This document shows, piece after piece, positions 1-50,535 of a stretch of DNA of 50,535 nucleotides. Source of the DNA: a virus. Location of the stretch: positions 1 to 50,535 of the IMG/VR virus record IMGVR_UViG_3300030098_005177; one strand, 5' to 3'. Under the pieces are notes generated by a model that searched no databases, had not been told where the DNA came from, and saw only the letters and a program-made list of their open reading frames with translations. Each line of letters starts with the position of its first letter. Position 1 is the stretch's first letter. A program made the position numbers and the translations under genes.

Positions 1-109
1 GAAGGTATATGTGAAGAATAAGGCTGGTTATAATATGATGGAGCGAATTACTATCGGTAAGCCTAAGGAAAGGCCTGTAGATGAAAAGCCTTTGGGTGAT
101 GTGCTATAA
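1..109 (+). CDS. 3' fragment of the early hypothetical gene at 50154-50516
   Basis: The reading frame is open from the left edge to the TAA at 107-109 and encodes the last 35 or so residues of the 120-residue protein at the right end of the window, with Ala replaced by Val at one position. It is not a separate gene. On the circular molecule the full gene spans the junction and is the first gene of the plus-strand block. No function is recognised. Confidence 0.9.
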   Translation, partial: KVYVKNKAGYNMMERITIGKPKERPVDEKPLGDVL

Positions 110-128
110 CTTCCTGGATGTAATGGAG
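1..128. repeat. Left copy of 128-bp terminal direct repeat
   Basis: These bases recur at 50408-50535 with one difference: T at 78 against C at 50485. The repeat lies inside the 3' end of a gene and the intergenic bases after it, as expected when a circular or circularly permuted genome is assembled as a linear contig. A true short terminal redundancy is also possible. The mismatch changes Val to Ala in the encoded protein, so the two ends came from slightly different molecules or one holds a sequencing error. Confidence 0.95.
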
Positions 129-158
129 AGGCGTCTTTACCGGCGTCTCTCTTTTTTT
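126..158 (+). terminator. Rho-independent terminator after the first early gene
   Basis: An 8-bp stem (GAGAGGCG at 126-133 with CGTCTCTC at 144-151, one G-T wobble) and a 10-base loop are followed by seven T residues. It lies 16 bases after the stop codon of the first early gene, so it should end or attenuate that transcript before the gene at 221. Confidence 0.85.
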
Positions 159-220
159 AATAATACTACACACATAACTGCGTGTGGAATCTTTATTTTT
201 AATAAGAAAGGAATGGTAAT

Positions 221-511
221 ATGTGTAATAAAAGACCTTTAGATCCAACTGATGAAGTTAATGTAAAGTATAGTAATTTTGATGAAGCTCTTATGAAAAT
301 GGAAACTTATACCAAAGGGATGAATGGTACAGATGCAACAGAATATCTTAATATTGCTTTATTAAATAATTACTTAAGAAGCAATCAAATTAAGATTAAA
401 GCCTTAGAGTATAGAATTTCTAAATTAGAAAAAGATTTAAAAAAAGTAAAGACAGAAAGTGTGGATACTGTAAATGATCCATACTATAACTTAGACAAAC
501 AAAAGGAGTGA
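221..511 (+). CDS. Small early hypothetical protein with C-terminal coiled coil
   Basis: This encodes 96 residues. AAGGAATGGTAAT lies just upstream of the ATG and gives a plausible ribosome binding site. The C-terminal third is lysine- and glutamate-rich and has the heptad-like pattern of a short coiled coil, which suggests a protein interaction surface. No enzymatic motif is visible. It lies between two terminator hairpins in the early block, as is typical for small phage proteins that act on the host. The function is unknown. Confidence 0.7.
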   Translation: MCNKRPLDPTDEVNVKYSNFDEALMKMETYTKGMNGTDATEYLNIALLNNYLRSNQIKIKALEYRISKLEKDLKKVKTESVDTVNDPYYNLDKQKE

Positions 512-515
512 TTTA

Positions 516-686
516 ATGGCAAACACTATTAGTGTGATCACGCTAAGGCCTCAAAGAGAGTTTAAGATACAATCAAGCGGACTAGTCCATATTGTATTTG
601 CACACTCAAGATTAGAGGCTTTAAGAAAAGGACGGGATTGGTTTAATACTACTGCAGTTAGAATAATTAATTCTAAAGCGGAGTAG
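516..686 (+). CDS. Small early hypothetical protein (56 aa)
   Basis: This 56-residue frame starts four bases after the preceding stop codon. AAAAGGAG upstream is an excellent ribosome binding site, which is the main reason to accept so short a gene. The product is slightly basic and begins MANTISVITLR. No motif is recognised. It is co-transcribed with the gene at 221 and is followed by a strong terminator. Confidence 0.65.
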   Translation: MANTISVITLRPQREFKIQSSGLVHIVFAHSRLEALRKGRDWFNTTAVRIINSKAE

Positions 687-706
687 TTACAGCCAACCGT
701 ATCTAA

Positions 707-756
707 AAAAGCCCGTTGAATGGATCGTTTCGGGGACCCAGAGTAGGCGGGCTTTT
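707..756 (+). terminator. Long-loop terminator hairpin
   Basis: AAAAGCCCG at 707-715 pairs perfectly with CGGGCTTTT at 748-756, giving a 9-bp stem whose 3' arm supplies the T tract. The 32-base loop is longer than usual and contains TGG...CCA, which may form a second small stem. Because the stem starts with A and ends with T it could work in both directions. Confidence 0.75.
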
Positions 757-802
757 ATATTTTAAATTTATAATAGTTCGAGGTGATAAGGAGAAACAGT
801 AA

Positions 803-934
803 ATGCCAAGATGTCCTTATAAATATAAGTACGAGCTAGTAAATTGGTTAGTAAAAACACGTAATTACAATAGAAACAAGGTAAATAAATTATCCAAAAA
901 GCAGTTGTATGCTATTTGGTATAGTGCCAAGTAA
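803..934 (+). CDS. Small early hypothetical protein (43 aa)
   Basis: This 43-residue basic frame is preceded by AAGGAGAAACAGTAA and the ATG, an ideal ribosome binding site and spacing. It lies alone between two terminator hairpins. Lysine, asparagine and tyrosine dominate, and the middle (NKLSKKQLYAIWY) resembles a short helical nucleic-acid-binding segment, but that is only an impression. The function is unknown. Confidence 0.6.
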   Translation: MPRCPYKYKYELVNWLVKTRNYNRNKVNKLSKKQLYAIWYSAK

Positions 935-947
935 GTCCTTGTTTGTA

Positions 948-979
948 CCTCGCGGAGATAGCATCAAAGCGAGGTTTTT
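948..979 (+). terminator. Rho-independent terminator
   Basis: CCTCGC at 948-953 pairs with GCGAGG at 969-974 across a 15-base loop, followed by TTTTTA. It separates the 43-residue gene from the next operon. It is the third terminator in the first kilobase, so the early region seems to be made of short, separately terminated transcripts. Confidence 0.8.
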
Positions 980-1002
980 ATTTAAAAAAAGAAAGGACAA
1001 AG

Positions 1003-1143
1003 ATGGATAAGTCTGCAATAATACAGCAAATCAATAAGATTATTGAAGATGTGGCAAGGATGAAGAAGTTAATTGAAACTTTGCAAGCAAGATTAAAACA
1101 TACTGAAACTAAAACAGTATATTATAGGAGAACTGATAAATGA
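1003..1143 (+). CDS. Small coiled-coil protein (46 aa)
   Basis: The start chosen is the ATG at 1003, seven bases after GAAAGGA. The open frame extends further upstream, but that part crosses the terminator hairpin and has no ribosome binding site. The 46-residue product is almost entirely one amphipathic helix rich in Ile, Leu, Lys and Glu. Its stop overlaps the next start (ATGA), so the two genes are translationally coupled. The function is unknown. Confidence 0.65.
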   Translation: MDKSAIIQQINKIIEDVARMKKLIETLQARLKHTETKTVYYRRTDK

Positions 1144-1757
1144 AGGATACTTTTAAGTACAACGGTATAACTTATAATAAGCCAAAAAACCCCTCAAAGA
1201 GAATTAAAACTCTTATGGCTTGGTCTGACCAAGAGGAACTTTTGGAAAAAGTAAAAGATAATGTTAATATGAGTCGAGTATTAGATCTTATTATTAGATA
1301 TGTTGAAGATGCTTCACGCGGTGGAGCTGATGCTGTTAAAAGTGCAGCCAATGATATAGATATCTTTAATATTAAGCTTTTTTCATTAATAAAGAAAATA
1401 GCGAAATCAGGTATTAATAAAAGTATTAAGGCTAAACAAGATTACAGCACGCTTGTTGATGATTGTAAAGATTGTTTAAAAATTAATGAATCAGCTTTGA
1501 ATCAAAAGCGTAAAGATTTATACGATCAAATAGTTGCCCGTATTAAGCCTAAATATTTGTATCGTAAAAAGTCAATTAGTCCAAGATCTTTATTTAAAAA
1601 GAAGTATTCTGACTTCTCATCTTTAGAAGACTTTCGTAATAAAGTAAACGCATATCCATATGCAACTTGTACAGGTAAATCTGGAATACCAGGGTTAGGG
1701 TATAGAACTGAAGAATCAATAGTAGATATAATAGATAAGTATGAATATTTACTTTAA
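1140..1757 (+). CDS. Hypothetical protein, lysine-rich (205 aa)
   Basis: This encodes 205 residues, basic and mostly helical in composition, with no family recognised. The C-terminal part has glycine-rich turns (TGKSGIPGLGYR near residue 180) that could be mistaken for a P-loop but lack the GxxxxGK[ST] spacing. It overlaps the coiled-coil gene before it by four bases, so they may form a complex. It lies in the operon that leads into the ubiquitin-like gene. Confidence 0.7.
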   Translation: MKDTFKYNGITYNKPKNPSKRIKTLMAWSDQEELLEKVKDNVNMSRVLDLIIRYVEDASRGGADAVKSAANDIDIFNIKLFSLIKKIAKSGINKSIKAKQDYSTLVDDCKDCLKINESALNQKRKDLYDQIVARIKPKYLYRKKSISPRSLFKKKYSDFSSLEDFRNKVNAYPYATCTGKSGIPGLGYRTEESIVDIIDKYEYLL

Positions 1758-1776
1758 ATAAGGAGATCCATTATGT

Positions 1777-2088
1777 ATGAAAAATGAAAGAATAATAGAA
1801 ATAGAGATATTTATATTAATATTTTTAGTACTTTTAATGTTAATCTTTGGGATAATGAATACAATTAGCAGGGATGATGATTTTGCATCTTTCCACTATC
1901 AAGAAGTACAAAAAGTAAAAAGATACTATGAAGAAATGCAACCTGATGGATTATATCTATTAGATCCAGTAATAATTAAGCTCGATGATTTAAGCTTTCA
2001 GGAGGCTTTCAGAATAGTAAGAGCAGTAAGAGGTAATAATGCTATCTTTTACTGGAAAGGTAATAAGTTCAGCACAAATAAGGAGTAA
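1777..2088 (+). CDS. Single-pass membrane protein (103 aa)
   Basis: This encodes 103 residues with one strongly hydrophobic segment at about residues 6-28 (Ile/Leu/Phe-rich) and a soluble C-terminal domain of about 70 residues. An earlier ATG at 1773 is closed by a stop after four codons, so translation must begin at 1777; AAGGAG lies about a dozen bases upstream. It is two bases ahead of the 60-residue gene that is coupled to the ubiquitin-like gene, so it may be a membrane-anchored partner of that system. That role is inference from position only. Confidence 0.65.
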   Translation: MKNERIIEIEIFILIFLVLLMLIFGIMNTISRDDDFASFHYQEVQKVKRYYEEMQPDGLYLLDPVIIKLDDLSFQEAFRIVRAVRGNNAIFYWKGNKFSTNKE

Positions 2089-2089
2089 T

Positions 2090-2272
2090 ATGAAGCCGAA
2101 AACGGATGATTATGAAAAGCACAAAAGATATGTAGTGCATTATAAGATTGCTGATGAAAAAACGTATAAGTTCTTTGACAAAAAGGACCACGCAGAAACA
2201 TTTGCTACTGATGTTGGTGGCAAAATAACAGTGTACACTACACTAGAAAGAAAAGGTAATAAAAATGGCTGA
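2090..2272 (+). CDS. Small hypothetical protein coupled to the ubiquitin-like gene
   Basis: The start is ATG 2090, five bases after AAGGAG; an upstream extension of the frame overlaps the previous gene and is unlikely. The 60-residue product is charged, with a predicted small alpha/beta pattern (YVVHYKIADEKTYKFF, then a helix, then GKITVYTTLE). Its last eight bases overlap the start of the ubiquitin-like gene, so the two should be made in fixed ratio. No family is recognised. It may be an accessory of the conjugation system. Confidence 0.65.
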   Translation: MKPKTDDYEKHKRYVVHYKIADEKTYKFFDKKDHAETFATDVGGKITVYTTLERKGNKNG

Positions 2273-2495
2273 TAATGTAACAACTTCAAGTAATGAAATA
2301 GTTATTGAATTAATGAGCGGAACTGCCGACTATCAAGAAACAAGGACGACAGCACGCACAGTAGGAGAACTAAAGCGAGAACTTGGATTAACAGGAACTA
2401 TTGCTGTAAATAGAGTAATTGCAACTGATGAAACTCCTTTAGAAGAAGGAAGTAAGGTAGTTTTCCGAGGATCAAATATGAAGGGTGGCTGTTAA
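2265..2495 (+). CDS. Ubiquitin-like beta-grasp modifier ending Gly-Gly-Cys (ThiS/MoaD type)
   Basis: This encodes 76 residues. The pattern fits the ThiS/MoaD/ubiquitin beta-grasp fold: strand EIVIELMSG (11-19), strand around residues 24-32, helix VGELKRELGL (33-42), strand TIAVNRVIA (45-53), then the family-typical TPLEEGSKVVFRGS (57-70), and a tail with Gly74-Gly75-Cys76. Such proteins are adenylated by E1 enzymes at the C-terminal glycine and then carry sulfur or are joined to lysines. Downstream genes supply E1, an E2-like protein and a JAB protease, which favours conjugation over sulfur transfer. The extra Cys76 after Gly-Gly implies processing, or direct use of the cysteine. The start overlaps the previous gene; AAAGG lies upstream. 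Confidence 0.85.
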   Translation: MADNVTTSSNEIVIELMSGTADYQETRTTARTVGELKRELGLTGTIAVNRVIATDETPLEEGSKVVFRGSNMKGGC

Positions 2496-2656
2496 TCACG
2501 TCATTCTTATTAGTATAAGTTATAATTGAAAGATATCAAATGGATACGGCAAAGCAACGTCACTCGCTACTATTCAGGTGCACTTGATGTACAGGATATG
2601 TAGAAATGAGCACTAATCCTTTAAGGATACGAAATTTTTATCTTTTAATTTAATTA

Positions 2657-2710
2657 GCAGGGAGGGATCTTTAAATTGCCCGAGGGTATACATTTTTCTT
2701 CCCTCTCTGC
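2657..2710 (+). other. Large hairpin between the ubiquitin-like and E2-like genes
   Basis: The spacer 2496-2728 (233 bases) is the longest gap in the early block. GCAGGGAGGGA at 2657-2667 pairs with TCCCTCTCTGC at 2700-2710 (11 bp, one G-T wobble) around a 32-base loop. It ends 18 bases before the ATG of the E2-like gene. No T tract follows, so it looks more like a leader, processing or attenuation structure than a terminator. A small palindrome TCCTTTAAGGA lies near 2617-2627. The rest of the spacer has no convincing gene. Confidence 0.6.
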
Positions 2711-2728
2711 TTAACTTTAAGGAATAAT

Positions 2729-4462
2729 ATGTTACCAAAACTATTTAAATACGAAAGATTATCTGATGTAGGTGAGTTTTTCACAAAATTAGATAATTTT
2801 AATGTACAATATAACAGTGATGTAGATGTATATGAATCTGCAAGATGGAAAAATGGGACTTATAATAAGTTTAAAAAAATAGCAATAGATACCCAATATC
2901 CTCACTGGAAAAGTAAAAGAGGAGCCAATAAGGTACATAAACTCCTAGAAAGAAGAAATTGGAGATATGAAAACTTCAAAACACAATTAACTGAATTGAA
3001 TAATTTCCTAGTTGGATATAGATATAGAGGTTTAACCTTAAAAAATGAAGAATCTGTAACGGCTGGGAAAACATTTATTGAAGGGTATATTGAAAGTATA
3101 GAAAATATTAGTGATAATAATATTGATGCAGAAATAACTACATCTCCCTGGTTTAGTTCTAAGGATATAAATAAAATCCCTAATGATATGATAAGCTCTT
3201 TTCCTCAGGTGAATGATAAAGGGGAAATATATGAGAAATTATATAATAATGAATTAGATATAGATCGTAATTCTCCATCAAATTGGTACCTAAATATTAA
3301 GTTTGATTTAAGGGATATTATCCTTAAACCTACATATGGTGATAAACCAAGTATAGAAATACCTTTTGGAGATATTTACCTTTTGTTTACGATACCATTA
3401 TCAGGATTATATGATTTAAGTCGATCTAATGGCTCAACTAGATTAAGATCTAGTCTTATTAAGATAAAGCAATGGGCTTATGTCTATCCATACTTTCCTA
3501 AAGTCAAACATCCTTTTGTAACTACTACAAATAATTTTCATTATGAAAGACAGCCGTCAAGTTATAATGATTTAAATTCTTATTCTTTAGGGAATACGTG
3601 CTTTGGAGATTTGCACGATAGAATATTAATATTGATTGGCAAGGGTAGATTTGATGAAGTTATGTTTTATCTTCAAGAATGGTCATCAGCTTATCCTATG
3701 GATACAGTTAACCCATTAAATAATATATCTTATTCTACAATAATATCTGATAAAAATTGGCCAAGTATATATAAAGACAGGATAATAATTGTTCAAGAAA
3801 ATTGCAAAAGAAGAGTTGATTCTTACAAGCAAGGCGGGACTGAACATTATAATCCAGATATAGGAATTAATGAACAATATATAGCAGATAATTGCGTCAA
3901 TTGTGACTTAATAACTAGATGTAATGTCTTTAATGATTATTTATTATGGTCTAACCTTATCGCTAAGTATGAATGTAGCTTATCTAAAAAAGATATAGAT
4001 ATATTGAATAATTTCTATAAAAAGCACTTTAATAACGATAAGTATAAGGATGATTTTATTGAAGCATATGAAGTATTTGTAAATAATATAGCGGATATAG
4101 AAGATTCAAAGAGTTATTTTTGTAGCCTTTTCCAAGAGTTTGATGATATACCTTTTAAGATAGATAGATTTGTCAGTCAAGACTGTATAGATAATTTATT
4201 ATCTGGAACACTTGATTTGGAAGAATTTTGCTATCTGATAGAAGATTTGTGGCTAATTGTAGATAGGCTTTATATAATAGATGTATATCCAGAAAGAGTA
4301 GAAGACTTAGGGATTGATATAACTACTACAAGTCACGCAGATCTAGAAGAGTATCTAATCGCTTGGAAATTTCAAGATGGGGCTAATTATAAACCCTTTA
4401 GAGAAATATTTTTAAACAGATTTATCTCTAAATCAATTCACAAAATAAGGAGAAACAGTTGA
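2729..4462 (+). CDS. Large protein with E2-like (ubiquitin-conjugating) core
   Basis: This encodes 577 residues; an AAGGA ribosome binding site precedes the ATG. Residues 253-331 follow the E2 signature in order: Y253-P254, F256-P257, H261-P262, then after an insertion of about 20 residues GNTC (Cys291) followed by FGDL, and finally S-x-Y-P with N328-P-L-N331. In E2 enzymes the cysteine carries the modifier as a thioester and the C-to-PLN spacing is about 33; here it is 38. The canonical HPN asparagine is Phe263. The flanks of about 250 residues on each side are unrecognised; a CVNC...C cluster near 388-397 could bind zinc. It overlaps the JAB gene by four bases. The E2 call comes from motif order and context, not from a profile search. 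Confidence 0.7.
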   Translation: MLPKLFKYERLSDVGEFFTKLDNFNVQYNSDVDVYESARWKNGTYNKFKKIAIDTQYPHWKSKRGANKVHKLLERRNWRYENFKTQLTELNNFLVGYRYRGLTLKNEESVTAGKTFIEGYIESIENISDNNIDAEITTSPWFSSKDINKIPNDMISSFPQVNDKGEIYEKLYNNELDIDRNSPSNWYLNIKFDLRDIILKPTYGDKPSIEIPFGDIYLLFTIPLSGLYDLSRSNGSTRLRSSLIKIKQWAYVYPYFPKVKHPFVTTTNNFHYERQPSSYNDLNSYSLGNTCFGDLHDRILILIGKGRFDEVMFYLQEWSSAYPMDTVNPLNNISYSTIISDKNWPSIYKDRIIIVQENCKRRVDSYKQGGTEHYNPDIGINEQYIADNCVNCDLITRCNVFNDYLLWSNLIAKYECSLSKKDIDILNNFYKKHFNNDKYKDDFIEAYEVFVNNIADIEDSKSYFCSLFQEFDDIPFKIDRFVSQDCIDNLLSGTLDLEEFCYLIEDLWLIVDRLYIIDVYPERVEDLGIDITTTSHADLEEYLIAWKFQDGANYKPFREIFLNRFISKSIHKIRRNS

Positions 4463-5388
4463 AAGACGAAAATAATAAAGACAAAAAATTCTGGATTCAT
4501 CCAGATGATTTTGATAAAATAATACAGTATGCACAATCTTCATACTCACAATTTAAAGCTGAAATCGCTGGACAATTAATGGTAGTTGAAGATAAAGATG
4601 GAGACTTTATATTAAAGAATCCTGTTATCCTGAAGCAAACAGTATCTGGTGCAGAATGTGATTTAGATGCTGAAGAACTAGCAATTTATTATTCAACGAT
4701 AGCTGAAGAATATGGAACTAATGTTAGACACTGTTGGTGGCATAGCCATCATACTATGGATGCTTTCTGGTCAGGTACAGATAACTCTACGATATTGAAT
4801 AATCCTAGCAAGGATTTTACAGTAAGTTTAGTTATAAACCTTAAAAGAGAGTATAAGCTGAGGATACAATTCTTTAAACCATTTTTACACGAAGAAAACG
4901 TCACTTTAAATTTTCTTAAAACTGAGGATAAATCTAATCCTGAGATTGATGCTGAAGTGAAGAAATTGTGTCAAAAGGAAACTGCATTTGTATATTCAAA
5001 GCAATTGATAGCTAGAGGTCCTAATAATCAATATAATATATTTAATAGAGATGATGATTATGGAGGTTATGGAAACTATTATAATCATTATAGCAGTACG
5101 CTAAATAATGATGTTGATTTAAGTAAATTAGAGGCAAATATGCAAGATACGTTGCTTGATGAGATATCTGCTTTAACTGATAATTTTTATAATGAGCTAG
5201 AAAATAAGGAAGGATATAAGGAATGGAATAAATATGCTAAAAGAAAAAATCAAGAGATCTCTAAATATAATATCAAACTTATCAAGTTTAAAACTAATGA
5301 TGAATTTGAGACAGCTACTATGAGATATTGGCCAGAAGATTATATTCACAATATAAAGAAAGAAAAAAGTATATGCAATTTAATATAA
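4459..5388 (+). CDS. JAMM/JAB metalloprotease (deubiquitinase-like)
   Basis: This encodes 309 residues with a TTG start placed after AAGGAGAAACAG. The JAMM zinc motif is intact: Glu35 in AEIAG, His95-Ser-His97, Ser105 and Asp108, which is the HxH-x10-D spacing with the usual serine. JAB proteases cut after the C-terminal Gly-Gly of ubiquitin-like proteins. In this operon it should mature the Gly-Gly-Cys modifier, remove it from targets, or both. Residues 1-150 hold the JAB domain. The remaining half is charged, with a Tyr/Asn/Asp-rich linker near 190-215, and is unrecognised. Its last 16 bases overlap the chosen start of the E1 gene. Confidence 0.9.
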   Translation: MKDENNKDKKFWIHPDDFDKIIQYAQSSYSQFKAEIAGQLMVVEDKDGDFILKNPVILKQTVSGAECDLDAEELAIYYSTIAEEYGTNVRHCWWHSHHTMDAFWSGTDNSTILNNPSKDFTVSLVINLKREYKLRIQFFKPFLHEENVTLNFLKTEDKSNPEIDAEVKKLCQKETAFVYSKQLIARGPNNQYNIFNRDDDYGGYGNYYNHYSSTLNNDVDLSKLEANMQDTLLDEISALTDNFYNELENKEGYKEWNKYAKRKNQEISKYNIKLIKFKTNDEFETATMRYWPEDYIHNIKKEKSICNLI

Positions 5389-6038
5389 GAAGCAGTGGTT
5401 TAATTAATGACTTTGGAAATAAAATCTTCCATATACTTGGTTGCGGGGCTATAGGTAGTTCCGCAGCTACTCAATTATGTCGTATGGGTGTAGAAAATTT
5501 TATTCTATATGATATGGACAAAGTTGGAGTAGAAAATATTGGCGTAAGTCAATTTACTACTAAAGACATAGGAAGAAGCAAAGTTCAGGCTCTTAAAAGA
5601 CAATTACTTGATATAAATAGTAATATATCATCAGTTCTTTCTGATGGAGAATTTAAAGAGTATTTCAAGAAGTTAGATAGTCGAGACGTGGTTATTATCG
5701 GTTTTGATAATATGGCTATAAGAAAACAGGCTGCAGAGTTAGCATTATCACGCCCCAACAAACCGTTTTTATTAATAGACGGAAGAATGGGTGCAGAACA
5801 ATACCAACAATATGTTTTTGTTAATCCAAAATTAAAGGATTATATGAAATATTGGTATGATGATGACTCAGCATCTACTGAACCTTGCAATGCAAAAGCA
5901 ACGAGTTATTGTTCAAATATGAGTGGTAGCTTTATAGCAAATGCAGTTAAGAAAGTTATGAATAATGAAGGGTATAGTAAAGAATTTTTCTTTCAATTTC
6001 CCAATTATTCCTTGGGAAGATCAAGCGTTATTCATTAA
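5373..6038 (+). CDS. ThiF/E1-like adenylating enzyme
   Basis: The start chosen is ATG 5373, giving 221 residues; a TTG at 5328 extends the frame but lacks a binding site and adds a basic tail. The Rossmann nucleotide loop HILGCGAIGSS gives Gly23-x-Gly25-x-x-Gly28. ILYDMDKV supplies Asp47 and Asp49, and GRSKVQAL supplies Lys70. The usual N-x-x-R-Q motif reads ENIGVSQF, so the arginine is replaced. PCNAKATSY places a candidate thioester cysteine at 172. E1 enzymes adenylate the glycine end of ubiquitin-like proteins. The protein is core-only, with no ubiquitin-fold domain, as in ThiF/MoeB. It overlaps the JAB gene and closes the cassette. Confidence 0.88.
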   Translation: MQFNIRSSGLINDFGNKIFHILGCGAIGSSAATQLCRMGVENFILYDMDKVGVENIGVSQFTTKDIGRSKVQALKRQLLDINSNISSVLSDGEFKEYFKKLDSRDVVIIGFDNMAIRKQAAELALSRPNKPFLLIDGRMGAEQYQQYVFVNPKLKDYMKYWYDDDSASTEPCNAKATSYCSNMSGSFIANAVKKVMNNEGYSKEFFFQFPNYSLGRSSVIH

Positions 6039-6058
6039 CTTACAAGGTCGTTAATTAT

Positions 6059-6128
6059 GAACTTTTGGGGCAATGATTCATACTACCGTGTGTGACATTT
6101 TCATCTCCGATTATTGTCCCATTAGTTC
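6059..6128 (+). other. Long two-part hairpin closing the conjugation cassette
   Basis: GAACT (6059-6063) pairs with AGTTC (6124-6128) and GGGGCAAT (6067-6074) with ATTGTCCC (6113-6120). The inner stem can extend four more pairs and encloses a 30-base loop. There is no T tract. It fills most of the 117-base spacer between the E1 gene and the recombination genes. It could be an RNase III-type processing site, an mRNA-stabilising structure or a polymerase signal; the sequence does not decide. Confidence 0.6.
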
Positions 6129-6155
6129 TAAAATCAAATAAAATAAGAGGTACTT

Positions 6156-6824
6156 ATGTTAGAAGTGACAAAACGTAAGGCCGTAACACAGGACCCAAAA
6201 ATTCTGTTGATTTATGGCCCCCCTAAGATAGGGAAAACTACTATGCTCTCTAAATTAGATAAATGTCTAATATTAGATACAGAGCAAGGAGCACGTATGG
6301 TCGATGGCCATATAGTAGAAGTTGATTCTCGCAAAGCGTTAATCGATTTAATTAAGAAAGCAAAAGACGGGCATTCTTTCAAATACATAGCTATTGACAC
6401 TATTGATAAAGTAGTACAATGGGCTGAAACTGCTGTATGTGAAGAACACGAAGTTCAATCACTAGCAGATTTACCATTTGGTAAAGGTTGGGGACTTGCT
6501 CGTGATAAGGTAATGAATACAATCAAAACTTTATCTGGATTATGTGACCATCTAATAATAGTTGGACACAGAAAGACTGCAAAAGCTATTGTTGAAGGTA
6601 ATGATGCAATAGAACCTGAGTCTTTAGAAATAACAGGTAGATTGAAGAATATGATTATGGCAGATTGTGATGCTATTGGATATGTCTTTAGAGACGAAGA
6701 AGAAGTTTTAAAATTAACTTTCAAAAGTAATAATACTCTAGAGGCAGGTTCAAGAAGTCCACATCTACGTGGCAAAGTTCTTGACTTTGATTGGAAACAA
6801 ATATATTTAGGAAAGGCAAAATAA
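6156..6824 (+). CDS. Sak4-like RecA-fold ATPase (recombination/annealing)
   Basis: This encodes 222 residues. A P-loop GPPKIGKTT spans residues 21-29, followed by LILDTE and a Walker B-like FKYIAIDT near residues 70-77. This compact single-domain RecA/AAA type is the Sak4 or phage nucleotide-binding family, which promotes single-strand annealing with a partner SSB. The next gene overlaps by one codon unit (TAATG) and looks like that SSB. It starts the replication part of the plus-strand block, after an AAGAGG ribosome binding site. The match is by motif and context. Confidence 0.8.
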   Translation: MLEVTKRKAVTQDPKILLIYGPPKIGKTTMLSKLDKCLILDTEQGARMVDGHIVEVDSRKALIDLIKKAKDGHSFKYIAIDTIDKVVQWAETAVCEEHEVQSLADLPFGKGWGLARDKVMNTIKTLSGLCDHLIIVGHRKTAKAIVEGNDAIEPESLEITGRLKNMIMADCDAIGYVFRDEEEVLKLTFKSNNTLEAGSRSPHLRGKVLDFDWKQIYLGKAK

Positions 6825-7414
6825 TGGCTTTATTTAAACCAGAAATAAAAGAACCAGTAACTTTTAGTGGAATCTGTAAATGTGCAATAGTAGGCTTTGA
6901 GGATAAATCAGCCGAATTTGAATGGGCAGATATGTTTATTAATGTAATTGTGAAACAAGAAGGTAGCGATTATACTAGAACTATATCTATTAAAGGATCT
7001 GTAGAAAAAGATACTAATGGTGTAGTAACAGGTGGAACCATATTTAATAAGTTATACCGCGTGTTTGATACTTTAAAGTGTAGTGCAGGTGTAAATATTA
7101 ATGGTGAATGGGAAGATGATAAAGGCAATCCTATTACTGATATTGCAGATTATCTTACTTCAAGATATGCAGTAGATCCTAATAATGTAAATAGTTTTCC
7201 TTATTTAGGATACTTTTATAAGAGTGCCCCTAAAACTCCAGGAGGACAATCTTATAATCAATCTATACCTTACTTAGTTCATAATGATGATGCTGGTAGA
7301 GCAACTTTAAACAAGACTGTTAATTGGATGAAAGATAAAGGATATTTGAAAGAGTTTAATCCTAATTCAAAAGAGTCAGCTGAATTAACAGAAGTTTCAT
7401 TAGGCAACTTATAA
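6824..7414 (+). CDS. Probable single-stranded DNA-binding protein
   Basis: The start is ATG 6824, overlapping the Sak4-like stop; AGGAAAGG lies upstream. The 196-residue product has a beta-rich N-terminal half (FSGICKCAIVG, FINVIVKQ, TRTISIKG) consistent with an OB fold, and an acidic, disordered-looking C terminus. Its place between a Sak4-like ATPase and a primase-helicase is classical for a phage SSB. No diagnostic motif exists for such divergent SSBs, so the call rests largely on context. It is directly followed, with no gap, by the primase-helicase. Confidence 0.6.
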   Translation: MALFKPEIKEPVTFSGICKCAIVGFEDKSAEFEWADMFINVIVKQEGSDYTRTISIKGSVEKDTNGVVTGGTIFNKLYRVFDTLKCSAGVNINGEWEDDKGNPITDIADYLTSRYAVDPNNVNSFPYLGYFYKSAPKTPGGQSYNQSIPYLVHNDDAGRATLNKTVNWMKDKGYLKEFNPNSKESAELTEVSLGNL

Positions 7415-9205
7415 ATGAAGTATATCGAGATAGCGCAAGGATCCCCAAGATATAGGGGAACTCTTATAGAGCTAAGTGACCTCGGTAAATTTATAGATAA
7501 AGAGGGGACGCCATTATATCGTTCCCTCTACATCTATAATGAAGAAGCTGCAGATTATGTAAATAAGCACAATAGTCTACGCAATTTTTATGGTGAAAGA
7601 AGTATAGATAAAATATTAATTGACATAGACAAAGGTAATAACTCGGATGAATATACATTAGATCGAGCACGCAGTATTATAAATGATCTAGATGATTTGG
7701 ATGTACCTAAATCAGGCTATCAATCATATTTTAGCGGTACTGGTTACCATATAATATTGCATAATGATTTATTTAATTTCAGTCCAAGTATTGACTTGCC
7801 ATATTTAGTTAAAGCCACTATAAAGGATTTATTTCCAATAGCGGATTTAGCAGTATTAAGTAGAACAGCTATATATAGAGTGGCGCATACTAAAAACCTT
7901 AAAACAGGTTTATATAAAGTGCCTTTAACTCGTAAAGAACTAATGCATTTATCTGTAGATGATATAAAGCATTTAGCTTCAACTCCAAGATTATCTGCTG
8001 GATATGGAGGTACATTAATAGCTGATGGTGAACTAGAAGAATATACAACAAGTAAGCATCAGGCTTTAGATAAAACGCGAACTTTATCAAAAGTAAGAGA
8101 ACCTAATAAAGTAATTCCTTGTATACAGGATATGCTTGCTAAAGGTCCACAAGAAGGCGCAAGAAATACTACAGCGATGCGTATTGTAAGTTCTTTTAAG
8201 CGTGCTGGTATACCTAGTCAATATGCAAAAGTTGCAATACTGCACTGGAATGATAATCAAGTAGAGCCCAACAGATTGTTGGAATTAACAGAACGTGTTT
8301 ATAATAATCCTTATCAATATAGCTGTAATGATGAACTAATGAGTAAGCACTGTAAAACTAGGTGTATACACTTCAAGAATAAAGATTATAGTATTGAGGT
8401 TACATCTTTAGAAGATTTACAATCTAAATTAGTAGAACGTATGAAAACTGATTTTAGTGGTAAGTCTATAGATATATGTGCTATGCTTGGATTAAATGGA
8501 GTAGATTCAACCATATATCCCGGTGAATTAGTTACAGTAATAGGTAGAACAGGTTCAAACAAGAGTACATTTGTTCAAAATTTAGCATTAGGTGTTGATT
8601 TTGCAAATAACTCAATTAGACCAGAATGGCATATCCCAACTTTATTTCTTTCACTAGAATTAGCAGATTGGTATATGCATAGACGTGGTTTACAAATAGT
8701 CTCAGGAATGGGTAAAGATGATGTAAATAACAACCTTGAAGAACTCTTTTTAAAGCATAAAGATGACTTAGGCCATATACAATTTCAAACAACATCACCA
8801 ACAATCCCACAGATACAGGCTAAAATAAAAGAGCATCAACCCGCATTAGTTATAGTTGATTATATTGACTTAATAGATGCAGGTTCTGCAGGGCGGAGTG
8901 AGCACGAGAAAATTAAATACATTTCTCATACTTTGTCAAATATGGCTGTTAATAACGATTTAATCATTATCCAAGTGGCTCAAGTAGGAAGAGAGCATAG
9001 TAAGGCAAGTGATGATTTATCTTTATATTCAGCAAAAGGTAGTGGTGCTATAGAGAATGCATCACGCAAAGTAATTTCAGTCGATGGCAGTGCTGATAAT
9101 CCAGTAAAAACTATTCGTATGCTTAAAAATACTGATGGTGATTCAAATTGGGAAGCAAAAGTTGAGTGGAACGAATCTTTTAGATTAAGGAGAATATATG
9201 ACTAA
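7415..9205 (+). CDS. AEP-type primase fused to DnaB-like replicative helicase
   Basis: This encodes 596 residues. The N-terminal part has KILIDIDKG (the hDhD metal motif) and, about 40 residues on, YFSGTGYHIIL, typical of archaeo-eukaryotic primases. A CNDELMSKHC...C...C cluster near residues 306-320 may bind zinc. The C-terminal RecA fold has Walker A GRTGSNKST at 377-385 and Walker B ALVIVDYIDLI near 480, then IIIQVAQVGR, as in DnaB and T7 gp4 helicases. It should unwind the fork and make primers. It is the central replication gene; no DNA polymerase accompanies it. Confidence 0.85.
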   Translation: MKYIEIAQGSPRYRGTLIELSDLGKFIDKEGTPLYRSLYIYNEEAADYVNKHNSLRNFYGERSIDKILIDIDKGNNSDEYTLDRARSIINDLDDLDVPKSGYQSYFSGTGYHIILHNDLFNFSPSIDLPYLVKATIKDLFPIADLAVLSRTAIYRVAHTKNLKTGLYKVPLTRKELMHLSVDDIKHLASTPRLSAGYGGTLIADGELEEYTTSKHQALDKTRTLSKVREPNKVIPCIQDMLAKGPQEGARNTTAMRIVSSFKRAGIPSQYAKVAILHWNDNQVEPNRLLELTERVYNNPYQYSCNDELMSKHCKTRCIHFKNKDYSIEVTSLEDLQSKLVERMKTDFSGKSIDICAMLGLNGVDSTIYPGELVTVIGRTGSNKSTFVQNLALGVDFANNSIRPEWHIPTLFLSLELADWYMHRRGLQIVSGMGKDDVNNNLEELFLKHKDDLGHIQFQTTSPTIPQIQAKIKEHQPALVIVDYIDLIDAGSAGRSEHEKIKYISHTLSNMAVNNDLIIIQVAQVGREHSKASDDLSLYSAKGSGAIENASRKVISVDGSADNPVKTIRMLKNTDGDSNWEAKVEWNESFRLRRIYD

Positions 9206-9410
9206 AGGCTTTATAGTGAACGTAGTAACATCACCTAATGGAATAATGTTAAACTTTTTAAGATTATTTTCTATCGGAGTCGTAGGAGGGTCTGATGAGT
9301 ATGGTAAAGTAACTACTTTAGTTATAGGAATATGGAGATTCTTTACATCTATTACTTTAGAGTATAAAGAAATCAGGGAAGTAGATGGGCGTAATGCAGG
9401 TATCTCCTAA
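9198..9410 (+). CDS. Hypothetical protein, partly hydrophobic (70 aa)
   Basis: This encodes 70 residues. AAGGAG ends seven bases before its ATG, and the start overlaps the end of the primase-helicase by eight bases, both supporting a real gene. Two short hydrophobic patches (FLRLFSIGVVGG and TTLVIGIWRFF) could associate with a membrane. It overlaps the HNH gene by 26 bases. No family is recognised. Confidence 0.55.
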   Translation: MTKGFIVNVVTSPNGIMLNFLRLFSIGVVGGSDEYGKVTTLVIGIWRFFTSITLEYKEIREVDGRNAGIS

Positions 9411-9879
9411 AAAGAAAAAAAGGCAAAATAAAGTAATTACTGATTGGAAAGATAAGTTTGAAAAAAAGCTGAAAAAAATGCACGGGAATCATTGGCAAAA
9501 TGTTTTCCATAGATTAATGAAAAAGTCATCGACATTAAAAACAACACTAAAGAGAAGGAGTAAAGAGTATGAAGTGGAGTTTGATATCAGTCTTAAGCAG
9601 ATACGTGATGAGATACACTCATCATACGGAAGAAAATGTAAATATTGTCATTATAGGCTTGATATACGTAATATGGTATGTGATCATATTGTCCCTCTTT
9701 CTTTGGGCGGTAATTCTACTCCTGAAAACCTTCAATTAATATGTGATAGATGTAATAGAAGGAAAGGACCATTAACGGATAAGCAATATGGTAAGTTGCT
9801 AAAATGGCTATCTAGTCAATCTCCAATAATGGCTGATTATATCTTAAGAAAAATGTCAAAAGCTGACGTAATGGGATAA
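9385..9879 (+). CDS. HNH endonuclease
   Basis: This encodes 164 residues. The beta-beta-alpha-metal fold is clear: CKYC (Cys85, Cys88), CDHIVPLSLGG (Asp100-His101), then PENLQLICDRCNRRKG with Asn115 and Cys120-x-x-Cys123. The N-terminal 60 residues are very lysine-rich and probably bind DNA. Such proteins are free-standing homing endonucleases in many phages, or help packaging when beside terminase; here the place after the replication genes favours the former. AGGGAAG precedes the ATG. A multibranched RNA candidate begins immediately after the stop codon. It is not IscB: it is far too short and has no RuvC part. Confidence 0.88.
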   Translation: MGVMQVSPKKKKRQNKVITDWKDKFEKKLKKMHGNHWQNVFHRLMKKSSTLKTTLKRRSKEYEVEFDISLKQIRDEIHSSYGRKCKYCHYRLDIRNMVCDHIVPLSLGGNSTPENLQLICDRCNRRKGPLTDKQYGKLLKWLSSQSPIMADYILRKMSKADVMG

Positions 9880-10016
9880 TTGTCCAAGAGAGCCACAGGC
9901 GCAAGTGATTTTCGAATCGCTGCCACATAACTAAACATAGTAGGAATGTTTGCTTAAGAAGATTATAAGGCTGCAAGTTGCTTATAAAAAACTGCAAAGT
10001 CCTGTGGCTAGGACAA
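9880..10016 (+). ncRNA. Candidate structured RNA, three-hairpin multibranch
   Basis: The outer helix is TTGTCC (9880-9885) with GGACAA (10011-10016), stacked on GCCACAGG (9892-9899) with CCTGTGGC (10001-10008). Inside are three hairpins. The first is 9904-9921, seven pairs closed by a UUCG loop. The second is AAACAT/ATGTTT (9933-9951) with a 7-base loop. The third is TATAAG/CTTATA (9964-9986). This fills the gap between the HNH gene and the next gene. I do not recognise it as a tRNA, group I intron or known phage RNA. It could be a leader of the next gene, a processed RNA or an intron remnant. The helices are read from the sequence; existence as an RNA is inference. Confidence 0.5.
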
Positions 10017-10047
10017 CTAATCAAATAGTATTTGAAAGGAATACATA

Positions 10048-10299
10048 TTGAAAGAAGAAATAAACAGATATCTTTTATCTAATGAAATAAAGCCAAAAAA
10101 ACCTGCAGATCCAGGAATAAAATATTGTTTAAAATGTAAATCTGTTTGGGAATTTTACCATTTTGCTGGAGATTATTTCTTTAAAAAATTTTCAGATATG
10201 CCTACATATGGACTTGACAGAGAAACTTGCAGAGAATGCGAAGGAAAGGAGATACCAAGTGGCAGAAACAATCAAAAGCTTAAAAAAAGTAATAGATAA
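10048..10299 (+). CDS. Small zinc-finger-like protein (83 aa)
   Basis: This encodes 83 residues with a TTG start seven bases after AAAGGA; no ATG fits better. CLKC near residues 28-31 and CREC near 62-65 form a CxxC...CxxC pair of the type that binds one zinc in treble-clef or ribbon folds. The tail is lysine-rich. It overlaps the next gene by 41 bases. It may bind nucleic acid; no specific family is recognised. Confidence 0.6.
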   Translation: MKEEINRYLLSNEIKPKKPADPGIKYCLKCKSVWEFYHFAGDYFFKKFSDMPTYGLDRETCRECEGKEIPSGRNNQKLKKSNR

Positions 10300-10402
10300 A
10301 ATGGAAGAAAGGTATGGAGAAAACGAACCTTTAAAAGATGTTAAAATATCATCAGAGAATTTTATCATAACCAATAATGAGGTTGTACCTGACCCTTATT
10401 AA
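10259..10402 (+). CDS. Small hypothetical protein (47 aa)
   Basis: The GTG at 10259 is chosen because AAAGGAG ends eight bases before it; the longer frame starting inside the previous gene has no such signal. The 47-residue product begins with a lysine/glutamate helix and ends with a neutral tail. It overlaps the zinc-finger gene in another frame. The function is unknown. Confidence 0.5.
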   Translation: MAETIKSLKKVIDKMEERYGENEPLKDVKISSENFIITNNEVVPDPY

Positions 10403-10415
10403 AGCGTATATTACC

Positions 10416-10444
10416 GGTGCTATTATTTTAATAATAGTAGCACC
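10416..10444 (+). other. Hairpin between small genes
   Basis: GGTGCTA (10416-10422) pairs with TAGCACC (10438-10444), and TTAT with ATAA continues the stem around a TTTA loop, leaving a 3-base bulge. No T tract follows. It lies 14 bases after the 47-residue gene, ahead of the nuclease-like gene at 10468, and may be a processing or partial termination site. Confidence 0.55.
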
Positions 10445-10467
10445 AGTTCTCAAACATAAAGGAATAT

Positions 10468-10908
10468 ATGAAAAAAGCTGAGAAAGAATTAGTAGATAAA
10501 ATTAGTAAATATACAAAAATAGATTTTAAAGTTAGTGAATATATATATGAAAGATACGATGCAAGCTCAGATACACATTTACTAGAGGTTAAAGATAGGG
10601 GTGATATAGCCTATAATGATCTTATTATAGAGTTTGATAAGTTTGCATACAATAGAACTTATGGATTATTGACAAATAGAAAATTTTGGTATGCAAATAA
10701 AATAAATGGATTAGTATATGTATGGGATATAAATGATTTAATATCACGCAAGTATGAATTTAACTGGGCGTGGTCTAAATTACCTAGCAATACTGAATTT
10801 GCAAATGGAGACCTTATAGATAAGTACGCAGGTCTAGTCCATAAAGATGATGCAAAGCACGTCTTTACTTTTGATTCTTTGAGAAATATAATCTATAAAA
10901 AGCCTTAA
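10468..10908 (+). CDS. Hypothetical protein, possible PD-(D/E)XK-like fold
   Basis: This encodes 146 residues after an AAAGGAATAT ribosome binding site. HLLEVKDRG (an E-x-K core near residue 41) followed by LIIEFDKF and a helix is reminiscent of nuclease-fold proteins, but no preceding catalytic aspartate is certain. The rest is aromatic-rich. A second small nuclease of the same broad fold follows within three bases, so they may be related. The function is not established. Confidence 0.45.
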   Translation: MKKAEKELVDKISKYTKIDFKVSEYIYERYDASSDTHLLEVKDRGDIAYNDLIIEFDKFAYNRTYGLLTNRKFWYANKINGLVYVWDINDLISRKYEFNWAWSKLPSNTEFANGDLIDKYAGLVHKDDAKHVFTFDSLRNIIYKKP

Positions 10909-10910
10909 AT

Positions 10911-11303
10911 ATGATGCCTAGAGAAAAAATGATTGGCCAAGCTGGCGAACATTTAGTATGTGCAGAGTTATCTGCGAGTCAAATAAATTGTTCAAGAGCT
11001 GATGAGTCTTGCCCGTATGATATTATTTTAGATTACGGGCAATTAGCTAAAATACAAGTAAAAACTTCCAACTATTCAGAATCACCGCATTCAATAAAAT
11101 TTACAGTATCTCGAAGAAATAGCGTTAATAGATGTTATGATAAAAAAGATATTGATTTATTCGCACTAGTATGGCTAGACGAAAAAAAGATTGCCTGGCT
11201 AACGTATGATGAATGTTGTGGTTGGAAAAAAAGTATTAAAAAAAAGGAGTTTGACAAATACCCGCTAGAGAGAGCGTTGTCAATATTGAAAAGTAATGAT
11301 TAA
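10911..11303 (+). CDS. PD-(D/E)XK endonuclease, intron-endonuclease/HJR-like
   Basis: This encodes 130 residues. An N-terminal helix GQAGEHLVCAEL is followed by CPYDIILDYG (Asp), then AKIQVKTS (Q-x-K), matching the E...D...(E/Q)xK layout of archaeal Holliday-junction resolvases and group I intron PD-(D/E)XK endonucleases. It probably cleaves DNA, as a homing or junction-resolving enzyme. It starts two bases after the previous stop; a later ATG at 10929 is an alternative start. It lies in a run of nuclease genes (HNH at 9385, RecB-like at 12352). Confidence 0.65.
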   Translation: MMPREKMIGQAGEHLVCAELSASQINCSRADESCPYDIILDYGQLAKIQVKTSNYSESPHSIKFTVSRRNSVNRCYDKKDIDLFALVWLDEKKIAWLTYDECCGWKKSIKKKEFDKYPLERALSILKSND

Positions 11304-11313
11304 AGGAATAAAT

Positions 11314-11502
11314 ATGGACCCTATGCTATACAGATTAGCCAGCAAACAAGGCTTAATAAGATTTTATAAAGAACAATTATTTAGATTTAAAAAAATAGGT
11401 ATGGGGAACTATACTAATTTTGGTGTTCAGATAACGCCAGTATTAATTAATGCAACTGAGAGACGGTTGCACGAACTAAAAACTAACCTACACACAAAAT
11501 AA
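11314..11502 (+). CDS. Small basic hypothetical protein (62 aa)
   Basis: The start is ATG 11314, placed six bases after AAAGGA; an ATG at 11296 overlaps the previous stop and is less well placed. The 62-residue product is basic and helical at both ends (MLYRLASKQGLIRFYKEQL). It may bind nucleic acid. It is followed closely by the AsnRS-like gene. No family is recognised. Confidence 0.55.
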   Translation: MDPMLYRLASKQGLIRFYKEQLFRFKKIGMGNYTNFGVQITPVLINATERRLHELKTNLHTK

Positions 11503-11515
11503 AAAGGAGTTGATT

Positions 11516-12340
11516 GTGAAAAATATGTATGAATTTAATAATGCAACTAAGAGAATGAGAGAGTTCTTTCAAGATGAAAAAGGATTTATTGAGGTGCCAG
11601 CCCAATCAAGGCAATCAATATTAGCTGCTTGTGAAGACCCTGCTACAATATCTCAATATATCTTTAGTGGTATAAACTGGCCATTGCCTCAAACAGGACA
11701 AATGTGGCTAGAAAGAGACTTATTAGATAACCCTGACGCTAAAGGTGTTTTCTGTGTAAGCACAAGTTATAGAAATGAACCTAATCCAGTAGAAGGTAGA
11801 CACGATAAGATATTTCCAATGTTTGAGTTTGAATCTCACGGTAATATGGATGATATGATTAAATTAGAACGTGAATTATTAGAACATCTCGGATTTGGAT
11901 CAGACCATAAGGAGATTACTTATGATGATGCTTCTCGTAAATATGATGTTAAGCTATTAGATTATGCAGAAGAAGAGGCTTTGTGTGAAGAATATACTAA
12001 GTGTGTATTCTTAAAAGATTTCCCATTAAGAACTCATCCATTTTGGAATATGAAGCATAAAGGTAATGGTATATATAGTAAGGTTGATGTTATTATGCAC
12101 GGGATGGAGACTATTGGTAGTGCTGAACGTGCAACAGATGTGCAAGAAATGAGAGATCAATTTCATAATATATCTGATGGAGAATATGCTAACTTATTAT
12201 TCAATCACTTTGGACGTAAGCGTGTTGAAGATGAATTAGAAGAGTATCTTGCACTTGATATGTTTGAACGATTTGGTGGTGGAATAGGTGTAACTAGAAT
12301 GGTTTCAGCTATGAAGGCTCACGCAATAAATCAACTATAA
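11516..12340 (+). CDS. Class II aaRS-like core, AsnRS-derived asparagine synthetase (AsnA/AS-AR type)
   Basis: GTG 11516 is chosen because AAAAAGGAG ends six bases upstream; this gives 274 residues. Class II motifs are clear: motif 2 VSTSYRNEPNP followed by FPMFEFE, and motif 3 FERFGGGIGVTRMV with the terminal arginine. There is no anticodon-binding domain. AsnRS/AspRS catalytic cores of this size are known as asparagine synthetase A and its archaeal relative (about 290 residues), which form asparaginyl- or aspartyl-adenylate and make free asparagine. It may supply asparagine for the Asn-rich phage proteome or modify another acceptor. The exact substrate cannot be read from motifs. Confidence 0.78.
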   Translation: MKNMYEFNNATKRMREFFQDEKGFIEVPAQSRQSILAACEDPATISQYIFSGINWPLPQTGQMWLERDLLDNPDAKGVFCVSTSYRNEPNPVEGRHDKIFPMFEFESHGNMDDMIKLERELLEHLGFGSDHKEITYDDASRKYDVKLLDYAEEEALCEEYTKCVFLKDFPLRTHPFWNMKHKGNGIYSKVDVIMHGMETIGSAERATDVQEMRDQFHNISDGEYANLLFNHFGRKRVEDELEEYLALDMFERFGGGIGVTRMVSAMKAHAINQL

Positions 12341-12351
12341 AAAGGAGCGTT

Positions 12352-13143
12352 ATGGAGAATCATCCAGTAGTCGAATGGCTTAATAAGCAACGGCTTAAAA
12401 GTATTGAAGGAGATTCAAGATGGTATAATAATGGTCCAGAATACGTTCCATCTGTTACTACGGTGTTGAATATAGTAGATAAAGGTGTACATTTTCATAA
12501 ATGGTTAGCTAATCACTTAAATTATGAGCACGCGTGTGCAGTAAGAGATACTGCCGCCCAAAGAGGAACTGATGTTCATAATATATGTGAAATGCTTATG
12601 AAAGGTGAAGAGGTAGACCTAATAGGTTATGAGGATGACGTTTTAAAAAGAGTGATGTGCTTTGAACAATGGTGGAAAGAAACTAATCCTAATATAATAG
12701 CTATTGAAGAAATGTTAGCTTTCCCAGGGATATTATACGCAGGAAGATTTGACTTTCTCGCAAATATTAATGGTAAAAATACTTTAATAGATATTAAAAC
12801 TGGTGGACACTATAAGACTCACGATTTACAAGCGACTATGTACAAGATATTATGGGATACAATATGTGAACATCTAGATCTTGGGACAGAGTATATGATA
12901 GATGAATTGTATGGATTATATTTAAAGGACGGCTGGATTAAAGGGCCTAATCCTATGTATAAAAAGTTACAATTTAGACCTAAAGAGGTAGAGGCAACAG
13001 TTAAATTATGGCGTTATAATAATGAAAACGCATATGGGAAAGTGCTTCCACCTAAAAATAAACCAGATTATAAAACATTATTTAAATTGGAGGTAAATAA
13101 AGATTATGAGCCAAAAGAGAAAAACTTGGACGACTTCCTTTAA
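12352..13143 (+). CDS. RecB/Cas4-like PD-(D/E)XK exonuclease
   Basis: This encodes 263 residues after AAAAAGGAGCGTT. A conserved helix RGTDVHNICE precedes the catalytic region: IAIEEMLAFP, then YAGRFDFLANI (Asp) and TLIDIKTGG (D-x-K), then LQATMYKIL, which is the RecB-family Gln/Tyr motif. Such nucleases process DNA ends for recombination, a natural partner for the Sak4-like ATPase and SSB encoded upstream. It overlaps the next gene by 38 bases. Confidence 0.82.
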   Translation: MENHPVVEWLNKQRLKSIEGDSRWYNNGPEYVPSVTTVLNIVDKGVHFHKWLANHLNYEHACAVRDTAAQRGTDVHNICEMLMKGEEVDLIGYEDDVLKRVMCFEQWWKETNPNIIAIEEMLAFPGILYAGRFDFLANINGKNTLIDIKTGGHYKTHDLQATMYKILWDTICEHLDLGTEYMIDELYGLYLKDGWIKGPNPMYKKLQFRPKEVEATVKLWRYNNENAYGKVLPPKNKPDYKTLFKLEVNKDYEPKEKNLDDFL

Positions 13144-13366
13144 TCCTGAGACTGGAGAAGTACAGCCTCAACAGACAAATTATCCTGAAAGCTATGGTAT
13201 ACTCTATGCTAAAATAGCAGGATTAGAATTTGCATTAGATGAAGCGACTGACGAAAAGATTAAATACCAATCGGCATATCACTTAATGTGTGATGAGACT
13301 TGGGATTTGATACCTGATGAAGATAAGCCTAAAATTAGTGAAAAATTAAAGGAGTTAGGATTATGA
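13106..13366 (+). CDS. Hypothetical acidic protein (86 aa)
   Basis: This encodes 86 residues and starts inside the 3' end of the exonuclease gene. GGAGGT lies about 12 bases upstream. The C-terminal two thirds are acidic and helical (ALDEATDEKIKYQSAYHL). The end of the frame overlaps the next start as TATGA. No family is recognised. Confidence 0.6.
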   Translation: MSQKRKTWTTSFNPETGEVQPQQTNYPESYGILYAKIAGLEFALDEATDEKIKYQSAYHLMCDETWDLIPDEDKPKISEKLKELGL

Positions 13367-13707
13367 CTAGAAAAAATTATATAGCTATAGCCAATATAAT
13401 TAAAAACCAGTTAAGCAATACTCATCATATTATGCCTTTAGTAAATACGCTATCTAGCTATTTTGCTGATGATAACGAGCGTTTTGATAAAGTTAAATTT
13501 AGAAACGCGTGCTTAAATGGTGAAAAGAAGAATAAGATAGCTGATAAAATCTTAGTCAGAGAAAGGTCTGTGACAGAATATTACGAAGATAGAAACCCTG
13601 TTGCTGAAGCTAAAGTTAATAGACTTATAACAGAGGCTGACCTTGCATTTACTAGAATGGTAAAAAAGAATGAGCGAGTCTCAAAGAAGATCCGTAAAAA
13701 AAATTAG
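13363..13707 (+). CDS. Small phage protein of the MTRKxY-IA-II type with basic extension
   Basis: This encodes 114 residues. The first 50 (MTRKNYIAIANIIKN, then HHIMPLVNTLSSYFADDN) match a small helical protein that I have seen repeated across unrelated phages and that has no assigned function. The remainder is a lysine/glutamate/arginine-rich extension. AAAGGAG precedes the ATG. It overlaps both neighbours, so it belongs to a tightly packed operon. Confidence 0.65.
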   Translation: MTRKNYIAIANIIKNQLSNTHHIMPLVNTLSSYFADDNERFDKVKFRNACLNGEKKNKIADKILVRERSVTEYYEDRNPVAEAKVNRLITEADLAFTRMVKKNERVSKKIRKKN

Positions 13708-13900
13708 AGCATCTATAAGTTCTAATTGTTTAATGTGTAGTGATAGGCTAAAAGGGGTGGGCTATGAATATAAGGCAGAACAATTTGTCTCTGATTATTG
13801 CCCGCCCAAGCTTATTTTATGTAAGAAATGTGTATATCGAGAATGTTTTGGTAGCAAAAATTATAAAAAACAAATGAAACGAGGGGTATTAGATGTCTAA
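13670..13900 (+). CDS. Small cysteine-rich, zinc-finger-like protein (76 aa)
   Basis: This encodes 76 residues, overlapping the previous gene by 38 bases. CLMC (near 20-23), a single Cys near 44, and CKKC (near 51-54) suggest a zinc-binding ribbon or treble clef. Both ends are basic, which fits nucleic-acid binding. There is no strong ribosome binding site, so translation is probably coupled. The function is unknown. Confidence 0.55.
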   Translation: MSESQRRSVKKIRASISSNCLMCSDRLKGVGYEYKAEQFVSDYCPPKLILCKKCVYRECFGSKNYKKQMKRGVLDV

Positions 13901-14222
13901 ACAAAAACCAAATAAAATAAAACCAGCTGAGGCTATGAAAGTTTTGGCAAATGAAATGCAACAAATGCGTGTTATTATTAATGGATTAATGCAGGAAAAT
14001 TTAAACTTTAAGAATAATCTACAAGATATGGCTACTGTATTTGATGCATACATAACCTTTAAGGGCGATGATAAAGAATTTATAAAGCATTTAGATAAGC
14101 TTATAGCAAAACAAAAGGAGGAGAGTAATGACGACAAAAGAGATGAACCGACTGATGGAAAAGATACAGAAGGAGATAAAGTTGACAAGGGAGTCGGGGC
14201 AGAAGGAGTACGCACACAATAA
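13893..14222 (+). CDS. Coiled-coil protein with acidic tail (109 aa)
   Basis: This encodes 109 residues. Residues 10-55 form a likely coiled coil (AEAMKVLANEMQQMRVIING). The C-terminal 40 residues are extremely charged (Lys, Glu, Asp) and disordered-looking. That tail is encoded by the same 95 bases that encode the start of the next gene in another frame, which may explain its composition. GAGGGG lies upstream of the ATG. Confidence 0.6.
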   Translation: MSKQKPNKIKPAEAMKVLANEMQQMRVIINGLMQENLNFKNNLQDMATVFDAYITFKGDDKEFIKHLDKLIAKQKEESNDDKRDEPTDGKDTEGDKVDKGVGAEGVRTQ

Positions 14223-14442
14223 AGACAACGTATTCTCTAATTTTGAGAGAGTTGCAAATAGCTTAAGTATTACTCGAGAGCAATCATTAGCTGTATATTT
14301 GTTAAAACATATCGATGGAGTGATGTCATATATTAAAGGATATAAATCACAACGCGAAGATGTTAGGGGGAGAATAACAGATATAATAGTCTATTTAATG
14401 TTGCTTTGGGGGATGATAGAGGAGGATGAGAAGGGCAAATAG
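14128..14442 (+). CDS. Nmad1/DUF1599-like all-alpha phage protein
   Basis: This encodes 104 residues. AAAAGGAGGAG just before the ATG is the strongest ribosome binding site nearby and supports a start within the preceding gene, a 95-base overlap. The core ESGQKEYAHNKDNVFSNFER, then KHIDGV and EDVRGRITDIIVYLMLL, resembles small helical phage proteins linked to nucleotide modification or MazG-type pyrophosphatases (DUF1599). It ends the plus-strand block. The family assignment is tentative. Confidence 0.55.
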   Translation: MTTKEMNRLMEKIQKEIKLTRESGQKEYAHNKDNVFSNFERVANSLSITREQSLAVYLLKHIDGVMSYIKGYKSQREDVRGRITDIIVYLMLLWGMIEEDEKGK

Positions 14443-14450
14443 CCTTTCTC
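14431..14450. terminator. Convergent-region hairpin
   Basis: AAGGGC (14431-14436) pairs with GCCTTT (14442-14447), one G-T wobble, around AAATA, at the end of the last plus-strand gene. T-rich bases follow in both directions but no long T run. It lies where the plus and minus blocks converge (33-base gap), so it may stop both. It is weak as a terminator. Confidence 0.45.
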
Positions 14451-14475
14451 AAACTTCACTCACAGATGGCTGCGA

Positions 14476-17400
14476 TTAAACTAATCCTGTCCCAGGCGTA
14501 GTAATTTCCCGATCTTCTTCTTTTAATTTTGTTATCTTCTTTTGAGCCTGTAATAACGGGAATCCTGTAGTCTTCTCTAAAACTCTTATTGGGTTCTCTA
14601 TCAAATTACCCGGACCTGCTATATCTCTAGCCATACGTCCAAAAGGAAACATAGTCCAAACATAGTATTGAGACACTTTAGACCAATCGTCATCAACCAA
14701 AGCACGCATTGAGGAGGGCAGTAACCTAAAAACGGGAGGAGTCACCATTTGCAGCGGGGCTAACTGCTTAGGCCACTGCCCAAAAAATGCTCTATCCCTT
14801 TCAGTTTCATCACCGAAGATCCAGTCCGCGGTATCTTGAAACCAATTCCAAGGAGCAGGTAGAGCAGTCTCAAACAATGAATACGCAAATGCATTGGCTA
14901 ATGCAAATACAAAAATATCAATTTGCGCCGTTCTTACAAACTTATCATACGCTTCAGTTCCAGGTTTCAGCCCATACATCTTGGCTTCACGCCATATATC
15001 ATTTCTAAACCTAACAGCATTCCAGCTCCACAATTGAAAACGCGTCATAACCTTTCCTAATGCAGACCTTGCAAATGCAGGTCTAAAAGGCGCAGAATAT
15101 AAGAATTGAGTAGCCTTAACGCCCTTTTTAGCCATCTCTATTATATAAGGATGATTCGGGTCCTTTAAAGCGCCTCCAAGCTTATTCCAGGCATTAATAT
15201 AATGAGCCATAAAAGCATCACGCCTAATAGCACGCTCTGGTACAGTCATAAACTTAGCAGCAAATTGCATAATATTATCTTTGACTTTATATTTTTGAGC
15301 TATGTCCTTAAGCGTTGTTTCTGTCATTTTAGGGTTCTTTGTTAATTTATCTGCTACCTCTTGAATAAACTGCTTATTTTTAGCTTGTTTAAATTCTGCT
15401 TTCAACCCAGATTCATATAGCATATATTCTGGAACTACACCTGTTCTTTCTACGAAATCAGATACATCACTCATACTATTCCAGTCATTATTAATATTCT
15501 TTTTCAACCACTGGATACTACGAGCGTTTTTAAAAGAAGCCCATCCAGCTGATTGGATTGTATGTGCAGATCCACCAAAAATATTAGTAACCATACTTTT
15601 AGGATGAGCTAATAAAGAAGCCATTTGATATTGAGCTTCAAGATTCGCTATATTGCGTACTGTTTCTAAATCTGTTTTACGCAACTCAGAAGGCAAAGTC
15701 ATATCCATTAATCCGAGCTTTTCTTTTATTTTATCAATGCGTTCTGCAGACTTATTGTCAGCCCACCAAGCATATGCTGTGCCTTGGAGTTTTAAATTTT
15801 TATTATTTAAATAATGATCAGGAATATTAGTCGGATTACCCATAGCATCTTGAACATATAGCCTCATAAATTGATTCCAAGCATCAGCTTGATCTTTCCC
15901 TTGAGATTCATTAATGACTTTATACATTCTATCTAATATATTTCTAGAGAAAATTTGAGATAATTGCCTATAATATGCATTAGTAGTTGACCTAATATAA
16001 GTTTCAGGAACATTACTATCAACAGACCACCCTTCTATATGGCTACCACGAGTTTGCATACTTCCAGTTCCTTCGTTTGAAGTAAACCATTTTATCTTAT
16101 CTTTAGCATCAGCACGCTTGGCATCTATAGCCTCTATTGCTTCAGAATAAGCATTCCAATCATTAATGTCTTCTATTTTCCATTCACCTGTAACATTATG
16201 ATGTTTATGTATTAATTTTTTCAGCTCATTAGCCTTTAACTCTTTAGCCTTCTCTATATCTGTATGGAAATCTTTTAATGGAGTACTTTCAATTTTAGCA
16301 TACGCCTTTTTAAAGGATTCAGAAGCTTTCTTTTTATTAAAAAACATATGCGGCCAATAAAAATTATAATCTATCTTATTAGTTCTATTCTCAGATTTTT
16401 TTATAGCATTTCTAAGTTCTTTATACTCAGGTCGATTAGCTAAGTCTAGCATCATAGATCTAGCAACAGACTTTAATCCATCAATACCAAAATCTAAAGA
16501 CGGATTCTTTCCTTGTTTCCAGGCTGTAGTTAAGTGTCTAATAAATTTAGGAACATCTATAATAGGATTTCGTTTATTGGCAGGATCCAAAAACCCTTTA
16601 ATAAATCCACCCTCTTTTAATGCTAGATTAACTCCATCTGCATCAACTTTACCTGTCATTAGCCTATGCTGTTCTTTGAATATATTAGTATACTCTTTTG
16701 ATATTATATCTACAACTTCTGAACCAGTGTATGTCTTTACTTCTTTCCCAGGCAACTTAATATTATAATTTTTACTTAATAAGGCGCTATGCTCTTTAAT
16801 TATATCTTTATAAGCTTTAATATATTGCGCTTTTTCAAAAGGATTTAATTTGCTCGCCCAATTAGCATAACCGTGTTCTCTTTTCCTAACAGCTATTTGC
16901 CTTAATATTTCTCCATCAGGAATACTGTCCACAAATAGTAATCTTTCTTTAAGGTCTCTTATATAATATTCTGTTTGCTCTGTACTTGCATCGTTCATAC
17001 GAGCTATCCATTGTTGCGTTATATCTATATAATGAGTAGGAACTTTAATTACACCTTTTAATCTTCTTGCGTCTTTAGTAAAATAAAAGCCTTCTTGCTC
17101 CATTAGTTCAATATTATCACGCATCAACTCCCTATTAATAGTTTTAGGGAATAAGTACCAATGACGTTTTTGTAGTTTTTGTAAGCCTTTTTTATCAAAT
17201 ATTTGTTGCCAGATAGTTCCACGTTTTATATCTTTAAACCATTCGTTTAAAGCTCTAAATTCTTCTAAGTTAAGAGCATTAAGATCCTTGTTAAAAAATC
17301 CTCTTATTATTTCATTAATATTTTTACCAACTTTATTATTATAGGTCCTTATATTAGCTACCAATTCTGACATAACACTTCTCATATCTTTAGGTAAATC

Positions 17401-20400
17401 TGATATTTGAACACCTTTCTTGAGAGATTCATATCCTGTACTAGATTCTTCTAGAGGCTCATATATAGGATCTTCCAAAGGAGATTCTTTGGATTTAACA
17501 TAATCTTTCTGTACTTCTGCAGCTTTATCTGCAATTTTCCTTGCCTCTTTAAAGCTTGTCATAGACGTTGTTTCGGCCGCATCAACCATATCTATTAAAT
17601 CACCTGTTACTTTGTCTATATTTTTATCACTAATCTCACGAGACATATAGCCCAATCGTGAAGTAGATGTCTTTGAAGCACGCATCCTCATATCCCGTAT
17701 AAGGTTCTTTACTGGAACTAAAGAAGACTTCTTGCCAAGACCTTTTTCTAAAGCGTCAATAGCCTCTAGCTCACCACGCCTTAAAGAACCTAGCATCATA
17801 TGGTCAAATAGATCTTGCTCTTTTGTGCTAAGATTATTTTTAAATTTTCGAATTTGAGAGTCGATTATAGATTGATCTAGTTTACGAGAACGCTCCCCTG
17901 CTAATGCATATCTTAATTCTGGAGGTAAAGTTGCTAACTTTTCAGGACTTTTCTTTGCCCATTCCAATATAAAATCTCTTGATAGAGAGTCAATATCCTT
18001 TAAAGAAAGCGTGATATCTGATCCAGTATCTCTACCCATTAGCCAAGATTTATTCTTTAAATCTTCTACCTTTTTACTTATCTTTTCTACATTTGCTAAT
18101 TCCGATTTAGACATATCCCCGGTTATTTCATATATATTCTTCAGAGTAATCATATCTGTTAAATCATTATATAAAAAGTCTTCAGACAATCTGTTTAATT
18201 TTTCAAGAATATTCATTCTTTGCGTGACGCTTTTATCCCATTCGACAATATCTTGATTTTTTAAGCCAACTTTATTTTTCCAAAATATTTCATCACCAAT
18301 TTTTTTATTAAATTCAATCCCCAGCAAATTTTTAAAAATATCTTTATCGTTAGCTATTTCTTCTCTAAATCTAGGATTATGAAGCTCTTTGCTTAACGCC
18401 AATTCAATTAATTTTGTCTCTGGGACTTTAAAGCTTGATCTGCCTAATTGCCTTTTAAGCCACTTAAATTCATCAACATTTTTATTAACTTCAGTATATA
18501 GATCTTCAATCTTCTTTTTATCAATTCTTCTATAAATTGAATCAGTCCAATCTAATGGACCTAAAAGTCTGCCTGTTTTAGCTAAAGAGCTGCCCATCTG
18601 AGGCTCTGAAAGATTGAAAGCTCCTCCAGCCATATCTTGTATTTCAGACATAGTATATCGTCTGCCCTCAGCCCAATTACGTCCCCAAAATGCACTATTA
18701 ATATCTTTAAAGCTATTATATAAAGGGCTTTGTAAGTCAGATGCAGATAAATCAGCAGGATTAATATACTTAACCTCTTTACCCTTTTTATTAAATATTC
18801 CCTTTATCTTGAAATGGGAATCAAATAATTGCTTAAACCAAACTGAATGAGATTTCATACCTAATTCATCCATAGGGTCAGAAGCAAAAGCAACCTCAGC
18901 ACGTGCTACACCTCTAGCATAATCCCTAAAGCGCTTATCAGAACGCGGTTCTATTATTATCTGCAATTCTTCAACTTTACCGGTCTTTTCATTAAACCAT
19001 TGTAAAGGAATTACCTCTTCCTTAGCAGGCGACTTAAGAGCTGCAGCGTGAGCTGCTGCCATCATTTGCTTAGGAACTATAGCAGACATACCTAAGGCCA
19101 TACGTCCTTGTACAGTAGCCTCTGATATCCTCATACGCTCTGTAGGAGAATACATAGCTCCTAAAGAACCAAAGTGTGCTTTTTGTTTAGGGGTTAAATC
19201 TCCGCTAATAGTAAGCAAATCTCTAAAAGTTTTGATATTGTCACTTATTCCTAATTCTTTTTTAATATCAGAAGGAATTTCAGCGCTCTTATTATCACGC
19301 ACTATTGTACGTTTACCTACTTTTTCATAAAATTCTTCTTTATTGGCGTGAATAGCATCTTTCCAGGACTTTCTCATTCCGTGAGCTTCATCACCAAAAA
19401 AGAAAAACGCTTCGTCACCATCAAGATCTGCACCACCAAGAGCCCGCATTGATTTAGAATGTAATAAGATGCCGTGCCCATCTCTACCAGTAAATCCACC
19501 AAACTTTAATATATGAGCACCAGATATAGAATCCATAGGGACACGATAAACCACAGCCCTCAATACTTCTTCAGCCTCCTTTTTAGCAAATTCTAAATGG
19601 CCTTTTTCATAGGCTTCATAAAATTCTCCTAGGGTGGTATTTTCCATTCCTCTAATAGACGTTTTTAATTTCTGAGCCTTGTAAGCGTTATCTAAAAAGA
19701 ATACCGTACTATCTTTATTGGCACCATCTTTTGCATCAGCTAATAATCTTTTATTGGCTTTGTCAAGATTATGCTGCATAGCTAAATCATATGGGCGTAT
19801 TCTAGCAACACCTGAATTTAATACTTTAGGCTTAGTAGCTTCACGCACTATATAATTTCTAAAGGCCTGCATTCTCCAATCACGCATTTCTTTATGGAGA
19901 AGCACTGCTATAGGAGATTTTTTATCTTTTTGGGTAGAAATATATCTTAAGGCAGAATTAATCCTGCGTTCTGCTTGAGACTCGAAGTCTCCTAATTCTT
20001 GAATAGACCTGTCATATTGCTCTTTAGTTATCTCTCCTGATGCCACATCCTCTTTAAAAGATCTTCTTTGAAGCCTAAGCATCTCTCTATAAGCCATATC
20101 AGCAAATTCTGGGTTATTAGGATCCTTCATAGCATCTAAAATTTGAGTTATACCAAGTTCGTTAAAGTTTTTCCTTAAATTCTTTAATTTAGATAGACTA
20201 GGTTCAGCCTGATAGTCAAGCAGTAAATTGTTATATTTTTCACTGCCGTTAAAACGCTCACCTACCAGGGAATTAAATACATCATCAATAACTTCTCTAG
20301 GTACAGGAACTTTAGTATTCTCTAATAATGCTCCTAATAACTGTTTTGCTACCCTTTGAGGATGAGTCATCTCTGCACTATTCACTACAGAATAATTATA

Positions 20401-23400
20401 TTTAATATCAGAAGGGTTTAAGGAATATGATGATCCTTTAAATTTTGGGATATTTTTTTCTATATTCAATTCCCCAAAGCCTCGTCTTCCACGTTGCTTT
20501 ACTGCGCTCTCTTGCATATACATATGGAGATTAGCTTTTTCCATCGCCTCAGACATCTTGGGGCCAGCTTTATGAATCATATACTTACCAAGCAATGCTC
20601 CTAAAGGTTGACCTAATACATCGGACTCACCGCGTGATATTATAAAAGATTTATTTTGACCTGAAGAAGGCATCCCTGCATCTAGTAATAGCGCATCTAC
20701 AACCTTATCGTGCATCACTATTGCACCATCAACGTGTTCTCCTAATTGATTTGAATCCCTTAAGACCTCAGAAGAAAATAAGGGATCATAATCTTTATGA
20801 TTTTTATCCATTTTATTTCTAATGGATTCAGGCAAATCACGTATTATTGTATAATTTAATTTTCCATCGCCATTATAATCTAAACCTTCTTTTTCTAAAT
20901 TCTTTTTAGTGTAAACATTATCACCAGGAATTGCATCTGTAAACCATATTTGAGAACGCTTATTAAAAGCTTTGGAAGATGTTATAAAATCATTATTTTT
21001 AGAAGTAAATTCTTTTATAGAAGCATTTAAATCAACCCAATTCTCTGTTTTAAAACCATTCATCTGTAGGTCATATAGTAAATTAGATAAATAGGACTTC
21101 TTAAAATAATCTTTAGTCTTAATTATATTGCCTACGTTAAAATTAGCTATAAATTCTTTTTCAGCAATTTTATAATCATTAAGCATCTTATTGTCACGCA
21201 GGAGTTTATTGAATTTAGTAACGCCTAAAGTCTCAAAGTTTTTTAACCTAGGATTAAACTTTACAAAATACATTCTATCATTATCACCCTTACCGCCATA
21301 AAGATAGAAATCTTTTTCATCCGCCTTCCTCATAGCTCTGCCAATTAGATTATTATATTCTCTTCTAGCTTCCGCCATATTCTTTTTATTCTTGTAGAAT
21401 AAATTACTATTTAAATATCTGTTAGGAGATACATCAATAGCATTTCCATATTTATCTGTAGTAGTTATATGGTCTAATACGGATAAAGAGGTACCCTTAC
21501 CACCTTGTTCAGCAAAAGCAATTTGAATAGCGGTGTCAGGAGCAAGTAAATATTTTTTTTGACCAGCACCAGTAATAGGGGCCCTTGAATCACCCTCTTT
21601 ATTTAAAAATTTTAAACCATACTTATCATCAAGGCCTAAGACTATAACTTGAGAAGAAAGATTTCTTCTTGCCATTTGCTGCCTTAGTCGTCCTCTTGAT
21701 TCTCTATCAAGCTTTACTTCAAATCTTTTAGATAAGTCATTAGCCCATTGTTCAGATTTGTTTTCTACTGTATTTGTAGCATACTGCTCTTTTGATGTTT
21801 GCATATATTCAGCAATCTCAAATTGCTTCATCCTATTCATACTAGCTTCGCCTATATCCCAGGCATCTCTCATATATCTTTCTACAAACTTTAATGGACC
21901 GTGCCCAACTCCTCTGTTCCCTATATCTAAGTCTTCTTTACTATACGACTCCTCAATAGGCTCACCTTTTAATATTTCTCCAGTTACAACGTCATATTGA
22001 TAAATTCTTCCTTCATTAGCCTTCTCTGTATACTCAGCTTCTAAAGCATCACGTTCTTTTTCTAGAAGTTCTATATCCTTTTTAGATAACTTACTTTCCT
22101 TTAAAGAGCCTTTTGCTATTTTCCCCTCTATATTTTTAATTTCAGACTCTAAATGGTCTAAATAATTTTTACGAGTATCTTTAGTTTCAATTGCTTTCTT
22201 TATTTCAGCAGCTTCTGCCTTAGAAGGCTGTACTTTCTTTAACTTATAATTCTCCGTCACAAACTTAAGCACGGCTTCTTTAACGTGAAGTGGAATATCA
22301 GTACTTCGAGTCTTAGGGTTATAAAATCTAGTCCCAATAGCCGCCCATTCTTTTGGAGGTGGGGAAGGTTTTTCTATAGGTATGAAACGATTGGCTTTAT
22401 AGTCAAAGTTGTGCCATTTTTTTGAACTTACATCATAAACATTAATCTTTAAACCTTTATCTCGAGCCATCTGGACTCCCCATCCAGTTCCGCCTTTTAC
22501 AGTCCTTCCAATAAGACCTAGCTTCTGGCTTCTTTCTTTAGCAGGTCCAGTTAAATCTGCTGTAGACTTGACTATATCACCAACAGCATATACTGCAGAA
22601 GCGTTTTTAATTTGCCACCAATTCCTTCTAATAGCATTCCATCCACCTTGTGATAATCTTGATAAGTCTCTTCCAAGAGTTTGATTAGCTTGAGCTACAC
22701 GTGTATTGGCTGATTCAAGCTGACTTTCAGTTAACTTATGAGTTCTTAATCCTTTAGCATCAGCGTGACCTAATCTTTGGCCCCCTTTAAAACTGTAGTG
22801 AATCACAGGAACGCCCATATCAGTTAACGCGCTTCCCCATAATTGATCAGAGCCTTTTGCTCCACCAGACATTACTATCGCTTTAAATTTTTTGAGAGTC
22901 TCCTTAGTTGGTACGTATGTAGTTTCACCAGTACCTTTTTCAATCCGAGTTTCGAATCCTTCGATATCTTGCTTAACTTCTTTTCCAACTTTTTCAGGGG
23001 CAAACTCCTCTCCTAAATATGAAGATACATAACGCCTCATAGCTGGATCCCCATACCCTTTAAATTCAGTACCAGGTATACCATAAGCAGCGTATTTTTT
23101 TATAAGTGGCTTAATCTCTGAGGGCAATTCAGCCCAATCTGGATGCAATTCAGGATCTCTATGGACATCCATTTCCTTATCAGTTTTAGCCATCTTATCC
23201 ATTTTACCAATAAATTTTCTAGCTTTAGCTACAGTCCAAGATGTTTCTTGGCCTCCAAAGTATGCTCCCATAACATACTCATATATTTGCTCTGGAGTAG
23301 TGGCACCACGCATAGTGGTAGGCAGTCCCATAAATAGCGATCCCGACAGAGCTCTCACTCCCTTTTGCATCTTTTCACTGCCATCAATTTTTATATTTCC

Positions 23401-24072
23401 TATCAATCTAAATACAGCCCCTGCCTGAGCACCACCAACAAATGAATCTAACATATGGTCTACACCACCTTGCCAAGATGAAATTGCACTTGCAGTACCT
23501 AAATGGAACGCTCCCTCCATAATATGGCGTGCTTTATGTCCTGTTAGCATATTCGCAACAGTATTTGCAGCATCAGATCTTTTTGAATGTACAGTATTTA
23601 AAACTGGTTTAACTACTGATTTTGCTTTTTTGGTAAGGAAATTAGCACCCATCATAGGTACTGACTTATTATTTAATGCAGCGGCAACTTTAGCTAAGTT
23701 TTTAGCTCCAACCAATTTAGCTGGACCGGCAACTATTCCAGGCGCAAAACCAGCTAAGTGGCCTAAATTTCTAAATATCTGTTCGTATTCATTATCGGCA
23801 GGATCAGCAACATTAACAGTAGTAAAACCTTCAATAAATCCAGCACCAGCCTGTTTAATTGCATCAATTAAATCAAACTCACCTTCGTAAAAAGGTACAT
23901 TATAATAATGAGCGTGCTGTCTAATTGCATCTAATCTATCTTGATAAAGGTTAGGTGTATTATTATATTGCTTTATTAGTTGTCTAGTAGTACTTTCGTC
24001 CCAACTAGGTTGAAATTGCTCCTGTGTCTGCTCCTTAGGTGCCCCAGGATTTGCTGATGTAAATAGTGACAT
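14476..24072 (-). CDS. Giant ejected virion protein with double-psi beta-barrel RNA polymerase domain
   Basis: This encodes 3198 residues and is the last gene of the late block. Residues 1549-1553 are DLDGD in the context LGGADLDGDEAFFFFG, preceded by VYRVPMDS and GILLHSKSMRA. This is the metal-binding DxDGD of the second barrel of multisubunit-type, QDE-1/YonO and crAss-like RNA polymerases. The first barrel is marked by DGAIVM (from 1115) and GKYMIHKAG (Lys1163). Residues 400-570 form a SLOG/DprA-like Rossmann domain (MSGGAKGSD; KGGTGWGVQ). The N terminus has Gly/Ala-rich segments and the C terminus hydrophobic patches, as in ejected proteins. It probably enters with the DNA and transcribes early genes. 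Confidence 0.8.
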   Translation of the reverse strand: MSLFTSANPGAPKEQTQEQFQPSWDESTTRQLIKQYNNTPNLYQDRLDAIRQHAHYYNVPFYEGEFDLIDAIKQAGAGFIEGFTTVNVADPADNEYEQIFRNLGHLAGFAPGIVAGPAKLVGAKNLAKVAAALNNKSVPMMGANFLTKKAKSVVKPVLNTVHSKRSDAANTVANMLTGHKARHIMEGAFHLGTASAISSWQGGVDHMLDSFVGGAQAGAVFRLIGNIKIDGSEKMQKGVRALSGSLFMGLPTTMRGATTPEQIYEYVMGAYFGGQETSWTVAKARKFIGKMDKMAKTDKEMDVHRDPELHPDWAELPSEIKPLIKKYAAYGIPGTEFKGYGDPAMRRYVSSYLGEEFAPEKVGKEVKQDIEGFETRIEKGTGETTYVPTKETLKKFKAIVMSGGAKGSDQLWGSALTDMGVPVIHYSFKGGQRLGHADAKGLRTHKLTESQLESANTRVAQANQTLGRDLSRLSQGGWNAIRRNWWQIKNASAVYAVGDIVKSTADLTGPAKERSQKLGLIGRTVKGGTGWGVQMARDKGLKINVYDVSSKKWHNFDYKANRFIPIEKPSPPPKEWAAIGTRFYNPKTRSTDIPLHVKEAVLKFVTENYKLKKVQPSKAEAAEIKKAIETKDTRKNYLDHLESEIKNIEGKIAKGSLKESKLSKKDIELLEKERDALEAEYTEKANEGRIYQYDVVTGEILKGEPIEESYSKEDLDIGNRGVGHGPLKFVERYMRDAWDIGEASMNRMKQFEIAEYMQTSKEQYATNTVENKSEQWANDLSKRFEVKLDRESRGRLRQQMARRNLSSQVIVLGLDDKYGLKFLNKEGDSRAPITGAGQKKYLLAPDTAIQIAFAEQGGKGTSLSVLDHITTTDKYGNAIDVSPNRYLNSNLFYKNKKNMAEARREYNNLIGRAMRKADEKDFYLYGGKGDNDRMYFVKFNPRLKNFETLGVTKFNKLLRDNKMLNDYKIAEKEFIANFNVGNIIKTKDYFKKSYLSNLLYDLQMNGFKTENWVDLNASIKEFTSKNNDFITSSKAFNKRSQIWFTDAIPGDNVYTKKNLEKEGLDYNGDGKLNYTIIRDLPESIRNKMDKNHKDYDPLFSSEVLRDSNQLGEHVDGAIVMHDKVVDALLLDAGMPSSGQNKSFIISRGESDVLGQPLGALLGKYMIHKAGPKMSEAMEKANLHMYMQESAVKQRGRRGFGELNIEKNIPKFKGSSYSLNPSDIKYNYSVVNSAEMTHPQRVAKQLLGALLENTKVPVPREVIDDVFNSLVGERFNGSEKYNNLLLDYQAEPSLSKLKNLRKNFNELGITQILDAMKDPNNPEFADMAYREMLRLQRRSFKEDVASGEITKEQYDRSIQELGDFESQAERRINSALRYISTQKDKKSPIAVLLHKEMRDWRMQAFRNYIVREATKPKVLNSGVARIRPYDLAMQHNLDKANKRLLADAKDGANKDSTVFFLDNAYKAQKLKTSIRGMENTTLGEFYEAYEKGHLEFAKKEAEEVLRAVVYRVPMDSISGAHILKFGGFTGRDGHGILLHSKSMRALGGADLDGDEAFFFFGDEAHGMRKSWKDAIHANKEEFYEKVGKRTIVRDNKSAEIPSDIKKELGISDNIKTFRDLLTISGDLTPKQKAHFGSLGAMYSPTERMRISEATVQGRMALGMSAIVPKQMMAAAHAAALKSPAKEEVIPLQWFNEKTGKVEELQIIIEPRSDKRFRDYARGVARAEVAFASDPMDELGMKSHSVWFKQLFDSHFKIKGIFNKKGKEVKYINPADLSASDLQSPLYNSFKDINSAFWGRNWAEGRRYTMSEIQDMAGGAFNLSEPQMGSSLAKTGRLLGPLDWTDSIYRRIDKKKIEDLYTEVNKNVDEFKWLKRQLGRSSFKVPETKLIELALSKELHNPRFREEIANDKDIFKNLLGIEFNKKIGDEIFWKNKVGLKNQDIVEWDKSVTQRMNILEKLNRLSEDFLYNDLTDMITLKNIYEITGDMSKSELANVEKISKKVEDLKNKSWLMGRDTGSDITLSLKDIDSLSRDFILEWAKKSPEKLATLPPELRYALAGERSRKLDQSIIDSQIRKFKNNLSTKEQDLFDHMMLGSLRRGELEAIDALEKGLGKKSSLVPVKNLIRDMRMRASKTSTSRLGYMSREISDKNIDKVTGDLIDMVDAAETTSMTSFKEARKIADKAAEVQKDYVKSKESPLEDPIYEPLEESSTGYESLKKGVQISDLPKDMRSVMSELVANIRTYNNKVGKNINEIIRGFFNKDLNALNLEEFRALNEWFKDIKRGTIWQQIFDKKGLQKLQKRHWYLFPKTINRELMRDNIELMEQEGFYFTKDARRLKGVIKVPTHYIDITQQWIARMNDASTEQTEYYIRDLKERLLFVDSIPDGEILRQIAVRKREHGYANWASKLNPFEKAQYIKAYKDIIKEHSALLSKNYNIKLPGKEVKTYTGSEVVDIISKEYTNIFKEQHRLMTGKVDADGVNLALKEGGFIKGFLDPANKRNPIIDVPKFIRHLTTAWKQGKNPSLDFGIDGLKSVARSMMLDLANRPEYKELRNAIKKSENRTNKIDYNFYWPHMFFNKKKASESFKKAYAKIESTPLKDFHTDIEKAKELKANELKKLIHKHHNVTGEWKIEDINDWNAYSEAIEAIDAKRADAKDKIKWFTSNEGTGSMQTRGSHIEGWSVDSNVPETYIRSTTNAYYRQLSQIFSRNILDRMYKVINESQGKDQADAWNQFMRLYVQDAMGNPTNIPDHYLNNKNLKLQGTAYAWWADNKSAERIDKIKEKLGLMDMTLPSELRKTDLETVRNIANLEAQYQMASLLAHPKSMVTNIFGGSAHTIQSAGWASFKNARSIQWLKKNINNDWNSMSDVSDFVERTGVVPEYMLYESGLKAEFKQAKNKQFIQEVADKLTKNPKMTETTLKDIAQKYKVKDNIMQFAAKFMTVPERAIRRDAFMAHYINAWNKLGGALKDPNHPYIIEMAKKGVKATQFLYSAPFRPAFARSALGKVMTRFQLWSWNAVRFRNDIWREAKMYGLKPGTEAYDKFVRTAQIDIFVFALANAFAYSLFETALPAPWNWFQDTADWIFGDETERDRAFFGQWPKQLAPLQMVTPPVFRLLPSSMRALVDDDWSKVSQYYVWTMFPFGRMARDIAGPGNLIENPIRVLEKTTGFPLLQAQKKITKLKEEDREITTPGTGLV

Positions 24073-24081
24073 AATCTCCCA

Positions 24082-25242
24082 TTAATTCATATCTTTTAAA
24101 ATATTATATATTTGTATAACATCACTTGCTAGTAATCCTCCTCCTATAATAGCTCCAACCCCAGTTCCTGTTAAAGCAGCTTTAGAAAATACAGAGCCTG
24201 CTAATTTATAGCCGCCACCTTTAACTACTGCTGCCATAACTTTTTTTAAACCGTGCTTCTTTATCTTATCTCTTATTAAAGAAGTTACAGCTGGAACTCC
24301 TGGAGCTAATGCAGCACCTGTTGCTGCGGCACCTCCTGCAGACCCTATAAGCTCTCCCATTCGCTCATCATCAAATACTTTAGTTCCTGCAGCCCTAATC
24401 GCTTCAGTCCCTAGACCATAACCCAATAAAGGACCTGCCTTACCAAGCCTACCAGCTTGCTTCATTAATTTTTTAGAAGCACTCATATTGGCATCAGCTT
24501 TCATCTTTTTTACTTTTGCTTTTGTATCTCTTGTAATTTTTGCTTTAGCAGGACCTTTAGCTGATTTATATTCAGGGCTATCCTTGTATTCTTTCAATAT
24601 TTTATCTGCCTCACTGATTTTCTTAGTAGCATCTCTATCTGAAAGATATTGAGCAGCTCCTCCAACACCAGCAACCCCTAAGGCAGCACGCCTTACATCT
24701 GATCCTGTTAAGCTATCCATAAAGCTTTTTCTTGGTGCATATTCAGAGAACATTGTCCCATAGTTTGCACCTTGTGCCGGATCACTAATGAGGCTATTAT
24801 AGCTTTGTGCAAACACTGGATTATCTCCTAAAGCATTACGTATTTCGCTATTAGAATATCCAGCTGCACTAAATTTTGTTATATCAGTTTTTAATTTATT
24901 AGCGTGCATCCCAGCCATTTCTGAGTACATTTGTTTAAAAGCGCCATAGTCTTCCATCCCAACTGACTTATCATACTTCTTATATACATCTTTATATTTA
25001 GACCACGCATCTTGGAAATTGGGTAAAACAAAGTCACTCTGGTAAGATAGGTCTCCATCTATTACAGTAAGGCCTCCTTCTCCCATAGTGTTGTTTAAAA
25101 AATAACTACTTAATTCTTTTCTAATATTTTTGGCCTTAGCAGCATCTATTACTTGAGGAATAGAAGCTAATGCTTGCAAACCAGCCCCAACAGCTGATGG
25201 AGCATTTTGCATATAAGGGCCTTTAGGGAATTGTAATGCCAT
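24082..25242 (-). CDS. Ejection/internal virion protein with glycine-rich hydrophobic segments
   Basis: This encodes 386 residues. The N-terminal 200 residues are mixed. The C-terminal part alternates lysine-rich stretches (AKIT...KAKVKKMKAD) with Gly/Ala-rich hydrophobic segments (GSAGGAAATGAALAPG; TGTGVGAIIGGGLLASDV), as in pore-forming internal virion proteins of podoviruses. It lies just before the giant polymerase gene in the transcript, nine bases away. Its probable role is to help form the conduit for DNA and the giant protein across the cell envelope. This is inferred from composition and place. Confidence 0.6.
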   Translation of the reverse strand: MALQFPKGPYMQNAPSAVGAGLQALASIPQVIDAAKAKNIRKELSSYFLNNTMGEGGLTVIDGDLSYQSDFVLPNFQDAWSKYKDVYKKYDKSVGMEDYGAFKQMYSEMAGMHANKLKTDITKFSAAGYSNSEIRNALGDNPVFAQSYNSLISDPAQGANYGTMFSEYAPRKSFMDSLTGSDVRRAALGVAGVGGAAQYLSDRDATKKISEADKILKEYKDSPEYKSAKGPAKAKITRDTKAKVKKMKADANMSASKKLMKQAGRLGKAGPLLGYGLGTEAIRAAGTKVFDDERMGELIGSAGGAAATGAALAPGVPAVTSLIRDKIKKHGLKKVMAAVVKGGGYKLAGSVFSKAALTGTGVGAIIGGGLLASDVIQIYNILKDMN

Positions 25243-25257
25243 AATTTACCTCTCTAT

Positions 25258-25944
25258 TTAAGGGGCTGTTCTTAAAAAATCTAAAAATCCACCTAACCGA
25301 CTTCTTTCATCTGGCATCCCCTCAGAAACGCCAGTTTCCAAAGGTTCTGCAGAATAACCTGGGTTTCTATCCATAAATACAGATAAAGGTTCATTCGGTA
25401 TAGGTTCAACGCTTTCCCAGGCGCCAGTTAAAGGATTCATTTCTGCATAAGGTGAAAGTGGATCACCAGAATAGGTATCTGGAACACCCTCTTTAGACTG
25501 TTTGTACATATCCCATATACCTAACCAATAGTCAGCTTGGTCTCCAAGAAAAGATTTAGACCCTTCAAGTAAGGAGCTCATTTTAGACATTTCAGGGATT
25601 GTTCCATCAGCAGCCCCAATCCAATCATTATAGCTCATTGACTCTCTGCCTCTTGGCTTGTCAGTAGCCAATAAAGTTGAATAACCACTTAATTCATCAT
25701 CATCCCAATCAGGATCAGGACTATACCCTTCTTGACGTGCTTTAACTAATTCAGAGTAGTCGCCAGCACTTAATCCGCTGCCTTCTAAACTACTAGTATC
25801 AAAGCCTTGACTTTTAAGTTTATAATTTTGATATGCGTCAATTAATCCAGATATCCCAGATCCAACTCCAGACGCAAGTGTTTCTGCAGAAAAATCTGGA
25901 AGATTTATATTGCCTTTTCCAATATCTTCAAAGTTAATAGCCAT
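25258..25944 (-). CDS. Putative ejection/virion protein, acidic (228 aa)
   Basis: This encodes 228 residues, acidic and rich in Ser, Gly, Asp and Pro, with little hydrophobic core. GVGSGISGLIDAYQNYKLK near residues 26-44 suggests one amphipathic helix. Its ATG overlaps the stop of the gene before it in the transcript (TAATG), so it is coupled with the Gln-rich ejection protein. The three genes 26600 to 24082 look like the ejected trio of P22- and T7-type phages. No motif proves it. Confidence 0.5.
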   Translation of the reverse strand: MAINFEDIGKGNINLPDFSAETLASGVGSGISGLIDAYQNYKLKSQGFDTSSLEGSGLSAGDYSELVKARQEGYSPDPDWDDDELSGYSTLLATDKPRGRESMSYNDWIGAADGTIPEMSKMSSLLEGSKSFLGDQADYWLGIWDMYKQSKEGVPDTYSGDPLSPYAEMNPLTGAWESVEPIPNEPLSVFMDRNPGYSAEPLETGVSEGMPDERSRLGGFLDFLRTAP

Positions 25945-26600
25945 TAAATAGCTCCTTGTCCTAATAAATTGCCTCCAAATTGAAATAATCCACTCGCTGC
26001 ATTATTCCACCAGTTTGCATTTGCAGCTTGCTGTTGGTTAGCTAAGTCTCTATTGGCGATTTGAGCTTGCATTATATTCTCACTTAAACCTTGCATACCA
26101 CCTAAAGCCTGTTGCGTCATACCTGCACCTTGCTGGCCTAACATTCTAGATTGTCCCATTAAACCTTGACCTATACCCATATTCGCTTGATAGCCTTGCA
26201 AGAATTGCTGATTAGCTTGTGCCTGAGCATTTAGTTGATTAGCTTGAGATTGCGCTTGCAATATCCCAGAATTGACATTAGGATTGCGTTGTGCTAATTG
26301 ATTTTGAAGCGCTATAGAGTCCATAGATTGATCTAAAAGAGAACGTCTCATTAATTGGTTTTGCTCACTACCTATATCAAAAAATTGTTGTCCTTGGCTA
26401 TATAAATCATCTTCTCTACCTTGAAGTACTTTTACTCTATCGAGAAGTCCCTGATAACCTGCTTTAACCCCAGCTTGCTGATTGGCTATTGCGCCAACAT
26501 CATAAGGGCTAAAAGCTTTATCCATTGACTTCTTGCCTTGATAAGTGCTATAAGCACCCCCAAGTAAGCCTAGACCTCCTGCAATTAACATTGGGTTCAT
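25944..26600 (-). CDS. Gln-rich ejection/internal virion protein
   Basis: This encodes 218 residues. The N terminus MLIAGGLGLLGGAYSTYQG is a Gly-rich membrane-active segment. The middle is a long Gln/Ala/Asn-rich helix region (QAQSQANQLNAQAQANQQ). Small internal core proteins such as T7 gp14 and P22 gp7 share this build: a hydrophobic N terminus and a Gln/Ala-rich helix. AAGGAG lies about ten bases before the ATG. It is likely ejected to make the outer-membrane part of the DNA conduit. Confidence 0.6.
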   Translation of the reverse strand: MNPMLIAGGLGLLGGAYSTYQGKKSMDKAFSPYDVGAIANQQAGVKAGYQGLLDRVKVLQGREDDLYSQGQQFFDIGSEQNQLMRRSLLDQSMDSIALQNQLAQRNPNVNSGILQAQSQANQLNAQAQANQQFLQGYQANMGIGQGLMGQSRMLGQQGAGMTQQALGGMQGLSENIMQAQIANRDLANQQQAANANWWNNAASGLFQFGGNLLGQGAI

Positions 26601-26603
26601 TTT

Positions 26604-26651
26604 CTATCTTCTCCTTAAAAATACGTGTAATTTAGTAAATTTTTTAAACAT
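26604..26651 (-). CDS. Possible very small basic peptide (15-25 aa)
   Basis: The ATG at 26651 lies seven bases after AAAAGGAG, and the frame encodes a 15-residue Lys/Arg/Phe peptide. ATGs further upstream (26678 or 26681) would give 24-25 residues overlapping the previous gene. Its last codons contain the AAGGAG of the next gene. It may be a leader that couples translation, or nothing more than a ribosome landing site. Confidence 0.3.
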   Translation of the reverse strand: MFKKFTKLHVFLRRR

Positions 26652-26670
26652 TTTCCAAGCTCCTTTTATC

Positions 26671-28065
26671 TTAACCATCATATATTGTAGCTGGTAATGC
26701 TGTTGCTTTTATAATAAATGGAGCATATTCTGAAGTAGTATCTCCACCCCAATATAGTCTTAAATTTGAATTATGTGTAGATTTAGTTCCAACCCAAAAG
26801 GTATATGAACTCCCAGCAGTTAAGCTTTCTATTACCCATTTATTAATAATTCCTGTACTATCTGTTTCATCTGCGTGTGCTACTATATGTTCGTGCTGTA
26901 CATCTAGAGAAGCGTACCCAGTAGTAGCATTCGCAGTTGATAGTGAAAGGTATAATGGTCTTGCAGCACTTGAAACAACATCCATATAGCAACTTGCTTC
27001 TATTTCTACTTTACCACTTGGAGGTGCTGTAAAGGTTATCTTATGGTCATCACTTATTACAGCATATGCATTTGTAACTGCATAATATGTAGCATTAGCA
27101 TCAGCTCCAAGAGCAGTATATCCAAGTATCATACCTGCATATGCACTATTAGCAGCACTAAATTCAGTGCCTGCTTTTGCAGCTACAAAATTACCGCTAT
27201 GAGAATCTAACTTAATATCATCACCTGAATCTACAACAAAATGGCCTGTGGTTTCAATTTCAAAATTTCCAGCAGTTGTTTGCTTACTTCCATCAATATC
27301 TAAGATTCCTGCTATTGTAGTAGTAGAACCTGTCCCTGCCCCTATATTTACATCAACCTGGCCATCAGTTGCGTGCTCTCCCTCTATTACTAACCCGGCA
27401 GTAAGTTGTGATGAACTCCCATCACTCTCAGCCACATAAAAACTAAGCTTTCCAGCTTCATCAGTGTCATCTGCCTCAGAAACTTCTGCTAAAATTTTAG
27501 CAAAGCTAGTTTGTTCTTGAGCAGAATTATCGCCGTTAAAATATATAGCACCTAAATCATCACCATCGGCACCTGCAGCACCCTTATCTTTTACGAATTG
27601 CAGTATACCTGATGTTGCACCACTATGCGTATTTTTGATTGTAAAGAGAGGTTTTGATGCAGTACTTGAAGATAGTGTAGTATCTCCACTAATAGTGCCC
27701 CCAGTTAAAGGTAAGTGACTAACAAAATTTAGTTTACCTGAGCCATCAGTAGTAATAGATTGATTAGCAGATCCATCAGAAATTGGATAAGTCATACCTG
27801 ATACTTGTAAACTTTGAGATACTAAGGGAGTATTTTCACTTCCACCAAGAGCTAAAGTTTTCCAACCAGTTTTATCACGATATTGCAAACCTTTATCTGT
27901 AACACGCAAATCCCCTACTTTCCCTTCATACTCTTTCATACTATTTCGAGAACTATTAACAGACTGTGCAAGTTTATTTATTGTGTCATAAACATCCGTT
28001 AGAGCTCTATTTACATCAGAGTATTTAGTGGATATAGGTTTTTTATTTCCAAAAATAACACTCAT
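26671..28065 (-). CDS. Tail fibre/appendage protein
   Basis: This encodes 464 residues. The N terminus (to about 70) has a helical, coiled-coil-like virion-attachment segment. The middle is a Ser/Thr/Gly/Asp-rich beta region with repeated fibre-like phrases (PLTGGTISGDTTL; NIGAGTGSTTTIAG; GDDIKLDSHSGNF). The C-terminal 140 residues (GKVEIEASCYMDV, SYTFWVGTKSTHNS) resemble a jelly-roll receptor-binding head. It starts overlapping the nozzle gene stop (TAATG). It probably decides adsorption. Confidence 0.65.
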   Translation of the reverse strand: MSVIFGNKKPISTKYSDVNRALTDVYDTINKLAQSVNSSRNSMKEYEGKVGDLRVTDKGLQYRDKTGWKTLALGGSENTPLVSQSLQVSGMTYPISDGSANQSITTDGSGKLNFVSHLPLTGGTISGDTTLSSSTASKPLFTIKNTHSGATSGILQFVKDKGAAGADGDDLGAIYFNGDNSAQEQTSFAKILAEVSEADDTDEAGKLSFYVAESDGSSSQLTAGLVIEGEHATDGQVDVNIGAGTGSTTTIAGILDIDGSKQTTAGNFEIETTGHFVVDSGDDIKLDSHSGNFVAAKAGTEFSAANSAYAGMILGYTALGADANATYYAVTNAYAVISDDHKITFTAPPSGKVEIEASCYMDVVSSAARPLYLSLSTANATTGYASLDVQHEHIVAHADETDSTGIINKWVIESLTAGSSYTFWVGTKSTHNSNLRLYWGGDTTSEYAPFIIKATALPATIYDG

Positions 28066-31000
28066 TATTTAGCTCTTTTACTAGTATATACAATCCCTAC
28101 TGTATCTACCTCAGTATCTCCATTAACTTCATTCAATTCTACTCTTACCATCTTAAAAGAGTTTTTGCCTTTTATCTTAGTTTCTTTTTGTATCACGCCT
28201 TTAGAGGATGTCTGAGCGTGCTTTAATTCTTCTGTTGTAACGCTTCGATCTAGAGCTATTACTACGCTAGAATCGCTAAGCTCTTTATCAGAATTAACCT
28301 TTAAGTTTCTAAATTTTTTACTTTGAGTAGCTCCAGTTAAGACTAAATCTTTACTATGCCAAGTCCAAGATTTATATAATTTATTTGATGGATCTAAGAA
28401 AGTATAAAATCCTCTATCAGTTGCTAAATTAATAGATCCATTTTTACCAATATAGGATCCAAGAACTTTTCCTGGCGATTCTAACAAGTCCCATCTTTGC
28501 CTTAAAATATTATAGGCCCAACAAAAATCTTTAGGCGTATTCCCCAAAAAAGTGCTAAAAAATATAAGAAAGCTTTTACGAGTTTGATCAAAGCTTACAT
28601 TAATAAATCTTTTATTATGGTCTTGCCAGCCTAAAGGTATAGGATTAGCCCTGTTAGAATCATCTTCTATTGAGCTCATAGATCGAGTAGAAATAGAGCG
28701 ACTTATAACTTGAGGACCAGAATCATTAATTAAGTATATATTGTTATTATCCGCATAACATAAACCGTATTCTGTAGATATTATAGAATTTTTATTCACA
28801 CATCCTGCACCTAAATATACATCCTCTAATTCTAGTGTAGCTATATTGATTAAAAATGTTTTAGCATCAGAGAACGCATATAATCTACCATTATGCGATT
28901 CCATAGCAGTTATTTTATCTGGAACCCTTACATTATCTACAGGCCAATTAAATTGACTAAATCTTCCATTAGGCATTGACCTAAATATATAATGCGAAAA
29001 ATCACCCTTAGAATAAGGAATATCAGCATCACTAACAAATAGATATGAATCAGATACTGTAGATAGCCCATAATTTATATATGTATGAGGTAAAGTTTCC
29101 GATATTCCAGTAACTGAAGAATAACTGGGAGTTGCCCTCCTAAGATCTTTAACTAAATATTGATATCTGTTGTCATCTATAGATGTAAATTGTGTAATTG
29201 GACGTAAAGTTTTTGAATCTACTAATTGATAAAAAGTATCGCCAGTCCCATCTGATTTTGTATAACGCCGATAGATATTAATATGCGTGATTCTCTTATT
29301 AAATGTTTGTGGATTAAACTTAACAGTAACATTATATCCCGCTCTATCTGTTGATTCTTCAGAATCATCTTGTTTCCATACACATAGAGGAGTTTCTTGG
29401 AATCCATCATAAGTAAAAGTCATCTTATAGCTAACTGTATAGGGAGCTATAAATACTTTATCTGCCCCAGATGTAGAGGCAATAGCAGATATAGATATCG
29501 TTAATAACTCTCCATCAGTATCTGAAGATGTATAATGCTGAAGATCAGCTAATGTTAATACCCCTCCTGAATGCTCTGTAGTACCACCACCTATAAGTCC
29601 AGTATAAATTTTATTAAACTCAGTTTGATAGATGTAGCGCAAATCTTCTCTATAATATTCTGTGAATGTTGGCGTAGTATCATCAATATTTACCGGGACA
29701 GGCTCTAATTCAATTTGATTTTCATAAGCCTGACTAGGCAAAAATAAATCAGATAAAAGCGCTGATCCCTCAACAGCAGTTAATCCATTAGATGGTAAGA
29801 AGCTATAGCTAAATGGCCTATAATTTGGGCGATTGTCCACAAATTCAGTAAATCCAGCACTTTGCGAAGTAAAAAAGCTATAATCGGCTGGTTTATACAA
29901 TAATGATCCATCAACTGAGCCAGGTGTGCCGTCAGGGTATCCTACAAAACCCCAAAAGGGTGAACCAGTATTAATACCTCCATTGTCATAGTAAGCATTG
30001 AACCAAATCCAATCGTTTCCTATATTATTTGAATTTAATACAGTTTGTTGAATACCCCCTCCAGCTACATCACTACCCATTAAATCATCAGATCCAGAGC
30101 CACCAGAACTTGTTATCGGAAGAAGCACATCACTAGGCTTATATAAATCACAAATATTATCAGCATCATTAAGTCTTTTTGCTAGATATGGATTATTAGA
30201 TAAATGAACAGTACTTATATCGTCATTAATCTCAATATAATATGCATCAGTTTCGTTAATATTTTTTGCACCAGTACATAAACCTCCATTAGGAATATCT
30301 ACCAATCCATCTGTAGCGTCTAAAGATAATATGCTTTGATTAGATACTTTAAAACCGCTTAAATAAATATCAACACAAGTAGTGTCATAAAGACGGTCAT
30401 TATAACGATTTTGTGCTATACTGTCTCCTTCAGTATCCATACCTGATTCAAAGATTTCAGGCTTCTTAGTGCCCATCCTATAAATCATTTGCCCATATTT
30501 ATAAATATTAGTATCTTCTGGAGATATTCCAATATTAATTCTAAAACCATCATCTGCATTATCATCTGTAATTATTTGTATAGCTTTTCTAGGGTAGTTA
30601 ACTCCTTTTTCTATATCCCCAACAAATAATCGGTCTACATAAGGTAGTATAGCCTCTGAAGTAATGTGTGCTTGCTGAAAAGAATCTTCAACAGTATAAC
30701 CTATTCCACCACCACCACTTAAAAGTGGTTCCAAATTATTAATCCAGAAATGATTTGAAAAAGGTGTATTATCTCCATCAGTTGTGCCACTTAAGTCTGT
30801 GATTGTAGTAGGCCCAATTGCCAGACTGGGCCCTGAATGACTACCGCTTGTAAAAGCTCCAGATGTAGAGAAAGTCGATACAAATGAAAATATTCCTCCT
30901 CCTGAGTCTACAAAAGATGGCATCCCAGTATCTGGCTCAATAAAGTTGAGTGTGAATAAATGAGGGTCATAAGTATTGATAGCGTTTTGAATAGAGTCTG

Positions 31001-32282
31001 TCGATTCGCCTATAGCATTATGCCACCTTCCAGTTGCCTCTGCTGCTATCATCTGCCCTATATTAGCACCTCCAGGAGCTTTTATGCGAAAATCCTTTAA
31101 CATACGCACAACGCCGGAATTATTATCGTATTCAATTTCTCCAGCTAATTGTACTACAAATGGGACCGCATCATTATCGTCTCCATATGCCTCTCCATCA
31201 AAAAAGCCTGGGAATAATGGAGAGTTTCTATCACTATTACCGTACGGAAATGCTAAATACTCAATTGGAGCAAAATGAGCTTTTATAGTATTGCCAAATT
31301 GAAGTGTCTCTAAAGAAGATCCATCATTCGCTATATTCATATTTGCTTTAAATATAGCACACTCATTCCATCCAAAAGCTCCCCCATCAGATTTAGAAAA
31401 TTGGAATAATAATTCATTAGATGGGAGTTGAATAATTTGCTCTATATGGAATGGAGTATCAGAAAGGCTTCCTGTAATATTCGGATTTGTTGCATTCCAG
31501 TAACCATCGTGCTGTTGATCCCAATTATCCCAGGGGAAACCACCTTGATGATTGAAAGTATATCCTCCGCCATAATAATCACCCATAAAATGGCTACCAA
31601 ATCGACTCTTATAAATTTCCTCAGAAAGAACGGTGTTAGTTTGTCCAGCATCATCACCTAAATCAAGATCTGGAGATTCTATATTGTGATTGCCAAAACA
31701 ATTATATCCATTTCTATAGTAAGCTTCCTCAGTTGTATTATTATAAGAATAATGGCCCCATACACCTTTATAGGAACTTAAATCATCATTATTAAATGAA
31801 TCAAATTCTATAGCTTCTGGGCCAACAAAAAGTAATTCAGACATCGAAATAAAAGTGGAGTCAAAGGGTAATAAAGATAAATCAGAATATGAAAAGCCAA
31901 TACCATTAGGCGACTTATCATAAATCATAACATATGTTACTCCATTTGCTGCGGAATAAAATCCTAAAGTATGAAGATCAATAGCTCCCGTTATATAATT
32001 ATAAGATATTGTTCCAGCATTGTCATATCTTATTAATTTATCTTCCAATATGCCATAAGAAACCCCATTAAATACTTGGGCATCAATAGGACTATTCCAC
32101 CATACTCCTCCACCCTCTGGTCTAGACAATATATCTGGAACAGGATTATTAGCAGCAGTACCAAGCAGAACCTTGCTATCTGTCATAATATCATCTACCT
32201 CACCTATAAATGAAGGTTTAGTATTTGGTCCATTACCTATATGTAACTTATTATTACTTTTATTTATAGTTTTTCCACTCAC
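28065..32282 (-). CDS. Large tail nozzle/hub-like beta-propeller protein
   Basis: This encodes 1405 residues. The N-terminal part (PDILSRPEGGGVWW, VFNGVSYGILEDKLIRYD) and the C-terminal third (MESHNGRLYAFSDAKTFLI, TEYGLCYADNNNIYLIND, NILRQRWDLLESPG) carry the strand repeats of the beta-propeller found in podovirus nozzle or stabilisation proteins such as T7 gp12 and P22 gp10. The central 700 residues are Asn/Asp/Gly/Tyr-rich insertions of unknown role. It follows a short gene that may hold the propeller's first strands. Its place between neck genes and fibre supports a tail tube tip. Confidence 0.6.
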   Translation of the reverse strand: MSGKTINKSNNKLHIGNGPNTKPSFIGEVDDIMTDSKVLLGTAANNPVPDILSRPEGGGVWWNSPIDAQVFNGVSYGILEDKLIRYDNAGTISYNYITGAIDLHTLGFYSAANGVTYVMIYDKSPNGIGFSYSDLSLLPFDSTFISMSELLFVGPEAIEFDSFNNDDLSSYKGVWGHYSYNNTTEEAYYRNGYNCFGNHNIESPDLDLGDDAGQTNTVLSEEIYKSRFGSHFMGDYYGGGYTFNHQGGFPWDNWDQQHDGYWNATNPNITGSLSDTPFHIEQIIQLPSNELLFQFSKSDGGAFGWNECAIFKANMNIANDGSSLETLQFGNTIKAHFAPIEYLAFPYGNSDRNSPLFPGFFDGEAYGDDNDAVPFVVQLAGEIEYDNNSGVVRMLKDFRIKAPGGANIGQMIAAEATGRWHNAIGESTDSIQNAINTYDPHLFTLNFIEPDTGMPSFVDSGGGIFSFVSTFSTSGAFTSGSHSGPSLAIGPTTITDLSGTTDGDNTPFSNHFWINNLEPLLSGGGGIGYTVEDSFQQAHITSEAILPYVDRLFVGDIEKGVNYPRKAIQIITDDNADDGFRINIGISPEDTNIYKYGQMIYRMGTKKPEIFESGMDTEGDSIAQNRYNDRLYDTTCVDIYLSGFKVSNQSILSLDATDGLVDIPNGGLCTGAKNINETDAYYIEINDDISTVHLSNNPYLAKRLNDADNICDLYKPSDVLLPITSSGGSGSDDLMGSDVAGGGIQQTVLNSNNIGNDWIWFNAYYDNGGINTGSPFWGFVGYPDGTPGSVDGSLLYKPADYSFFTSQSAGFTEFVDNRPNYRPFSYSFLPSNGLTAVEGSALLSDLFLPSQAYENQIELEPVPVNIDDTTPTFTEYYREDLRYIYQTEFNKIYTGLIGGGTTEHSGGVLTLADLQHYTSSDTDGELLTISISAIASTSGADKVFIAPYTVSYKMTFTYDGFQETPLCVWKQDDSEESTDRAGYNVTVKFNPQTFNKRITHINIYRRYTKSDGTGDTFYQLVDSKTLRPITQFTSIDDNRYQYLVKDLRRATPSYSSVTGISETLPHTYINYGLSTVSDSYLFVSDADIPYSKGDFSHYIFRSMPNGRFSQFNWPVDNVRVPDKITAMESHNGRLYAFSDAKTFLINIATLELEDVYLGAGCVNKNSIISTEYGLCYADNNNIYLINDSGPQVISRSISTRSMSSIEDDSNRANPIPLGWQDHNKRFINVSFDQTRKSFLIFFSTFLGNTPKDFCWAYNILRQRWDLLESPGKVLGSYIGKNGSINLATDRGFYTFLDPSNKLYKSWTWHSKDLVLTGATQSKKFRNLKVNSDKELSDSSVVIALDRSVTTEELKHAQTSSKGVIQKETKIKGKNSFKMVRVELNEVNGDTEVDTVGIVYTSKRAK

Positions 32283-32306
32283 TAAATTATATCCAATATT
32301 TTATAA

Positions 32307-32612
32307 TTAATTTTCCACCCTCCAGCCAACACTTGAGAAGGCTACTAGCTTAGGACTTCCATCAACCAGTATATAATCTATATCTCCATTTTCTCCAGTA
32401 TCTATTGGATTAAATCCAATTATAACATTATGTCCACCTTGATAGCTAGGCGTTTTAGGTAAATCTTTAGGCACACCTTTTAACTTTCCATCTTCAGTAA
32501 CACTATCAAGATTTAAGGAGTATGAAGCTGCTTCAATTGGTATATCTCCTGAATCAGCATTCATAATTGTTCCAATATGAAAGGTTTTAATTTCTTGTAA
32601 TTGCTTAGGCAT
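32307..32612 (-). CDS. Small tail protein resembling the start of a nozzle propeller
   Basis: This encodes 101 residues. IEAASYSLNLDSVTEDGKLKG resembles, in shortened form, the opening of podovirus nozzle proteins, where a slot of the propeller is closed by the N terminus. It is 24 bases ahead of the 1405-residue nozzle candidate, so the two may form one split propeller. It overlaps the previous gene's stop by one base. The family call is tentative. Confidence 0.45.
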   Translation of the reverse strand: MPKQLQEIKTFHIGTIMNADSGDIPIEAASYSLNLDSVTEDGKLKGVPKDLPKTPSYQGGHNVIIGFNPIDTGENGDIDYILVDGSPKLVAFSSVGWRVEN

Positions 32613-34039
32613 TAAGTTGCCTCAATAGAAATAGCTGAAGTATAATTAGCGTTATCTACAGCGACTAATCTTAACTTACCTTTTCTACCTGTTAATCCAT
32701 ATTGAGCAGAGAAACTTAAAGCACGTGCATACACACTAAGCACGCAATTAGTAGCTTCACTATCGTCTGTAGGTGTAGCTGTGCTTAAGTTGCCTCCAGC
32801 TACAGATCCGTGTAGCCAAGAAAGTTTTACAGAAGAATTAGCTGGTGCTCCAGTTATATATATACTACACTTAGCTCCAGTTCCAGAGCCAGGGATAGCA
32901 TAAGTTATCCACCCAGAACCACCATTGGCTCGTGATAACATTTCTTCTCCATTATCCCACATTACATCATTATCATTTTGTGTTGCAACTGCTACTGCAG
33001 TAGTTGCTATTTGTCCATTAGCAAGTATACCTGCATCTCTAAAGTCAGTTCCGCTTGTAGGCGCTGTTATTGCTATAGCAGAAGATGTTGAGTTTCTACT
33101 GCGTGATGTAAATCTTAAATTGCCATCTACAAGAGCAACATCAGCTTGCAATTCGTGTGCATCTATTTCATCTTGAATTTTTTTTAAAATTCCATTACCA
33201 GCAGTAGGGCTTCCCCAGGTAACATCGCTAGTATGCGTTGTAAATGCTAAGTCAGTAGCTCCGCCTCCATCTACATTTAGTTTGAAAGCATATGCTGTAT
33301 TTGTAGAGAGGCCAGGCAAGGATGTAGATGTTTGTGGTTTATATCCATTACCAGTAAGGTTAAACTCTTGATAGGCTGGGTTATAAAAATGAACACGCAC
33401 TGTACCTGGTATAATACCATCTGTTGCTACGTATGTTCCTGCACTACCGCCACCACCTGAATCATTATCATAATTTGCTTTACCGTGTAACCCGCTAACA
33501 TATAAGTCCCCATTCGCATTAGTTACACCAGCTGTACTTAAGCCTGTTTTCTTTACAGTCCCGTCAGACGATACATATGTTCCAGTAGAAGCAGTTAACC
33601 TTAAAGAAGCTTGGGATGTAGCACGCGTGTTATTTACATAATTTAAAGCATATGGAGCTGTTGCCGTACCAGATGTAGACACTATTCTAGGGCTAGGTAT
33701 ACTTAAGTATCCTTTTGCTGGGATAAAAAATACTGGATAAGCATACAATTCAGCGTGTGTTAGTGCATCTGCATCATCCACTAATGCTGTCTTTAAAGCA
33801 ATTTCAATAGGTCCATCCCCAGAGTTGTAAGCAACTAATTGTTTGAAATCAGAAAGTGAATTACTAGACGGCTCAGTTGTTATTCCACCTGATGTGTCAA
33901 TAGCTAATACCTCTTGGAAATCTCCAGCAGATACTTCAAACTCTCTATCTATCGTTGCATTTGCGTCTTTTGAATAAGTAGCAGATATACTATTGCCCGA
34001 AGGTGTTGATATCCTTAAACTTGAACTAATTTTTGCCAT
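32612..34039 (-). CDS. Virion structural protein, beta-rich (475 aa)
   Basis: This encodes 475 residues, rich in Ser, Thr, Ala and Gly, with few charged residues, as for secreted-like beta-sandwich virion proteins. Short repeated phrases such as GTYVSSDG and GTYVATDG occur in the middle. No enzyme motif is visible. Its neighbours are membrane and tail genes, so it may be a tail or head appendage. It overlaps the end of the coiled-coil membrane gene by 14 bases. Confidence 0.55.
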   Translation of the reverse strand: MAKISSSLRISTPSGNSISATYSKDANATIDREFEVSAGDFQEVLAIDTSGGITTEPSSNSLSDFKQLVAYNSGDGPIEIALKTALVDDADALTHAELYAYPVFFIPAKGYLSIPSPRIVSTSGTATAPYALNYVNNTRATSQASLRLTASTGTYVSSDGTVKKTGLSTAGVTNANGDLYVSGLHGKANYDNDSGGGGSAGTYVATDGIIPGTVRVHFYNPAYQEFNLTGNGYKPQTSTSLPGLSTNTAYAFKLNVDGGGATDLAFTTHTSDVTWGSPTAGNGILKKIQDEIDAHELQADVALVDGNLRFTSRSRNSTSSAIAITAPTSGTDFRDAGILANGQIATTAVAVATQNDNDVMWDNGEEMLSRANGGSGWITYAIPGSGTGAKCSIYITGAPANSSVKLSWLHGSVAGGNLSTATPTDDSEATNCVLSVYARALSFSAQYGLTGRKGKLRLVAVDNANYTSAISIEAT

Positions 34040-34298
34040 TATATTTTCCTTTTAATAAATCTGTTATAATTTCGACCAAAGCATTGTACTTCGCTTTTAT
34101 CCCACGCAGTTCTATCTGCATTTTCTTTTGCTGGTCGATTAGCTTAATTATAATCCCTTCCAGCCTATTAAATTTTGAATGTATATCCTTCGTAAGATCA
34201 TCTTGGATATATTTATTTTGCTTCCATATGAAGAATCCAAAGGCCATAGCTACAGCTACAGGAATCCCGAACTTTTCTATTATTTCTATTGGATTCAC
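34026..34298 (-). CDS. BhlA/UviB-like holin candidate (TM plus coiled coil)
   Basis: This encodes 90 residues. One hydrophobic segment GIPVAVAMAFGFFIWKQ (11-27) is followed by a long charged coiled coil with Lys/Asp/Glu heptads. The layout I-x-x-x-G-x-P then helix then charged helix is that of BhlA/UviB-type holins and of inner spanin-like proteins. It is one of three small membrane genes between 34.0 and 34.9 kb, so this is probably the lysis or membrane module. Confidence 0.5.
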   Translation of the reverse strand: MNPIEIIEKFGIPVAVAMAFGFFIWKQNKYIQDDLTKDIHSKFNRLEGIIIKLIDQQKKMQIELRGIKAKYNALVEIITDLLKGKYNGKN

Positions 34299-34624
34299 TA
34301 ATTAAAATCAACCTTATCTTTCCATCCCCAGGCATTAGGATCTGTCCAAACTCCATATGCTGGGGATAATAATGCTTCTGTTTCTACTCGAGACCTAAGG
34401 AGATGCAAATAATCACAGGATTGACACTCCCAGAATAATGGCTTGTCTCCAGCTCCTAATACCTCTAATGGCTCTATTTTCTTACTATTACAGCTTTTAC
34501 AAGTTCTAGGGCTATGTTTGTAATATGCATCTCCAATAACACCTATCGCATCTAATATACTATCACGCACTTCATCAATAAAAAGATCGTCTAGCATTAT
34601 AAGTCGATCAGCTTGATCAGACAT
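34298..34624 (-). CDS. Small zinc-ribbon-like protein (108 aa)
   Basis: This encodes 108 residues. CKSC near 42-45 and CQSC near 67-70 make a classical CxxC...CxxC zinc ribbon, flanked by an acidic N-terminal helix (DDLFIDEVRDSILDAIG) and a Trp-rich tail. It overlaps by eight bases the small gene upstream of it. It lies among membrane and neck genes; a structural role is possible. The function is unknown. Confidence 0.55.
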   Translation of the reverse strand: MSDQADRLIMLDDLFIDEVRDSILDAIGVIGDAYYKHSPRTCKSCNSKKIEPLEVLGAGDKPLFWECQSCDYLHLLRSRVETEALLSPAYGVWTDPNAWGWKDKVDFN

Positions 34625-34772
34625 TCAGTTTCTTTTTGACTGTTGCCCAAATCTTGTCATCAAGCTTGTTCTTAGAACTAGCTACTAGGTAATCACCTAT
34701 AATGCCAAGCAAAGCTTTTAGTACTTTTTCAGTGAGGATATTTTTCATTACCCACGCTAATACTGGTGCCAT
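34617..34772 (-). CDS. Small amphipathic/membrane-associated protein (51 aa)
   Basis: This encodes 51 residues starting at ATG 34772 after a GGAG signal. It begins MAPVLAWVMKNIL, has a second hydrophobic stretch ALLGIIGDYLVA, and ends Lys-rich. This build resembles small phage membrane peptides or the amphipathic part of holins. It is coupled to the zinc-ribbon gene (eight-base overlap). The first hydrophobic Ala-Trp codons are GCG TGG where GCA TGG would create CATG. Confidence 0.5.
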   Translation of the reverse strand: MAPVLAWVMKNILTEKVLKALLGIIGDYLVASSKNKLDDKIWATVKKKLNV

Positions 34773-34781
34773 ACTGTTCTC

Positions 34782-34931
34782 CTACGTTTTGATTTCTTTA
34801 TATATCTTTACTACTAAGTATATAATAGTGACTATTCCGACAGCAACAGAAATTAAATCAGGTAATATACCTAATCCAACTATTGCAGATGAACCTAAGC
34901 CTGTTAAAGCTGTTCTGGTAGTATCGTCCAT
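34782..34931 (-). CDS. Small single-TM protein, holin candidate (49 aa)
   Basis: This encodes 49 residues. ATG 34931 overlaps the stop of the previous gene (TAATG). LISVAVGIVTIIYLVVKIYK (about 26-45) is a clear membrane helix, with a Gly-rich weakly hydrophobic segment before it. Short proteins of one or two helices are common phage holins. With its two neighbours it forms a membrane cluster. Confidence 0.5.
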   Translation of the reverse strand: MDDTTRTALTGLGSSAIVGLGILPDLISVAVGIVTIIYLVVKIYKEIKT

Positions 34932-35308
34932 TAAAAATCCACCGGTTTAATTGTTCCAGTTGAAGTGTAATTATTTTGGCCTTCTTTTCTGGCCCTAGCA
35001 ACTCCTTTTTCAAATTCTACATCAAAATATTGAGCTGCTTGTATATCAAGATTTCGAGGATCTTTATAACCCTCAGCAATCACCTTAGATACAATATATT
35101 TATGAAATATTGCTGGTAGAGAAGATGAATCAATAAAATCTCCATCCATATCTACAGGTCTTCCAGTATAGTGAACTTTTACTGTTCCACTCGCACTAGG
35201 GGAGATATAATGTGATGTCACGCCATTTACAGTTACTCCACTGTCACTCTTCTCAACAATAGCGATTTCGTCATTCTTTATATAATAATATCTATCAATA
35301 GTAGCCAT
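34931..35308 (-). CDS. Head-tail adaptor, C-terminal half (125 aa)
   Basis: This encodes 125 residues. DRYYYIKNDEIAIVEK...GTVKVHYTGRPVDMDGD...LPAIFHKYIVSKVIAEGY follows the second half of phage head-tail connector proteins, in which a display of the form YYY-G-I...P is followed by a terminal helix. The ATG follows directly, in the same frame, after the TAG of the preceding gene, whose product looks like the first half. GGAG precedes it. The protein is probably part of the neck ring below the portal. Confidence 0.55.
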   Translation of the reverse strand: MATIDRYYYIKNDEIAIVEKSDSGVTVNGVTSHYISPSASGTVKVHYTGRPVDMDGDFIDSSSLPAIFHKYIVSKVIAEGYKDPRNLDIQAAQYFDVEFEKGVARARKEGQNNYTSTGTIKPVDF

Positions 35309-35578
35309 CTATTCTCCTGTAGTATCATCTATTACAGGTCCATCAATTAATCTGGATATTTTTAAATCATCAAAATAAACCTCTTTAATTGTAGAGACCT
35401 TAGCATCTAAACTGTAATATCTTTGGTCAGCGTTTACACTAATACTTAAAACGGAATTTGTTAATTTAGCACGCTCTGCTAATTCAGCCTGAGCATCATT
35501 CACTAACTGACGTATTTCTTTCTCACCAAGATGAGGATGATGCTGTTTAATTCTATCTATCATTTCTTGATACTTCAA
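35309..35578 (-). CDS. Head-tail adaptor, N-terminal half (89 aa)
   Basis: This encodes 89 residues with a TTG start placed just after GGAGGTATAA. A helical N terminus (MIDRIKQHHPHLGEKEIRQL) is followed by RYYSLDAKVSTIKEVYFDD, which is the typical strand after which connector proteins continue as in the next gene. It ends with an in-frame TAG directly before that gene's ATG. Read-through of the TAG would give one 215-residue connector. Confidence 0.55.
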   Translation of the reverse strand: MKYQEMIDRIKQHHPHLGEKEIRQLVNDAQAELAERAKLTNSVLSISVNADQRYYSLDAKVSTIKEVYFDDLKISRLIDGPVIDDTTGE

Positions 35579-36337
35579 TTATACCTCCACTGCTTCATCA
35601 GGCTTAACCCCAAGTCTAGCCATTTCTTGAGTAAGTTTATTTTGTAAATATCCTATTTGTGCATTTACTAAATTTACGATTTCTGAATCTTCGTCTTCTT
35701 GTACAGCCTCACTAATATAAGCTGTTAAATAATTTAAAGACGCTAGTAATGTTAAAGCTTCATTAGCTTCAACTGGCAGGCCATTGATAATTATTGCATA
35801 CAATCCCTTCCCTTGAGAAATATCTGCAGAAATATACCCTACTTCACCAGACAGTAGAGCAGTAGCGTCGCTTTCGTTATACGCCGCATCAAACGCATAC
35901 AGCCTTGCGTAATGTGAACTAGTTGGAACAGGCAGTATATAAAAACTATTTGATTCATCAATTGTACATATCGGGTCCATAGGACTTGCTGCATAAATAC
36001 TATTGCTATCTGATGCACTAAACCATTCGTCTAAATCTACCATTTTACATAGTTTATTTTGCGTGGTAGCACTAACCACATTAGCTCTATAGGCTCTAAT
36101 AAATATTTTACCAGCCATATCAACAGGAGCCTCACTAGTTATTTCAAATTTATTTCCATTAGCTACAGAATAATTACCACGCGCATATAGTAGCTCTGGA
36201 GGGAGTATAGTAATAATTTCTCTAAGAGTATTATCGAACACGTCAGCTAAGCCGTTCTCGTTATAATCTGATACAACGTCTCCTATATAATCTTCTATAC
36301 GGGCTTTAAACGTAGCATTTGGAGTATATTGAGCCAT
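35579..36337 (-). CDS. Virion neck protein (252 aa)
   Basis: This encodes 252 residues. The N terminus TFKARIEDYIGDVVSDYNENGLADVFDNTLREIITILP is helical and the middle beta-rich; the C terminus is again helical (NAQIGYLQNKLTQEMARLG). This alpha-beta-alpha layout and its place between the LamG protein and the adaptor pair suit a tail tube A/neck protein. No signature proves it. AGGAGA is near the predicted start. Confidence 0.5.
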   Translation of the reverse strand: MAQYTPNATFKARIEDYIGDVVSDYNENGLADVFDNTLREIITILPPELLYARGNYSVANGNKFEITSEAPVDMAGKIFIRAYRANVVSATTQNKLCKMVDLDEWFSASDSNSIYAASPMDPICTIDESNSFYILPVPTSSHYARLYAFDAAYNESDATALLSGEVGYISADISQGKGLYAIIINGLPVEANEALTLLASLNYLTAYISEAVQEDEDSEIVNLVNAQIGYLQNKLTQEMARLGVKPDEAVEV

Positions 36338-36453
36338 TATTTTTTACCCTTTTTCTTGTTATCAGTATTATGCTTTCTCCTGGTATCATCTTTAGTTTGA
36401 CCGTGCCAGGGATTACCAATACTATTACTATATACTATTCTCTTTTTACTCAC
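36337..36453 (-). CDS. Very small basic protein (38 aa)
   Basis: GTG 36453 overlaps the end of the previous gene by eight bases and the stop at 36337 overlaps the next start. The product is basic (Lys/Arg/His/Asn) with NPWHGQTK in the middle and a Lys-rich tail. Similar tiny basic peptides with an NPWHG core occur between structural genes of phages, as I recall. The role is unknown. Confidence 0.55.
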   Translation of the reverse strand: MSKKRIVYSNSIGNPWHGQTKDDTRRKHNTDNKKKGKK

Positions 36454-36805
36454 CTGTAAATGTTCCACTTGCAATTAAAGTCTTTGCTTCAGCTTTAGTT
36501 AATACGCTATTACTAGGATAACTCTTTGAGGCCCCTAAAGCTACAATAGCAGTCATTTCCCCTTTAAGTAAAGAGAACGCACCTTTAACTATAATATAGG
36601 CTCCATCGTGAGATTCACGTGGTATCCCTAACTTTCCATCAAATGCTGCTTCTTTCCAGGTTGGCGAAGTATCAACTGAAGTGCTAGCGACCTCACCATC
36701 AGAATCATAAGTATATTTAGTAACTTTTAATTGATCGCTTAAAGCACTTGGTATAGCACTTTCATAAGTTGCTTTATCTAAGCATATATACATTTCGTAA
36801 GCCAT
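36446..36805 (-). CDS. Virion-associated hypothetical protein (119 aa)
   Basis: This encodes 119 residues, alpha/beta mixed, with no recognised family. It overlaps the LamG gene stop by one base (TAATG) and lies in the capsid-accessory part of the late block, so it may help fold or anchor that large protein. The C-terminal LTKAEAKTLIASGTF resembles a small helical cap seen in fibre chaperone or assembly proteins, but that is weak. Confidence 0.45.
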   Translation of the reverse strand: MAYEMYICLDKATYESAIPSALSDQLKVTKYTYDSDGEVASTSVDTSPTWKEAAFDGKLGIPRESHDGAYIIVKGAFSLLKGEMTAIVALGASKSYPSNSVLTKAEAKTLIASGTFTGE

Positions 36806-39800
36806 TAGTCTTGATGTCTCCTTTTCCCTGCTTTATAATTTCTTTCTATTTGACTTGCTGATAGTTCAGTTGCATCATAAATAGCTAGATCATCTACTAT
36901 CCCCATAAAGTGATTAGCCGTAGAACTTCCACTGCCAAGGTATCTATATCTAAAGACTGCATTAAAATCTTTATGATCTCCACTACCGTCTGCTACTGGG
37001 TCATCTTGCAAAATACCATTTACATATAGCCTTAATTCATCATCTGATCCTCTAGTAATTCCTATATGGTACCAAGTATTAATAGCAAAAGCACTTGCTG
37101 ATTCTCCATCTTTTTTATAGTTTAAAAGATAAGTAGTGCTAGCTGCATTAAGTTCTATTCTGTTTGCAGTATCGATACTAATAAAATCATTAGCATTACC
37201 TAAAAATACATTATCAGTAAGAGTTGATGGTTTTAACCAGACTGTTAAACTCCAATTAGCATCATCAGCTAATGTAGTAGTTGATCCCAAATCTACATAG
37301 CCCGTATAATCAGAATCTAAAGGAGCAAATATTCCAGAAGTGAATGATTTATTCATTATAAAGCCTTGAGTATCTCTTTCATCGTGTCCTTTTGGTAGTA
37401 ATAAATATTCTGATGCGCTTGCCGTTGTTCCAGAATTGTTATTAGTATTTGATAAATCATACCAAGCCTCTTTACCACTATTTCTCCAGTAGCCTATTAA
37501 ATCAGATGAAGATGCTATTACCCTTGAATGCAAGGTAGCATTTAATGCTTTTCCATCGTTATATAGTTCTTGGACTTGAGCTGAAGTTAATGCACCATTC
37601 CATACAGATATTTCCGTAATCGAACCGTTAAAGAAGCTTTCATAAACTGCTCCACTAGAATTATGCTGATTAGCTCCTATTGTAACACTATCTATAGTAT
37701 TTACATCGTTAAAGAATTTTTGTGTATCTTCGTCACCTGTACCATCTGCAAGAGTAGCAAGAACGCCATCTAAATATAACGCATTACCACCAGTGTCTAC
37801 AGTTAAAACAAAATGATGCCATTTCCCGTCTATAACACTAGTTTCATATGTTCTCTGTAAAGATAGAGTACCAGCCTCTCTAACGTGAAATCTTAAATGT
37901 CCATTAGCCATAACAAGTATCATAAGGTCACTATCTGCATCTCCATCATCACTTGCACTAAATATAACACCAGATACAGCAGGAGCCTTACTTACAATAA
38001 ACCACCCTGATATTGAACCAACCTCTAGGCTTTGAATCGTACTACTTAAACCATCTATTGTGACATAATCTGCTGCACCATCAAGCCAGAGCATTTCGTT
38101 AAACTTCTGGAATCCTAATTGAGGTATAATAGGTTCAGCATCTGCATTTGACCAACCAGTAGCAAATCCTACTTCTCTAACGCTTGCATCATCCCATTCT
38201 GTGTATCTATTAGATGTAGCAACTGAATTTTTTAATATTAAATGTGTAGTTGAAGCAGTAGCGGTAAAAGTTAAATCAACTACATCATCCGCAGCAATAT
38301 CAGTATCTGAAGCTAAAGCAGAGCCTGTCGCAACTGAATTATTTATATATACCTCGCCTTGTATTGTAGTCTCATTTTTAAGAGTAATCTGAGCTCTATA
38401 TGATCTTCCAGCAACTGTTGTAAAGCTTTGTGAGCAAAACATATCAGGACTACCACTAGCATCATTTGTTACTCTTAACAATCCACTTTCTGAAGATATA
38501 GTCATATCTGTTCCGGCAGTCCAGCCTGTCGCACTACTACCAAAATCTGTATTAGTTAATAATTGAGGGCCATAAAATACAGAAGTACCGTTATTTTTAT
38601 CGCTTACAGGCTTGATAGAAAGATTATCAAAAGTACCTACAAATGCTAAGCCACTCTGATTAATATATATATTTGTATTGCTCTTTGCTGTAAAGTAAGT
38701 AGAAAATGAGCCAATCCCGCTATTTGATACTGCCGCTGCATCAGCACTTGTCCCTAATTCAACTCTAACAGCTCCACTTGTATAAGCAGTAATATCATAT
38801 GAAATTTTATAAGTCTTACCAACAACAATACTGCCAGCACCAGATACAAATACTCTTCCAGTTGCACTTCCGTCACTTGTAAAGGCTGTACCATTTTGAC
38901 TCCAATTAGATCCTGTTGAAGTAAGATCCCAGCTCATATCACTAGTTATTATCTCATTACCCAATCCAGTATTGGCACCATCTATTAAATAAGATTGATT
39001 TCCTCTATGGCCACCTTGCATAGGATACCATACTTTAAGATTTTCATAAGGTAAATTAACTAAAGATTCTCGATTTGTATAAGCATAAGTAACATCATCT
39101 GCAGACCATTCTTTATTCCAAACTTGAAGATTAGCCATTTTACCACCAAACATATCGTTTGCATCTGTGCCATTGTTATATGCTCCAACTTGCCTAAAAT
39201 TCCCTGTATCAGATTTTAAAGATGTTAAAGCTGTTGTATCTGAACTGACAAGGGCTCCATTGATATACATCTTTGCACCTGTGGCTCCATTAAAAGTTGC
39301 TACAATAAATTTCCATTCCCCGTCATCAACAAATCCAGTGCCATCAGTTAGTACAATGCTTGATGAACCATCTGAACTAGGTACAAAAAATACTAAATTA
39401 TCAGCACCATTAAATTTAAAATAAGCCCCTCCACTATTATATGCGCAAATAGCTCCTCTATCTCCAACATCCTTTTTAACCCACGCAGATATAGTTAGCT
39501 CAGTCTCAAGGCCTCCAACATTCCTGGCAAAATCTATCCTATCATTAATCCCGTCAAATTCTAATGCTTGACCTGTAAATGCAGTAACTTTTTTCATAGA
39601 CACATTGTCTATATAAAACTCATTCCCATCACCTGCAGAACTATAAAATCGTATTTTATTATCAGCTGCTGCCTGTGTCCAATAAAATGAATAGCTTGTC
39701 CAAGATGCGTCCGTAAAATTTCTATCCCCAACTTTATTGTCACTTTTACCCAAATATACACCACCATCAACCACTTTAATATCAAAAGATACTAGGTATG

Positions 39801-40083
39801 TTTGACTGGGATTCGCAGTTTGATAATATCCTCTATCTGCAATAGATGTGACAATATGAGCTGCTGTGCTGTGGCCATCGTGCGATACAACTTCTTGTGT
39901 GCTTAAAGTGGCGTCAGTATATGCAGTCCATCCTGTAAAATCTCCAGATCCAAAATCCCCATTTGTAAGGTCTTCCTGAGATTCATCAGGTTTATTAAAT
40001 GGTGCCCAAACAGAACGTCCAGTAGGAATAACTGTTGGTCCAGAAATAAGCTTTTTTGTTACCCTATTGCCTAATCCTAGCAT
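36805..40083 (-). CDS. Multidomain LamG/carbohydrate-binding virion adhesin
   Basis: This encodes 1092 residues. Three LamG/concanavalin-like domains are visible: about 175-340 (ALEFDGINDRIDFA), 665-840 (LWLDGAADYVTIDG) and 910-1080 (GYVDLGSTTTLADD), each with W-F/H-I-x-x-T and LYxNG-like strands. Between them are beta-sandwich modules resembling CBM4 or galactose-binding domains (NGDFGSGDFTGW; NTDFGSSATGWT; YIDNVSMKKV). These bind glycans. The gene follows capsid-decoration genes, so the protein may decorate the head or neck and let virions stick to surface polysaccharides. The N-terminal 40 residues (VTKKLISGPT...) are the likely anchor. Confidence 0.75.
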   Translation of the reverse strand: MLGLGNRVTKKLISGPTVIPTGRSVWAPFNKPDESQEDLTNGDFGSGDFTGWTAYTDATLSTQEVVSHDGHSTAAHIVTSIADRGYYQTANPSQTYLVSFDIKVVDGGVYLGKSDNKVGDRNFTDASWTSYSFYWTQAAADNKIRFYSSAGDGNEFYIDNVSMKKVTAFTGQALEFDGINDRIDFARNVGGLETELTISAWVKKDVGDRGAICAYNSGGAYFKFNGADNLVFFVPSSDGSSSIVLTDGTGFVDDGEWKFIVATFNGATGAKMYINGALVSSDTTALTSLKSDTGNFRQVGAYNNGTDANDMFGGKMANLQVWNKEWSADDVTYAYTNRESLVNLPYENLKVWYPMQGGHRGNQSYLIDGANTGLGNEIITSDMSWDLTSTGSNWSQNGTAFTSDGSATGRVFVSGAGSIVVGKTYKISYDITAYTSGAVRVELGTSADAAAVSNSGIGSFSTYFTAKSNTNIYINQSGLAFVGTFDNLSIKPVSDKNNGTSVFYGPQLLTNTDFGSSATGWTAGTDMTISSESGLLRVTNDASGSPDMFCSQSFTTVAGRSYRAQITLKNETTIQGEVYINNSVATGSALASDTDIAADDVVDLTFTATASTTHLILKNSVATSNRYTEWDDASVREVGFATGWSNADAEPIIPQLGFQKFNEMLWLDGAADYVTIDGLSSTIQSLEVGSISGWFIVSKAPAVSGVIFSASDDGDADSDLMILVMANGHLRFHVREAGTLSLQRTYETSVIDGKWHHFVLTVDTGGNALYLDGVLATLADGTGDEDTQKFFNDVNTIDSVTIGANQHNSSGAVYESFFNGSITEISVWNGALTSAQVQELYNDGKALNATLHSRVIASSSDLIGYWRNSGKEAWYDLSNTNNNSGTTASASEYLLLPKGHDERDTQGFIMNKSFTSGIFAPLDSDYTGYVDLGSTTTLADDANWSLTVWLKPSTLTDNVFLGNANDFISIDTANRIELNAASTTYLLNYKKDGESASAFAINTWYHIGITRGSDDELRLYVNGILQDDPVADGSGDHKDFNAVFRYRYLGSGSSTANHFMGIVDDLAIYDATELSASQIERNYKAGKRRHQD

Positions 40084-40084
40084 A

Positions 40085-40480
40085 CTAACCTATATACGCA
40101 ATACAAGAACCTGTATCAACATCAATTTCTTTCCATCTACCATATATAGTCACCCCAGCAAGAAACTCTACAGAATCAACAACTTGACCTCCGCTACCTA
40201 ATACAGATGTTTCGGAACTAGCGGCCGCATCGTGAGCAGCAGTTTCAGTATTTATAAATTTATTTGCATCTTCCGCAACTAAACCTGAACTAGCATCAAA
40301 AGTAGTATCCTGTAGCATAGTAATTGCAACAAAGCTTTGATTTAAAGGCGGAACAATTGCATCACTACTAGCCTTAGTATATACAGACCCAGCTTGTCCT
40401 AAAGGACTTGAAGGATTAACAGGTCCTTGCCTATCTTGAGTTTGCACTGTACCAGCGTGCGTTATTTTTAAATCACTCAT
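40085..40480 (-). CDS. Capsid/virion accessory protein of marine-phage type (131 aa)
   Basis: This encodes 131 residues. The C terminus GVTIYGRWKEIDVDTGSCIAYIG, in the pattern TIYGRW-x(n)-I-AY-G, recalls small proteins encoded next to the capsid gene in many marine tailed phages. Ser, Ala and Thr dominate. It is between a strong hairpin and the LamG gene. A decoration or head-fibre base role is likely but unproven. Confidence 0.5.
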   Translation of the reverse strand: MSDLKITHAGTVQTQDRQGPVNPSSPLGQAGSVYTKASSDAIVPPLNQSFVAITMLQDTTFDASSGLVAEDANKFINTETAAHDAAASSETSVLGSGGQVVDSVEFLAGVTIYGRWKEIDVDTGSCIAYIG

Positions 40481-40495
40481 AATTTCTCCAGATTA

Positions 40496-40523
40496 GGTTA
40501 AGGGGCCCGAAGGCCCCATAACC
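40496..40523 (-). other. Strong hairpin downstream of the capsid genes
   Basis: GGGGCC and GGCCCC (40502-40507, 40512-40517) enclose CGAA, which reads UUCG on the transcribed minus strand, and GGTTA/TAACC (40496-40500, 40519-40523) extends the stem beyond an A-A mismatch. There is no T tract. It probably stabilises or partly terminates the abundant capsid mRNA. Confidence 0.65.
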
Positions 40524-40542
40524 AGTTGTTAACAAACTAACC

Positions 40543-41049
40543 TTATGATGGGTCAGCGCCTATACCACCTATATCAGACTGCTCTAATCCTGATTGTTCA
40601 GTCCCAACAACACCTGCTATTGATACTTCAATAGAACAGGCATCTTGAATATCTGCGCCGTCTGTAAATAGCCAGATTCGCATATATGGTCCATAAATAT
40701 CTGTACAATCAGCTTCTAATGAAGCGACACTTGCAGCAGATGTATCTATAGTATAATTCAAAGTTACTGAATTTATCCAATTTGGATGAGCGCCACTACC
40801 TGGTGTTACAACGTCTCCTGTTGTTAAGCCATTAGGAGATGTCTGTACATATGCATCAACATCACCATCAGTGGCTGAAGTTTCTGTCACTTTCAAAGTA
40901 ACAGCAAACTTCTTATCTTCCCAATCAAGTAGATCATTAGGAATTTTTGAAGTTGGAATGTAAGTTGCATTTGCACCGCCAGAATCTGCAATAGTAACAG
41001 TTTCTTTAAGTAGTATTGATTTTCCCTCAGTTGTTTTAGTCCAAGCCAT
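40543..41049 (-). CDS. Putative capsid decoration protein (168 aa)
   Basis: This encodes 168 residues. It is beta-rich with Thr/Val strands (FAVTLKVTETSATDGDVDAY; SVTLNYTIDT), comparable in size to head decoration or stabilisation proteins, and it directly follows the major capsid gene. A strong hairpin comes after it. AAGGAGG precedes its ATG, as expected for a product made in large amounts. Confidence 0.55.
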   Translation of the reverse strand: MAWTKTTEGKSILLKETVTIADSGGANATYIPTSKIPNDLLDWEDKKFAVTLKVTETSATDGDVDAYVQTSPNGLTTGDVVTPGSGAHPNWINSVTLNYTIDTSAASVASLEADCTDIYGPYMRIWLFTDGADIQDACSIEVSIAGVVGTEQSGLEQSDIGGIGADPS

Positions 41050-41066
41050 TTATCTAGCCTCCTTCC

Positions 41067-42410
41067 TTAAGAAAACTTAAGAACTGCGTGAGTTTCAGGG
41101 AGACTAATTTCAAGACCAGCTTCAGTGATGATTTGATCTTGACGACCATCAACACCGTTATCTTGAATATTAGTTTCAATGAAGGTATCTCGACTAATAC
41201 CATTACCCGCTAGTGGACGATATGCTACATTAGATAAATCAACAGCAACACAATAATCTTCCCATATACCACGCAATAAGGGTTCAGCTACAAAGTGTAG
41301 ATTACCAAATATTGTGTTAACCATAGTAACGGAATGACCATATGCTCCTGGGATTGAGTTTACATCTAATCTATATTGAGAGCTTCCTACAGTATTATTC
41401 ATAAATGATCCAGCACCTAATTTATTTAAATAAGTAATTACCTTACGAGAAGCAAGAACTAATTTATCACCAGAATTACCAGACTCAGGTGCAAAGAAAT
41501 CTTCCATTGCATCTAAGAAAGCATCATATCCAGATGAAGCATAAGACATATTATATACTTTACCATTTGATTCAGTATAAGGAACAATACCCCAAGTATA
41601 ACGCTTAGGAATACTTGTAGATTGCTCATTAGAACTAGCACCAGTACCGAATAGGAAAGCGTGCTCAATATCCATCTTATGTTCCATAAGCTTACTTTGC
41701 CAAACGCGCTTATACTCGTCTTTAATGCCACGATATTCTGTAGCCATTGAAGTGCCAGAAAATATACTCATTGCAGTTTTGAATATTTGACAATATCCTT
41801 CACTGTCATATAGTTTATCTTCCCAACCTTCTGGAGAATCAGACCCTTCCCCAAATGCGCTGCCAATTACTTGGCCTTGAGCCCCAGCAGAAATAGTTTC
41901 TGTAGAACCAGTTGGATTAAGACAAGTTAATTGATCTGCAGTACCAGAACCAGCAATTACACCTGATGCGTTTGGCTCTAATAAAACAATACAATTAACT
42001 ACTGCACCACTATCTGTTTTAAATGCAATAATGTCATCTTTGTTGACAAAATTTGCAATTTGCTCTGATGAAGCTATTTTTCCATATTCATCATAGTTAG
42101 CCTTTAATGTAGTATTATTACCAGAACCATTAGTACAAGTTCCATTACTGGCGTGAACCGTGATATCAATTGCAGCAGCTGTTCCCAGAACCAAGTTACG
42201 TCTTTGCCATTGATGACGTTGTTCTAAGAATTTAAAAACAGGGTCATTTGTAGCTTTCTTTGCGACTTTCGATAGATATACAAAAAATGGTGATTGTTGA
42301 GGTGCTAATTCAGCAACTCTGTCACCAAAGTTAAAGACTCTACGTGTGTCGTCGATAGAAATACCACCAGGTGTCGCTGCACCAGCCTGACCACTATAAA
42401 AAGTAGACAT
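41067..42410 (-). CDS. Major capsid protein
   Basis: This encodes 447 residues. The position directly after scaffold and portal in the late transcript, the size, and the sequence (acidic N-arm, FVYLSKVAKKATNDP near 45, a long beta region, and a C-terminal domain) fit a HK97-fold major capsid protein. It forms the icosahedral shell on the scaffold core. No active site is expected. A leader hairpin at 42436-42473 lies just upstream. Confidence 0.75.
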   Translation of the reverse strand: MSTFYSGQAGAATPGGISIDDTRRVFNFGDRVAELAPQQSPFFVYLSKVAKKATNDPVFKFLEQRHQWQRRNLVLGTAAAIDITVHASNGTCTNGSGNNTTLKANYDEYGKIASSEQIANFVNKDDIIAFKTDSGAVVNCIVLLEPNASGVIAGSGTADQLTCLNPTGSTETISAGAQGQVIGSAFGEGSDSPEGWEDKLYDSEGYCQIFKTAMSIFSGTSMATEYRGIKDEYKRVWQSKLMEHKMDIEHAFLFGTGASSNEQSTSIPKRYTWGIVPYTESNGKVYNMSYASSGYDAFLDAMEDFFAPESGNSGDKLVLASRKVITYLNKLGAGSFMNNTVGSSQYRLDVNSIPGAYGHSVTMVNTIFGNLHFVAEPLLRGIWEDYCVAVDLSNVAYRPLAGNGISRDTFIETNIQDNGVDGRQDQIITEAGLEISLPETHAVLKFS

Positions 42411-42435
42411 ATTAGTATTCTCTCTTTCTTATTTT

Positions 42436-42473
42436 ACCCTCGATCAGCCCTCTATCGGGCCTTCAAGTAGGGT
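42436..42473 (-). other. Leader hairpin of the capsid gene
   Basis: On the transcribed strand ACCCT and AGGGT (42469-42473 with 42436-42440) enclose GCCC-GATAGA-GGGC (42457-42460 with 42447-42450). It lies in the 68-base gap between scaffold and capsid genes and may stabilise the capsid message or set its level relative to scaffold. Confidence 0.5.
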
Positions 42474-42478
42474 TGTTA

Positions 42479-43441
42479 TTATTTAGTCCACGGATTCTTA
42501 TTATTAAGATCCGATATCATTGAGTCCATAATTTGGTCTTCGGTAGATCCTTGAGCCGCTTGAGACGACCCAGGGAGAACGCCCATAGGCGATGGCACTT
42601 GTTGTGCTCTTTGTGTCTGCTCGAAAGCAGAAGAAGGAGCTGTCGGTGCTGGTGCATTAGTTGGTGCACCTTGTCCCTTTTGGAATCTCCACAATTGTAC
42701 CAAATTATCCATTGTCAAGGATTCAGGAGAAGACATTTGCTGAATAAACTGCTGTGCTTCTTCTGCTCCCATATTATATTGAGACTGTACGTGCTGAGAT
42801 ATTTCTTGAACTTGTCGAGCTTGTTGTATTTTTGCATCACGCTGTTGTTCAGCATCCTTACGCATTTTAGCTTCATTGTCAAGCCTCTCTTGCAATACAG
42901 CCAGATCATATTGATGTCTAAGTCGATTATATTCATCAGAATTATCTCGCCATTCATCCATATCATCTAAGTACCTTGCGCTTTCAGAGGTCGGGTCAGC
43001 ATAGGCTTCCTCCCTATTAAAAGCCCTAGGTTTTTGTGGTTTTTCAGGTGGAGGTGGAAATTCCTCTTTTGCAGGGGCTTCAGGTTGAACAGCTTGCTGT
43101 TGTACTTGCTGTTGCTGATTCCGCAACTGATCTCTTTCATTCTCGAGTTTAGATGCTCTAGATTGCCAATATTCAAAACGAGTAACATCATTTTTATTAT
43201 CAGCAACAGGTTGAGCCTGAGGAGCTTCTTGAACTGGAGGCTGAGGAGTTTCAGTTTGCACTGCTTGAGGTTGTTCTGTTTCGGGTGTTCCAAAAGGGGA
43301 AGCCGTATCGTCAACACCACCTAATATAATATCGTCAATAGATACTTGATTATTGGAGCCTTCTGCAGCAGGTGCAAATGCGCTACTAGCATCATTTGGA
43401 TTAGCTTGTTGAGGGGTGTCCATTGTATTCTGGTTATCCAT
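42479..43441 (-). CDS. Scaffolding protein
   Basis: This encodes 320 residues. It is dominated by Gln, Pro, Glu and Ala: an acidic Pro/Gln-rich N-terminal half and helices with charged heptads (SKLENERDQLRNQQQQVQQQ; RLRHQYDLAVLQERLDNEAK), as in capsid scaffolding proteins. It is placed between portal and capsid genes, the standard scaffold position. It would guide capsid assembly and then leave or be cut. The overlapping frames in this stretch are shadows of its Gln/Leu-rich codons. Confidence 0.72.
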   Translation of the reverse strand: MDNQNTMDTPQQANPNDASSAFAPAAEGSNNQVSIDDIILGGVDDTASPFGTPETEQPQAVQTETPQPPVQEAPQAQPVADNKNDVTRFEYWQSRASKLENERDQLRNQQQQVQQQAVQPEAPAKEEFPPPPEKPQKPRAFNREEAYADPTSESARYLDDMDEWRDNSDEYNRLRHQYDLAVLQERLDNEAKMRKDAEQQRDAKIQQARQVQEISQHVQSQYNMGAEEAQQFIQQMSSPESLTMDNLVQLWRFQKGQGAPTNAPAPTAPSSAFEQTQRAQQVPSPMGVLPGSSQAAQGSTEDQIMDSMISDLNNKNPWTK

Positions 43442-43444
43442 TAC

Positions 43445-45661
43445 TTACTTTCCTTCTTTCTTGGTTGCCTCTTTGCTACCACCAGAGGGTGAACCATCTT
43501 TGATTGACCGACGAATATCGGTTTTTACAGTAGCTAAATTATCGTCTAATCTCTTTTCGAACAATGTGTTTGCAGCTTTAGCTTTATTCCCTAGATTATC
43601 CATCTGAGATTTAAACTTCTCGACCTCAACACGTTTACGTAGATTAACCGATTCTCTATCGCGTGTTTGTAAATCCCCTTGAAGATCTTTAATTTGCTCT
43701 GTAGCTGATTGTAACTGAGCTTGTAATTGAGCAATAGTGTCAGTTCTCTGCATAACGCCTTCAATATCGAAGACTTCTGTTTTCTTTAGAACTTCCTCTC
43801 TGTCAATTAGCCCTTTAGCATAAGCATCCATATAGAACTCAAGTTCGGCATAGCGATTTGTAGGTAAGGTAGAACCTGCTACAACCACTACATCATATTT
43901 ACCAACAGCGATATTATTTATGATTTTGACTTCACCAGTCTTATCATCATAAAATTGTTTATTAATCATATACTCTGACATAGCATTATTAGGCTGTACT
44001 ATCCTAAATATCTTTTCAGTTGTATATAATTGTTGCATCAAAGGTATAGCAACTTGAGCTGCTCTCGTTAAAGAGGCCTCAATATCAGCTAGCTTTGATT
44101 TAATTTTTCTCTGACCAAACTCATCAAGTGAGATGGTAGCTTTATAAGTTTGAGGAGCTGCTTGAGAATTACCCATCATCATTTCGTAAAGTCCTAATTG
44201 ATGGTCTATATCATTTTTAGCGTCCTGCTCATTCTTATACAATTCATTAGGAAGAGGCATAGGTTGTACTGGCATAGGGGCACCAGCATCCATATCAACT
44301 GGTATAGCTACACCAGGTTGCGCCCATTTTTCTTCAAAATCTTTCATATTCACGCTGCCCTCCGGAACAAGTATCTTAGTATTTGTACTTGTTGTAGCGT
44401 GTGCAATAACTAGACTTCGTGTCTTATTGATATATTCTTGTATGCCTTTTACCATACTTACATCTGAAACTGGATATGGAGTTCGTGTATGTATATTTAT
44501 AAATGGGACAACAGGATAATGTTCTGTAGGAAGTACCCTAGAGTATAATTTCTTATCACCCATAACAACACACATATGGATTCTACATACTTGTACTGAA
44601 GCAACTTTGATTAAATTAGCAGCTTTAAGCTCTGCAAAAGTTACTTTTTCTACATCTAATGGAGGGGGAGCTGGTAACTCTTCCGGATCCAGACCCTGAG
44701 TAGACGCTTGCAAAACCTCATTTTGATAAGCGGCAGCTTGTTGTTGCTCTAATTGCGATATTAATTGCTTAGCAATACCTTCATCAACTATAGGCCGTCC
44801 ATTGATGATCCAAGCTGGCTGGGCTAAATACTCCCCGTATTGTTCTTCTTCAAGTAAATCTTCTACACCAGAAAATTGTTCAAAGATTCTATACCTATTT
44901 ACAACTACCTTATTATACCACTCATACCCTCTAATATACTCATCATTCTCAGCAAAAGTAGACTTAGTTTTAGTCTGAGTATCCTCAGGGAAGATAGGAG
45001 CATTTTCATCTTTGTATAATCCGGTTTCAGGCTTATCTGAATATTCGTCAGATTCAGCATTCTCTATAGCCTTTTGGTACATAGGATATAAAGCCATAGC
45101 TTGATCTCTTGTAAATAGGCGTGATACTATAATATTCTCAGCATCATCAAAAAACCTATTTCTAGAATTTGGGTCAACATATACGTCGAGGGGATCTATG
45201 CTATTTATACACACTTCACCTTTACCCATATCTTTCATAGGGTCTTGATAAACGTGCATATATCCTATACCTGTTACGTAATAATCTTCAACGATATCAC
45301 GCACGACAGACCTACCATCCGAGATATCATACATATAAGACAATAGCCCTGACATTACTTGGGCTACCTTATTATCTGAATCTTCTCTAGGGGCTACTCT
45401 AAATGCAGGCCTGTTAGCCGTTATCATTGCCTTAGCAGACTCAACGGCAGGATGAATCCTATTTACTACAACAGGGGCCTGCCCTCTGGATTTTAAAGTC
45501 TCTTCTTGTTTTTTAGTCCACTGAACACCTAATCTAAACTCTCGATCAGACTGAGCTTTTTGCGCCCAAGTCTCTCTATTATTAGAATAAGTACGCCACA
45601 GATCATTAACTTTCTGAGCTATTTCTTTATCATCTAATTCATCGTATTTTTTATAGGCCAT
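43445..45661 (-). CDS. Portal protein (P22-like)
   Basis: This encodes 738 residues, near the length of P22 gp1. The N-terminal part follows P22-type portals: REFRLGVQWTKKQEET, VVVNRIHPAVESAKAMITANRP, SYMYDISDGRSVVRDIVEDYYVTGIGYMHVY. The C terminus is a long coiled coil (AQLQAQLQSATEQIKDLQGD). The dodecameric portal is the DNA entry and exit ring and binds terminase. It is encoded directly after the large terminase, which is the classical order. Confidence 0.88.
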   Translation of the reverse strand: MAYKKYDELDDKEIAQKVNDLWRTYSNNRETWAQKAQSDREFRLGVQWTKKQEETLKSRGQAPVVVNRIHPAVESAKAMITANRPAFRVAPREDSDNKVAQVMSGLLSYMYDISDGRSVVRDIVEDYYVTGIGYMHVYQDPMKDMGKGEVCINSIDPLDVYVDPNSRNRFFDDAENIIVSRLFTRDQAMALYPMYQKAIENAESDEYSDKPETGLYKDENAPIFPEDTQTKTKSTFAENDEYIRGYEWYNKVVVNRYRIFEQFSGVEDLLEEEQYGEYLAQPAWIINGRPIVDEGIAKQLISQLEQQQAAAYQNEVLQASTQGLDPEELPAPPPLDVEKVTFAELKAANLIKVASVQVCRIHMCVVMGDKKLYSRVLPTEHYPVVPFINIHTRTPYPVSDVSMVKGIQEYINKTRSLVIAHATTSTNTKILVPEGSVNMKDFEEKWAQPGVAIPVDMDAGAPMPVQPMPLPNELYKNEQDAKNDIDHQLGLYEMMMGNSQAAPQTYKATISLDEFGQRKIKSKLADIEASLTRAAQVAIPLMQQLYTTEKIFRIVQPNNAMSEYMINKQFYDDKTGEVKIINNIAVGKYDVVVVAGSTLPTNRYAELEFYMDAYAKGLIDREEVLKKTEVFDIEGVMQRTDTIAQLQAQLQSATEQIKDLQGDLQTRDRESVNLRKRVEVEKFKSQMDNLGNKAKAANTLFEKRLDDNLATVKTDIRRSIKDGSPSGGSKEATKKEGK

Positions 45662-45678
45662 AGGTCGTAATTTATCCC

Positions 45679-47172
45679 TTACATAGTCAACCAGTCAAGG
45701 AATTTATTTTTTTTATCCTTTTCACTGGAAGAATCTTTAAATTCTGAGTGTCTTGATGCTCTAGCTCCGTCTAAAGCTGTCCATACTGCATCCATTATAT
45801 CGTCGTGTTTACCTTTAGGATAAGATAAGAACTCTTGCTGTGCCCCAATATCTTCTGGTCTAAAGTAAAACTGCCCCCTTGCAAACATAGGAACTAAAGA
45901 TAGAAGCCTCTCAGATTTGGAATTTCTTGGCTTAACACCACGTTCCAAGCCTGGTATGTAAATATCTTGCTCCTTCATCAGCTCTTTAGTAGCTGTTCTT
46001 AATGCCTCCTGATATCCTATTGTTTCTATCTTCATTCTTTTTGGACGAAACTTTTTGTACACTCGAATAATTTCATCAGGTTGTTCTGCAGGCGATATAC
46101 GTTTTTGGAAACAATCAAGGAGATAGCGGTTATTTTCTGAGTCGATTCCGATAGTAGCGATAACAAAAAAATCAGCACGAGCTGATAAAGAACTAGCAGG
46201 ATCAACCCCACTATAGACATTAATTGGTATAATCTTTTCATCATCCCCATCCTTTCCGACCAATACATTTTTACCATCACGCCTATCAAAGTCATAGTGG
46301 TGTAATTGTATCCAATCTGGCTTAAAAGGAGCATTGTCTGGAGATTGTGCTACATTCATATACTCCTGGTAGAATCCATTCAGGTTTCCAACAGAAGAAT
46401 ACTCCTCTTTTATTTGTAAAATACGCTTTTTAGGAAACCTTTCTGGCCATATACTCTCTTGGTTTTCGTCCCAAATAGAATACCAGAGGGTATGCCAAGC
46501 AGGACTTTCTTTCGCCCAATATAAAAAGCAATCCTCAGATATTACTGTACCAATCATACAGATCTTACCTTCGTCGGATAGGGAGGGGATAACAGCTTCT
46601 GTCATCCATTTTCTATTCTTGGCACGCGCCTCTGGAGTGTATGCATTTAACTCTGATTCAAAGTCATCAACTATAATATGAGTCGGCCTCGTATCTCCCT
46701 CAATAAAACCACGCACTCTTTGCCCAGTCCCTACAGCAACTATTCTAGCGCCATTAGCGAGTATAACATCTGTAGCTGTCCACTTTTGAGCAGTCTCTGG
46801 CCCAAGATCTCCAAACAAAGCTCTAAACTTGTCTGATCTAGTTAAGTGATATTTAATACGTGACAAGAAATTGATTGATTGTGCCTGTGATTCAGAAATA
46901 ATCACCATAAACACTTCTTCATTTGTAGCCTTAAATCCGCAAGTATATAATGGGTAAATAAGAGTCGTAACCGTACTCTTTGCCGTTCCTCGTGGAGCAG
47001 CGATCAAGACTCTCTTTGTCGTATCGTCGGATAATGAGGAATACACCTCGTGATGGAACGGGGGTGTCTGTTTGCGGAGGGCTGTTGGGAAGCAGTACCT
47101 TCCAAATAGTGCCATATTGCTCCGCATTTTCTTAAGAGCTCGTTGAAGCTCATACCTTTCTTCGTAATCCAA
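45679..47172 (-). CDS. terL: Terminase large subunit
   Basis: This encodes 497 residues. Walker A APRGTAKST spans 59-67 and Walker B is HIIVDDFESE near 166-175, followed by a coupling motif IGTVIS. The RNase H-like nuclease has YSGVDPASS (Asp), the region RPKRMKIETIG (Glu) and KGKHDDIMDAV (Asp). It cuts concatemers and drives DNA into the prohead through the portal. The gene precedes the portal in the transcript. Confidence 0.95.
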   Translation of the reverse strand: MDYEERYELQRALKKMRSNMALFGRYCFPTALRKQTPPFHHEVYSSLSDDTTKRVLIAAPRGTAKSTVTTLIYPLYTCGFKATNEEVFMVIISESQAQSINFLSRIKYHLTRSDKFRALFGDLGPETAQKWTATDVILANGARIVAVGTGQRVRGFIEGDTRPTHIIVDDFESELNAYTPEARAKNRKWMTEAVIPSLSDEGKICMIGTVISEDCFLYWAKESPAWHTLWYSIWDENQESIWPERFPKKRILQIKEEYSSVGNLNGFYQEYMNVAQSPDNAPFKPDWIQLHHYDFDRRDGKNVLVGKDGDDEKIIPINVYSGVDPASSLSARADFFVIATIGIDSENNRYLLDCFQKRISPAEQPDEIIRVYKKFRPKRMKIETIGYQEALRTATKELMKEQDIYIPGLERGVKPRNSKSERLLSLVPMFARGQFYFRPEDIGAQQEFLSYPKGKHDDIMDAVWTALDGARASRHSEFKDSSSEKDKKNKFLDWLTM

Positions 47173-47176
47173 GATA

Positions 47177-47251
47177 TTACTTTTTCTTTTTTGACTTCTT
47201 CTTCTTAGGTCTACCTACTTTCGACCCATAAGTGCCTTTTCCTTTTGGCAT
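47177..47251 (-). CDS. Small basic phage peptide (MPKGKGTYGS type, 24 aa)
   Basis: This encodes 24 residues starting MPKGKGTYGSKVGRP and ending in a Lys/Ser run. AAGGAG lies five bases before the ATG. This tiny basic peptide, with the same opening, is a recurring feature of phage structural or packaging regions. It is found just before the large terminase. No function is assigned; it may bind DNA or RNA. Confidence 0.7.
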   Translation of the reverse strand: MPKGKGTYGSKVGRPKKKKSKKKK

Positions 47252-47260
47252 AGTCTCTCC

Positions 47261-47407
47261 TTATATTCCATATTTATCTAGTTTCTGCTCTATAGCTTCT
47301 ATACGATCTTCAAGATCGCGGATAAGCATTAGCCAGTCTATTGGAGGATGAGAATCTTTTTCTAAATTTCTCAGCCTCCTCTCGATTTCATTTAATAATT
47401 CTCTCAC
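47261..47407 (-). CDS. Small coiled-coil protein (48 aa)
   Basis: The GTG at 47407 is the best available start and gives 48 residues of alternating Leu/Ile and Glu/Arg (RELLNEIERRLRNLEKD; LEDRIEAIEQKLDKYG), i.e. two helices separated by HPPIDW. Its own ribosome binding site is weak, so it is probably coupled to the preceding gene. It lies in the packaging segment. Confidence 0.5.
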   Translation of the reverse strand: MRELLNEIERRLRNLEKDSHPPIDWLMLIRDLEDRIEAIEQKLDKYGI

Positions 47408-47419
47408 CTATAATATAGC

Positions 47420-48202
47420 TTATTCAGATTGCTTATCTTCAGTATCCTCTGAAATAGTTGTCCTTTGAGCAACTAAGTGTCGCTCTTCCTCTACAAGCTC
47501 ATCAATAAGTCGCGTTGTAGAAGTTCCTTCAATTTTATCTACAGTCTTAACAAGATGCTTATCTTTCATACCGTGCATATCTTGGAGGTTATCCACAGCC
47601 TTAAGAAGATTAGACGTCTCTTTCTTATCACGAGCTATCTCAATAGCTTCTTTCAGAAGGTCTAAAGTAAAATCTTCATCTAAACCGTGATCTGTTAACC
47701 TCTTTCCTAGCTCTTCTCTTACCATACCCTTAAAAGTCTCCGTTTTCATAGTTCGTGTCCATTTGCGACGTTGCGAGTTATTTACATCTTCGCCTAATAC
47801 CCACTCTATTGCAAGGTCATAATCAGGCTTAACTGCAAACATCATAGCTAAAGCTTGCATCTTGCTTTGCTTAGACTGAACTTCTATATAAGTTTTGCCA
47901 CTTTGTGTAACATTAGTCTTACGGCCTTTTACCTTTAAAGCCTTTGACTTATACTTAGGGCAAAAAAAAGTATATCCCCAGGGAAAACGCAAGTAAACAT
48001 TATCCCTACCCGCTTTATCTTGATAATCACGGCGTGATATAACTTTTGCAACATATCCGTCGTCAGAAATGCCATAACCACCAGGCTGAGCATCTCTCCA
48101 GTGCGTATAAAGTATTGACTCCTTTTTTGCCTCTTCTTCTCTATATATCGTATAAGTCGTCGCAACTTCATCTCCTCTGTGACGTATGTCAATAGTGTAC
48201 AT
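47420..48202 (-). CDS. Small terminase subunit candidate (260 aa)
   Basis: This encodes 260 residues, encoded shortly before the large terminase. The C-terminal half is helical (LGKRLTDHGL, DFTLDLLKEAIEIARDKKETSNLLKAVDNLQDMHGM) and ends with an acidic tail. Long helices with a D-x-x-DFT pattern near the large terminase are typical of small terminase proteins, which recognise DNA and assemble as rings. The N-terminal half is beta-rich with YISRRDYQDKAGRD-like charged loops. The call rests mainly on position. Confidence 0.5.
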   Translation of the reverse strand: MYTIDIRHRGDEVATTYTIYREEEAKKESILYTHWRDAQPGGYGISDDGYVAKVISRRDYQDKAGRDNVYLRFPWGYTFFCPKYKSKALKVKGRKTNVTQSGKTYIEVQSKQSKMQALAMMFAVKPDYDLAIEWVLGEDVNNSQRRKWTRTMKTETFKGMVREELGKRLTDHGLDEDFTLDLLKEAIEIARDKKETSNLLKAVDNLQDMHGMKDKHLVKTVDKIEGTSTTRLIDELVEEERHLVAQRTTISEDTEDKQSE

Positions 48203-48204
48203 TT

Positions 48205-48636
48205 TTAAAGCTTAATATTACCTTGTTTATACATTCTATATAATTTCATCAATGTTTCTTCGTCAATAGCTGGCTCTACAGGGTTTTGAGCTCCAGGAGA
48301 GTGTAACTGCCTATTAAACTTACCAAACTGACGCATACCTTTTGGTTTTAGGCCAACTTGTTCCGCTGCACGCTTTAAAGGTTTTACTTCTGTAGGAACT
48401 TGAGGTCCACTAGAAGAGTGAGGAAACTTCCACTTAGACTTAAGCATACCTAACATACGCTTTATACCTTTCAAGGCTCCGCCTGAAGGTCCTCCACCGG
48501 TCGTGCCCATAGCCAAATCTAATAAATCTTGACTACTTAATCCTCTCTCTACTAACATACTCTCATAATCAGAAGAACCCGCGCTTCTAAGTTTTGCTTG
48601 CATTATTAATTGATCAATCTTTTCGTTTGCAGCCAC
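48205..48636 (-). CDS. Hypothetical late protein (143 aa)
   Basis: The GTG at 48636 is chosen because AAAGGAAG sits six bases upstream; a GTG at 48666 gives ten more residues but has no binding site. The product is basic, Gly/Ser/Pro-rich in the middle, with helices at both ends (KIDQLIMQAKLRSAG; EETLMKLYRMYKQG). It overlaps the zinc-cluster gene by 23 bases. No family is recognised. Confidence 0.5.
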   Translation of the reverse strand: MAANEKIDQLIMQAKLRSAGSSDYESMLVERGLSSQDLLDLAMGTTGGGPSGGALKGIKRMLGMLKSKWKFPHSSSGPQVPTEVKPLKRAAEQVGLKPKGMRQFGKFNRQLHSPGAQNPVEPAIDEETLMKLYRMYKQGNIKL

Positions 48637-48805
48637 ACTTCTTCCTTTCTGTATTACAGCAACCACCTTTATAGTCTAAATCTTCCTTTATATCATTATC
48701 GGTAAGCTTTAGGTCGCTAATATCAATTTCTGTACTAAATATCTTATTAAATTTCTCTGCATACGTTCTACACCACGTCACCCTATACTTACTACCCTTA
48801 CTCAT
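48614..48805 (-). CDS. Small cysteine-rich protein (63 aa)
   Basis: This encodes 63 residues. The C terminus has GGCCNTERKKCGCK, four cysteines that could hold zinc; the rest is basic and acidic in alternation. Its ATG directly follows, in the same frame, the TAG stop of the lysozyme-like gene, so read-through would give one fusion protein. AAGGG lies about six bases upstream. The function is unknown. Confidence 0.55.
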   Translation of the reverse strand: MSKGSKYRVTWCRTYAEKFNKIFSTEIDISDLKLTDNDIKEDLDYKGGCCNTERKKCGCKRKD

Positions 48806-49783
48806 CTATGCCCTTAAAAAGTCTAAAGGATCTACATCAATACCTTGCTTCTTGTTCCTTATAGAAGCAGCCTTAGAACCAGCTAGATACTTCCAACCAG
48901 CAAATATAGCGCCTCCTACCGGCGTTCTTAACAGCTTAACTAGATCATCGTCTGAGATAGATTTCAAGTTAACTGCACTGCCCATAGCTTCGGATAACGC
49001 TATCTTAGCCTTATTGCCTATATATCCACTAGAATTAGCTATTAAATCCCGTGCTGTCTCTGGCTCTACCTGCCAATAGCCCTGAGCAGGGCCTCCACCA
49101 ACTTGTCTGTCGTATTTACCACCAGATGACTCGTGGGCAGCGGTTTTCTTCAACATAGTGGCTAATTTAGTACCGGCTATCCCTTCGTCACCTGAAAAAA
49201 CGTCGCCTGCAACATCTGCAGCGCTCTGTATCTTCTGCCCTACTTCGTTATCTAAAGAACCATAAGTACCCTGATCCTTATCAAACTTCTCCATTTTATC
49301 TAAATCTCTAGTAGTTTGGTATATAGTACCCCAAAACTCTGCCTCTGGAGACAGTGCTTGGAACCTTTCACTACGCTCTATAACCCCTTTAGGGTCTAAC
49401 GGAGCTCTTGTGCCCTCAGCTACAGCCTCTACAGGCCTAAACAGGTCTTTTGGATCTTTAGCCATTCTTGAATCCTCGAATATATTAGTTGGTGTTAACA
49501 TTTGTTGAAATCTTGCTACATCTTCGTCAGAATACTCTTTAGTATCACTATCCTGGCTAAAAGCACGCTGATACGAGGGGTTTACTACCTCATCTATAAG
49601 CATATTGGTATCCACACCCTCACTGCCCATATCTGATATAGCCTGTTTTTGGGCGTAATCCGGGCTAGCAGTATCATAATCTAGCTTTGGCACCTCTAAA
49701 TTGTCTATAGGAGTACCTAACTTAGGTTTACTATCTTTCTTAGCTAAAGTATATAAAGTATCAGTATTAAACTTTAGTGCCAT
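48806..49783 (-). CDS. Lysozyme/transglycosylase-like virion protein
   Basis: This encodes 325 residues, the first gene of the minus block. The C-terminal half has KTAAHESSGGKYDRQVGGGPA, then AQGYWQVEPETARDLIANS, matching the lysozyme-like fold: catalytic Glu in HES(S)GG and the substrate motif QGYWQ-x-P-T. The N-terminal 190 residues are acidic and unrecognised. It may digest peptidoglycan during entry or release. No other endolysin is evident in the genome, so it may serve both. Confidence 0.7.
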   Translation of the reverse strand: MALKFNTDTLYTLAKKDSKPKLGTPIDNLEVPKLDYDTASPDYAQKQAISDMGSEGVDTNMLIDEVVNPSYQRAFSQDSDTKEYSDEDVARFQQMLTPTNIFEDSRMAKDPKDLFRPVEAVAEGTRAPLDPKGVIERSERFQALSPEAEFWGTIYQTTRDLDKMEKFDKDQGTYGSLDNEVGQKIQSAADVAGDVFSGDEGIAGTKLATMLKKTAAHESSGGKYDRQVGGGPAQGYWQVEPETARDLIANSSGYIGNKAKIALSEAMGSAVNLKSISDDDLVKLLRTPVGGAIFAGWKYLAGSKAASIRNKKQGIDVDPLDFLRA

Positions 49784-50153
49784 TACTTAAAAAATATCCT
49801 AAAAAATATATAGATAACTAAAAACGCGTTTTTTCTGTGTTATAAGATACAACGCCTAACTTGGTTGAGTAATTACTTAACTAATAGATAACTATATATA
49901 TAGTAAGTTGATTGTTGTTTGTATAGTTCGCAGAAATTTACAAGAAAAAATATATACAAGTCAAGTCAAATTCAAAAATTTATTCTAGAATGTGAACACG
50001 CGATACACCATCACCCGCACCGCTGCAAAAAAAGCCTATGGGGGGTACCAATTCCGTTGAAGTCTTTTTTCTTGCGTTGCGTCTGGTTCTCCCCTGTTCT
50101 CTTTGCTGTACAATTCCGTGCAGTACACATTAAATAGATAAAGGATAATAGAT
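49784..50153. promoter_or_regulatory. Divergent promoter/possible origin region
   Basis: This 370-base gap separates the divergent late (minus) and early (plus) blocks and is AT-rich. It contains AAAAACGCGTTTTT, a perfect 14-bp palindrome at 49820-49833, and an imperfect palindrome GTTGAGTAATTACTTAAC at 49864-49881. Direct repeats of ATAGATAACTA lie at 49810-49820 and 49884-49894, with a partial third (ATAGATAA) at 50134. CAATTCCGT is repeated at 50049 and 50111. These look like promoter, operator or origin elements. I cannot read clear -35/-10 boxes; the region may be recognised by the phage's own polymerase. No gene is supported in it. Confidence 0.6.
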
Positions 50154-50516
50154 ATGACTACGCAACAAGCTAAAGATAGATTGGAAGAATTGATTAAAGT
50201 TATAAGTAATAATAGTTATAGGATTTTTGATTGGGGTGTTTCAATTCGCAAGAATGATATCAATCATAAAGCCCTTGCTAAGCATAAAGATGAACTACTT
50301 GAATTGTGCTTAATACGTAATAAAGTATTCCAACATCTAGAAGATGTATTTGAAAATAAAATGGACGTTGAAATGGGCCCAGATGGCACCCTTGTACCAG
50401 TTATGAAGAAGGTATATGTGAAGAATAAGGCTGGTTATAATATGATGGAGCGAATTACTATCGGTAAGCCTAAGGAAAGGCCTGCAGATGAAAAGCCTTT
50501 GGGTGATGTGCTATAA
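50154..50516 (+). CDS. First early gene, hypothetical (120 aa)
   Basis: This encodes 120 residues. AAGGA lies ten bases before the ATG. It is mostly helical and charged, with VMKKVYVKNKAGYNMMERI near the C terminus and no recognisable motif. As the first gene after the divergent region it should be among the earliest products to reach the host, so it may act on host functions. Its 3' end is repeated at the start of the window and it is followed by the terminator at 126-158. Confidence 0.75.
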   Translation: MTTQQAKDRLEELIKVISNNSYRIFDWGVSIRKNDINHKALAKHKDELLELCLIRNKVFQHLEDVFENKMDVEMGPDGTLVPVMKKVYVKNKAGYNMMERITIGKPKERPADEKPLGDVL

Positions 50517-50535
50517 CTTCCTGGATGTAATGGAG
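50408..50535. repeat. Right copy of 128-bp terminal direct repeat
   Basis: This is the partner of bases 1-128, with C at 50485 instead of T at 78. It shows that the window is a whole circular (or terminally redundant) genome of about 50,407 unique bases. Confidence 0.95.

Follow-up and report, generated by a model that had tools for sequence, protein, structure and literature searches.

Four consecutive genes of a marine phage genome likely encode a ubiquitin-like conjugation pathway that is active in early infection, a reading for which no biochemistry is available. The genome (IMG/VR record IMGVR_UViG_3300030098_005177, 50,535 bases) was analyzed at its full length, here called the window. 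It carries a direct terminal repeat of 128 bp (99%; window 1-128 and 50408-50535), so the record probably represents a complete genome. The minus strand encodes phage terminase, portal, major capsid and internal-virion proteins, and the plus strand holds a replication block that includes the four-gene cassette at window 2265-6038. The genome lacks tyrosine and serine integrases, which fits its description as "lytic-looking" in a first-pass annotation made from the sequence alone. The cassette and the syntenic replication genes downstream of it (6156..9205, plus strand) are laid out as follows:

2265..2495, plus strand: putative ubiquitin/ThiS-like modifier precursor (the tag), 76 aa, ending KGG then C; ThiS match and invariant GG
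2729..4462, plus strand: predicted E2-like conjugating protein (E2L), 577 aa; invariant C291 and model of a relative, L007
4459..5388, plus strand: JAMM/MPN+ (JAB) metalloprotease, 309 aa, TTG start; complete JAMM motif
5373..6038, plus strand (reading frame open from TTG 5328): E1-like adenylating enzyme, ThiF fold; Pfam ThiF 2.8e-21
6156-6824, plus strand: Sak4-like AAA_24 gene; AAA_24 7e-31, phrog_124 Sak4-like
6791-7414, plus strand: gene of a 207-aa protein between the Sak4-like and primase-helicase genes
7415-9205, plus strand: primase-helicase gene; DnaB-like/primase phrogs

The first-pass annotation had claimed four consecutive genes supplying a complete modifier pathway in the early block of the phage. 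All four reading frames are where it placed them on the plus strand, in the order tag, E2L, JAMM, E1, and they are closely packed: the JAMM start and the E2L stop share four bases, and there is a further overlap between the JAMM and E1 genes. For the E1, the ATG at 5373 is the more likely start, because relatives begin there. The reading of these genes as a complete pathway is supported by synteny, by invariant catalytic residues, by the E2-like model of L007, by a profile match of the protease to Rpn11 and by ThiF/E1 matches. The parts, their order and conservation, the catalytic residues and the core status of the cassette in the lineage are shown; the E2-type domain is predicted, in a relative.

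A 233-base gap (window 2496-2728) without a plus-strand reading frame of at least 40 aa separates the tag from the E2L gene and might harbor regulation of the cassette. Elsewhere, the genome encodes a 276-aa class-II aminoacyl-tRNA-synthetase core (window 11510-12340, plus strand; tRNA-synt_2 5e-16), about 53-57% identical to "tRNA ligase" proteins of Prochlorococcus phages P-SSM2, P-SSM5 and P-SSM7 and 46-50% identical to proteins in metagenomic phage records of 484-735 kb. By far its largest gene (window 14476-24072, minus strand) encodes a 3198-residue protein without a Pfam match.

Active-site residues and predicted folds

Only the E1 was certain from single-sequence searches; the JAB protease and the tag were marginal, and the 577-aa protein was unmatched. 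The E1 belongs to the E1/ThiF/MoeB superfamily, since the GxGxxG of the adenylation domain and the acidic and Arg/Lys nucleotide contacts are present: G38/G40, D62, D64, N70, K85 and D127 are invariant among 36 E1 sequences. Its best NCBIfam scores were to ThiF models, and the PADLOC E1-E2 models of bacterial antiviral systems matched it at 4e-16. One cysteine alone is invariant among the 36 sequences, including those of crAss and Flavobacterium phages, namely Cys172 as counted from ATG 5373 (Cys187 of the longer reading frame; context EPCN). From this conservation we infer that it is the candidate catalytic thioester cysteine; there are no thioester data.

The PDB matches of the E1 comprise MccB, UBA5, UBA6, ThiF, MoeB, NEDD8-E1, Cap2 and PaaA. 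As the best of these is MccB, a peptide adenylating enzyme without conjugation, one could imagine that the E1 adenylates or cyclizes the small protein into a bioactive peptide rather than a conjugate, with MccB and PaaA both among the best matches. We consider such peptide modification very unlikely: the match is limited to the common adenylation domain, which is also found in UBA6, UBA5 and NEDD8-E1, and the JAMM protease, the E2L and an invariant cysteine would be left unexplained.

The tag of the window alone matched Pfam ThiS only marginally (E 0.0051). Among 55 tag relatives, 20 matched ThiS at E 0.1 (best 1.6e-4), whereas the tag profile had no significant match among PDB sequences. That the tag is a beta-grasp, ubiquitin-like modifier is thus inferred from these ThiS matches, and no structure was predicted. 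The only invariant columns among the 55 sequences are G74 and G75, and the GG is found in 74 of 74 distinct tags. Most relatives have zero to two residues behind it and others have longer tails, while in three loci (L049 3725-4348, L050 2288-2878 and L087 2686-3300) a DUF7303 domain is fused behind the Gly-Gly. This range of short, long or DUF7303-fused ends is the pattern of a protease-trimmed precursor. DUF7303 is a stand-alone gene in other relatives, and the fused tags resemble ubiquitin fusion precursors. Some matches to the tag profile were a different, DUF7303 protein and were discounted, since the fused precursors had drawn them in.

The JAMM motif is complete (E35 / H95-x-H97-x7-S105-x2-D108; in the window H95-S-H97 and S105-G-T-D108). 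Pfam Prok-JAB matched the window protein alone only marginally (E 0.012). All five motif positions are invariant among 58 JAB sequences, crAss and Flavobacterium phages included, and a profile of these relatives matched, over the active-site motif, Rpn11 (3e-4) and CsRpn11, an archaeal Rpn11 homologue (2.4e-6). The invariant motif and the profile match identify the product as a JAMM/MPN+ metalloprotease, with its fold inferred.

The E2L is the least recognizable of the four. The window's 577-aa protein alone had no known match (Pfam to E 1, NCBIfam), and an IMG/VR search with it as single query returned zero relatives because the family is too divergent; relatives were reached only through the E1 and synteny. 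Searches of the window for UQ_con and Prok-E2_D gave no match, but the controls were silent too, so this result is uninformative. A search of 90 E2L members at E 0.1 gave 42 Pfam families, each with one or two members, and no E2 family was among the 25 shown. The E2L profile found nothing significant among PDB sequences. At a mean column identity of about 13%, the sole invariant column among the 90 relatives is C291, which lies within GNTCFG and forms part of the motif H261-P262...G288-N-T-C291. Four further cysteines (C359, C389, C392 and C398) are 81-96% conserved and may form a zinc site. The length of the protein ranges from 433 to 738 aa in the phage lineage.

AlphaFold2 gave no usable model of the window E2L with 10 sequences (pLDDT 40), whereas the E2L of L007 was modeled with 90 sequences at pLDDT 87.3 and pTM 0.79. 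L007 is only about 19% identical to the window protein, and the E2 fold rests on this model alone. In a Foldseek search of the model against the PDB the top match was an E2, but not at a significant level (E 0.79). With VIA-align, 50 of 50 listed entries were ubiquitin E2 enzymes or E2 variants, spanning residues ~135-304 around the cysteine (Z 5.3-6.1, rmsd 3.2-6.5). A Z of 5-6 is lower than the safe level of the tool and would be weak if taken alone. It is the uniform match list, together with the place where the invariant cysteine lies and with the HPx...G.xC motif, that makes an E2 the best reading, and the model of this one relative predicts that the E2L contains a UBC-like domain. Since no member had a listed match to a Pfam E2 model, the E2L would be a new E2 family. 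A 1146-aa protein of an uncultured Caudovirales phage (BFVD A0A6J5NL39) is structurally similar to the E2-like model (E 0.008, prob 0.99) and might be an E2 fusion.

Most of what the first-pass annotation had read into the individual genes held: the Gly-Gly tail (the KGGC end, with GG invariant in 55 sequences), the JAMM protease with all catalytic residues including His95 of HSH, the E1-like adenylating enzyme with Cys172, and the E2-like cysteine protein with Cys291. The lack of an E2 fold around that cysteine would have refuted it; a check on the predicted structure of L007 gave no such refutation. Its beta-grasp modifier has sequence support only.

These parts bear on an alternative in which the cassette is a sulfur carrier: the ThiF-like enzyme would adenylate a ThiS/MoaD-like protein, which as a thiocarboxylate would pass sulfur to a nucleotide, tRNA or cofactor, and the JAMM protease would only trim the C terminus, as in CysO/Mec+ systems. 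In favor of this reading, the tag is closer to ThiS/MoaD than to ubiquitin, and ThiF models are the E1's best NCBIfam scores. However, sulfur transfer offers no role for an always-present E2L with a single invariant cysteine, no rhodanese was found in the phage genome and the surroundings of the cassette showed no genes for thiamine or molybdopterin, so that we regard a sulfur carrier as unlikely.

A core cassette in a large lineage of phages

IMG/VR scans with the E1 gave 15 close loci, and profile scans gave 323-334 stretches encoding relatives; a non-redundant set of 145 loci was compared. Of these, 120 have space for a JAB gene ahead of the E1, and all 120 carry it there. At least 3.8 kb of upstream sequence was available in 75 loci, three from crAss-like or Flavobacterium phages and 72 others. 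An E2-like gene is present in 72 of these 72 (71 by an automatic rule, plus L172, where the gene is slightly more distant) and a tag in 69 (64 automatically and 5 by eye). The order tag-E2L-JAB-E1 is thus common to essentially all relatives with enough upstream sequence, which argues against a chance arrangement. Because the order recurs and the catalytic residues named beforehand are the invariant ones, we consider the observation itself settled. In some relatives a spore-photoproduct-lyase-like gene lies upstream of the E2-like gene (L106 2765-3625 and L195 2570-3430), in L106 between it and the tag.

A primase gene follows the cassette on its 3' side in 97 of 100 loci with space. A scan was also run with the primase only, without use of the cassette, and the best 80 contigs of 254 relatives were kept; all 54 contigs with enough upstream sequence have the E1 ahead of the primase, as expected for a core cassette and not for a sporadic defense island. 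Among 26 of the primase-retrieved contigs with space for the full set, 21 carry the window type and five (L232, L242, L246, L248 and L258) a divergent cassette, type B, in the same slot. In type B the tag ends in KSG, the E2L carries HPHIxxGxxC, the JAB shows FFSGTD or YYSPTD and the ThiF contains CTAKHT; a further scan found 39 loci of type B. The E2L motif reads HP[FY][IV]...G.xC in most type-A proteins and HPH[IV]xxGxxC in type B, the latter close to HPN..G..C, the canonical E2 motif, and the two types align across the cysteine (hhalign E 9.5e-6). That one version is swapped for another in the same slot argues for a needed function. The cassette therefore belongs to the core of a large lineage and is not peculiar to the window phage, which corrects the first-pass annotation.

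Between relatives, dN/dS is 0.05-0.22 for the tag and 0.06-0.30 for the E1, which indicates purifying selection on both, 0.15-0.34 for the JAB and 0.32-0.63 for the E2L, which evolves faster than the other cassette genes. A diverging E2L next to a constrained tag and E1 is the pattern one would expect of an E2 that encounters variable targets.

It is possible, though less likely, that the cassette serves in counter-defense, competing with or reversing a host Bil/Bub or CBASS Cap2/Cap3 system through decoy tags or through JAMM cleavage of host conjugates. The resemblance of the E1 to the E1 domains of antiviral systems (the PADLOC matches above) and the fast evolution of the E2L speak for this. 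Against it, a decoy or a protease alone would suffice, yet four parts are retained together; the E1 is present in every one of the 54 primase-found contigs, unlike sporadic anti-defense genes; and purifying selection on the tag and the E1 is strong.

Likeness to other phage cassettes and bacterial systems

Comparable cassettes occur in crAss001 (gp76-gp79), DAC15, cr106_1, cr111_1 and Flavobacterium psychrophilum phage FpV4, some of them cultured. They share the order small protein, cysteine protein, JAB, ThiF and lie close to primase and uracil-DNA glycosylase genes. Their JAB (7e-39 to 9e-48) and E1 (1e-62 to 3e-70) are homologous to the window family. In contrast, their tag has a conserved KSG or RSG, that is, an SG end, followed by a long C-terminal part. 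Comparison of the type-B and crAss E2-like profiles gave no match, so the case for kinship of the crAss E2-like proteins is made only by gene order, by the homology of JAB and E1, and by weak matches of the type-A E2L model to BFVD structures (E 0.001-0.007). In cr106_1 (L019 722-1925) an HNH endonuclease gene is inserted in the tag gene, splitting the tag domain from the C-terminal part directly after KKIKSG. The cassette genes of these phages are annotated as thiamine biosynthesis/ThiF, metalloprotease or hypothetical; neither the crAss001 paper nor the Yutin 2021 paper mentions the cassette, and a crAss ThiF/ubiquitin cassette is undescribed in the open-access literature searched (subscription papers were outside its scope).

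Bacterial counterparts are already known, whereas a full ubiquitin-like pathway in phages appears to be unreported, with no report in the open-access literature searched, subscription papers excluded. Bacterial operons of Ub-like, E1, E2 and JAB genes were described as rows 6a-6e by Iyer et al. 2006 (PMC1779556). Those of row 6d, one of them in Bacteroides, likewise have separate Ub-like, JAB, E1-like and E2-like genes. However, they add a helical protein, their E2 lacks the canonical histidine and their JAB has an N-terminal extra domain, whereas the phage operon is part of a phage core and its E2L is 433-738 aa long, carries HP..G..C and lacks a Pfam E2 match. CBASS Cap2/Cap3 (PMC10097602) and Bil/Bub share with the cassette an E1 adenylation domain, a JAB protease and, as predicted for the phage, E2-type transfer, and differ in that the carrier here is a phage. 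A tag of its own also comes with the Bub/Bil type. In Cap2, E2 and E1 are fused and a cyclase is conjugated, whereas the phage E1 and E2L are separate genes and no cyclase (CD-NTase) was found among the neighboring proteins scanned; membership in CBASS Cap2/Cap3 was rejected on these grounds. PRTRC membership was rejected as well: the weak NCBIfam matches of ThiF to PRTRC_ThiF (1.6e-4; 21.1 of 144.75 bits) and of JAB to PRTRC_A (0.03; 13.9 of 101.8) are far under the cut-offs, and PRTRC models did not match the E2L or tag. A scan of bacterial genomes with E1 patterns found no relative, but as it was limited by the patterns, absence is unproven.

A phage-encoded Ub-like protein adjoining a JAB protease is also found in lambda-like phages, where the pair TAPI and TAPK takes part in tail assembly (PMC1779556). 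That pair comes without E1 or E2 in a tail assembly cluster, while the cassette is a predicted full cascade in an early replication block. One could therefore suppose that the tag is put on phage structural proteins and needed in assembly, a sub-case of the pathway with a different target. This would fit a core function and has the TAPI/TAPK precedent, but the cassette lies in the plus-strand replication block, apart from the structural genes on the minus strand, and virion modification seems unlikely.

Proposed pathway and its meaning

In the conjugation pathway that we favor, the JAMM protease would cut the tag precursor behind the Gly-Gly, which in the window tag removes one Cys. By the known chemistry of its family, the ThiF-like E1 would adenylate the C-terminal glycine of the tag and carry it as a thioester, probably on Cys172, from which the tag would be transferred to Cys291 of the E2L. 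The E2L would then attach it to target lysines through an isopeptide, and we propose that its extra domains and possible zinc site help select substrates. Later, the JAMM protease would strip the tag from its targets. Against certainty stand the lack of biochemistry and the fact that no E3 or target has been identified.

The first-pass annotation had offered three roles, to mark host proteins, disarm host defense or modify the virion, and the evidence decides none of them. Because the cassette is not an accessory one and stands immediately ahead of the Sak4-like and primase genes, we infer that it most likely serves to modify, in a reversible way, a target in replication, recombination or host takeover that the phage encounters in every infection. 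That the E2L evolves fast suggests that it tracks variable targets. We also lean, by a narrow margin, toward a bolder reading, in which a self-sufficient viral pathway, near-universal in a large marine phage lineage and matched by a counterpart among crAss-like phages, drives early infection by covalently tagging proteins of the phage or the host through a new family of large E2s with a eukaryote-like HPx..G..C motif.

As more than 100 relatives of this phage keep the set, and common gut phages have a divergent form of it, it is tempting to speculate that protein tagging may be basic to the infection of bacteria by these viruses. In bacteria, ubiquitin-like pathways are mainly known for acting against phages, and a core pathway in phages would, if true, reverse this picture; viruses would be able to carry a whole ubiquitin-type cascade and not just borrowed pieces. 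Its role would be directly testable in cultured carriers of a comparable cassette, namely crAss001 (Bacteroides intestinalis), DAC15 (B. thetaiotaomicron) and FpV4 (Flavobacterium psychrophilum), and the comparable crAss cassette would assign a function to genes so far without annotation in an abundant group of human gut phages.
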